From: Hygrophila difformis
Taxonomy: Eukaryota > Streptophyta > Magnoliopsida > Lamiales > Acanthaceae
NCBI GenBank assembly: GCA_030278955.1
Contig: JAOANR010000005.1
Location: 5,251,431 to 5,315,430 of the forward strand
DNA: 64,000 bases
Direction of reading: 5' to 3'
Under the pieces are notes generated by a model. That model was not told where the DNA came from. It worked only from the letters and a program-made list of their open reading frames with translations, and did no database searches. Position numbers and translations under genes: made by a program. Positions 1 through 64,000 of this stretch are shown piece by piece. The first letter of the stretch is position 1; every line of letters begins with the position of its first letter.

Positions 1-72
1 TGCAATTAAATATTTTCAAACCACATATATACTGCCTTAAATCGTGAAATGAAGACAATGGCACACAGTGTA

Positions 73-8313
<8,241 letters not shown>

Positions 8314-8640
8314 TCCTGCACCATTGATCCGTTAGATATGCCGAAAATAGAAATTTCCTCCAAAACACATACTCGTAGAAGAAAAAAGCTACATAATACT
8401 ACCGATTGACGAAGAATTTTCGGATTTTGGTTCTTTCGAATTACAATTCGATTTTTGGAAGTTGAAAATTCCGCGGGATTCCGCAACTGATTTCTAGCTG
8501 GATAAAGCGCGGAAATCACGAGCTAAAAATACGATTCCAGATATTCCTTCTCGTCCGAAGGACTGATTTCTTCTTCTTCTTCTTCTTTCAGAAGGAACGA
8601 GGTATTGATTCATCATCCATCGGCCATGTTTCTCCTTTTC
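8314..8640 (-). promoter_or_regulatory. Probable 5' UTR and core promoter of the spastin-like gene
   Basis: Upstream of the start codon on the minus strand lies a purine-rich GAA-repeat stretch (plus-strand TTC repeat, about 8566-8585), typical of plant 5' leaders. A TGCAG sits two bases before the ATG, so a leader intron ending there is possible but unproven. No clear TATA box was found. The hAT-type MITE at 8735 bounds the upstream region. Confidence 0.4.
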
Positions 8641-8734
8641 GTTATTTTCTTCCCTTCTTTTCGCCTAAAAAAATAAAATACTAACAATATAATAAAGGCC
8701 AAAATGTTCCATCGCTGGCTTTTACAGTTTTACT

Positions 8735-9330
8735 TAGGGTGAAAAAAATTACCGAAAACTCGATATCGAAAATTACGGAAAAATATCGAAATTTAGGTAT
8801 ACCAAAATTTAGGTATGCCGAAAAAACCAGTACAGTAATGGTATAGAGCATACGGGAATTTCGGCATTTCGGTATACCAAATACCGAAACATTAATTTTA
8901 AAATTATTTTAAATTCTTAATATTCTATCATCGGCATTTCGGTACACCGTAATACCCTAAACCCCTAAACCCCAACTCTTAAAGCCCAACCTATCATCGG
9001 TATTTCGGTATAGTTCGGTATGCTAATTTATAATGGTATATAATGCTTTTCGGTAAGTAAAAGTTTCGGTATTTTCCGGTAAAAATCAAAATTTCAGTAC
9101 GATATAAATTTCGGTATGTAAAATTTTTGGTATTTTTGGGTAAAAACCGAAAAGTCGGTACGGTATAAATTTCGTTATGTAAAATTTTCGGTATTTTTCG
9201 GCAAAAACTGAAAATTCGGTTCGGTATAATTTTCGGTTTGGTAACGGTATATATTATAGGATACCGAAATTTGCGATATATCGAAAATCGATATACCGAA
9301 ATATTTATACCGATTTTTTTGACACCCCTA
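8735..9330. mobile_element. hAT-type MITE upstream of the spastin-like gene
   Basis: The element starts TAGGGTG and ends CACCCCTA, with an exact 8-bp TSD GTTTTACT at 8727-8734 and 9331-9338. The body repeats the word TTCGGTAT or its complement many times (for example 8870-9280), which gives the interior a palindromic, low-complexity look. No coding capacity was seen. Confidence 0.85.
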
Positions 9331-9798
9331 GTTTTACTCTTTACCCGCAAATCGCAGTACGTCAACCTTCTCAATGAACTATTTGGCCTCAATTAAAATA
9401 TGGAAAATATGAGCCCAGTACCTATTGGTAAAACTTTCGTTTCGTAAACGTCTGATATCCATTTTTCTTTCACTTTGCACCCTATTACCTATTTTGACTG
9501 GAATATTACACCCCACAAATTCCTTACCAAGGTAATTAATAATTTAAGCATCTTAATTAATTCAAAACGGGTGAATAGAGCCGAGAGAGAGCGGGAGAAA
9601 AGACATAGAGGACGAAGAACTAAACAACACCGAAAGAAGAAGAAAGGAAGGGAGGCTAGCCCTAATTCCACTCTCACACCCTACAGGACGAACGAAGAGG
9701 AGGAAGAGAAGTATGAGCATTTTGAAGTTGTTGTCCTTCAAACCCTAGTGGACGAAGAGGAGGCATTCAACTGCAATTCCCTAATCTTAGAAGCAATA

Positions 9799-9853
9799 AT
9801 GTCACTTAAGAGGAAGCCACAACAATCAGAAGAGGCCGAGGATACCAATTCGG
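9799..9853 (+). CDS. Possible orphan first coding exon of an unrecognised gene
   Basis: An ATG at 9799 opens 18 codons (starting MSLKRKPQQSEEAED) that end at a good donor, CGG then GTAATG. Upstream, 9580-9798 looks like a plant leader: purine-rich GA/GAA stretches and no long repeats. I found no matching downstream exon; the sequence beyond is repeat-rich. It may be a gene broken by the insertions that follow, or a captured fragment. The protein family is not recognised. The frame also reads through to a stop near 9930. Confidence 0.3.
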
Positions 9854-10610
9854 GTAATGGGAAATTTCAATCATTTTTGTGGTTTTGTTGGTTGAAAATG
9901 GTATTATTTGAGGTTAAGTGTAAGGTTTAATTTAAGATTTGAATTATTATTAGGAATTGTTTCTTTTTTTGTGCAATGTAATGAAGTTTCTTAATTTGTT
10001 GAATTGTATGAGGAATGCTGTTGATGAATGCTTGTAAATTTGTCATGAGCACAATGTGTTCGATGAAATGTTAGAATAAATGTCATTGTTAAAAAATTCA
10101 ATTTTAAGATACATTGATGTTTTAATTGATACATATTAATGTTATGCAATGTTTGATGGTAGAATACAATATTTTTGAGTGATTTGAAAGTATATGACAA
10201 TGGGTTGGCGAGAAAAAATTGAAAGAATATTAGTATTTGCAATGTTTGCATGTAGAATGCAATAGTTTTAAGTTGTGTAATGAAACATTGGTGGAATTTT
10301 GATGAATGTTTGTTACATTTAATTAGAGATGATTAGTGGTTGATTGTGTTTGTTTGATTGGTGATAAAAAGTTGATAGAATAATGTGGTTTAGATAATTA
10401 GATGTTGAGAGTGTGTGTTGAATGATGGTTTCGTTGTTTATTAATAGGTATATGTCAGAGATATTGGATTTTGGTTGTATGTGATGGTAGATGTTTGTTT
10501 TATGATATTGAATTTTAAATGTGTGGTAAACAACCAAGTAAGAAAAATGTATCCAACAATATTTTATTGTGGTAATACCTTATTTTTCTGAAACTTTAAT
10601 AAGAGAACGG
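9854..10610. other. AT-rich sequence with no supported gene
   Basis: Moderately repetitive, T-rich plus strand (for example a repeated GCAATGTTTG word near 10146 and 10239). It could be intronic to the exon at 9799. No splice-bounded ORF, MITE ends or RNA gene were identified. Confidence 0.4.
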
Positions 10611-10762
10611 TAGAGGGGACGGTCATTTCGGACCGTCCCATACGTTCTGAAGTGGATAGAATGTTGGGACGGTGAAGGACCGTCCCATGGACACCAGGAC
10701 TGTTCCATACATTCTGAAGTGGACATAATGTTTGGGACGGTCATGGGAGGACCGTCCCAATG
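10611..10762. repeat. GGGACGGTC / GACCGTCCC hairpin cluster (left)
   Basis: Several short inverted pairs of GGGACGGTC and GACCGTCCC with loops of 4-7 bases occur in about 150 bp, interspersed with a repeated TTCTGAAGTGGA word. Related copies reappear at 11223-11250, 22962-22986 and 24838-24967. Confidence 0.75.
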
Positions 10763-10940
10763 ACCATCTCAATATATTTGTTTGTCTCCAACTTATTTAT
10801 CACAAAATGCAACAAGCGATTGCCAAGTTTTCGCTTTGTTGATTACCACATTTCTAGTGATTTAGTTACCATAATTTTTTTACTCATTTCACATATATTC
10901 TCACTATATTTCCACCCACTTATTTGTTGCCAAACAACAT

Positions 10941-11498
10941 GCTTGGTAAAACTAACTTAAAACTTGGTAAAGAAAAGCTTGAAGTTGGTAAAATCACAAA
11001 GTTATAACTTGGTAAAACACAAAATCTAAAACTTGGTAAAACCGTAATTCATAACTTGGTAAACCACAAACTTAAACTTGGTAACCCATAGTTAAACATT
11101 GGTAAAATACAAACATATACTTGGTTATGAGAAACATAAAACTTAGTAAAATTTGGTAAATGTACTTATAGTATAAGAATTTGGTGTATTGTGCTAATTC
11201 ACCAGTCTTGGTTAAATATGAAGGACAGTCCTGGAGACTTAAGGACGATTTATGAATGGCGTCCCTAGCACCGTGGAAAAGTACATACGTAATACTTGGT
11301 AAAGGATTAATTAAAACTTGGTAAAGAAAATCTTGAACTTGGTAAAACCACATACTTATTACTTGGTAAAACACAAGCTTAAACTTGATAAAACCAAAAA
11401 TTTAAAACTTGGTAAAACCATAACTCAAAAAATTAGTAAACCACAACTAAAACGTTGGTAAAATACAAAATAGATACTTGGTAAATGACAACATAAAA
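10941..11498. repeat. ACTTGGTAAA minisatellite array (left), 21-24-bp units
   Basis: About 20 units of a degenerate 21-24-bp repeat headed by ACTTGGTAAA, in two blocks (10941-11160 and 11294-11498) separated by a GGACnGTCC-bearing spacer. The second block is cut by the Tekay element at 11498/11499 and resumes at 22873. The same word occurs in reverse complement as TTTACCAAGT at 24425-25750. Confidence 0.85.
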
Positions 11499-14283
11499 TG
11501 TAACGACCCGAATATTTTGTATCCCAAATAAAGAAATTCAAATTGTTTTGAACTACGTAATGACTTGATCCCTTCACAGGGTACGTAGGCAACTTGAAAA
11601 TTTCAATTCTGGGTTCAGTCAAATAATAACAATCAACAACCAATCAATCAATCAATCGAGCAATAAGTCGCGCAACTTCGAGAACGAAGTTGATTCTTAA
11701 GGGGGGTAGACTGTAATACCCGAGATTTTTAGCGGCGTCCAAAGGAATAAAATTATTTCTTAATCTGATCAAGGTCGAAATATCTCCGAGAAGAAGAAAA
11801 TAATTTTTTGCAATAAATTATTGCTCAGAAATGAAACGCCGATAGATTCAAAAATTCAAAATGGAATAAAAAGAGGGAAAGGAAGCCGAAGACATTCCAT
11901 GAATCGAGTCAAAAGAAATGAAATTAAATTCAAGAAAGAAAAGAATTTTAATTCCAAGAACCCGTGAAGTCGGAAATAATTTAATTGGATGAATTATTAC
12001 ACGGGAGCCAAAAGCCGACGAATTCAAACTCGATGGATTCAAGATTTCAAATACAAATAAATTTAAGATAGGAATCATAATCCGAGAACGACCCGAAAAA
12101 TCGAACCCGAAAACGTAGGAGAACAGAAGTCCGAAAGAGAGGAGAAAAGGCCCGACGGATCGCACGACCCGGCCCAGGCCGCAGCCGAGGCCGGATCCGC
12201 GCGGTCTCCGCGCGGAGTTTGCCCAAAAACCGCGCCGACACCGCGCCAGAGCAGCAGACAGCTGCCAACTAGCGATTCCAGCAATTTATTGCCGAAATTT
12301 TGCGGCCCCAATTCTGGAGACCCGATCCCAGTCGGTGGAAGGTCTATAAAGTCGAGATTGACAGATCTCCCACCCCATTATCAGCCTTTCAACACCCTTG
12401 TTTCATCTCAAACGCTCCCAAAAACCAAAAACACAAGTTCTTACCTTCCGACGACTTTCCGGCAACCAAATCCGACCGAGGAAGTGTGTAGATCAAGGAT
12501 TGCAGGCTTTGAATTGTTGGTAAGATGTAAATCAGGTTTCCTTATTGTTTTAAGATTATAACCATCATTCTAACTTGCGGATCTTTACTTGCAAACACGT
12601 TCGTGGCCAAAGGAGAAGAAGAACGCGTTGCGTAGATCCGTTCGTGGCAATTTTGGACGAATCGATCGACCCTAGGACGTTCAAGAACTCACTTACAGTA
12701 AGTCAATACCTTCCATATCAATATGGGTGGTTTAAGGGCGTCCAAAACATTGGATCTAAAACGAAACGTTAAAATCGAACTTAAAAACTTCAATCTACGT
12801 GTTTTCTGAAACCCGACCAAAACTCCTTCTTCGAGTGTTCAAACCGAAAAACTCAAAACTAAGATTTTGATCCTAAGATCTTAATCTATATTGTGAAAAA
12901 ATTTCAGAGATTTTCATCGAGTTTTGACACCCCAAATCGTGTCCGGACATATTCTGCGTTTTTAAGGAATTTTCAGAAATTGACAGTTCACTTAACCGAA
13001 CTTAATGAGCATATTTCTACCATTTCTAGTCCGAACTAATCTTTTTGATGTAAACAAAAGTTGTAGGTAATCATGTCTAGTATGTGTCAATAAAATTTCA
13101 AAATTTTTTGAGTCCATTTGATGAGTCGAAAAATCGGATTTTGAAACTGTGACGAACCTGAATCCTGACAGCTTGTTGTTTGCGTAGAAAACAGGATTTT
13201 TGACATGCTTTCATTCTTATTTCCGAAAAACTCGAAGCATGAAAGTTGTTCGTTGGGATGTTTTTGAGATACTGTGAAAATTTCAGATCAATCGCCTATG
13301 TATTGAATTTTTAAACTAAAAAGGCGCAAACTGTGACATCAAACGGTTTTAACTTGTGAGATCTTGAAATTTCTAAACAAACGATCGAAATCTTATTATA
13401 TCTTTGAAAATCCCGTTACAACTAAAGTTGAAATGATATCGATTACATTTGATTAAATAAAATTAGGAGATGAGTGCTCTGCAGGGTGCCCTCCTAACTA
13501 TTCACTTCGTGCCTGTATGGACGATGGTGACCCCGTGCGAAATATGAGAACTATTGCCAAAACGGCATCTTATTTTGGGCCTACCCTCTCGGGTGTATCC
13601 GTATGGGTTATCCGAGGCTCGACGGAGTGGTACTGGGTATGGCGGATAGGCTGCGGCCGCCGGGCTACCGGCTAAATGAAAAATGACGAAATTGGCTGAG
13701 GCCGTCGGATCACCGGCTAAATGACACTTACGAAATTGGCTGTGGCTGCCGGATTGCCGGCTAAATTAAATATTGTTGAAATGGTGGTGTAACGGGGGAA
13801 AATTAAAAAGCTTAGTTTTTTATTTATTTATTTATGTCATTATTCATGCTTTTAATTCATGTTTAAATTAATGGCCCATGCTTAGGTTATTATTATTTAT
13901 GAAATTTAAATGTGTCTTTAAAGTATGCAAATTAAATTCTTATTTTTTTTATTGGCAAATAAAATGTTTTGTATGCATGATTAGAAGTATAATCTTAATT
14001 ATTAAAATTAAAACCCCTTTCTTGCTATGCTAGGATTGACTTACTCAGTATTTTATAATACTGATAAAAACCGTTGTTTATCTTTCTATTACAGAGTACG
14101 GAGCATGATCATGCATTGGGGGATCATTTTGGACATTTAGTTAATTATTTTACATGACTTGTATGAACGGGCCTGTTTAACCCATGTTTTGGCCATGTCG
14201 GCCCTATAATTTAAATTACGTTGCATAAATTTTATTTACGCTGCAACTTATTATTATTATCATGTGTGGATGATATTACACTA

Positions 14284-14332
<49 letters not shown>

Positions 14333-14476
14333 TTAGCAATTCTGGACTTATTTTTAAAAAACTCTTTTCAATACCCATAGCCTTGCATCTCTTTAGCAAG
14401 CTCGAAGAATTCGTGTCTTGCTAGGGAGGTGTGGCGGTGGCATCCCGGCCTGGGTTATCAAATCCGGGGTGTTACA
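11499..14476 (+). repeat. 5' LTR of the Tekay-type element (2,978 bp)
   Basis: Starts TGTAACGACCCG, ends GGGGTGTTACA. A TATAAA box lies at 12345-12350 in a GC-rich stretch. A second polypurine tract and LTR-like start (TGTAATACCCGAG) occur inside it at 11699-11724. A (TTA)n run occupies 14285-14334. Confidence 0.95.
14285..14334. repeat. (TTA)n microsatellite in the 5' LTR
   Basis: About 16 TTA/ATT units. The 3' LTR has a collapsed version (T-rich, near 22720), so the run changed length after insertion. Confidence 0.95.
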
Positions 14477-14479
14477 GGA

Positions 14480-14493
14480 TGGTATCAGAGTCC
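14480..14493 (+). other. Primer-binding site, tRNA-iMet type
   Basis: TGGTATCAGAGTCC begins three bases after the 5' LTR end. It matches the usual plant initiator-Met PBS TGGTATCAGAGCC with one change. The following leader (14494-15230) holds AT-rich repeats and a telomere-like CCTTAAACCCTAAACCC patch near 15087. Confidence 0.9.
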
Positions 14494-15230
14494 GGAATAT
14501 TTTAAAGCTATCATTTTAAAAAGAGACCCGAATATTTTTAAAATCTATTATTATTATTTTTAAACCAGTATTATTTTTAAACCATTACTCTTTAAAACCA
14601 CTAGTATTTTAAACTATTATTTTGAGCCCAAGTTTTTGGCCCAATCATTCTACTTACTATTTATTTAAAATCTTAATTTTTTTGAGCCCAAAAATTTAGC
14701 CCAATATTTTTATTTACTAAGCCCAAATATTTTTCTTAGCCCAACCAAGAATTTATTACTTTTGGCCCAATATAGTGGCCCAAACCTTTTTCCTTATCTC
14801 TAGATTATCATGAGGATAAATTATTTTTAAAACCCATGGATAAATAAATGCATGTATAAATTAAAACTCATTGGGGGATTGCATATGCATACTTGCATAA
14901 AGATTTAAATTTTTGCATCTCCTAACTTTACATTTAGCATGTTCTAACTTTAACCTACCTTGTTGACATTAGATGGCCGAACCAAACGCGAACATGATCA
15001 ACCTTATGATAAAACTGATTAACGAGTACCTCGAGTCCCAACAACATATATGTATTTAATAAAGAGATAACAATCAAACAAGGGTACCTTAAACCCTAAA
15101 CCCTGAGACCCTAGACCCTGGGGTTTCGAAAAAAAAAAGTTCCACTAATACCACTTATTAAAATAAAATCATTGTATAAACCCTCTATTATATTTTCCTT
15201 AAAATCTAAATCACTTGTTCTTGCAACAGA

Positions 15231-16841
15231 ATGGCACCGAGAGGGAGACCGCGCGTTCAGCCCATTCCTCCCAATACCAACGAAATACCTAGGCAACCCG
15301 ACATGCCGATACCAAACGTGGGTGTACACGCTCAGGAAGAGCCAACAGGCCCTATACCAAACAACATGGGTAATCGCCTACGCACTCTAGAAGAGGTTCT
15401 CATCGCGCTAGGGAACGCGCAGGTGAACCAGGGCCAAGCGGCTGCGGCACCTCCACCACAGGCTCGCATTAATTACCTAGCCATGGTGAACCCATACCAC
15501 CCGCCGCACTATGCCGGCGAGGAAGACCCTGCAAAACTAGAGGAGTGGATTAGGACCTTCGACAAGTTGTTAAGCGCGGTTAAGTGCCCGGAAGGGGAAA
15601 AGGTGCATGTAGCCTCATACTACTTGGGAGGCGAAGCAGACGACTGGTGGCAAGCCACCCAGGGAAAGATACGAGAGGACGAGGAGCCCTATTCATGGAA
15701 AGAAATGATGGAACTGCTCAGGGACCGATTTTACCCCCTGAGTACGAAGGCGGCCATGTACGAGGAGTTTTTGTCATTAAAACAAGGCGGGCAGACTGTA
15801 CAAGAGTATTACGCTCGATTCAAGGAGTTGGTGCGCTTCGTACCAAGACTAGTACCGACAGACGTAGAGAAGGCACAAAAATTCGAGATGGGGTTGAACT
15901 TGACCATACGGGAAGTGATCACTGGCGTCCATTACCCGGACCTGCAAGCAGTGTATGATCGTGCGGTGGCTGTCGCAAGGGTGCAACAACTGAAGAGGAG
16001 GATGAGTGGAGAGTCCAACCGGGGACCTCAGGGAAAAGATAAGAGGAACAGGGATAACCGATCCGGTAACAATTCTGGAGGAAACAACTTTCAGAGAGGC
16101 CTGAACAAACCCCCTCAGAACAACAATAGGGGAAATGATGGGAGAACCTTTTTCCAAGGTAACCCTGTGCCACCATGCCCAAGATGTGGGAGACCTCACA
16201 TGATTAGGGGATGCCCCCAACAGGGCGCATGCTACCGGTGTGGTCGACTTGGTCATCGGGTGAATGAGTGCCGGACTCGAATTGAAAACATCACCAAGCG
16301 GGAGGACTTGGTTACGGGGCCAGCACAGCCTCGTAATCAAAATGGGCGGAACGGTGACAATCAAGGGTACAGACCCCCTCAAAATCATAATTTCAACCAA
16401 AATCAACGCTCTCCACAGAATCCAAATCAGCAACAGAATCAGAACCCGAACCGGGATCAGCAGGGCAATCAAGGACGACCAATGGGGCGATTGAATGTTA
16501 TCAACCAAGCAGATGTGCCTATGCAGGGTGACGTGATGGCAGGTACGTTCCATGTTTCAAGTACACCCCTTAAAGTTCTATTTGTCTCAGGAGCTAGTTG
16601 TTCGATTATATCGTCAAGAGTCTTACTTGAACTAGATCTACATAAGTGCGAACTGATTAACTTAGAAATTCAACTACCTTCAGGAGAAGTAGTATCATGC
16701 TCTAGACGTTATAACGGAATTCCTATAGTTATCAAGAACATAGAATTCTTCGCAAACTTGGTAGAATTTAATTTAAGGGACTTTGACGTTATACTAGGAA
16801 TGGATTGGTTGACCCAGTATAAAGCGGTGATAGAATGTTAG
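15231..16841 (+). pseudogene. Tekay-type Gag and protease region
   Basis: An open frame of 536 codons starting MAPRGRPRVQPIPPN. Residues ~80-225 show the retrotransposon Gag fold (EEWIRTFDKLL, WWQAT). Two zinc knuckles follow, CPRCGRPHMIRGC and CYRCGRLGHRVNEC, in a Q/N-rich tail. The protease segment reads VLFVSGASCSIIS where the family has DSGA, so the catalytic Asp appears replaced by Val. It ends in an in-frame TAG at 16839-16841; the same frame resumes downstream. Gag would package RNA and protease would cleave the polyprotein, but this copy is inactive. Confidence 0.9.
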
Positions 16842-18610
16842 AAGCAGAAGATCACCCTGTCGAAAGGTAGGGGAAAGAGAGTCATCTTTCACTCTCAACC
16901 CCCTAAGAGGAGCAACAAGGTTGTTAACGCTCTCAAGCTTCGTAGCTTAATGCGTAAGGGATACGCGTTGTATGCATGCTACGTTCACAACCTTGAGGCG
17001 GAAGAGAGCAAGGTTGACAACATCCCAGTGGTAAGAGAATACCCGTACGTATTTCCTGAAGACATCCCTGGTATGCCACCTGAGAGAGATCTTGAATTCA
17101 CGATAGATCTCATTCCGGGAACGGAACCTGTTTCAAAGGCTCCTTACCGCATGGCGCCACTGGAAATGAAAGAGTTAAAGGAACAACTCGAAGAGTTGTT
17201 GGAGAAAGGATACATAAGACCAAGTACATCCCCGTGGGGAGCGCCGGTCTTATTTGTTAAAAAGAAGGACGGAGGACTACGCCTTTGCATCGACTACAGA
17301 GGACTCAATCAAGTGACCATCAAGAACAAGTATCCATTACCGAGGATTGAGGACTTATTTGATCTATCGAAGGGAGCGTCGGTGTTCTCAAAAATCGACT
17401 CGCGATTCGGTTATCACCAGCTGAGGATTGCCGAGAAGGATATCCCGAAGACGGCGTTCCGAACTCGTTATGGACACTACGAGTTCACAGTAGTATCCTT
17501 TGGGTTAACAAATGCACCTGCAATGTTCATAAACCTCATGAACGATGTATTTAGAGAATTGTTAGATTAATGCGTCGTGGTGTTCATTGACGACATCCTG
17601 ATCTACTCGAGAAGCGAGGAGGAGCATTCCCAACATTTGCACCAAGTGTTAGGGATTTTGCGCAAGAACCAACTCTATGGAAAACTATCCAAATGCGACT
17701 TTTGGTTGAAGGAAGTAGCATTCCTTGGGCACATAGTATCCGCCACTGGAGTTTCAGTGGATCAGGCAAAAATTTCGGCGGTGACGGAATGGGTATCGCC
17801 GACGAGTCTAACTGAAATACGGAGCTTCCTTGGACTAGCTGGTTATTATAGGCGATTTGTGAAGGACTTCTCGAAAATCGCACGCCCGTTGACCCAGCTG
17901 TTGAAGAAAGGGGTGAAATACGACTCACCACTACACCCGTATTAGCACTACCATCAGAGAATGGTGACTTCGACGTTTACAGTGACGCTTTGAAGGAAGG
18001 TCTAGGATGCATTTTGATGCAAGACTCGAGAGTCATTGCATATGCATCGCGTCAATTGAAACCTCATGAAGCGAACTACCCGACACACGACTTGGAGTTG
18101 GTGGCAGTCGTGTTCGCTCTGAAAATATGGAGACATTACCTCTATGGGAGAAAGTGTCGGATGTTCACTGACCACAAAAGCCTCAAATACATATTCACTC
18201 AAAAGGAGTTAAATCTGAGGCAACGGAAGTGGTTGGAACTAATCAAGGACTATGATCTCGAAATTTCTTACCACGAAGGGAAGGCCAACGTGGTAGCCGA
18301 TGCCTTAAGCCGGAAGTCCCAACATGTGGCGAATTCGTTGGTGATTCAGCTGGCATTGTATATGGACTTGACAAGATTGAGCTTAGAGCTAGTGCATTCG
18401 GGCACTGTAAATGAAGTGGTCAACGCAATGGTAGTCGAATCGACCATATTTGACGAGATCAAACTCGCCCAACCGGGCAACACAAAGTTGGGAAGGATTA
18501 AGGAGAACATTGCCAACGGGAAGGCGATAGGATTTGCTATCCATGAGGATGGAAGCATTCGTTTCAAGGGAATGTGGTGTGTACCACAGAAATGCGTGGA
18601 GATAAAATAA
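16842..18610 (+). pseudogene. Tekay-type reverse transcriptase / RNase H region, broken
   Basis: Continues the Gag frame after the TAG at 16839. RT motifs include [11 protein letters not shown] and, after an in-frame TAA at 17568-17570, the catalytic FIDD at 17583-17594. Near 17925 the frame shifts: the segment between QLLKKGVKY and [13 protein letters not shown] is shorter than in relatives, consistent with a small deletion plus frameshift. RNase H follows ([19 protein letters not shown]) up to another in-frame TAA at 18608-18610. RT copies the RNA and RNase H removes it. Confidence 0.9.
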
Positions 18611-19902
18611 AGATTGATGGAGGAAGGGCATAACACACCTTACTCGGTTCACCCTGGAGGCGACAAATTATATAAGGATTTGAGGAAGATTTACTGGTGG
18701 CCGAGGATGAAGAAGGAAGTGGCAGAATTTGTAGCGAGATGCCTCACGTGCCAAAAGGTCAAAACCGTGCGACAAAAACCCTTAGGATTGATGCAACCAT
18801 TGGAAATCCCGAGTTGGAAGTGGGATAGTATCTCGATGGATTTTGTTTCGGGATTACCACGATCACCTAGAGGGATGAATAAGATATGGGTGATTGTCGA
18901 TAGGCTAACGAAGACGGCCATTTTTATCCCAATGAAGGACACTTGGACCATGGACCAATTAGCAAGAGCGTATATTGACAATGTGGTACGAAGAAACGGG
19001 GTACCACATGATATTATCTCCGATAGAGACAGTAGATTTGTCTCTCACTTTTGGATCAAGTTACAAAAAGCTCTCGGTACGCAGGTTAAGATGAGTACCG
19101 CATTCCACCCAATGACGGATGGACAAACTGAGAGAACAATCCAAACATTGGAGGACATGCTGAGAGCGTGTGTCCTAGAGTTTAAGGGTAGCTGGGAAAA
19201 TCATTTACACTTAATTGAATTTTCCTACAACAATAGCTACCATGCTAGCATCGGCATGGCACCATTCGAGGCATTGTATGGTCGAAAGTGCCGAAGTCCG
19301 TTGAGTTGGGAAGGGAGTGATAAGACTGTGCTAGTGGGACCACAACTCATAGAAGATATGACCCAACAAATCAAAGTGATTCAAGGAAAGATGAAAGCGG
19401 CCCAAAACCGCCAGAAAAGTTATGCCGATGTGAGACGACAAGACATAGAATTTCAAGTTGGAGATGAGGTCATGTTAAAGATATCACCGATGAAGGGGGT
19501 GATGCGTTTTGGCAAACGAGGAAAGCTAAGTCCTCGATATATAGGACCTTATAAAATTCTAGAAAAAGTCGGGAATCTAGCATATCGTCTAGCCTTACCG
19601 CCACAATTGGCTCGAGTTCACAATGTGTTCCACGTATCACAATTGAAGAAGTATGTGCACGATCCGACCCATGTACTCCAACCGGAGGAATTGAATTGGA
19701 TGATGACTTGAGCTACGAGGAAATTCCGGTACAAATACTCGATGTTAAGGAGAGAGTAACAAGGAACAAAACCGTGAGAATGGTCAAGGTTCTTTGGTCG
19801 AACCATGAAAGTGAAACGGCAATATGGGAGTTAGAAGCCGGCATGAAGGAGCGTTACCCGATCCTATTCCAAGACGGTGCAACCACAATTATGGGGACAT
19901 AA
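18611..19902 (+). pseudogene. Tekay-type integrase and chromodomain
   Basis: Follows the TAA at 18608 in the same frame. It has the HHCC zinc motif (HPGGDKLYKDL, CLTCQKVK) and a DDE core (SMDFVSGLP; ISDRDSRF; DGQTERTIQTLEDML). A frameshift near 19690 separates it from the last 60 codons, which contain a chromodomain-like segment (VRMVKVLWSNHESETAIWEL). Chromodomains in this lineage direct integration to marked chromatin. The break leaves integrase and chromodomain in different frames. Confidence 0.88.
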
Positions 19903-19912
19903 CAGTAATCTT

Positions 19913-19924
19913 AAGGGGGGAGAA
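19913..19924 (+). other. Polypurine tract of the Tekay-type element
   Basis: AAGGGGGGAGAA directly abuts the 3' LTR start TGTAACG at 19925. It primes plus-strand synthesis in LTR elements. Confidence 0.9.
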
Positions 19925-22872
19925 TGTAACGACCCGAATATTTTGTATCCCAAATAAACAAATTCAAATTGTTTTGAACTACGTAATGACTTGATCCCTT
20001 CACAGGGTACGTAGGCAACTTGGAAATTTCAATTCTGGGTTCAGTCAAATAATAACAATCAACAACCAATCAATCAATCAATCGAGCAATAAGTCGCGCA
20101 ACTTCGAGGACGAAGTTGATTCTTATGGGGGGTAGACTGTAATATCCGAGATTTTTAGCGGCGTCCAAAGGAATAAAATTATTTCTTAATCCGATCAAGG
20201 TCGAAATATATCCGAGAAGAAGAAAATAATTTTTCGCAATAAATTATTGCTCAGAAATGAAACACCGATAGATTCAAAAATTCAAAATGGAATAAAAAGA
20301 GGGAAAGGAAGCCGAAGACATTCCATGAATCGAGTCAAAAGAAATGGAATTAAATTCAAGAAAGAAAAGAATTTTAATTCCAAGAACCCGTGAAGTCGGA
20401 AATAATTTAATTGGATGAATTATTACACGGGAGCCAAAAGCCGACGAATTCAAACTCGATGGATTTAAGATTTCAAATACAAATAAATTTAAGATAGGAA
20501 TCATAATCCGAGAACGACCCGAAAAATCGAACCCGAAAACGTAGGAGAACAGAAGTCCGAAAAAGAGGAGAAAAGGCCCGACGGATCGCACGACCCGACC
20601 CAGGCCGCAGCCCAGGCCGGAGCCGCGGGGTCTCCGCGCGGAGTTTGCCCAAAAACCGCGCCGACACCTCGCCAGAGCAGCAGGCAACTGCCAACTAGCG
20701 ATTCCAGCGATTTATTGCCGAAATTTTGCGGCCCCAATTCTGGAGATCCGATCCCAGTCGGTGGAAGGTCAATAAAGTCGAGATTGACAGATCTCCCACC
20801 CCATTATCAGCCTTTCAACACCCTTGTTTCATCCAAAACTCTCCCAAAAACCAAAAACACAAGTTCTTATCTTCCGACGACTTTCCGACGACTTTCCGGC
20901 AACCAAATCCGACCGAGGAAGTGTGTAGATCAAGGATTGCAGGCTTTGAATTGTTGGTAAGATTTAAATCAGGTTTCCTTATTGTTTTAAGATTATAACC
21001 ATCAGTCTAACTTGCGGATCTTTACTTGCAAACACGTTCGTGGCCAAAGGAGAAGAAGAACGCGTTGCGTAGATCCGTCCGTGGCAATTTTGGACGAATC
21101 GATCGACCCTAGGACGTTCAAGAACTCACTTACAGTAAGTCAATACTTTCCATATCAATATGGGTGGTTTAAGGGCGTCCGAAACATTGGATCTAAAACG
21201 AAACGTTAAAATCGAACCTAAAAACTTCAATCTACGTGTTTTCTGAAACCCGACCAAAACTCCTTCTTCGAGTGTTCAAACCGAAAAACTCAAAACTAAG
21301 ATTTTGATCCTAAGATCATAAGATATACTGTGTAAAAATTTCTGAGATTTTCATCGAGTTTTGACACCCCAAATCGTGTCGGACATATTCTGCGTTTTTA
21401 AGGAATTTTCAGAAATTGACAGTTCACTTAACCGAACTTAATGAGCATATTTCTACCATTTCTATTCCGAACTAATCTTTGTGATGTAAACAAAAGTTGT
21501 AGGTAATCATGTCTAGTATGTGTCCATAAAATTTCAGAATTTTTGGAGTCCATTTGATGAGTTGAAAAATCGGATTTTGAAACTGTGACGAACCTGAATC
21601 CTGACAGCTTGTTGTTTGCGTAGAAAACAGGATTTTTGACATGCTTCCATACTTATTTCCGAAAAACTCGAAGCATGAAACTTGTTTGTTTGGATGTGTT
21701 TGAGATACTGTGAAAATTTCAGATCAATCGCCTTTGTATTGAATTTTTAAACTGAAAAGGCGCAAACTGTGACATCAAACGGTTTTAACTTGTGAGATCT
21801 TGAAATTTCTAAACAAACGATCGAAATCTTGTTATATCTTTGAAAATCCCGTTACACTAAAGTTGAAACGATATCGATTACATTTGATTAAATAAAATTA
21901 GGGGGTGAGTGCTCTGCAGGGTGCCCTCCTAACTATTCACTTCGTGCCTTTATGGACGATGGTGACCCCGTGCGAAATATGAGAACTATTGCCAAAACGA
22001 CATCTTATTTTGGGCCTACCCTCTCGGGTGTATCCGTATGGGTTACCCGAGGCTCGACGGAGTGGTACTGGGTATGACGGATAGGCTGCGGCCGCCGGGC
22101 TACCGACTAAATGAAAAATGACGAAATTGGCTGAGGCCGCCGGATCACCAGCTAAATGACACTTACGAAATTGGCTGCGGCCGCCGGATTGCCGGCTAAA
22201 TTAAATATTGTTGAAATGGTGGTGTAACGGGGGAAAATTAAAAATTTTAGATTTTTATTTATTTATTTATGTCATTATTCATGCTTTTTATTCATGTTTA
22301 AATTACTGGCCCATGCTTAGGTTATTAATATTTATGAAATTTAAATGTGTCTTTAAAGTATGCAAATTAAATTCTTATTTTTTTATTGGCAAATAAAATG
22401 TTTTGTATGCATGATTAGAAGTATAATCTTAATTATTAAAATTAAAACCCCTTTATTGCTATGTTAGGATTGACTTACTCAGTATTTTATAATACTGATA
22501 AAAACCGTTGTTTATCTTTCTATTACAGAGTATGGAGCATGATCATGCATTGGGGGATCATTTTGAACATTTAGTTAATTATTTTACATGACTTGTATGA
22601 ACGGGCCTGTTTAACCCGTGTTTTGGCCATGTCGGCCCTATAATTTAAATTCCGCTGCATAAATTTTATTTCCGCTGCAACTTATTATTATTATCATGTG
22701 TGGATGATATTACACTATATTATTTTTTTTAGCAATTCTGGACTTATTTTTAAAAAACTCTTTTCAATACTCATAGCCTTGCATCTCTTTAGCAAGCACG
22801 GAGAATTCGTGTCTTGCTAGGGAGGTGTGGCGGTGGCATCCCGGCCTGGGTTAGCAAATCCGGGGTGTTACA
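19925..22872 (+). repeat. 3' LTR of the Tekay-type element (2,948 bp)
   Basis: Colinear with the 5' LTR and ending GTGTTACA before the TSD. Its TATA box equivalent reads CAATAAA near 20770 instead of TATAAA, and the (TTA)n run is lost. The internal second PPT and LTR-like start is conserved (TGTAATATCCGAG at 20138). Confidence 0.95.
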
Positions 22873-22877
22873 TAAAA

Positions 22878-24424
22878 CTTAGTAAAATTTGGTAAATGTA
22901 CTTATGGTATAACAATTTGGTGTATTATGCTAATTCACTAGTTTTGGTTAAATCTGTAGGACGGTCCTCGAGACTAAAGGACGGCCACGAGAGAAAGTCA
23001 TGACGCCGTTCCACATTCTGTTTTAAAGTAAGGGGTTAAATTACCACGTTAGAGCAAAAATATTTACCATGTATACAATAAAATTTACCACCTCCATATG
23101 TAAATCCTTACCACCTTAAAGCTCGAATAAAATAAAATAAAAAATAAATACTATATTCAAAATTACCATTGATAGTAATATTGAATAAAAAATATATAAT
23201 CTAATAAAATTGTTAAAAATAAAAAGTCTGTTAATTGAAGTTAGAATAATTAAATGTTTGAAAATAAATTCTATTATATCAAATAAGAAACTAAAATTCA
23301 ATTATATTGGACATTTAATTGTTTTATACTATATCATCATATGTATGCACACTATTTACTTGGTAAGATGTCAATCTGCTACCATAATATATGAAACTTA
23401 TGTATGGAAGGTCAATGGACGGGATATTACAACCGTGCATTGTATCATCCTCCACTTTCATACCCCTTCGATTTATTCTTTACCAAAACATTCATTAGGC
23501 ATTACCGTTTCTGTAAAATTCTTTACCATCTTTTCTTGTTCATGGATACCAAGTTCATGGTGTTTAGTTACCACGTTAAAGTATATTCACTTTTTACATT
23601 CGTGTATAGCAGTAACTAAGAAACCATGAGAGATTACTCTAATGAGAGCTTACCATGTAACGATAGAGCGTCGAAAAAAATATATGGTAAAGACGTTGAA
23701 CCTCATTGGGACAATTTATTGAAACATATAACAATAGATGGGGAATAACGAACGAGTTCGAAGTGACGTTGATCAAGTAATTTAGCATGATCCCCAAAAA
23801 AATATTTCACGTTGTCATTACAATAGTAAAATACAATTGGATTATAATTATGATAGACAAATACATATTTGGAACTTACTAACGAGCACATGGATGCTTC
23901 TAGTAATGAACGCAATGTGAGATGCAAACGTATATGCCTCATTGGAGGATATACATACCATAGGATTCATGGTAATTACATTTACCGTCACAATCTTTAT
24001 GGCTTAAGATAATAAGACAATTCTACATTCATTTAGACGTAATAATGGCATCGTTTTTGAACCCCAAACCCTTGAACGAATAAACTTACTACGTTCGCTT
24101 ATGTGGTTTACCATATTTACTGTACATAGCATACCATTGGTCTATGATAAACTTACCAAAATCTTGATCCACTGCTTACCACACATTTATCTAGAAAACC
24201 CTAAACCCTACAATTTTAAAAAAATTTAAACTATACAGACATAAAATTCCTAAATACCTAGAAAATAAGAAAAAAACAAAATTATTTTCAAATGAAGCTA
24301 AAGTTAATCAAATTTTATAATTTAATATCTCAACTTATTTTGAATAGAAAATAAATTTAATTATATAATAAGCATGCAATATGTATATACTTATAATATA
24401 TAAATAAAAAGAAAATAAAATTAG
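22878..24424. other. Continuation of the interrupted repeat region, no supported gene
   Basis: Resumes the TTGGTAAA-type repeat and a GGACGGTCC hairpin (22962-22986), then AT-rich DNA with scattered TTTACCA and TTACCAC words (for example 23068, 23487, 23569, 24106). ORFs here are short, overlap in several frames and resemble no family. Confidence 0.5.
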
Positions 24425-24790
24425 TATATGCTACCAAGTTCATTTTTATCAGGTTTACCAAGTTCATTTGTATGTGACTTACGAAGTTCAATTTTATATA
24501 CTTTACCAAGTTCAATAATATATGCTTTACCAAGTTCATTGGTATGTGATTTACCAAGTTCAAAGTATAGTTTAGGAAGTGCTTATTGTGTATTTTACCA
24601 TGTTCTTTAGTATGTGCTTTTTAAAATTATTTACCAAATTCTTTAGTATGAGGTTTACCAAGTTTATTAGAATGTGGTTTACCAAGTACATTAGTATGTG
24701 CTTTACCAAGTTCATAATACGTGCATGTTCATTGGTATGTGCTCTACTAAGTTCATTGGTATATGCTTTACCAAGTGATTATTGTGTATT
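24425..24790. repeat. TTTACCAAGTTC minisatellite array (right), ~28-bp units
   Basis: About a dozen degenerate ~28-bp units headed by TTTACCAAGTTCATT with a variable GTATGTG tail. They are the reverse complement of the left array at 10941-11498, so the two arrays face each other across the Tekay element. Confidence 0.85.
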
Positions 24791-24837
24791 TTACCACGCT
24801 GTCCTTATGTGGTTTACCACAAATATCATGGCACATC

Positions 24838-24967
24838 GGAGCCGTCCACCAAAGGTCCGTCACACCACACTCTGTTTTTCACTAAGACAAGGGACGGTCA
24901 ATGGAATTTTATTGTTTTTGCCACGGTCTTGAGACTGTACACCAGGACCGTCCACGTGACCGTCCAT
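24838..24967. repeat. GGACGGTC / GACCGTCC cluster (right)
   Basis: Contains AGCCGTCC, GGTCCGTC, GGGACGGTC, CACGGTCTTGAG, GGACCGTCC and GACCGTCC within 130 bp. It mirrors the left cluster at 10611-10762. Confidence 0.65.
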
Positions 24968-25030
24968 GCTTCTGCATCATCTTTGTACCAAGTTCTCTAC
25001 ATATATCATTACCAAAGCATACAGTTATTG

Positions 25031-25866
25031 TTACCAAGTTTCTTTCAATTTGTTTACCAAGTCCCTTAAGATTAATCAAGTATAGTGTCTATTTTATTTA
25101 TACCAAATACCAGGTTATTAGTATAAGGTTTACCAAGTTCATGAGCATGTGCTTTACCAAATTCATGTGTATGAGTTTACCAAATTCTGAAGTACGTGCT
25201 GTACCAATTTCATTGGAATCTGAACCACCAAATTTATTACTATGAGGTTTACCAAGTTCAAGAGAATGTGCTTTACGAAGTTCAACATTATATTCTTTAC
25301 CAAGTTCATGAGTATGAGTTTACCAAGTTCAGGAGGGAATTTAGGCAATTGGGGGTATTTGGGTATATTCTCAATGGGAGGGCAATTGGGTATTTTCTCA
25401 CTTTTTGTCTTAATTAAGTTTGTGTTTGGTTTTTAGTTTTCTAACTAGTTATCAAGTTTCTTTCAATTTATTTACCAAGTCCCTTAAGATTAATTAGTGT
25501 CGATTTTATTTATACCAAATACCAGGTTATTGGTATGAGGTTTACAAAGTTTATGAGCATGTGCTTTACCAAATTCATGTGTATGAGTTTACCAAGTTCT
25601 GAAGTATGTGCTGTACCAATTTCATTGGAATCTGAACCACCAAATTCATCACCATGAGGTTTACCAAGTTCAAGTGAATGTGTTTTACCAAGTTCAACAT
25701 TATATTCTTTACCAAGTTCATGGGTATGAGTTTACCAAGTTCAAGAGGGAATTTAGGGCAATTGGGGGTATTTGGGTATGTTCTCAATGGGAGGGTAATT
25801 GGATATTTTCTCACTTTTTGTCTTAATTAAGTTTGTGTATGGTTTTTAGTTAAGTTTTCTAATTAT
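25031..25866. repeat. Tandem duplication, two ~418-bp units with embedded TTTACCAAGTT repeats
   Basis: Unit 1 (25031-25448) and unit 2 (25449-~25866) both run from TACCAAGTTTCTTTCAATTT or its variant to a GGGTATTTGGGTAT...TTTTCTCACTTTTTGTC tail. They differ by scattered substitutions and small indels. Confidence 0.9.
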
Positions 25867-26270
25867 GCAGGGCCTAAACTATAATGTCTGCAAATGTGGG
25901 GCTTTGACTCAAAAGAAGTTTGGGAAGGGGTACCGGGCTGGGGTTTTCTCATTAAAATACTACTACCCAAAATTTTCCTAACTTCCACTAAGATATTTAA
26001 GCTTGTTGTGTATATGGATAAGTACTGACAATAAAAATGCAGAGAATTGATGTTAGAGAATGAAATTGCAGAGAAAAGGAATTGATTGTCCTGTTTGGTA
26101 CATTAAAAAATTTAACAAAGAAATTGAACAAGATTAAATATCTTGTTTGGTTGATTAGAGAATTCAACATAGAAATAGAACATGGAATTAAAAAATTAAT
26201 TATGTTGTTTGATTTTTATAAATAACGAAAAATATATATAAGTTAAATAAAATACTTGTTTAAACTATAA
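25867..26270. other. Unassigned sequence
   Basis: 25860-25975 is slightly GC-richer and reads openly in one frame (containing NVCKCGALTQKKFG) after an AATTATGCAG acceptor-like site, but I recognise no family. The rest is AT-rich, with CTGTTTGGTACATT-type words that may be MITE debris. Confidence 0.3.
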
Positions 26271-26764
26271 GGGAGCGTTTGGTTCGGGGATCAAAGAATC
26301 TTGACTAGGGAATGAAATATGCACATGTTTTATTCGGGACATGTTTCATGTGAAAATGTTGAGTATTTTTTGTGGGAATCACGGGAATGTAATTCCCACT
26401 TGGAAGATAGGTAATCTAATATTACAATATTCACTTTACCTACTTTTAAATTAATTTGACTTTTGTACCATCACTTTTTATAGTTATTTTATTTTATAAA
26501 TTTAGATATTTGTATTCTAAAAAATAATAAATATATGAAATTTAATTTAAAAAATCAATTAATTTTTTTTAAATTATTTAAAAATATTTTTAATATATAT
26601 TCTCATATTTTCTTAAAATTTATTTTTTCTATATAAAAAATAAAAGTAATAAGGATTTAGAGAATTAAATAAGATTCTTAGTAATTTCAAATTCCTAGTG
26701 ATCTTACATTTTCAGCAACCACATTACCATTGGTAATCTAAGATCGCTTTAACCAAACAGACCC
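26271..26764. mobile_element. PIF/Harbinger-type MITE
   Basis: Ends GGGAGCGTTTGGTT and AACCAAACAGACCC are inverted repeats (11 of 14 matching), flanked by a 3-bp TSD TAA (26268-26270, 26765-26767). The 494-bp body is AT-rich and non-coding. Related ends occur at 36516-36530/62083 and 62087/62821. Confidence 0.8.
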
Positions 26765-26767
26765 TAA

Positions 26768-27180
26768 TTTTTTTCCTATAATATGCACAAATTAACAAAA
26801 AAAAAATGCACAAAAAGAAATATTTTGATCTATCCCAATAAAAGTTTAAACAATAATCAATATTTCTACAAGCACAATTAAAACCAAAATAAAGTACTAT
26901 GTATAATTAAACTCAACTTCAAAAAATAGTCCATTACCCCTTAAAACCATCCAGAGTTACTTTTATCATATCAATTTTGTCTTCTTGATCCAAAGTAAGA
27001 AATATACGTGCGTGCGCCATATCATGCCAATCAAATTACTTGTTTTAAAATGTTGCATGACATTGATTCCCGACAATCCTCTTATCTCTTCACCAACCTT
27101 CTTATACCACTCAAAAACCTCGTCCTTCTTATTACAACATATTGTGTTATACACATACTCAGTCTAATAGGCTTATATTT
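26768..27180. other. AT-rich sequence, nothing supported
   Basis: No MITE ends, repeats or plausible exons were seen. Short ORFs occur on both strands over the same bases and look random. Confidence 0.4.
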
Positions 27181-27189
27181 ATATATTAT

Positions 27190-27949
27190 ACAACATGTTA
27201 TCAGTACGAGCGTTGTTGGAGTTTCGCATTCCTACCGAGATTTTATTTGAGTATTGGTATTGGAGTTTGCAATTTCTACCGAGTTTTGTTCGAGTTCTAC
27301 TGAAATTTCAGTTCCTATCGGAGTTTTGGCAAAACATTTCCAAATCCGTAAGAAAATCACTTGAGGTAATTAATTTATACTATTGTCAATGCAATTATGA
27401 CTAGTCTGACAAGACAAAACTTTATGCAGTTGGAAAGATCCGAGATTGAGGTAATATATTCCTACAGTTTTCAATATAAAGTATGACTAACTTGTCAAAA
27501 CATGAATTTATGCCGTTTGAAAGATTCAGAATCACTATTTATCTTGGAGAATGGATGTTCAGATCATTTGGAATCAATGGGTCTCGAAAAGACCATTATA
27601 AATGAAAATATGACCACATGCCAAAACCGTAGAAAAGAAAAAAAAATAATGTCAAAAGATCATATTGATCTATATATGAAAAATAAAATGATCATTTGAA
27701 GTTGATCAATATTCCAAGTGCCAAATATGGGTACCATAATGGCCGCAACAAATGCGCAAATGATACAAATTTAGTCATGTTCAGCATAATGTCAATATTA
27801 GATATGTGACAAGAATATTAATGAAAATAATTTTAGAGAAGATATTCTCAATACCACATGGCTTAAATTTGTTGTTGCAATAGTAGAAAGAAAAAGGGCA
27901 TTATAGAATATTTTGAACTGATTATATGTTGATTGAAAGTATAACATAC
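27190..27949 (+). mobile_element. Possible degraded Copia remnant interrupted by the younger Copia element
   Basis: AACATGTTATCAGTACGAG at 27190-27208 resembles the leader/PBS region of one plant Copia group. Downstream, 27730-27760 can be read as a decayed Gag-like KYGYHNGR segment. No intact domain, LTR or TSD was found, so this is a weak call. Confidence 0.25.
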
Positions 27950-27954
27950 ATACC

Positions 27955-28552
27955 TGTTGGAAATAAATGGGGTTTTTTAAAGGTGTGAATGGGAGTTAAT
28001 CCCACATTAGTTAGAGAAGATAAAATTCTCCTTGAGGCATCACGGACCTGATCAACCCAGTTTTGCTTCTTAGGGCTTTAATTATTATTTTTATTTATTT
28101 CTTCTCTTTCGAATTTGAATGGAAGCAACAACATTCAAACGGAAAGCTGCAACCTTTGGCAGAGAGTTTCGAATTCAAACAGAAAGGTGCGAATTCAAGT
28201 GAAGAGCAGTGAATTCAAACGGATGGATGCGTATTCAAACGAATGGATGCGTATTCAAATGAATGGCTGCGTATTCAAACGAATGGTTGTGTCGTTTCAT
28301 TGAAACAACATAACTCTTAGCCATCTATAAATATGCATGCTAGGCTTCATTCCAATTCATTCGAAACACCAACAAACAACAAGCATTCGACAGCAACCAT
28401 TGTTCCAGTTCGCCGACGTCGGTCCGTTGTATCCTGGGAAACAGTTGCACCGATACGCGGCAATACTGTTTTAAGGAAATGTTTGAATAACGATCCTCGG
28501 ACTCATCCAAACTCTTGCGCTCTTTTAAAGTCATATTCCTATTGGGTCAACA
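27955..28552 (+). repeat. 5' LTR of the Copia element (598 bp)
   Basis: The U3 part carries a run of ~20-bp repeats around ATTCAAACGAATGG (about 28196-28290). A TATAAATA box lies at about 28325. It ends GGGTCAACA. Confidence 0.95.
28196..28290 (+). repeat. ~20-bp tandem repeats in Copia U3
   Basis: Four to five units of the type GAATTCAAACGGATGG / GTATTCAAACGAATGG sit just upstream of the TATA box, where Copia enhancer repeats are known (as in tobacco Tnt1). The 3' LTR equivalent at 33270-33358 has unit-level differences. Confidence 0.8.
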
Positions 28553-28586
28553 ATCTTAAAACAGTATTCTACTTCGAACCTGCGCT

Positions 28587-29461
28587 ATGGCTTCATCCTC
28601 CGCCGACAATGCAAATGCTGCCAACGACCAGGCGCCACGAACGACCAATGTTGCTGCTCAAACTTTCCCGACTAGCCATATCGATAAGCCCGAAAAGTTC
28701 AATGGAGCGGCGGCAACTTTCAAACGATGGCAACAAAAGATGTTGTTCTACTTAACCACGCTCAACCTGGCGAGATTCTTAAAGGAGGAAGCTCCGAAAA
28801 TCCTTGAAGGTAACACTGATTCTCAAACTTTACATGCAGTTGAGGCTTGGAACCATTGTGATTTTCTATGTCGAAATTATATTCTGAATTGTGTTCACGA
28901 TTCATTATGTAATGTCTACTGTGAGTATAAGACCGCAAAAGCATTGTGGGAATCACTCGATCGAAAATACAAGTCAGAGGATGCCGACTCAAAGAAATTT
29001 ATGGTCGGACGATTCCTCGACTATAAAATGGTCGATTCCAAAACAGCCATAAGCCAAGTGCAAGAGATACAAATCATAATTCACGAAATCCTTGCTGAGG
29101 GCATGGCGATAGGTGAAACTTTTCAAGTGGCTGCCATCATCGAGAAGTTGCCACCGGCTTGGAAGGATTTTAAAAACTATCTCAAGCACAAACGAAAGCA
29201 TATGTCTTTGGAAGATCTGATTGTTAGACTTCATATCGAAGAAGACAACAGAAAATCCGAACCAATTGTGACAAATGCTGAGGCAAAGATCAATACAATT
29301 AAACATGGAAAAGGATCCAAAGGCAAAAATAAAAATAAAGGAAAACTCGGAGCTACCGGTGGTGTAACAAGAAGAAATTCCAAGGGAAGTGCTTCAACTG
29401 TGGAAAACAAGGCCATCGATCTGCTGAGTGTCGTCTGCCCAAGAAGCAAACCGAGGCCAAC
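28587..29461 (+). pseudogene. Copia Gag
   Basis: A 292-codon frame starting [15 protein letters not shown], with the Copia Gag core ([40 protein letters not shown]). Near 29365 the frame shifts: the zinc knuckle [14 protein letters not shown] is intact only in the next frame, which then joins the downstream pol frame. Gag would form the particle; here the CCHC motif is out of frame with the core. Confidence 0.9.
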
Positions 29462-30670
29462 ATGATGACGACTGTCGCAAATGAATTAGAGGACATGAAC
29501 CTCGTTGCCATCGTGTCCGAGGTAAACATGATTGAATCCAATCCGAAGGAATGGTATATTGATTCCGGGGCCACTAGGCATGTATGCAGCCAAAGAAGCC
29601 ACTTTTCGACCTTTGAACCTGTTCAAGGAGAAAAGGTCTATACAACAACCTCGGTAGTGGCGGATGTTCAAGGGAAAGGAAACATAAAGCTGAAGATGAC
29701 TTCCGGAAAATTTCTAACGCTAAAGGATGTCTTGTATGTGCCAGAAGTTCACAAGAACCTTGTGTCCGGATACATGCTGAACAAAGGTGGCTTTAGGGCC
29801 GTGTATGAGTCCGACAAGGTTATTTTGTCAAAGTCTGGAGTGTTTGTTGGGAAAGGATATGCAACAACTGAAGGGTTGTTCAAATTAAATGTAATGTCTA
29901 TTGTTGACAATAAAAATATTTCTTCTGCTTACTTGCTTGAGTCTTCAAATGTATGGCATGGTAGATTGGGTCACGTTAATTTTGATTCGATACGTCGATT
30001 AATTAACTTGAATCATATCCCAACATTCCAAATCGACTCTAAACATAAATGTGAAATTTGCGTTGAGGCAAAATCAACAAGAACATCATTTCAATCAGTG
30101 CAACGAAACACTGAACCGCTTGAACTAATCCATACCGACGTTTGTGATTTGAAAAATGTTCAAGCACGAGGGGGTAATAAATATTTTATTACTTTTATTG
30201 ACAATAGTACAAAATATTGTTATGTATTTTTGCTAAAGAGCAAAGACGAAGCTCTTGAAAAATTTATTCTTTACAAAAATGAAGTTGAAAATCAACTCGG
30301 TAAAAGAATAAAAAGATTAAGAAGTGATAGAGGTGGTGAATATCAAGTACCGATTGGTAACTTTTGCGCACAACATGGAATAATTCATGAAGTGACTGCA
30401 CCCTATTCACCTCAATCCAATGGAGTAGCCGAACGGAAAAATAGAACACTAGAAGAAATGATGAATGCAATGTTACTGAGTTCGGGACTACCTCCCAATA
30501 TGTGGGGAGAAGCTATCTTGTCAGGAAACTATTTATTAAATAGAATTCCTCGGAAAACTGAAGACAAGACTCCATATGAATTATGGAAAGGAAAGAGGCC
30601 GTCCTATAAATTCTTAAGAGTGTGGGGGTGTCTCGCAAAGGTAGCAGTTCCTGCACTAAAAACCATATAA
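29462..30670 (+). pseudogene. Copia protease and integrase
   Basis: Protease motif [12 protein letters not shown] near residue 31. Integrase zinc-binding [11 protein letters not shown] and CEICVEAKS, then the DDE core with [14 protein letters not shown] and the [18 protein letters not shown] segment. The frame ends at an in-frame TAA (30668-30670) in the middle of the conserved region before [14 protein letters not shown], so it is a nonsense mutation, not a natural end. Confidence 0.92.
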
Positions 30671-32500
30671 ATTGGTCCTAAAACAGTGGACTGCATTTTT
30701 ATCGGCTATGCACACAATAGTAGTGCATATCGCTTCCTTGTGTATGATTCGAAAATACCGGATATACATAAGAATTCTGTCATGGAATTAAGGAATGCAT
30801 CGTTCTTCAAAACGACATTTCCGTGTAAACGTGATTCTTCGTTAAAACGACCAAACGAAGAATCTCAAGACCAGACTACAGAATTAAGACGAAGCAAGAG
30901 AGCTAGAATCGAAAAATCATTCGGTGAGGATTTTGTGACATATTTGGTCGAAAAAGAACCACTTACGTACGCCGAGGCAATGAGTTCACCAGATGGGCCT
31001 CTCTGGAAAGAAGCCTTCAACAGTGAACTCGATTCTATCTTACAAAATCATACGTGGGAATTAGTGGATCTCCCTCCGGGGAACAAGTGTTTAGGATCCA
31101 AATGGGTCTTCAAACGGAAAATGAAACCGGATGGAACAATCGATAAATACAAAGCAAGACTCGTGATTAAAGGATATAATCAAGAAGAAGGTATTGATTA
31201 TTTTGATACATATTCACCGGTCTCACGTATAAATTCTATAAGGGCGATACTTGCTATTGCGGCCTTAAGGAATTTAGAAGTACATCAAATGGATGTAAAA
31301 AGAGCTTTCCTAAATGGTGATTTAGATGAAGAAATCTATATGGAACAACCCGAGGGATTCCAATCACCATCAAACGGAAAGAAAATTTATAAACTAGTAA
31401 AATCATTATACGGCTTGAAACAAGCTCCAAAGAAATGGCATGAGAAGTTTGATCAAGCAATGACTAATAGTGGTTTTAAAATTAACGAATGCGATAAGTG
31501 CATCTACGTTAAAGAACTGGGAGATGACTATATCATCCTATGTTTATATGTAGACGACATAATCATTATTGGCAACAGTGAAAAATTGATTCAGTCTACA
31601 AAGAACATGTTAAATTCTAAATTTGACATGAAAGATTTGGGCATTGCTGATGTTATCTTAGGAATTAAGATCATAAGAACACCTGATGGTCTAATATTGA
31701 GTCAAGCTCATTATATAGACAAAATACTTGATAAATTCAGCAATAATGACAAAGGCATCGCCAGAACGCCATTAGATAATAGTGTTCATCTGTCTGAAAA
31801 CCGTGGAGAAGGTATTTCTCAGTTAGAGTACTCACGGATTATTGGAAGCCTAATGTATCTAATGAGCTGTACGAGACCAGATATTGCTTACGCTATAAGT
31901 AAATTAAGTTCATATACGAGTAATCCAAGTCGCGAGCATTGGACAACGATAATTAGATTACTTAGGCATCTAAGGCATACTCAGAACTTTGGTATACACT
32001 ACACGAGATATTCATCCGTGTTAGAAGGATACACGGATGCAAACTGGATATCCGATACGAAAGACACAAAGAGCACAAGTGGCTATATTTTCATGTTAGC
32101 CGGAGGCGCTGTGTCTTGGAAATCCTCAAGGCAAACTGTTATAGCCAGGTCTACAATGGAATCCGAATTCTTTGCGTTAGACAAATGTGCCGAAGAGGCC
32201 GAATGGATAAGAAACTTTTTAGAGGATATTCCAAAATGGAAAAACCCGTGCCACCTATCAGCATACATTGTGATAGTCAATCCGCGATAGGAAGAGCACA
32301 GAGTACTATGTACAATGGTAAGTCGAGGCACATTCGTCGTCTATATAATACCATTAGACAATTGCTTTCAACCGGAATTATCTCAATTGACTAGGTGAAG
32401 TCAAAAGATAATCTAGCGGATCCGTTAACCAAAGGGTTAAATAAAGAATCGGTTGAGAAGTTGACAAAAGGAATGGGTGTAAAGCCTTGGATTAATTAGT
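30671..32500 (+). pseudogene. Copia reverse transcriptase and RNase H
   Basis: Same frame as the integrase after the TAA at 30668. RT begins near [12 protein letters not shown], and the catalytic YVDD is at 31547-31558. RNase H motifs include [13 protein letters not shown] and [12 protein letters not shown]. Near 32240, in an A-run, the frame shifts; the rest ([14 protein letters not shown]) is in another frame. An in-frame TAG at 32392-32394 precedes the usual C-terminus ADPLTKGL, ending near 32498. Confidence 0.92.
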
Positions 32501-33016
32501 TCACGAAGGAAAACCCAACCTAGCTGACTAGAGATCCTAAGATCTAGGTTCAAAGGGACAACCTAACCGCGAGACTAAGTTAAGTCACTGTGGGGGCAAT
32601 CCATCTACTCATTCCTGTCGCGAAACAGTGAGATGATGATAAAGGATAGCAAATAATGCTTTAATGATATTTAATGAGTAAATGTAATACTCCGAAACTT
32701 AAATAATCACCTATGTGAGAGTGAAGAGGGGCCGCTTCAAAGGAGAACCAGAAGGCTTAGTTCTCCTAAACTCTTGCAGAATCAGGCGTGTCCACGGCCA
32801 AAATGGACAAAACAATGAGAACGGAACTAATATAGATATGGTCTATGCGTTTTATTTGTGGGAATCTTACACAAACGGCATGGCAGTTCAAAGACATCAT
32901 GTCTACTGGACAGCCAGTAAGACGAAACAATTAAAACAAGGATAAATTTCAAAGGGACACCTACTTTATCTATGCAGAGATCATGTAACGAATGCTTAAA
33001 ACTATATTCCATTCAT

Positions 33017-33024
33017 GTGGGGGA
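33017..33024 (+). other. Polypurine tract of the Copia element
   Basis: GTGGGGGA lies one base before the 3' LTR start TGTTGG at 33026. Confidence 0.8.
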
Positions 33025-33025
33025 T

Positions 33026-33624
33026 TGTTGGAAATAAATGGGGCTTTTTAAAGGTGTGAATGGGAGTTAATCCCACATTAGTTAGAGAAGATAAAATTCT
33101 CCTTGAGGCATCACGGACCTGATCAACCCGGTTTTGCTTCTTAGGGCTTTAATTATTATTTTTATTTATTTCTTCTCTTTCGAATTTGAATGGAAGCAGC
33201 AGCATTCAAACGGAAAGCTGCAACCTTTGGCAGAGAGTTTCGAATTCAAACAGAAATGTGTGAATTCAAATGAAGAGCAGCGAATTCAAACGGATGGATG
33301 TGTATTCAAACTAATGGTGCGTATTCAAACGAATGGCTGCGTATTCAAACGAATGGTTGTGTCGTTTCATTGAAACAACACAACTCTTAGCCATCTATAA
33401 ATATGCATGCTAGGCTTCATTCCAATTCATTCGAAACACCAACAAACAACAAGCATTTGACAGCAACCATTGTTCCAGTTCGCCAACGTCAGTCCGTTGT
33501 ATCCTGGGAAACAGTTGCGCCGATACACGAGCAATACTGTTTTAAGGAAATCGTTGAATAACGATCCTCGGACTCATCCAAACTGCTTGCGCACTTTCGA
33601 AGTCATATTCCTATTGGGTCAACA
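33026..33624 (+). repeat. 3' LTR of the Copia element (599 bp)
   Basis: Colinear with the 5' LTR, with roughly 20 substitutions and a few indels, including changed units in the U3 tandem repeat. Confidence 0.95.
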
Positions 33625-33895
33625 ATACCAACAGAGTCTATGAATCTTAGTTTTTGTTATACCAACAGTTTTGGTTATTAAAACAAAAAGAAAAAAGAGA
33701 GGGAGTGAGAGGAAGTATAAGGATAAGAAAATTGCTCGGTCCATTAGTCTTCGTCTCGTGGATTTCGATCAAGTTGTTGACTTTAATAGAGTTGCCTTTA
33801 TGTCTTACTCGGGATTTATTTGTTAATTTGTAAAATAAAGTTGATCAGTTTGAGTTTTAACACAATTTATTTAATATTATTGTAAATATATAATA

Positions 33896-34158
33896 CTTCC
33901 TCAGTTTTTTTTTTAAAAAATATTACATTTCTTATTTGCACGTATGCCAATGCATATTTTCAACGATTAATAACTCAAATTTGGTACGATTAAAAATTCT
34001 AAAAATTTGATATTTAAAAACTACAAGATGAGACAAATCCAACAAGATCTCACTTGGCTATATTTTATCTTCTATAACTATAACAAAAGTAGAAGTCAAA
34101 GTGCTACAACGAACAGTTTAAAAAGTTAAAACGTAACACTTAAAAAAACGGAGGGAGT
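33896..34158. mobile_element. Stowaway-type MITE (copy E)
   Basis: Ends CTTCCTCAGTTTTTT and AAAAAAACGGAGGGAG with flanking TA. The body is similar in inverted orientation to copies A and D in the spastin-like gene. Confidence 0.78.
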
Positions 34159-34160
34159 AA

Positions 34161-34512
34161 AAATAATAATCTAAGTTAAGTGTAAGACTTTTTACCATGA
34201 AAATCTGGGTTGCGTATAATAATGAGAGTGAATGATATATGAGTAAAGCAAGTCACTCATAATCATAGCAACAATGTACGTATACAAATTCCATAATTAT
34301 GTGTCCTAATTTTGAAGTAATTTTAGAATGGATAACCTCATGGCATGTCTCAGAAAGTGTGTGTAAATGAGACCAAAATGATACCATAGCAACACATGTT
34401 GATTTGGTTTGTGATATCAATCTTCACTATCAAGTCTGTAACATTTAGAATGACCTCATATCTTTCTACTATGCCGTAAATTAATGTGTAATAATTGCAT
34501 AAATTTAAACCA
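34161..34512. other. AT-rich sequence, nothing supported
   Basis: No repeat ends, coding frames with family resemblance or RNA genes were identified between MITE E and the long-TIR element. Confidence 0.4.
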
Positions 34513-34521
34513 TATATTATA

Positions 34522-36069
34522 GAGGTAATAACTAAAATAGGCCACAAGAATGAGTCATTTCCACTTTTAGGCCACCATATTTTGATTTAGGAAAATAGGC
34601 CATTACAAGGATTTTGAGCCTAAATTTAGGCCATTGGGCTGGAATTCAGGCTACGATGGCCTAAAAATGAAAATGACTCCTTCTAGTGGCCTATTTTAGT
34701 TTTTTTTTCAATTATCGTTTTATTTTATGTAAATAAATAGTACTCATTTTGTGTCATTATTTATGTCCTACTTTTTTTTCTTGTTCCAATATTTTTATTC
34801 ATTTACATTTTGAAAATAATTAAATATTAATCATCAAACCTACCCATCACCTTACATTAATAAATAAATATATTAAACTTTCAAATTAACTGGTGATGGC
34901 GGTATGGGACGAGCTCTGAGGATGGGTTCCATGATACTGATGGCGGACGAGCTACTTTCTATTGGGGTAGCAATGGCTTTGGCGATGTTCTGGCGAGTTT
35001 CGGAAAGTGGTGATCTGACACAGGTTCCGCTCTTGTGTCTATTCTTATAGCATTGGTCCGTGTTTTGTATGCGGCACATCATTACTTTTGGTTCGTTGGT
35101 AATTGGAGCTCTGCACAAGGCCGATGTTGGACTGGGGGTTGAGGAAGGTCCACTGCCAATGTTTTGGATGTAGGGGGACGATTACTTGCACAGTGGAAAA
35201 TATGAAGGGAAATTTCAGAAATTGATAGTTGGCTAGCTTTTCTTTGTTGGGTTTTTTAGGCTTTGGGGTTATAGTTTAAATGTAGTTTCTGTTGTGGCTG
35301 GATTGACAGCCGATTAGCTAGGCTCTGGTGTCTTGATCTAAGAATTGAGTGTATTGTTCTTGTTTGAAAATGAGTAATAATACCTCTTCTTCTCAAAAAA
35401 AAAAAAAATTACCCTCTACTATTAATAATTGCAGTTCACCCCACAACCAAATATCAGTAAATCACACATAAATAAATAAATTAAAATTGTAAACTCATTA
35501 CAATCATATTATATATATTTTTAAGTTACTTTTTTTAACAATAATAATGTGACGAATGGAGTAATATTTGAAATAAAATAAATATTAATTCAAATATATT
35601 ATAAAATAAGTAAAACAAATACATATTCAAATAAATTATGAAGTAAAAAATAAACATGTTTTATTATAAGTAAAACAAACACATATTCAAATAATGGTAA
35701 TGGGTTTGAAAGTTTAATATATGTATTTATTAATGCGATATGATGTGTATATTTGGTAATTAATATTTAATTATTTTTAAAATGGAAATAAAAAAATGTT
35801 GGAACAAGAAAAAATAAAGTAGGACATAAATAATGACACAGAATGAGTATTATTTATTTTAATTAAATTAAATATGAAATAATTCAAAAAAACTAAAATA
35901 GGCCACCAGAAGAGTCATTTCCACTTTTATGCCATCGTAGCCCGAATTCCAACCAAATGACTTAAATTCAGGCCCGAAATCCTTCTAATAGCTATTTTCC
36001 CTAAATTAAAATATGGTGGCCAAAAAATGGAAATGACTCATTCTGATGACCTATTTTAATTATTACCTC
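34522..36069. mobile_element. Long-TIR DNA transposon, Mutator-like by TSD (1,548 bp)
   Basis: The arms 34522-34889 and about 35703-36069 are inverted repeats of ~365 bp, starting GAGGTAATAACTAAAATAGG. Hand alignment gives roughly 85% identity. A perfect 9-bp TSD, TATATTATA, lies at 34513-34521 and 36070-36078, which fits Mutator-like elements. There is no transposase; the loop holds a LINE fragment and AT-rich DNA. Confidence 0.82.
34893..35410 (+). mobile_element. 5'-truncated LINE (L1-type) 3' end
   Basis: About 500 bp of GC-balanced sequence, unlike the AT-rich surroundings, ends AATAATACCTCTTCTTCTC followed by a poly(A) run of about 15 (35396-35410). Plant L1 elements commonly have such a tail. 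It is riddled with stops and has no readable RT or RNase H domain. A processed pseudogene is an alternative. No clear TSD was found. Confidence 0.5.
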
Positions 36070-36093
36070 TATATTATATATGTTTTAATTATA

Positions 36094-36350
36094 CTTCCTC
36101 CGTTTTTCTTTATTTGCTACAGACCCACAGTGTCTGCAGTTCAATACTTATTTTAAATTATTAATAACTCAAGTTCAGTATAAGTAAAAATTTTAAAAAT
36201 TTGATATTTAAAAACTACACGATGAGACGAATCAAATAAGATCTCACTTGGATATATTTTAACTTGTATAACTATAATAAACTTTAAGGAATAATGTATA
36301 TGAATAGTGCAAAAAAACCAAATGGGGGAAATGAAAAAACACGAAGGGAG
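36094..36350. mobile_element. Stowaway-type MITE (copy F)
   Basis: Ends CTTCCTCCGTTTTTC and GAAAAAACACGAAGGGAG with TA on both sides. It lies 16 bp from the right TSD of the long-TIR element. Confidence 0.75.
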
Positions 36351-36549
36351 TATAATGTACGTACGTACAATTTTAAATATTAAGCATTAAATGTACTGAC
36401 TACTTGTACAGTCAAATGTAACTTATATGGCTAGTCAATAAAAAAAATGTTACTTAAATATGGACGTAGGGAGTAATTTATACCAATAAACAATTAACAT
36501 TCCCACATGAAATATGGGCATGTTTAATTCGCTACAAGAAAAACAGGAT

Positions 36550-36890
36550 TTACCGACCGCATTTTGCGGTCGGTAACCAAGAAAAGTGGGTCGTCCTCAC
36601 GGTTACCGACCGCACGCCCGACCAAAGTGACGGTCGGGAATCCCTTGGTAGGGAATTCTGGGCCGACCAAAGGGACGTCGGTCGGTAAACGTACCGACCA
36701 AATTGCCGACCGCGACATGGTCGGCAGATTTACCGACCAAATACCTGACCCAATTTTTGGTCGGTACCCAACTCATGGGACCTCGTGGTCCACCGCTTAC
36801 CGACCGCACATGCGGTCGGTGGTGCGGTCGGTAAATCACCGACCAGTTTGCGGTCTGGGGTGCGGTCAGTACCCAATTGTAGGGTGCACC
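36550..36890. repeat. CACTA left subterminal repeats
   Basis: Many direct and inverted copies of ACCGACCGCA, GCGGTCGGTA and shorter TACCGACCAAA variants. In CACTA elements such motifs are binding sites for the TNPA-type protein. Confidence 0.9.
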
Positions 36891-37256
36891 AGAAATGGCT
36901 GTTTTCATAGCCATCCCTGCTGCATCAGTACCAAAAAATAACACCCTATATGTTTACCAACACCTTCAGCACAATATGGCAATCCATTTCATAAACATCA
37001 ACAATTAAACACATGTCCATGTACAATCACAATTCTACAACTCCTTTCACATTCCAAATTCAATAGAAATTCAAATCGATAATGACAATCCCAAAATGTA
37101 ATTTGAAGTGTGAAAGTCTGAAACGAAAAAATATTAACATAGTCTTGAAACTCTCCACAAAGTATAAACATCTATACGTCTCATAAATAAAAAAAAAGAA
37201 GAATCCCACCAATGAAAATTTAGAAAAGACACTAACCAAGTCTCATCCCTCATCAA

Positions 37257-39057
37257 TCAATGTGCACCTAAACCACCTCCACCCAGGCCGCCTCCAAAGT
37301 CATTTCCATCTCCGTGTCCAGGGGATCGAGGGGCTCTGACTCCTAGCAATCTCTCCACCTGATCGGCCATAGTCTCTTGTCTCTGTGACACTCGCTGAAT
37401 AGTCTCTTTGAGCTGCTGAAACTGCTCCTGTGTCACATAAGTGGAATCACACGGGGGAGCAGTGGTGGAAGAATTGCCTCCGGGCCTAAAAGACTTGGCC
37501 AACGATCCTAAGCCGTACACAGCGTGGCGTCTATCGTGACCACCGGCTACGTAGTAGAAGACATCGTCAGGATCGAAGTCAGGCCCAATCTCAGGGTTCT
37601 GGCTCAAGGTCTGGGTAACTGCATTGAACTCCTCTTATATTTAACATGTGAAATACGTAAAGAACATATTATAGTGACCCAAATTAGTAGATATAGGTAA
37701 TTGTGATATTATGTAGAATTTTTTACCTGCACCCACGCCAACCTATCACGAATCCAATTGTCCTTCTCGTGCCTCCGCGTGTGTGTGTGCTCGTGAACCT
37801 CGTGCAAATGCACGGGCCTTTGCAAATCAGTGGACTGCAAGATTTCAAGGACTACAACTCAAGAGCAAAAATCCACATAAATAATTGACTATTCAATGTA
37901 AATATGTTAAACATACCAATTTATCTTTTGTGGCTAGGAATGTCTTTGATCCCACGGTGTGAGTTGGGAGGGCCGGTGCATCCTCCTGTCCCCGTCGCTT
38001 GTTTAGCTTTCCCCTTTTTGACTTCTTCTTAAATGCTGGGGAATCCCAGATCCGCCGCCAGTTCTCTGCCACCAACTCGTATGCGGGGTAGGGCTTCTTC
38101 TTGCTCCTTGTGTCGAGCGTGTAGTCCTTGTATCTGAAATTTTAATCATGTGAAGTTACATGTGAACCCATTTGATATGCAAACATTTAATTAATTAAAA
38201 CATTAAAATACCGAGCGATATTCTTTTTCTCCCATTCCTTCCTCACAGCTCCTGCGTGCTCCGGCGCCCAACGAGCTACTTTCTGCAGGTTAATATAGAT
38301 CAAGTTAAGTACAAATTCAGAGTATAATCCCAAAACATATTGTGAAACTTATGAAATACCAAAAACTCATTCCAGTAGAAATCTTTCGTCTCTCGAGTGA
38401 CCTTTCCCCAGCTTATCCCATTCATATATGACCGCATGGGATATATGTCTGTGATCTTCCTCACCACAGCGTTTGAGAACTCTATGCTGTCGAATACAAT
38501 GATGATAAACCGATAAAAAAAAAAATATAAACCAAAGTATGTATCGTCAATGGAAATTTGATACGAATGAACTAAGACATAACACTTATACCCCATCGTC
38601 CCTGGGCTCAACGAGCAGCCTATCTCGACCTAACTGGGTGGCTGGAGGCGCCCCCTGTGTAGAACTCGCCGAACCTAGGAATGTACAGAACATTTTAATT
38701 GTAGTAAATAAATAACGTAATATTTTAATTATGAATTACTCGTACCTGGAGTGTGAGGTGGGGGAGTCTCTGGGACCTCAGTCATCGTCCCTGCAGGTGC
38801 ATCCTCGGGCTGTTCCTCTGAACCAGCTTCATTCATTATTGTTCCAGAAACGGTAAATGTAAATACAAACAATAGTATAAAGAACAAATGTAACACAAGT
38901 TGTGATAAATACCCGCGGTCTGGCGCTGAAACGCCTCCCGGGCCGCCCGGAGAGCAGAAGCCAGTCGAGACCCTCTCGCTGGGGTCCCCGAACCCCGCCG
39001 TTGGGACCTTGTCCCACGCGGAGTGCTCGATGACGAGCCACCCCCTTGGCCACTCAT
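37257..39057 (-). CDS. TNPA-like CACTA protein (Ptta/En/Spm transposase family), multi-exon
   Basis: Exons from the start: 38913-39057, 38746-38826, 38592-38674, 38360-~38486, 38212-38282, 37917-38133, 37727-37834, 37257-37631. Start MSGQGGGSSSSTPRG directly follows a TTGCAG acceptor, so a leader intron is likely. Conserved parts are SWGKVTRETKDFYWNEF, RWAPEHAGAVRKEWEKK, the WRRIWDSPAF block with HTVGSKTF, and RDRLAWVQ. The C-terminus has a coiled-coil-like QLKETIQRVSQRQETM and a Gly-rich end. The fourth exon's acceptor could not be placed in phase with the third, so either the model is wrong there or the copy is damaged. Proteins of this type bind the subterminal repeats. Confidence 0.7.
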
Positions 39058-39173
39058 CTGCAAGAGTGTAATATTATTAGAACGTGAAAGAGGATATTAC
39101 ACAAAGAATGTACTTTATTTAAATTTCATTATTTCAATCATTAACATAAAAATATTAATTTGATTGCCACATT

Positions 39174-39330
39174 TTATATTTGAAAGTCATCATCCGAAGT
39201 CTCCTGCGATGGATCATCCGTGCCAGTCTCTTCTGAAGTAGAATCAATGCATATCGAAGATTCTGATTCAATACCCTCGTTGAGTTGTAGATCAACATAT
39301 TGCACCTCACCGTCTGTCAAGGGCTCTCGC
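39174..39330 (-). pseudogene. Out-of-frame C-terminal tail of the CACTA transposase
   Basis: Reads REPLTDGEVQYVDLQLNEGI and then a Ser/Asp/Glu-rich tail ending in TAA at 39174-39176. It is on the same strand but a different frame from the truncated TNP2 coding region, directly downstream of its breakpoint. Confidence 0.55.
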
Positions 39331-40740
39331 ATCGAACCAGGACTGTTTGCCACCCTCTTTTAGCCTAATACATTCGGTCTCTTCCATACATACCGGGCAA
39401 GCCGTTTTCCCATATGTGCTCCAACCAGACAACATAGAATATGATGTGAAGTCCCCAATTGTCCACATCAATGTCGCCTTGAGCTGAAAGTTTTGCTTGG
39501 AATATTTGTCGTATGTTGTGACCCCAACTTCCCACAAATCCAATAGCTCTGCTATCAACGGCTGTAAGTACACATCTATCCCTTGCTTTCGGCTTGATCT
39601 CCCAGGGATTATACATGTTAGGAACATGTATTCATCTTTCATACACATGCCGGACGGGAGATTGTAAGGGGTTATAATAATTGGCCAACAAGAGTACTGT
39701 GAACCTGAATGACCAAATGGTTGGAAACCATCCGTGCATAAGCCCAAACGGACATTCCGTCCCTCAGCAGCAAAAACTGGATGAAGTGTGTCAAAGTGCT
39801 TCCATGCCCTCGAGTCGCATGGATGACACATCTCACCGGAAGACCCATGATCATGTCCAACATACCAAGTCATATGCTCCGCAGTCGTCTCTGAAGCGTA
39901 CAACCTTTTTAATCGATTTGTTAGTGGAAAATAGAACATGTACTTGCGTGCAAGCCGTGAAGTGGAATTTGTTTCCCTAAACCGAGGCCCGTCACAGAAC
40001 TTGCATCTATCTAATGATGCATCGTCGCGCCAATACAACATACAACCTTTAGGACAACAATCTATTTTCTGAACAGGTAGCCCCAACCCCTCGAGTAGCT
40101 TCTTCGCCTCGTAAAAGTTCTTTACCATGGCATTATCCTCAGGAAGTGTATCTATTATGAGTTGGAATAAAGTGTCGAAACACCTCTCAGACAGATTATG
40201 TTCAGCCTTAATATTTAACAACCTAGCAATTGTTGACAATAAAGTCATTTTCTTGCATCCAGGCCACAGATCCTTGTCCGCCGCCTCCAACATACGGTAG
40301 AACATGCTCTCTTGTGCGTTAGGTTCCTCGGGGGGCCTCGGTTCATCACCTTCATCACCTTCATCGGGCGGTGTTGTATTCAAAATACCAAATCCCATAC
40401 CATCGAACACCATTTGTATGTAAGCATCTTCAGTGGTGGGCCTTGAAGAGCTGGCCGTTTCAGGAATCTCTGAACTAGGAGGGTGCTGTGACTCTCCGTG
40501 ACACGTCCACCTTTCATAGTTCAGTACAAATCCATTGCATTGTAGATGATACTTGATGTCATCATCAGGTAGATAACACTTATTCCTACATTGTCTACAC
40601 GGACACCTTAGTTTTCCCTGTGCTCTATCCACGTTTGGGTTTTGATGAGACATAAGTAGGAACAAATCAACTCCACTCTTAAATTCTGATGTCAGTACTC
40701 CCAATTCACGACGGGAGCGGTACATCCAACTCTGGTCCAT
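39307..40740 (-). pseudogene. TNP2-type CACTA transposase, internally deleted
   Basis: Start MDQSWMYRSRRELG follows an acceptor (TTAATGTAG). Residues ~1-85 are the transposase-associated domain with CPCRQCRNK. Residues ~280-465 are the TNP2 domain (EHMTWYVGHDHG; GLCTDGFQPFG; WPIIITPYNLP; DKYSKQNFQLKATLMWTI; CPVCMEET). Right after GGKQSWFD, where relatives continue CHRRFL, the frame runs ten codons to a stop. In another frame just downstream, an acidic tail (EGIESESSICIDSTS to SDDDFQI) ends at 39174-39176 and looks like the true C-terminus. An internal deletion at about 39331 best explains this, making the element non-autonomous. Confidence 0.85.
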
Positions 40741-40744
40741 CACC

Positions 40745-41213
40745 TACATTAATATGTTTTCCTCGTTTTGGTTAATATAGACTAAGTGGATGTTACATGG
40801 TTTGTTCCCTTGCATTAATTCAACGCGTGGAATTAATTTAATTAAAATTTACCCTAAGGTGGATTAGACTAAGTGGATGTTATATGAATATGTTGTCATC
40901 GTATATTTGCCTTTAAATTAAATCAATTTTACCTATAAAAACAAGTGGACATGTTGATTTTAATCCAATCAATCAACTAGATTACGTTCATCCTATACTT
41001 AACATATTTCAATTCAACATCTCCACATTCATTCCGAATATACAATCCATATATATAGCATAATTTAAATACTAAGTTCATCCTATATCATAAACAAACA
41101 CTTGCACAATATGAATACTATAAAAACCAATGATGAGAACAACCCAAAAAATAGTTCAACAAGCCATAAGTTTCTCATACGACATCTAAATTAAGCATAT
41201 CATATATGCAAAT
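40745..41213 (-). other. 5' intron of the CACTA transposase gene (part left of the Athila insertion)
   Basis: AT-rich and without open frames. A matching 5' UTR-like exon lies at about 61557-61770, ending CACCCAAG then GTATTC. The Athila element therefore sits within this intron. Confidence 0.6.
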
Positions 41214-44112
41214 TGAAACTTTTGACAATTTCCGTCCCACGAGCTTTTTCTAAAATACACCAGGTTAGATTTATTACAAGAGAAGAGTTATGATTCACGG
41301 GAAAGGGTTTAGGGATACATCAAGATTGTTAGTCTTTTTATTACTCAAGTGTGGTGCTTTAATTTCAAATGGCGCTGTGGTCCTCCCTGTCATGAAATGT
41401 TGACAAATCTCATGGCATAGCCGGGATAGGTTGACCTTCAGCCTGTCACACTGAGGATCCCCGGCAAGTATGCCATGATACTTCTCATCCATTCTTGCCA
41501 TGAGAGTTCCTGCCATGAAACTTTTGGCAAGTTCCCACTACATGAGTATTTTCCGAAAAATCATGGTCCTGGTTTAGATTTTATTTAATGAAACCAATTT
41601 ATGATGGCGGAGTTGTGATTAGGGATATATTTATAAGTAGTCATGTTTTTATTGCTCGTGTTTAAGAAACTGTGGCCCGAAAGCGCACGGTGTCAAAAAT
41701 TGCAGTAATTTATAGTAAGACCGGATCGTTCACTGGAGGATGTGCGATAGAAGCAGGTCCCACGTCGTTTTACTAGATTTTCCATTCGTATTGCTCAATA
41801 AGTTTGAAAGGTGATTAATAACTACTGACATGAATGTAAATTAGATCTAGAAAGCAGTTGAATTAATCTACAAAGTAAATAAATCTATTCTAGAAAGCGG
41901 ATAAGAATTATTCTAAGAATGCAGTAAACATTATCTACGAAAGCAGGGAAAAGGAGCATTGTGCCAACCGTGAAGTTGAGTCACAATGTGGACAGAAAGG
42001 ACAGGAAGAAAAGAATGAAAATTGGACAAGAGTGAGATACAGCAATATTAAACTTCCATTTTTATACGCAGATCTTTGTTTGGGATAATTCTTTCAGATA
42101 GCTAATTCTCATGCTCTCAATAAGGCTTTCCCTTTAGCAGACAGGTACTTGCAATATGAGTTTACATGTTCTTAAGGCCGCAAATTCTAAGATAACACAG
42201 ATTCGTAACTGCCCTGGCCTGGGTATGTTACTCCATCTGTGGTGGAAAAGCAACACCCGACACATCATTTATTGAAATGCCAAGTACCACTATCATTCTC
42301 CCATGTCACACCCAAAGATTTAAATCAAGCCCTAAACTATCCCTTAACTGTCAATCCTAGTAGCAGTTACACAACTCTCAATACAACCGAGTGACCTCTA
42401 ATGAAAGCGATTAAAAGAAAGCGGTAAAGAAAGCATTTAAAATCCTATCACTCGGAGGTTTTGAAAATCTGACCCTGGTAGTAAAAGACAGCTCCCCATC
42501 AGAATGAAGGAGTATGGATCAAGAATTCCCGGCTCTCAGTGGACCACTAGTGTGTTCACTTCCTTCCGGGTGATTATGAGATACAAACTAATGAAACGAC
42601 CTAATAAATTAGTTCGTTCCGGATGCACTCACTCAGGACTCAAAAGTAGGCTTTGGCAGAAGAAGATAGCGGTTGAAAGAAAACTCAACCCTATCTTGGA
42701 AAATAACCAAGGCCTGAATGATGTTCCTCTAAGATTATTTACTACACTGTATTTGAATCCAAGTGGACCCCATCTCGGTGTAGCACCTAATCTTACATTT
42801 CCATCAACCAGCAATTTTGGAAAATAATGGATTTGAAAATCATTCCCTGTCAGGTACTAAACTCTCAGTTAAAACACAGACCCTTTCAGTCTAGACGAGA
42901 CCTAATCGCTGAATCTGCTTCTTAATTCCCAAAATATAACCCTTGATAGAATATGAATTAGTCATAACTGAAGAATTTATCCCTTACTCAGATCCGGATT
43001 TTATAAAGAGGTTTTTGTTGGAAATTTATAAAGCCATATCTGTTTAAGATCTAGACTTCTATCGTCCAGGGGAAGGATCCCAAAATAATTACAGACCACA
43101 ACAGTACATAATATTATCATGCATAAGGGTATATGGAAGTGTAAAATTAATTGACCCAAAATATAGAAGCGGGTCTAGACAGAAAGTGAAACACAGAATG
43201 GAATGGTCAAGGTACCAAAGTAATGGCAGAATGATCAGGTGGACTGTAAACATCTACTGTCCAATTTCCCAATCACTCGGATGGAGCGAATTTAGACAGT
43301 TTAGACCCTGTAATGGTGGTGTCAACACCAGTTGGGCCTCCACTGTCTGTGAATTCGAATAAAAACCTACATGCTTCCCTTCTATAATGATCATCAGTTG
43401 GCATTGACTGATGCCAACTGACTCCCACTACAGTTTGGAATTTGGGTTTGGAAATTAAGATAACAAAAATAAAACTGTATCTGGATGGAAGTCAGTCGAG
43501 CAGCTATTATAACCCCGGATGGGCGAACCGCCAAGGCTTCCACTGACAGCCATTCAGACCATGCAAAATAACAATTAGTGACTAATACCCAGGATACGAG
43601 CTAGTTATCCATGAGGGAATACCCGCCAACATTATTCTGATGTATTCTTCACTAATGGTTCCGCACAACACACAAAGACAAAATAAACAAGAAACAAAAG
43701 AAGATCCATTGTATGAGAGACATTGGTTTCTCATGCAAGGTTGTGGATCGGATCCACATGTAATGGTCTTAAATAATCCTTCCTACCATAATTAATTACA
43801 GTCCGGATTATCTGTTTAAACCATCAGGATTTGTTTATACAAGAATGTTTTAATGGCAATTGAACAAAGGTCCTTTAATCATGATGATTATTGAAGAGTG
43901 ATTATTGCTAATCTCAATTTTTAATCATTAATGAGTCAAGGGTTCAATCAGTTAAGAAGTGCAAATGGAGAATCAAAATTTGGGCAGCATAACACCCTAT
44001 ATTGCAATTCCAGAATGTTACATCCTAACCCGTGGGGCTATGATGTGAGTGTTGCAATATAAAATAGGGAGAGAATGAAATTTGTTTGAGGTCAAATAGA
44101 GAGAGAAACCCT

Positions 44113-44650
44113 TGTCGCGATATCATAAATTCTGTCGCGGACCGAGATCCGCGACATGGACATCCCGACAAGTCTTTTTAGAATTTTTGGCAGCATAACG
44201 CCTCTTTGTCGCTATGCAAGGTTTTGTTGCGGAACGTGGCTCCGCGACAAGAGTGACATCGCGACAAAGTGTTTTCAGAAAATTCTAAGGCATTTGAACC
44301 TTTGTCGCTATGCATGGAAATTTTGTCGCGGAACGTGGTTCCGCGACAAGGTGTTCCGCGACAAAGTGTTCAAAGATTAAGAAACATGGCATAATTTTTC
44401 TGTCTCGGAATGGGATTTTGTCGCGGAACGTGGCTCCGCGACAAGATGATTCCGCGACAAGAAGCCATGAAGACAAAATGCAAGAGTTTGGCTCCTTTGT
44501 CGCTATGCATGGATAGTTTTGTCGTGGAACGTGGCTCCGCGACAAGGTATTCCGCGACAAAGGGTTTTAAATTTGGAGACAAGTGTCTTGAAACACCTTG
44601 GTCGCGGAACAGCCACTCTGTCGCGGAGCGTGGTTCCGCGCCAGAAGGCG
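44113..44650. repeat. TTGTCGCGGA/TCCGCGACAA palindrome array in the 3' LTR (transcribed part)
   Basis: At least five hairpins with 10-bp arms TTGTCGCGGA and TCCGCGACAA; four have the loop ACGTGGC or ACGTGGT (44224-44250, 44323-44349, 44418-44444, 44519-44545). Single half-sites TTCCGCGACAA and TTTGTCGCTATGCA occur between them. The 5' LTR copy is at 59411-59948. Confidence 0.9.
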
Positions 44651-45369
44651 GTTGGCGCCCAAGGTGGTTCAGGACAAAAGTCAGAAAAAGCAGAAATGAA
44701 CAGTGGCATGCAAACAGCGTGATCTCACCCTATTTCAGATCAAAAAGCTATTCTAAGCTAAAAATAAGCAAGAAACATTCAAAATAAGGAAGAGCATGCT
44801 TAAACAAAAATAACAAGACTGGGCAGGATATTAAAAATAAAGCAAGAGTCCTAATCTAGGGTTTGATCACACATCCACACAACATTATCCATAATATGCC
44901 AACAGTAAACATAAGAGTAACAAAATGGGGGTCAAATGACCCCAAAATGAAAAAGAATGCATAAATCCATGGGGTGTGAGACCCATTTCATGATTTGGGA
45001 CACAAATGATGAATGTTTTCCCATATTATTGAAGAGGTGTTGTTAATACCCATGATTTGGGTATTACAAACCCTAAAACAAGAGTTTAGAAAACAAAACA
45101 TAGTATAAAAATGGCTATCTAAGCACTGTGAACAGTAAAACACTAATCTAAGCTAAACTAAGTGCAAAAATTAAATAATACATGAAAATAAACCTAAACT
45201 ACTCTACCTAAGAGAGAACTCCTACTGCTTGCCTTCAAGAACCTCTAACAAAATCTCAACCTTCCAACCAACCCTTAGCTCATGGGGGACACCTCATATT
45301 TATAGAAGTGTAACCCTAAGCCCATGGGCCTTGATTCTAGCCCATTGTGTCTTAAGACATCACACACAT

Positions 45370-45620
45370 CACAGCTTTGTCTCGGAACATCAAGTTGGTC
45401 GCGGAACACACTGCATGTGGCAAGGCTTCTCGACTGGGTCTTGTGTCTCTATTTGTGCATCTTGGTCGCGGAATGGACCTTTGTCGCGGAGCATGCCATC
45501 GCGACAAGGGTTATCGCGCCAGGGGCTTGGCTGGTCTCCTCTTCATTTGGGGCCAGTTGGTCGCGGAACATGCCTTTGTCGCGGAACACTGCATCGCGCC
45601 AAGGGTTTCCGCGACAAAGG
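45370..45620. repeat. CGCG palindrome array upstream of the 3' LTR TATA box
   Basis: Half-sites GGTCGCGGAA, TTTGTCGCGGA, CATCGCGACAA, ATCGCGCCA and TTTCCGCGACAAAGG at roughly 20-40-bp spacing, next to GGCCCA motifs (45632-45654). The copy in the 5' LTR is at 60668-60918. Confidence 0.85.
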
Positions 45621-45923
45621 TCTTCCTGGGCCTGCTGGATTGGGCCAGATGGGCCGAAAATATTCTTTTTGTGGGCTTTTCTATCTTTTTCCCATCTTTT
45701 TGTTTCCTTTTCTTTTTCTCATGTTTTTGGATTTTTCTAACATAAATATGTAATAAAATTACATATTTATGTCTTTCTCACACCAGCTTATTATTTTTAC
45801 AATTATGCATAAATCAGTCCAATTCGACTGCTTTCTTACTTAATGTAAGACCGGAATGCGATCAAATGCCCGTTTAAGACACGGAAATGGATTGAAAATA
45901 ATGGTCATTTTTGGCCATTATCA

Positions 45924-47604
45924 ACATCCTCACATTTAATACTGATCGTCCCCGGGCAGTCAGAGTCAATGTTCCTAGGAACACGGACTCTACATATTCA
46001 ATTCATTTTCGTGGCTTCATAAATCACATCCTTTTTAGATTGGGATAAGACAATCAAAAACTACAAGTGTTAAATTCCCTTGATTGCAGTGTTTAATGAA
46101 ATGATACTTGCTCACTATATCAGGCCTACAAATCAAACATTATCATCAATCCTTCATGAATATCATGTTTGAAAGATGCAAAGATTAAAAATTAGAATTA
46201 AGGTATGACATGAACATGTGTAATGAGAAAAGGCCTCACTTATAAAAGAATCGGAAAATTCACTCACTCTCAATTGGGGTTTAATCATGAACGCTCAAAA
46301 TCAAACTTTAATTAAATTATCCCATAAGCTTGCAATCAGACCAACTCGCCACCGGCTCATTTCTTCAAATCGAGATCACGAGGTCTTATTCGAGGGTTGT
46401 AACGGGGCGTACGGTTGTAACATTAGGTAGGAAAGGGAAATTATTGGGCTAAGAAGTGGCAAGAATTTATTCCATCATAACTTGGCATTTTTATTTAAAC
46501 TTTATGATCATTATTGTTTCTTTCTTTTTGGTTTTCTTCTGCAGGACATTAGACTATTGTCTAATTGCTTGTCATTTGCAATTTATTGTTATTGACTGAA
46601 ATTCAACATTTTTCTCTCTCTTTTTTTTTTTTTTTTTTTGATGAATCGGTTTATAATATACCGATTAACATGGATTGATGATCATAAGTTTAATGCCTTC
46701 GATAGAATTCATTCTTACACACTTGGGTTTGATTTTCTTGGTCTTTTTATAAGGCTAGGAATAATATAGAGGGCTTCAAAGAAAAATTAGGCTTAAGGCT
46801 CAAATTGGTTAATCCTAAAGGGAAAATATTTTTGGGTTTGGATTTCAAACGAAGGCCAAAAAAAATTGGGTTTTCTAGGTGCCTCGATCATATGCTCGAT
46901 TTCGGGAATATGGCGTGGTCTTGAATCGGTCCCAATTGCAAGTTCTAGTTTCCTTTAATCAAAATGATTCACACATCAAAGAAAATGAATGAGTAAAATT
47001 GACTCATGGCTCAAATCTCACAAGGTTGGGTTGATTCATGTCATACAATATTCTCAAATTTAATCGAAGCTTAATTCTAACAATTTATTCAATCAAAATC
47101 TCTAACATGCAGATTTATTACCCAATAAGCTGATCGCATCATTAAATTTTTATAGCTCAAAACCTCAGGAATTCATGTCATGCATGTCTTCAATTATATT
47201 ATCCCAATTTGAAAGTCTGAAGATTTAATCATAAGCCTAAATTCAACCTGTGAATTTAGAGCAAGTTTATGCATATTTTTGCTGGTTATTTAATTGAAAG
47301 CAGTAAAGAGGCACTGCTGACATACTGAGTATGTCAACAGCATATTTTTGGTCTGACAGTCACTTATTCATCTCGGACTGTGCAGACATCTTTTAAAAGG
47401 AAAGCAGTAAAGAGTTGTTTAGTGGTCTCAAAAGCTGAGTTCCAATTTAGGGAAAGCAATTAAATACATCCGAGGCAAGGGATTCTCGTGCAGTTAATAC
47501 GAACCTGCACACACAAAAGGAGGAAATCCCTTGCAAATACTACTACTAGGATGGAATTAAAACAAAGCAGGGTAAATGCGGGGCTAGGATTCTTCCTTCC
47601 TTCT
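45924..47604 (-). other. Athila 3' non-coding region, between F-box gene and 3' LTR
   Basis: About 1.7 kb without open frames. It has a T-run at 46621-46639. At 45924 the sequence abutting the LTR reads ACATCCTCACATTTA on the plus strand; its complement is a purine-rich TAAATGTGAGGATGT that is the likely polypurine tract. Confidence 0.7.
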
Positions 47605-49421
47605 TCAGAACATGTAGCTAGCCCAGTGGAGATAGCTGGATAGCTCGCACCGCAGACACCAATCATTGGGATCTGTTATGGCCTCGTGATCCCTGGGGCA
47701 GTAAACTCTGCCTTCCTGATCAGCCCATAGGAATGGGGTGTCTGGTTGGTCAACCATCCACTCGAGGACATTGACGGATGTGTCTTGGAAGACTGACCAT
47801 TTCGTCACTATCCTGTCAATCATCCTGATTCCCTGCTCGACCTGCCCTGCGTCCTCCTTGCTCATGAGCATCAACCCGTAGGCAAAGACTGTCGCTTTAT
47901 GATTGTCCTCAATCCCCAGGCGTAGCAGTTCATAGGCTTGCTCTTCATTCCCCTCTCCAAATGCCAACATTGCTGGAATGATTTGGAGATTGTGGTTTCC
48001 AGCCTGGTCGCATGTCCGAAGGAATCTCCGCTTCTCCCAACGATAGTACTCCCGCCCTCTCTTTATAGTGGATGAGTTGACCTCGCATCGTTTGTAGACG
48101 ATGGAGAGGTTCCCGGCATCCCTGAATTTCTTGCAGGTTTGCTGTGCCTTGAAGGCTTCACTGATGTCATTCTCTCCTACACGAGAGAGGATTTCACCCA
48201 GGAGCTCGAGGGGTAAGTCCAGCAGATGAGTTTCTTCGGGTGCATGGTCTGGAATGGGAGGATTACCCCTGAAAAGATAAGAAGTGATGAATCCAATTTT
48301 TATATAATTTTCGGAAATTATTCAAGTTTAGAAACCAACATCCTCACATTTAGAGCTTTGCTCTAGATGTGAGATTATTAAATTTCTGACTTGAATTTTT
48401 AATTTAAAGCACATGTAAATAATATTTGGTTTTAAATGGGTTTAAGAGCCCAAAATAAAATAAAATTGGCCATTGGGCCTAAAATCTTTTTAATGGGCCA
48501 TAGGGCCCAAAAGTTTTCAGTTTATTAAACAAGTCCGAGACACTTGTTGGAAGTGGAATGAGATGGATAGGTGGAAATGGAATGCTCGAATATTGGAATG
48601 TGCAATGGAGACGTGGCGGAACGGATTTGCTGTTTCTGGATAGCTTGGACTGTTTGGACAGTTTTTGCATCCAGAAAATTTGCAAACACTGTTTTTAATT
48701 TTAAAAATGGTTGACTTGTTTTATTTAATAAAAGTGGGATGTGAGTGGTCCCATTTTGGATTTTTGAAAAGGATAGCAGTTGGGTGACAAAAGTACTGCT
48801 ATCTTACTCACACAAGTGTTCCATTGGGAACAAAAGACTCAAGTCAAACATTAAACAAAAATAACTCTTTTTGTCTTTTTCTAAAAGGTTGCTTTTATTA
48901 AAAGTGGAAGCTTCCTATTGGGTGTTTGTACTATGTTTCCATAAACAAACAAACACTTATTCCCATGAGATTTCTAACATGAGAACAAATGTGCCCAAAA
49001 AGATCTTCCATCTTTATTACACCACCCACACTGTGCACATCACATCAGGATCAATCAAACCAATAACATCAAGATATTCAAAACAATACCCAAATGTTCA
49101 TCAGTTTGTTCTTTCCAGTTTTAAACTTCAAAAATCTGTGAACCTTTACCAGTTTTAACACCCTTTGGCAGTTTCAAAATGGGGTTTCAACGTTTGAAAA
49201 CAGTGCTCATAATCGAGAGCACTTCCAAAAATTCTAAAGTTAAAATCACATAAAAACCACACCACACCAAGAACACAACAAAATGAAAAACGAGACAAAA
49301 CAAAAAGAACGGGTCCGAAGGGGGGCCATGACCATGGTGAAAATAGGGTTTACCCTCTCCTCCTTGGCTCGGGTCTAGGCACGGGTCCAAGGATTGGGAG
49401 GGGTCCATGAAATCGGTCCAT
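47605..49421 (-). CDS. Captured F-box protein gene, 2 exons, 243 aa
   Basis: Exon 1 49354-49421 (starts MDRFHGPLPILGPVP) ends AGAGG|GTAAAC; exon 2 47605-48268 begins after CTTATCTTTTCAG. The junction keeps frame and the total is 732 nt with one stop. Residues ~39-80 are an F-box-like domain (LLDLPLELLGEILSRV; TCKKF). A basic stretch (KRGREYYRWEKRRF) and a Sel1-like helical segment at ~120-165 (EEQAYELLRLGIEDNHKATV) follow, then a Cys-containing end. The layout matches plant F-box proteins of the At2g35280-like family, which act as SCF ubiquitin-ligase substrate adaptors. It lies between pol and the 3' LTR, on the same strand. The family assignment is by eye; exon structure and frame are seen directly. 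Confidence 0.8.
48269..49353 (-). other. Intron of the F-box gene
   Basis: 1,085 bp, AT-rich, GT-AG. Near its 3' end (48344-48387) is a PPT-like CAACATCCTCACATTTAGAG (plus strand) followed by a hairpin CTCACATTTAGAGC / GCTCTAGATGTGAG. Confidence 0.65.
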
Positions 49422-49569
49422 AGTTTCCCTTAGAAATGGCGTGCAAGAGTGCGAAGAACACGTGGTGTTCGTTCGGATGAGAGAAAAATGGGGGAAAAGA
49501 AGATGAAGAAACTGAAAGAAGTTGAAATGACAGGAGGGAGGTGAAGAGAAACTGGAGGGGGTGGGGGGG

Positions 49570-49577
49570 TATAAATA
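49570..49577 (-). promoter_or_regulatory. TATA box of the F-box gene
   Basis: TATTTATA on the minus strand, about 150 bp upstream of the ATG. It is followed by a C/T-rich leader typical of plant 5' UTRs (about 49440-49565). The CGCG palindrome array lies immediately upstream. Confidence 0.6.
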
Positions 49578-49582
49578 CTTGA

Positions 49583-49898
49583 ACTTTTGTCGCGGAATCC
49601 GAGACTTTGTCGCGGAACAAGGTTCCGCGACAAGGCATAGCGACATTAGAGATGTCGCGGAGTTGAGGGTTGGTCGCGGAGTCATGCTCCGCGACAAGGC
49701 CATCGCGACAAAGTTCAGTATGGAGACAGTCAACGCAGGTCATGTCGCGGAACAGGTCCTGGTCGCGGAGTCATGCTCCGCGACAAGGTGCATCGCGACA
49801 AGATGTGGGGAAGGGTTAAGAAAGAGAAAAGGGGTTTGTCGCGGAACAGGTCCTGGTCGCGATGCATGACATCGCGACAAAGGTCCTTCCGCGACAAA
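49583..49898. repeat. CGCG palindrome array upstream of the F-box gene TATA box
   Basis: Contains a perfect hairpin with 12-bp arms TTGTCGCGGAAC (49607-49618 with 49622-49633) and two copies of TCGCGGAG-TCATG-CTCCGCGA (near 49675 and 49765), plus several half-sites. It is the same family of motifs as in the LTRs but lies outside them, directly upstream (minus strand) of the TATA box at 49570. Confidence 0.88.
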
Positions 49899-50388
49899 GG
49901 ATTTTGAATTTTCAAATTTTCTTGGACTGGGCCCGAGTGTGGTATTGGGCCTGCGTCCATTTTATTTGATTTGGGCTAAATAAATTTAGTCCAAGTAAAT
50001 TCAAAATGCTGGGCTGAAAATTAAATAGTCCACTTGCATAAAATTAGGTTGGGTCAGTTCCATTTATCTGTGAATTTTATTTCGGGTCTTGAATTTCTTC
50101 AATTCCCGAAAACATTTTCTCAGATTTATAGAACTAATCCAACCAAGAACCTGGTTTTTCCATGTTACTCTTATCTGCTCCTCTTTTTGGTGGTTCCGAA
50201 CTTCTGCAAGACAGACAAATAAGACGCATTAGATTTTCTCCAAATATCAACATCCTCACATTTAGAGTCTTAGTACTCTAAATGTTTAATTGATCTTTGG
50301 GTACTTTCTTGCCATGAAGTAAATACTGTAAATATATACTATATATATATATATAAAATAAAATTTTTGTGTTTTTAAATGCTGTTTC
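49899..50388 (-). other. Spacer between pol and the F-box promoter
   Basis: Contains GGCCCA motifs near 49930, an acceptor-like TTTGTCTGTCTTGCAG on the minus strand at about 50202-50217, and another CAACATCCTCACATTTAGAG (50249-50268) with a perfect hairpin ACATTTAGAGT / ACTCTAAATGT. An AT run is at 50339-50355. Confidence 0.6.
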
Positions 50389-53300
50389 TTATTGAGTGTA
50401 AGCCGGGTCTGCCACTGCTTGGCTTTCTTTCTCCGGATCGAACTGTCCGAGGTACTCTTTCAATCGTTGTCCATTCACCACTATATCGCCCCTGCCAGTT
50501 CGAATCCTGACAGCTCCATTTTTGAACACCTCTAGTACTTCATGTGGTCCTTCCCATCTAGATTTGAGCTTTCCGGGGAACAGCTTCAACCTAGTATTGA
50601 ACAATAACACATGTTGACCAACATAAAAATACTTAGGTTTGATCCGGCGATCGTGCAACTTCTGGGTCCGCTCCTTGTAAATTCGAGAGCTTTCATAAGC
50701 TTGCGCTCGTATTTCCTCAATTTCATTGAGGTCCAACTTACGTTTGCTCTGAGCAACTTTCGGATCGAAGTTAAGCGTTTTCACGGCCCAGTAAGCTTTA
50801 TGCTCTAGCTCTACAGGCAAATGACAGGCTTTTCCAAAGACCAGCCTGTATGGAGACATCCCGATGGGAGTCTTATATGCTGTCCGGTATGCCCATAGAG
50901 CATCATTGAGCTTACGTGCCCAATCCTTACGGGTTATCCCGACAGTGGCTTCGAGTATGTGTTTGATTTCGCGATTGGATACTTCGACTTGACCACTAGT
51001 CTGGGGATGATAAGGTGTGCCTATCTTATGGAGGATCCCATTTTTACTCATTAAAGTTTCAAAACCTTTATTAATAAAGTGTGTTCCTCCATCAGATATC
51101 ACCACCCTAGGTACGCCAAATCGACTGAAAATGTTGTTCTTGAGGAACTTGATGACTTGGCTACCATCATTGGTCGGTAATGCGACAGCCTCGACCCATT
51201 TGGATACGTAATCGACAGCTACCAAGATATAGTAGTTTCCACCAGATGGTGGAAACGGTCCCATGAAGTCGATGCCCCATACATCAAAGATCTCAAGTGT
51301 GAGAATCCCCTTTTGAGGCATCTCATCCCTCTTGGAGATGTTTCCTAATCTTTGGCATCTGTCACAGCCCTTAACAAATGTCCTGCAATCCTCATAGATG
51401 TGAGGCCAATAAAATCCACATTCGAGGACCTTGTGGGCCGTTCGAGCGGGACCATGGTGACCTCCATATTCTGATTCATGGCATTTTCTGACAATTTGAT
51501 AAGCTTCATGCTCGGTCACACATCGCCTGATTATTAAATCAGGGCAGTGTTTGAAGAGATAAGGTTCTTCCCAGAAGTAACTTAATACATCTCGTTTGAA
51601 CTTATTCCTCTGATGATAGTTCGAAAACTGGGGGGTTATTCCGCATGCCAAGAAGTTAGCGATGTCGGAAAACCATGGACAAGCTTGATTATGCAGATGC
51701 AACGCGAACAACTGTTCGTCCGGGAAATCCTCATTGACGGCTTTTTCCTTTTTATCATTATCTAATCGAGATAAGTGGTCAGCAGCACCATTATCTCGAC
51801 CTCGCCTATCTTTTATTATGATGTCGAATTCTTGCAACAGAAGTACCCACCTGATTAATCGAGGTTTTGCATCTTGTTTGCTAAACAAGTATCTCAATGC
51901 TGTATGATCAGTGTATACTATGGTCTTCGTACCTATTAGGTACTGTCTGAACTTGTCAAACGCGAAGACTACAGCATACATCTCTTTCTCCGTTGTGGTG
52001 TAGTTAACTTGGGCCTCATTCAGGGCATGACTTGCGTAATGAATTACGCAGTGTCTCCCATCCTTATGTTGTCCAAGAACTGCGCCTACGGCGAGACCAC
52101 TAGCATCGCACATTACCTCGAAAGGTATTGACCAATCGGGTGGTTGCACTATCGGTGCAGAAACCAACATCTTCTTGAGCGTGTCAAAGGCTTGGACACA
52201 CGCTTCATTTATTAAGAAAGGATTTTCTTTACAAAGCAGATTAGTGAGCGGCTTGGCAATTTTAGAGAAATCCTTAATGAATCGCCGGTAAAAACCGGCA
52301 TGCCCTAAGAAGCTCCTAACTGATTTGATCGAGTTAGGAAGAGGGAGATTGGAAATGATGGAAACTTTGGCTGGATCAACTTCAATGCCTGCACGAGAAA
52401 TGCGATGACCTAACACTATGCCCTCAGTAACCATAAAATGGCACTTTTCCCAATTTAAAACCAAGTTAGTGTCCTCACACCTCTTTAAAATCTTAGCAAG
52501 ATTGGTCAAACAATCTTCGAACGTATCTCCATATACAGAGAAGTCATCCATGAAGACCTCAATGCATTTTTCGATAAATTCAGAGAAAATAGACATCATG
52601 CATCTTTGAAAAGTAGCAGGTGCATTGCATAAACCAAAAGGCATCCGTCGATAGGCAAAGGTGCCGTACGGGCAAGTAAAAGTGGTTTTATCATGGTCCT
52701 CACTGGAAATAACAATCTGATTATAACCAGAATAACCATCCAAAAAGCAATAAAACTCTCTCCCTGCCAACCTCTCAAGCATCTGATCAATGAATGGCAA
52801 TGGAAAATGGTCCTTGCGTGTGGCCTCGTTCAGCTTCCGGTAATCGATACAAACTCTCCATCCGGTCACTGGCCTGGTTGCAACCTCTTCTCCTTGCTCA
52901 TTCTTGGTTATGCACATCCCTCCTCGTTTGGGTACGACCTGCACTGGGCTAACCCATTTGCTATCAGAGATAGGATAGATTATACCAGCATCTAAGAGCT
53001 TGATAACTTCTTTCCTTACCACTTCCTGCATAAGGGGGTTCAATCGCCTCTGAGGTTGACGGGAGGGTTTAAACTCTTCTTCCATTAGAATCCTGTGCAT
53101 GCATATAGAAGGGCTTATTCCTTTTATATCAGAAATGGTCCAACCTATTGCATGTACATGTTTCTTAAGAACGACCACCAGAGCATTTTCTTGCTCTTGA
53201 GAGAGCTTAGCCGAAACAATCACGGGTAACTTTTTATGTTCTGCGAGAAACGCGTACTTGAGATGATCGGGTAGTGTTTTAAGTTCAAGCTCTGGTGGAC

Positions 53301-53742
53301 ATTCAACGGAAGGGAGTAGTTTGCGAGAATTGGGTAGTGGGAGAACAGATTTACCTTCGGGATCCTGCATCAGTACAGGATCCTCTTCTTCCTCTTGGTT
53401 GGCGTCCTCATGGAAGTCCATGCCATCAAATTCCTCCAAATCCCCTGTTTCGGGATCGGCGAAGTGAACGGCTTTGCATTCTTTGTGCTCCACGCCAGCA
53501 GGCTTCAGTACCTGCTTTGATGGTTCATCCAGCATCATTTCACACTCAAGTTCAGAGTCAAGCTCTTCCCTAACTATTACATTTTCAAATGAAAAACACG
53601 AACTGTCATTCGGAAATTTCTGCAATTTCTCCATATCAAAGATGATCTCCTCGCCATCGACCCTTAAGGTGACTTTTCCGGATTTAGCGTCAATCAGTGC
53701 ACCACCAGTGGCTAGAATTGGGCGTCCAAGGATAAGTGGCAT
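50389..53742 (-). CDS. Athila Pol: reverse transcriptase, RNase H, integrase
   Basis: An uninterrupted 1,117-codon frame, in phase with Gag. It opens with the conserved [19 protein letters not shown] lies at ~245-440, with catalytic FMDD encoded at 52543-52554. RNase H at ~530-650 shows EVMCDASG and [10 protein letters not shown]. Integrase at ~740-980 has [15 protein letters not shown] and the DDE core ([31 protein letters not shown]). All visible catalytic residues are present, so the pol part looks functional. It could only be made by readthrough of, or independent initiation beyond, the upstream stops. Confidence 0.95.
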
Positions 53743-53826
53743 TTCAGAATCCTCTTCAATGTCGAGGACGATGAAGTCGACCGGGAAAAGAACTTGCCCG
53801 GTTTTGACTACAACATCCTTAAGGAT

Positions 53827-54783
53827 TCATACGGGCTGAGTGATCGATCTGTCTGCGAGTTGCAGTCTCATCTTGACCGGTTGAATTTCTCCAAGCTTAA
53901 GGCGAACAGCCATAGCTAGTGGCATCACATTGATGCTTGATCCTAGATCACAAAGCCCCATACTCACTTTGGCCTTTCCGAATTGTACTGGAAGTGTGCA
54001 ACATCCGGGGTCCTCTTTCTTTTCAGGCATTCTCCTCTGAACGATGGCGCTGCATGTGCTGTTGAGAATAATTACCTCTTCCTGCTCAACCTGCCTTTTT
54101 CCTGAAATCAATTCTTTCAAGAACTTAGCATAGATGGGCATTTCGGAAATCATTTCTGTGAGAGGAATGGTTATCTCTACAGACTTTAATCGTTGCAGAA
54201 ATTTCTTGAATTTAAGATCATGTTCTTTATTTTTAAGCCGCGCAGGATAGGGAATCCTGGGCATGTACTTGTTATTAGCAATTTTTGGTGGTGAAGGGAA
54301 GGAAGTTGTACCTTCACCTGTACCCTTATCTGGTTCAGCCGTTTCAGGTGCAGCTTCAGTCTGCAATTCGGCTGTCTCTCTTTCTGCTTCGTTCCCATTA
54401 TCAGCTTCCTTACCAGCATTGTCAACAATATCATCTTTTTCAAATTGCGCTCCAGTATCCACTCCCTTTGGTCCAGCTAGTACTCTCCCAGATTTCAAGA
54501 TTATTGCCTTGCATTGCGGGTTCTTTTCCGCAGTGCTAGGCAATGTTTCTTTGTCCCTTTTCTGCATCTCATTAGCCATCTGTGTAACTTGGGTCTCCAC
54601 ATTTCTGATGGAGGCCTGCAGTTGATTGTTGATCTCTTTCTGACTAGTGATGAAATCAGTCATCAGATTCTCAAGCCTTGAAGGAGGCTTTTGATTCTAA
54701 TTCTGATTTTGCTGCTGATTCTGATTCCACTGGCCTTGGTTTGGGACAAACTGAGGCTGGAAATTCTGATTGGGCTGAAAGTT
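53827..54783 (-). pseudogene. Athila Gag tail and protease segment, between nonsense codons
   Basis: Same frame as Gag. A second TAG lies at 54697-54699; from 54663 the frame is open for 278 codons. It contains KAIILKSGR, the conserved PYPARLKNK block and the protease active-site segment CDLGSSINVMPLA (DLGAS-type). It ends at TGA 53827-53829, where relatives have a PYGI-type sequence. The protease would process the polyprotein. Confidence 0.88.
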
Positions 54784-56349
54784 CTAGAAATTCTGCGGCG
54801 GCCTCTGCTGGATCTGAGGTTGGAAACCTGGATTCTGAAAATGTTGGCCCCTGTTCTGATTGAATCCCTGATTCTGTTGAGGGTTGAACTGCTGTTGCTG
54901 TGGCTTATTCAAGAGATGTGAATTCAAGGCGTTGTTGTTTGAATAAGACAAATTCGGGTGTCTATTTGGAAAAGCTCCTGCATAGTTACAGCTCTCTGCT
55001 GTGACTTGCTCGCATGTGTCAGTTGCATGAGCACCTTGACACAGTCCACAGATCACATCAGTTTGCTGTCCCTGCGCGGAACTTCCAACTCCTTGATTCA
55101 CAGATAACGCTGCCACTTGCTCTTGAAGCTTTTCAATGTCTGACTTCTCTACTGTACCTACAACACACAAACCACGAGGGGGAGTGGGATTACCATCATC
55201 AGTTAGAACAGAACGGTTGACACTCATGGCTTCAATCTTTGCCCAGGCTTGGTCCATAGGTATGTAGAGCAAATGTTGACCACCGGCAGCATCAAGCATG
55301 GATTTCCATGCTGGGGTCAGACCACTGTAGAACTTTCTCAGTCTCTCCCAGTCATGGAAACCATGTTGAGGACACTTTCTGAGTAGGTTGAAGAATCTTT
55401 CCTTTGCATCATACAAGGACTCGTCTGGTTTCATCTTGAATTCCGCAATTTTGGAGCGGCATTCATCCACCTTGGACTCCGGGAAGTATTTTGCTAGGAA
55501 GTTTCTGATCACATCTTCCCATGTAGACTTCTGATTTACGGGCAGTGACTTGTACCATGTTCGTGCTCCGCTTGTCAGAGAGAAGGGGAATAGCCTTAGT
55601 CGAATGGTGTTTGCGGGTACATCACGATTTTTGATCGTGTCACACAATTCAAGGAAGGTTTGCAGGTGATCATGGGGATCTTCATGACTTGCTCCGGCAA
55701 ACTGGTTGCTCTGGACTAGATTGATTAGGGCCGGTTTCAGTTCGAAATTCCTGGCCAAGAATGGAGCTTGTCCAGGAATGTTCAGATATGGCTCTAAAAT
55801 CGGCTGCATGTAATCAGCAGCAGCTGCTGCTTGATGATTGTTCTCAGGCCCGCCTTGGTATTGCTGTGGGTAGTAGTTCTGAGGCATGAAATAGTTCCTC
55901 GGATCATTGAAATCATTCGGATTCGGGGGATTCTGATGGGGGTTGTGGTATTGCTGATTCTGTTGGTTTGGGAAATTTTGCTGATTTGGTTGGTTTTGGT
56001 TGTTTGGTGGGTTTTGGTTCGGGTTGGGAGGGGGTGCCTCGAAGTGTTGCTGGTCCATGTTTGGTGGATTCCCACCTCCTTGTATGATCTGGGGAGGGGG
56101 ATCATCCAAATCATCATGATCAGCATCTTCGGGGTCTTCCTCAATGTTGTGAAGTGGGGGATTGGGTTGAATGATTGGTGGGATGTCAGGGTTTGCCATT
56201 TCGGAGATATCGCTGCTGGTGCTTGGCGAAAGTAATGCCTGTCGTTCCCGTTCCCTTCTTCGTTTAGTCTCCGCCCTAAGACGTCGAGCTGTCTTTTCTA
56301 TCTCGGAATTAAACGGGATCTCGGCTGGCGTCTGCTTCCTCCTTTGCAT
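54784..56349 (-). pseudogene. Athila Gag, closed by an in-frame TAG
   Basis: 521 codons starting MQRRKQTPAEIPFNS. After an acidic/Pro-rich N-terminus and an N/Q/P-rich stretch comes the Athila Gag core at ~205-365 (LKPALINLVQSNQFAG; LRLFPFSLTSGARTWY; FLAKYFPESK; SLYDAKERFFNLLRKCP). A zinc-knuckle-like CGLCQGAHATDTC follows near 425. The frame stops at TAG 54784-54786 inside a repeated QNF(Q) stretch, where the sense codon was probably CAG. Gag would assemble the virus-like particle. Confidence 0.92.
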
Positions 56350-56494
56350 AGAACAACGGCTTCAATAATGACAGTACCTGTACAATCCCCTGGTTAGAAG
56401 TGGTTCTGAAGGTGAATATTTATAATTATATGTATAGGCTACTTCTAGGAGCAATGAGGAATGTAATTCTCTAAATAAAACGGCGCTGCATCCT

Positions 56495-56511
56495 CCCCGG
56501 CAACGGCGCCA
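56495..56511 (-). other. Primer-binding site, tRNA-Asp type
   Basis: The plus strand reads CCCCGGCAACGGCGCCA, identical to the 3' end of plant tRNA-Asp(GTC) with CCA, and directly abuts the 5' LTR. Athila elements are known to use this primer. Confidence 0.92.
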
Positions 56512-56592
56512 TGAAACTTTTGACAATTTCCGTCCCACGAGCTTTTTCTAAAATACACCAGGTTAGATTTATTACAAGAGAAGAGTTATGAT

Positions 56593-56814
56593 TCACGGGA
56601 AAGGGTTTAGGGATACATCAAGATTGTTAGTCTTTTTATTACTCAAGTGTGGTGCTTTAATTTCAAATGGCGCTGTGGTCCTCCCTGTCATGAAATGTTG
56701 ACAAATCTCATGGCATAGCCGGGATAGGTTGACCTTCAGCCTGTCACACTGAGGATCCCCGGCAAGTATGCCATGATACTTCTCATCCATTCTTGCCATG
56801 AGAGTTCCTGCCAT
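56593..56814 (-). CDS. 73-codon ORF in the Athila LTR, possible uORF
   Basis: Starts MAGTLMARMDEKYHG and is identical in both LTRs (41295-41516 in the 3' LTR). It resembles no family I know. In the 5' LTR it would sit in the gag leader, about 240 bp upstream of the Gag ATG. It may be a leader ORF or chance. Confidence 0.25.
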   Translation of the reverse strand: MAGTLMARMDEKYHGILAGDPQCDRLKVNLSRLCHEICQHFMTGRTTAPFEIKAPHLSNKKTNNLDVSLNPFP

Positions 56815-59800
56815 GAAACTTTTGGCAAGTTCCCACTACATGAGTATTTTCCGAAAAATCATGGTCCTGGTTTAGATTTTATTTAATGAAACCAATTTAT
56901 GATGGCGGAGTTGTGATTAGGGATATATTTATAAGTAGTCATGTTTTTATTGCTCGTGTTTAAGAAACTGTGGCCCGAAAGCGCACGGTGTCAAAAATTG
57001 CAGTAATTTATAGTAAGACCGGATCGTTCACTGGAGGATGTGCGATAGAAGCAGGTCCCACGTCGTTTTACTAGATTTTCCATTCGTATTGCTCAATAAG
57101 TTTGAAAGGTGATTAATAACTACTGACATGAATGTAAATTAGATCTAGAAAGCAGTTGAATTAATCTACAAAGTAAATAAATCTATTCTAGAAAGCGGAT
57201 AAGAATTATTCTAAGAATGCAGTAAACATTATCTACGAAAGCAGGGAAAAGGAGCATTGTGCCAACCGTGAAGTTGAGTCACAATGTGGACAGAAAGGAC
57301 AGGAAGAAAAGAATGAAAATTGGACAAGAGTGAGATACAGCAATATTAAACTTCCATTTTTATACGCAGATCTTTGTTTGGGATAATTCTTTCAGATAGC
57401 TAATTCTCATGCTCTCAATAAGGCTTTCCCTTTAGCAGACAGGTACTTGCAATATGAGTTTACATGTTCTTAAGGCCGCAAATTCTAAGATAACACAGAT
57501 TCGTAACTGCCCTGGCCTGGGTATGTTACTCCATCTGTGGTGGAAAAGCAACACCCGACACATCATTTATTGAAATGCCAAGTACCACTATCATTCTCCC
57601 ATGTCACACCCAAAGATTTAAATCAAGCCCTAAACTATCCCTTAACTGTCAATCCTAGTAGCAGTTACACAACTCTCAATACAACCGAGTGACCTCTAAT
57701 GAAAGCGATTAAAAGAAAGCGGTAAAGAAAGCATTTAAAATCCTATCACTCGGAGGTTTTGAAAATCTGACCCTGGTAGTAAAAGACAGCTCCCCATCAG
57801 AATGAAGGAGTATGGATCAAGAATTCCCGGCTCTCAGTGGACCACTAGTGTGTTCACTTCCTTCCGGGTGATTATGAGATACAAACTAATGAAACGACCT
57901 AATAAATTAGTTCGTTCCGGATGCACTCACTCAGGACTCAAAAGTAGGCTTTGGCAGAAGAAGATAGCGGTTGAAAGAAAACTCAACCCTATCTTGGAAA
58001 ATAACCAAGGCCTGAATGATGTTCCTCTAAGATTATTTACTACACTGTATTTGAATCCAAGTGGACCCCATCTCGGTGTAGCACCTAATCTTACATTTCC
58101 ATCAACCAGCAATTTTGGAAAATAATGGATTTGAAAATCATTCCCTGTCAGGTACTAAACTCTCAGTTAAAACACAGACCCTTTCAGTCTAGACGAGACC
58201 TAATCGCTGAATCTGCTTCTTAATTCCCAAAATATAACCCTTGATAGAATATGAATTAGTCATAACTGAAGAATTTATCCCTTACTCAGATCCGGATTTT
58301 ATAAAGAGGTTTTTGTTGGAAATTTATAAAGCCATATCTGTTTAAGATCTAGACTTCTATCGTCCAGGGGAAGGATCCCAAAATAATTACAGACCACAAC
58401 AGTACATAATATTATCATGCATAAGGGTATATGGAAGTGTAAAATTAATTGACCCAAAATATAGAAGCGGGTCTAGACAGAAAGTGAAACACAGAATGGA
58501 ATGGTCAAGGTACCAAAGTAATGGCAGAATGATCAGGTGGACTGTAAACATCTACTGTCCAATTTCCCAATCACTCGGATGGAGCGAATTTAGACAGTTT
58601 AGACCCTGTAATGGTGGTGTCAACACCAGTTGGGCCTCCACTGTCTGTGAATTCGAATAAAAACCTACATGCTTCCCTTCTATAATGATCATCAGTTGGC
58701 ATTGACTGATGCCAACTGACTCCCACTACAGTTTGGAATTTGGGTTTGGAAATTAAGATAACAAAAATAAAACTGTATCTGGATGGAAGTCAGTCGAGCA
58801 GCTATTATAACCCCGGATGGGCGAACCGCCAAGGCTTCCACTGACAGCCATTCAGACCATGCAAAATAACAATTAGTGACTAATACCCAGGATACGAGCT
58901 AGTTATCCATGAGGGAATACCCGCCAACATTATTCTGATGTATTCTTCACTAATGGTTCCGCACAACACACAAAGACAAAATAAACAAGAAACAAAAGAA
59001 GATCCATTGTATGAGAGACATTGGTTTCTCATGCAAGGTTGTGGATCGGATCCACATGTAATGGTCTTAAATAATCCTTCCTACCATAATTAATTACAGT
59101 CCGGATTATCTGTTTAAACCATCAGGATTTGTTTATACAAGAATGTTTTAATGGCAATTGAACAAAGGTCCTTTAATCATGATGATTATTGAAGAGTGAT
59201 TATTGCTAGTCTCAATTTTTAATCATTAATGAGTCAAGGGTTCAATCAGTTAAGAAGTGCAAATGGAGAATCAAAATTTGGGCAGCATAACACCCTATAT
59301 TGCAATTCCAGAATGTTACATCCTAACCCGTGGGGCTATGATGTGAGTGTTGCAATATAAAATAGGGAGAGAATGAAATTTGTTTGAGGTCAAATAGAGA
59401 GAGAAACCCTTGTCGCGATATCATAAATTCTGTCGCGGACCGAGATCCGCGACATGGACATCCCGACAAGTCTTTTTAGAATTTTTGGCAGCATAACGCC
59501 TCTTTGTCGCTATGCAAGGTTTTGTCGCGGAACGTGGCTCCGCGACAAGAGTGACATCGCGACAAAGTGTTTTCAGAAAATTCTAAGGCATTTGAACCTT
59601 TGTCGCTATGCATGGAAATTTTGTCGCGGAACGTGGTTCCGCGACAAGGTGTTCCGCGACAAAGTGTTCAAAGATTAAGAAACATGGCATAATTTTTCTG
59701 TCTCGGAATGGGATTTTGTCGCGGAACGTGGCTCCGCGACAAGATGATTCCGCGACAAGAAGCCATGAAGACAAAATGCAAGAGTTTGGCTCCTTTGTCG

Positions 59801-60594
59801 CTATGCATGGATAGTTTTGTCGTGGAACGTGGCTCCGCGACAAGGTATTCCGCGACAAAGGGTTTTAAATTTGGAGACAAGTGTCTTGAAACACCTTGGT
59901 CGCGGAACAGCCACTCTGTCGCGGAGCGTGGTTCCGCGCCAGAAGGCGGTTGGCGCCCAAGGTGGTTCAGGACAAAAGTCAGAAAAAGCAGAAATGAACA
60001 GTGGCATGCAAACAGCGTGATCTCACCCTATTTCAGATCAAAAAGCTATTCTAAGCTAAAAATAAGCAAGAAACATTCAAAATAAGGAAGAGCATGCTTA
60101 AACAAAAATAACAAGACTGGGCAGGATATTAAAAATAAAGCAAGAGTCCTAATCTAGGGTTTGATCACACATCCACACAACATTATCCATAATATGCCAA
60201 CAGTAAACATAAGAGTAACAAAATGGGGGTCAAATGACCCCAAAATGAAAAAGAAAGCATAAATCCATGGGGTGTGAGACCCATTTCATGATTTGGGACA
60301 CAAATGATGAATGTTTTCCCATATTATTGAAGAGGTGTTGTTAATACCCATGATTTGGGTATTACAAACCCTAAAACAAGAGTTTAGAAAACAAAACATA
60401 GTATAAAAATGGCTATCTAAGCACTGTGAACAGTAAAACACTAATCTAAGCTAAACTAAGTGCAAAAATTAAATAATACATGAAAATAAACCTAAACTAC
60501 TCTACCTAAGAGAGAACTCCTACTGCTTGCCTTCAAGAACCTCTAACAAAATCTCAACCTTCCAACCAACCCTTAGCTCATGGGGGACACCTCA

Positions 60595-60602
60595 TATTTA
60601 TA
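60595..60602 (-). promoter_or_regulatory. TATA box of the Athila 5' LTR
   Basis: TATAAATA on the minus strand, about 75 bp downstream of the first CGCG palindrome array (60676-60918) and about 620 bp from the LTR edge. It is duplicated in the 3' LTR at 45297-45304. Confidence 0.6.
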
Positions 60603-61556
60603 GAAGTGTAACCCTAAGCCCATGGGCCTTGATTCTAGCCCATTGTGTCTTAAGACATCACACACATCACAGCTTTGTCTCGGAACATCAAGTTGGTCGC
60701 GGAACACACTGCATGTGGCAAGGCTTCTCGACTGGGTCTTGTGTCTCTATTTGTGCATCTTGGTCGCGGAATGGACCTTTGTCGCGGAGCATGCCATCGC
60801 GACAAGGGTTATCGCGCCAGGGGCTTGGCTGGTCTCCTCTTCATTTGGGGCCAGTTGGTCGCGGAACATGCCTTTGTCGCGGAACACTGCATCGCGCCAA
60901 GGGTTTCCGCGACAAAGGTCTTCCTGGGCCTGCTGGATTGGGCCAGATGGGCCGAAAATATTCTTTTTGTGGGCTTTTCTATCTTTTTCCCATCTTTTTG
61001 TTTCCTTTTCTTTTTCTCATGTTTTTGGATTTTTCTAACATAAATATGTAATAAAATTACATATTTATGTCTTTCTCACACCAGCTTATTATTTTTACAA
61101 TTATGCATAAATCAGTCCAATTCGACTGCTTTCTTACTTAATGTAAGACCGGAATGCGATCAAATGCCCGTTTAAGACACGGAAATGGATTGAAAATAAT
61201 GGTCATTTTTGGCCATTATCACAAATTCATCTACTCGACGAGAGCTTTCCAATTATGTGCTTATAGTTTCTAGAATCTAAACATTTTGTGCGTAAATTAC
61301 GAAAACAGATTGCTGCCCGGAATCTAGCCACATGCAATCTCGATTTTTTTCCCCTATTTTGCGAATTTGCTAACAAACACATCAAACATAATGTCCAACA
61401 CTCGATTTTCTATCTATAATCTCAGATTCCAACATCAATTAAAAAAATAAAGTGAAATTAACCTCAAGCTAATAAAACGAAACACAAACAAAAATTTGCC
61501 CAAAATTTTGAACAATCGAATATCTAAAATGGGAAGGAGTAGTCAATCGAATACCT

Positions 61557-61790
61557 TGGGTGATTGCACGAATGGAATCGAGATGCTCCCCTCAAGTAGA
61601 AACGTCCACTGCTCGCTTCTCGAATGGACTTTCGGGGGTGGCTCGAAACTGTTCCAAGAAAGAGGGAGGCCGACGGCGGCGTGGCGGACGACGGCGGTCG
61701 GAATGGTGGTCGGGGGTCGGAGAGATTGCCGGTGCACGAGAGAGAGTGTGAGGGGAGGGTTCTGTTTCTGTTCTGGTTTGTTCGCGATTT
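61557..61790 (-). promoter_or_regulatory. Probable untranslated first exon of the CACTA transposase gene
   Basis: GC- and CT-rich on the minus strand (ACACTCTCTCTCGTGCACC near 61735-61753), close to the right TIR, and ending at a good donor (CACCCAAG|GTATTC at 61557/61556). Overlapping ORFs on both strands here are low-complexity Pro/Arg-rich and probably not real. Confidence 0.5.
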
Positions 61791-61808
61791 GGGGATTTAA
61801 TCCCTAGG

Positions 61809-61971
61809 TTACCGACCGCATCTGCGGTCGGTAACGCGGTCGGTATCACCAACCAGACGCGTATTGGTCGGTGATTTGGTCGACTTTTAATCCGGGACCC
61901 CACAACGGTTTAATTTTGCCGACCACCGCTTGCGGTCGGCCCTGCGGTTGGTAATTGCGGTCGGTAAACCC
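61809..61971. repeat. CACTA right subterminal repeats
   Basis: TTACCGACCGCA, TGCGGTCGGTAA and relatives, inverted relative to the left end. Confidence 0.9.
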
Positions 61972-62086
61972 AGTTTTTCTTGTAGTGTAAATTAAGTAAT
62001 TGCGGTCGGTAAATCCGGCCCTAAGGAATTCCTTAGCTAAGATTATTAGTGGGAATCTTGGATCTCTCGAACCAAACGTTTCCTTA

Positions 62087-62821
62087 GGGGTTATTTGGTT
62101 CGGGATGTTAAATTCTTAGTGGGTATCTTGGTTAATGAAGTATATCCAACATTCACTTGTTTGGTTGAAGAGATGATTTTGTGGGGAATCTGAGATTGCC
62201 ACAATGATGAGAATGCATGTTGGCCTGAGAGTGTGATTCCTACAAAAATCCCAGGTAATCTTACATTTCCGGAAATCCTTACATATATTTTATATTAAAC
62301 TACCCTTTATATCCTTTTAAATTACAAAACTATATTGTATGTAAAAAAATAAAAAAACGCTTAGCCCGAATTTCATCATTAATTTTATTTAATATTATAA
62401 AAGAGCTTGCCCCAAATTTCAATGTTTGTTTAAAATTTTATTTTTAAAATTTTTCATTTAAATAAAATAATACTCAATAATTTAGATAAATTAAATTAAT
62501 ATTATTTAGCTTAAGAAATTAATAACTATCATAAAATAAATTATATATATTTTTCTTTTTTCTCAAATAAAAATTTATGTTTAAATATTTTATATTATTT
62601 AGTAAAACATCATCATTATAATATGCTTTTTAAATATAAAGTCAAGGCCTTTGTTGTAAATTAATTTAAACTGAAAATCTAAAATTTCCAACTCAACCAA
62701 ATGCAAAGATCTTAAAATGCCAAAACATAAAATTCCTGGTAATATCATACTCCCCGTAATTTGAGATTCCTGATAATGACATTTCCACTGATAATTTAAG
62801 ATCACTCCAATCAAACAACCC
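62087..62821. mobile_element. Harbinger-like MITE
   Basis: The left end GGGGTTATTTGGTTCGG and right end CCAATCAAACAACCC are imperfect inverted repeats of the same type as the MITE at 26271. A TTA lies on the left; the right flank reads GTA, so no exact TSD is visible. The body is AT-rich and non-coding. Confidence 0.6.
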
Positions 62822-63280
62822 GTAATTTAATAGGCGACATATATATACACCCATGATTATAATTCAAAAACCCAATGTTAGGGGCACCTAGACCTAAAAT
62901 GGGAAGAAGTGGATAATGTTAGGGGCGCCTGAATTCAATTTACCTACTTTACCCTTAGATATTAGAGAAGGAAAAACATAAACATGTAGGGGCATTTCAT
63001 ATTGTGTTATGAGCACCCAAAAAACTTTAGATCCCACCCCACCCAAATACTTAAACACACAAACACCACTCAAAAGAAAAAGAGAAAGAAAAGATAGACA
63101 CAACCAAAGCTCCACCCAAGCCAACAATCATGGAGACTACTGCATTTTTTGTTAGGTTTGAACACGTAATTTATTTTGTAAGTTTTGGGCTTGATTTTAT
63201 TTGATTAAGTGGATGAATGTGGATTTGAGTTGTGGATTTGGATGGTGGCTCGTTGAATCGAGCTTTTTGAAGTGGTTGGG
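62822..63280 (+). other. Gene-leader-like sequence, possible first exon at 63129
   Basis: A TATATATAC word near 62842, then an A/C-rich, T-poor stretch (63050-63128) resembling a plant 5' UTR, then ATG at 63129 (METTAFF) with a GT shortly after. The reading frame closes within 20 codons. It may be the 5' end of a gene cut off by the LTR at 63281, or nothing. Confidence 0.25.
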
Positions 63281-64000
63281 TGTAACACCCCAGTTTTGGT
63301 AACCCAGGCCGGGTGCTACCGCCACACCTCTCTAGCAAGACACGACTTCTTCGAGCTTGCTAAAGAGATGCAAGGCTGAGGTTATTTCAGAAATAAAAAT
63401 ATTTAAAACAGCCCATTTATAAAAAAAAATAGCAAAAATCATTATCATAACAGTATCTAGATTGCAAGCGGAATGTAAAGGAATGTAAATAGGTCCAACA
63501 TGACCAAAACAACGGGTTAACAGACCCGTAATGCAAGTCATATTAAAAACGAGAATTAAATGTTCCCAACAAACCCAATGCATGCTCATGCTCATGCATA
63601 CTCTCCATACTCTGAAAAGAAAAGAGAAAGCAACAGTTTTGTCAGTATAAACATACTGAGTAAGCTAACCCCCAGCATACAATAATGTGGTTTAAAAGCC
63701 TTTAAATAATTTAAAAAAAATGAGTTACCTTTAGCAAGATTGTGTACACTTTATGAAATAATTCGGCTAACTAATAAAATTTAATTGCATGTTAAAAAGG
63801 CATTATTCCAAAGGAAACATAATTATGACATAGCAAGGTAAGTAACCAATGGCATAAATTTAAAAATGCAAATTATTAAGAATTTAATTCAAGTCTTTTA
63901 GTTCCCCGTTGCTCATAGTCGATTATCAAGATTTCATCATTTTTTTTTACTATTATTTCAATATGATCGAGATCACCGTATTCCGCTTGGGCACTTATGT
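63281..64000 (-). repeat. Partial LTR of another Tekay-type element
   Basis: Begins TGTAACACCCC. About 63281-63900 is the reverse complement of a diverged version of the LTR 3' part at 13850-14476 (for example AGCTTGCTAAAGAGATGCAAG). It runs off the window, so whether it is a solo LTR or part of a full element cannot be told. Confidence 0.8.

Follow-up and report, generated by a model that had tools for sequence, protein, structure and literature searches.

Extra open reading frames (ORFs) with host-type domains are already known from plant Gypsy elements (PMC7264820; PMC6317226; PMC9289625). Those of the Ogre/Tat/Athila (OTA) lineage, the aORF and eORF-3'F, are additional sense ORFs found family-wide between pol and the 3' LTR, and their most prominent domains are the plant mobile domain, Transposase_28 and Athila ORF-1 (PMC7264820; PMC6317226). 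F-box is not among the domains named in the parts of these accounts at hand, and the term is absent from the main text of PMC6317226. Orchid Gypsy elements with an ORF for 2-ODD (AlkB m6A demethylase) are a case in which a host-type domain has been kept, and a connection with host surveillance was proposed; the 15 unusual domains of that study include PMD, G-patch, AIR1, DUF1409, YgdH, L26/KOW, B3, ArgoL2 and 2-ODD, and its main text is without the term 'F-box' (PMC9289625). A single F-box 'LTR-gene' is mentioned from Thlaspi, in a passage that describes no element family (PMC8764390). Recombination between Athila families is documented in Arabidopsis, where gag, pol and env parts have been swapped between distant families (PMC2410132). 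Outside retrotransposons, the polerovirus silencing suppressor P0 has an F-box-like motif and binds plant SKP1; the interaction supports the stability of P0, and suppression does not directly depend on it (PMC6593998). In the open-access literature we found no F-box gene described as a fixed, selected, multi-allele accessory of a retrotransposon. To our knowledge, the accessory ORFs of plant retrotransposons are mostly without known function.

The locus described here lies in a window of 64,000 nucleotides, the whole stretch of Hygrophila difformis DNA that was analysed. On its minus strand is an Athila-type element with the order gag-pro, pol, F-box gene and 3' LTR. Like the OTA aORFs, the F-box gene adds a sense-strand ORF between pol and the 3' LTR in the family copies examined; what sets it apart from those aORFs as described is its intron, its two allele classes and the several paralogues that a sister family carries. 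The family resembles the orchid 2-ODD elements in being a Gypsy lineage that retains a host-type functional domain, although the orchid elements are Tat-like and their activity is a different one. Similarly to P0, the product is an F-box-type protein encoded by a parasite, but P0 is a virus protein and the likeness drawn here is one of motif. In contrast to the Arabidopsis Athila recombinants as reported, the F-box exon differs strongly between copies despite 99% identical pol ends. In the copies compared, selection maintains the accessory gene, and its divergence far exceeds that of the pol end and the 3' flank. Since F-box proteins can be assayed by SKP1 binding and target pull-down, the question whether retrotransposons use ubiquitin adaptors against host silencing becomes directly testable. 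Furthermore, some annotated plant 'F-box genes' may belong to retrotransposons.

The element and its F-box gene

The two LTRs of the window element (4710 bp each) differ at 3 positions without gaps (99.94% identity) and are bordered by the target site duplication ATTTG, in agreement with the first-pass annotation, which had placed the F-box gene inside a young element (Table 1). Near-identical LTRs, the duplication, a primer binding site (PBS)-like sequence, presumably of tRNA-Asp type, and a polypurine tract (PPT) characterize the locus as an LTR-retrotransposon insertion. Pfam matches follow in the Gypsy-type order gag, RVT_1, RNase H and rve, and no protease family scored in the element. 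Gag, pro and pol share one frame, interrupted upstream of pol by the three in-frame stops noted before (54786, 54699 and 53829), and the cargo is indeed intact. In a general Pfam scan, the RNase H matches in pol are to RT-linked families only; a second (archaeal-type) RNase H is a mark of Tat and absent from Athila. Among the 120 proteins listed in a search with the pol protein, identities are 54–69% and the nearest named ones are from plants. The family name Athila is that of the first-pass annotation, and the young element is provisionally called Athila-type (Ty3/gypsy, OTA). Rfam gave no match at the gathering threshold in 41000–61500 of the window.

Table 1. Positions of the element's features in the window
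Feature	Position	Strand	Basis
5' LTR, 4710 bp	56512..61221	-	LTR pair comparison
3' LTR	41214..45923	-	LTR pair comparison
Target site duplication ATTTG (element strand), 5' side	61222..61226	.	read from flanks
Target site duplication ATTTG (element strand), 3' side	41209..41213	.	read from flanks
PBS-like sequence, adjoins 5' LTR	56494..56511	-	read from sequence
gag ORF, closed by in-frame stop	54784..56349	-	Retrotrans_gag PF03732, 65.8 bits; stop at 54786
gag-pro continuation, bounded by in-frame stops	53827..54663	-	ORF reading
pol ORF (RT, RNase H, integrase)	50389..53742	-	Pfam RVT_1, RT_RNaseH, rve
Internal PPT copy 1, foot of hairpin, ~125 bp past pol	50250..50264	-	exact motif; 0 differences in 21/21; RNA hairpin z -4.5
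U3-like segment (TGATA start, CGCGAC repeats, terminal TATA box), putative internal promoter	49577..50249	-	alignment with LTR U3
Pyrimidine-rich leader	49422..49569	-	read from sequence
Exon 1 (ATG at 49421, 22 codons + 2 bases)	49354..49421	-	ATG and GT donor retained in 21/21 sequences
Intron, 1085 bp, GT-AG (donor GT at 49353)	48269..49353	-	donor and acceptor retained in 21/21 sequences
Internal PPT copy 2 and hairpin, within intron	48338..48352	-	0 differences in 21/21; hairpin z -6.0
Exon 2, F-box and TPR_27 (stop at 47605)	47605..48268	-	Pfam; open in 21/21, 8/8 flank-chosen, 5/6 pol-chosen
3' flank, F-box gene to 3' PPT	45939..47604	-	first part in 20/20, last part in 19/20 fetched copies
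3' PPT, abuts 3' LTR	45924..45938	-	retained in 20/21 sequences

The two-exon gene between pol and the 3' LTR has a CDS of 732 nt (243 codons and a stop) and is preceded by a TATA box, TATTTATA, at 49577–49570. The earlier reading of a GT-AG intron and intact codons thus stands, with start and splice sites retained in 21/21 sequences compared. Of the two domains proposed then, the F-box is borne out by a profile match above the cut-off (PF00646, 25.0 bits; cut-off 20.5), whereas the part taken as Sel1-like is TPR_27 (PF23310, 33.6 bits; cut-off 27). F-box-like (PF12937) scored 20.4 bits, below its cut-off of 24.3. Both domains were recovered at E <= 0.1 in all nine family members scanned. The first in-frame ATG of exon 2 is that of MLAF at 47970, with none earlier, so translation of the F-box needs the spliced start. 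The cargo has an open run of up to 238 codons; Markov shuffles reached 219 codons in 0/2000 cases with the cargo composition and in 45/2000 with that of exon 2. Since the latter shuffles reach the ORF length and by themselves are insufficient to exclude a chance ORF, the domain matches and the conservation are the stronger evidence for a gene, and together they rule out chance.

AlphaFold2 models are poor (pLDDT 38 and 45), and no solved structure matched convincingly. Plant host F-box/TPR_27 proteins, which we take to be At2g35280-like, have the same Pfam domains, but in a set of 5.8 billion proteins that includes plant ones none matched the window protein at E <= 1e-3 (93 candidates); with a nine-copy alignment as query, the same set gave no match at E <= 10 (1920 candidates). 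No relatives were found in viral contigs, and 0/11 pattern matches in genome contigs elsewhere were confirmed as relatives.

The 17-mer of the PPT/LTR junction, TAAATGTGAGGATGTTG, is present three times, at 50264, 48352 and 45938, a repetition missed in the first-pass annotation. Both internal copies are associated with RNA hairpins, and the 3' PPT has none (z +0.8). In soybean Diaspora, a member of the same lineage, the PPT lies 128 bp past the pol stop and abuts the 3' LTR (PMC1142308), a distance close to that of the first PPT copy from pol in the window element. The U3-like segment downstream of this copy aligns with the element's own U3 with a score of 145, as compared with a maximum of 56 among 100 shuffles; it is the CGCGAC repeats that line up, their spacing from the TG start being similar in both. 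When the repeats are masked, the similarity to the LTR U3 is not significant. We infer that the U3-like stretch is a leftover of an older 3' LTR now acting as a promoter, as read-through capture would leave, and the F-box gene is probably read from this internal LTR-like promoter and spliced.

Occurrence and selection in the family

The 915-Mb host genome was searched with three parts of the element. With the F-box ORF as query there were 6241 first-look candidates, and the 150 best scored matches, the window among them, were kept: the other 149 are 81–98% identical to the window, 147 of the 150 lack an internal stop, and six are short of the full query. Twenty copies, obtained by stepping down this list, were fetched with their surroundings and form, with the window, a set of 21 F-box-ranked sequences. 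The pol end, U3-like part, exon 1, intron, exon 2 and 3' flank follow in this order in 20/20, and the last part with the LTR start is also present in all except L023. A search with the 3' flank gave, as the best 40 of 3936 candidates, 39 non-window matches at 95–99% identity, and eight of them were taken from outside the F-box list of 150, a choice that leans toward diverged copies; the F-box exon is open in 8/8. The best 40 of 2823 candidates for the pol end comprise 39 non-window matches at 99% identity. By eye, 23 of the 40 (window included) have an F-box or flank match at about the expected distance; from the 17 without one nearby six were chosen, again leaning toward divergence, and the remaining 11 were left out of inspection. 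The exon is present in all six pol-chosen copies, open in five and broken in one. Among these best matches, the F-box gene occupies the same place on the same strand in all 34 further copies examined (20/20 F-box-ranked, 8/8 flank-chosen, 6/6 pol-chosen), which answers the question, raised earlier, of whether other copies hold the same insert.

The main LTR alignments of 10/10 dated copies are 99.56–100% identical, which at a rate of 1.3e-8 per site per year corresponds to 0–134 thousand years; a second piece in L010, with 98.2% identity, gives ~514 thousand years. Across the copies compared, this Athila-type family is young and multi-copy, and the F-box gene, itself old and under selection, is one of its regular components.

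Exon 2 has no stops and no indels in the 21 F-box-ranked sequences, with mean dN 0.035 and dS 0.169 (ratio of means 0.21), pN/pS 0.23 (codon bootstrap 0.17–0.31) and 36/38/105 variable columns at the three codon positions. As controls in the same sequences, noncoding stretches treated as codons gave 0.64–0.71 and frame +1 gave 1.76. The ratio for the pol end (108 codons) is 0.042, with a stop in 1/21. Exon 1, with 11 variable columns and a ratio of 1.9, is too short for a selection test. In a neutral simulation, much of the F-box-ranked signal could be reproduced simply by selecting, from 6241 copies of equal divergence, the 150 with the highest similarity. The F-box-ranked dN/dS was therefore set aside as sole proof and flank-, pol- and position-picked samples were added. 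The comparison among copies that had been proposed from the outset then gave a pN/pS of 0.31 (codon bootstrap 0.22–0.44) for the eight flank-chosen copies, which are free of F-box-ranking bias, and the window and L076, both open, have an omega of 0.24 at dS 0.98. With a dN/dS of about 0.2–0.3, the F-box exon shows the pattern expected of purifying selection on the protein.

Allele classes, recombination and the sister family

Relative to the window, dS of the F-box exon is 0.05–0.39 in the first 20 copies and 0.51–1.0 in the four flank-chosen copies for which it was computed (L074, L075, L076 and L081). At the upper end, 0.98–1.0, are L076 and L081, elements whose pol end is 99% and whose 3' flank is 97% and 96% identical to the window's. 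More generally, in L075, L076, L079 and L081 the pol end is 99% and the flank 96–97% identical, yet the F-box exon DNA only 73–83%. Copies also differ by ~10–11% in the initial half of the intron and in the sequence that precedes the LTR, parts that are less alike than the pol end, and exon 1 has a mean divergence of 0.028 versus 0.098 in the adjoining intron half (21 sequences). On these synonymous distances, the F-box exon is far older than the dated insertions.

Protein comparison separates two classes: class I is window-like, and class II comprises L076–L081 and L083–L087, the latter being 95–99% identical in DNA to L076. Mosaics occur in both directions, L028 being class II-like in its first part and then class I, and L074 mostly the reverse. 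In L024, L025, L027 and L028, divergence from the window starts sharply at the start of exon 2, with 20–30% in the 120-bp step from 48240 versus 1.7–4.2% in the preceding step. Such mosaics and sharp edges would be left by repeated exchange through template switching between co-packaged RNAs. Taken with its spread and constraint, this makes the gene, as far as the aligned copies can tell, a long-resident, selected and recombining accessory.

A genome search for TPR_27 gave, as the best 150 of 5039 candidates, matches that are all over the cut-off, mostly with a 260-aa frame, with a stop in 3/150. One place of a sister Athila family was read across three neighbouring stretches. An integrase end 66–70% identical to the window's is followed by five F-box/TPR ORFs (B1–B5) on the same strand, two hairpin-PPT motifs (RNA hairpin z -3.2 and -5.0) and a long ORF with a match to Transposase_32 in its second part (50.1 bits; cut-off 45); a PPT-like site comes after these. 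Two of the stretches recovered, L050 and L049, are 96.6% identical over 3406 bp; another TPR_27 match, L051 (52.3 bits), is a different, host-like stretch. B1–B5 are 23–52% identical to one another in protein and 27–37% to the window's gene. Over the cut-offs are B1 (F-box-like 33.4, F-box 20.8) and B5 (TPR_27 49.1, F-box 21.3), as well as B4 for F-box in L050 (26.3) and for TPR_27 in L049 (27.9), its TPR_27 in L050 being under (26.6); B2 (TPR_27 26.5) and B3 (F-box 18.7) are below every Pfam cut-off. B3 and B4 in L049 look truncated or have a stop. Ten further places were sampled by position. Including the earlier loci, B1 matched in 7/11 stretches and B4 in 11/12, the unmatched ones (4/11 and 1/12) being dropped before counting, and pN/pS is 0.12 for B1 (7 copies) and 0.22 for B4 (11 copies). 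A stop is found in 1/7 copies of B1 and 3/11 of B4, and a one-base gap in one copy of B1 and three further copies of B4. About 75 surplus columns in all copies of the B4 alignment are an artefact at the reference's end.

Rival readings and possible role

The first-pass annotation had read the gene as a recent transduction, in which a single element picked up the promoter and intron of a host F-box gene along with the gene itself. Plant LTR elements are known to capture genes (PMC13317346; PMC7264820) and the window element is young, but the gene at the same place in 34/34 further copies from three different picks refutes such an event for the window copy, dS between copies reaches 1.0, and the sister family holds five diverged F-box/TPR ORFs. 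The stretch upstream of the gene, moreover, starts at an exact PPT copy and aligns with the element's U3 by the CGCGAC repeats. A one-off capture is thus extremely improbable, and the same holds for an ordinary env-like (Athila ORF1) gene mis-scored as F-box. The latter would account for the position between pol and the 3' LTR, and spliced env-like messages have been reported (PMC7264820); yet it is F-box and TPR_27 that scored, the F-box ORF has no Athila or Transposase_32 match in Pfam at E <= 1, and Transposase_32, linked to Athila ORF1 in a sunflower study (PMC11728184), is found in the sister family on an ORF separate from the F-box ORFs. The refuting condition named earlier, an env-like ORF shared by all Athila elements, has a mixed outcome: the sharing holds for this family and the env-like nature was rejected. 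Somewhat less remote, although still improbable, is a neutral passenger that hitchhikes and is intact merely through the youth of the copies. With 10/10 dated copies young, insertion should have been followed by little decay, part of the selection signal could stem from ranking bias, and some sister-family genes are broken. The divergence between copies, however, predates insertion and is constrained in the flank-chosen copies, in the position-chosen B1 and B4, and between the window and L076, two open genes at a dS near 1.

The main rival to counter-defence is self-regulation, in which the adaptor would mark Gag or integrase of the element itself or of competing copies for turnover, host defence not being the target. 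Diverged F-box exons among nearly the same pol ends are what a lineage-distinguishing marker would show, and several paralogues occur in one sister-family element; on the other hand, the pol end is 99% identical across very different F-box alleles, with no matching change in at least that part, and we regard self-regulation as unlikely, if still to be reckoned with. A separate question is whether the two allele classes coexisted for long within the family or entered it by fresh exchange, more than once, with older Athila families outside the sample. The mosaics, and the abrupt left border of divergence that four copies show where exon 2 starts, both fit import by recombination, whereas a non-exhaustive search found no donor family for class I or II and the sister genes are just 27–37% identical in protein. 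Fresh exchange therefore has a substantial chance of being right, short of being the reading we would choose.

Overall, we consider it probable that the gene is an old, selected accessory F-box/TPR gene that is exchanged between elements and encodes an adaptor of SCF directed against host proteins or the element's own. Transcription would start from the internal U3-like segment between pol and the F-box gene, and splicing would link the F-box exon to the short exon that holds the ATG. The F-box should bind SKP1/ASK and the TPR part a target, so that the element would borrow the host SCF ubiquitin ligase; from its domains, this adaptor role is likely. In class II alleles L076 and L081, TPR_27 is above the cut-off (29.5–31.8 bits) and the F-box, at 15.6 bits, is below, which either makes this prediction weaker or reflects divergence; the mosaic L074 has an F-box of 26.0 bits. 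The likeliest targets would be host proteins that restrict the element, such as silencing factors, or proteins of the element itself. Mostly intact frames, strong divergence and exchange, together with viral F-box-like precedents, suggest counter-defence. Swaps of the F-box exon would arise by template switching between co-packaged element RNAs, and diverged alleles would go on circulating because the host target itself keeps changing. A more specific version, which we put forward only tentatively and hold to be doubtful, is an arms race: with its pol end near-invariant, the element would choose from a reservoir of diverged F-box/TPR adaptors that can be exchanged (the sister family has five in tandem) and so turn SCF on host restriction or silencing proteins as these change. 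The intron and the PPT hairpins, which are invariant, would form the conserved edges of the cassette.

Splicing of this kind may extend to the sister family. Five ORFs have no ATG ahead of their F-box (the window's and B2–B5), and their best acceptors inside the open frame, as ranked by a custom scoring scheme of this analysis, all share one phase. B3 also has a better-scoring acceptor, of a different phase, upstream of its open frame. The shared phase fits splicing of these ORFs onto a common first exon.

Internal copies of the polypurine-tract motif

The 17-mer found at the boundary between the polypurine tract (PPT) and the 3' LTR recurs inside the element, on strong RNA hairpins, and internal copies of the motif on such hairpins also lie in the sister Athila family. 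Across the 21 sequences compared (the window and 20 copies picked from a list ranked by the F-box exon), both internal copies of the window are without any change, and the copy at 48352 is intronic, lying about 80 bases upstream of the acceptor. These internal copies may serve as additional plus-strand priming sites or as splicing elements. In the variant copy L023, the F-box gene is present, the usual segment before the 3' LTR is missing and so is the 3' PPT.

Relatives within and beyond the genome

The F-box/TPR ORFs of a sister Athila family, five in tandem, are diverged from one another, and a 260-aa frame of this family is common to most of the best 150 of 5039 candidates in the TPR_27 search. 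Stretch L051, dissimilar to repeats, contains a TPR_27 match of 52.3 bits and is possibly a host gene from the family ancestral to the element's F-box gene. The assembly comprises 915 Mb, the large contigs among those listed spanning ~42–84 Mb. Among the public-set matches listed, pol proteins share only 54–69% identity with the Athila-type element's pol.

Other elements in the window

Two further LTR-like pairs flank their own ORFs, and a minus-strand ORF is presumably, from its look, an En/Spm-type transposase.

Locations of the features discussed
Feature	Location	LTR identity	Content
Internal PPT/LTR-junction motif copies	window 50264, 48352; L049 (sister-family stretch) 3041, 3143		
Sister Athila family place	C9:42019500-42036000 (L049, L053, L052)		five F-box/TPR ORFs; Transposase_32 ORF
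L051	C10:34088000-34090800		TPR_27 match
Second LTR-like pair	window 11497-14297 and 19923-22731	96.7%	gag-pol-like ORFs 15231-19711
Third LTR-like pair	window 27955-28554 and 33026-33626	95.8%	copia-like ORFs 28587-32290
478-aa ORF	window 39307-40743 (-)		resembles En/Spm-type transposase
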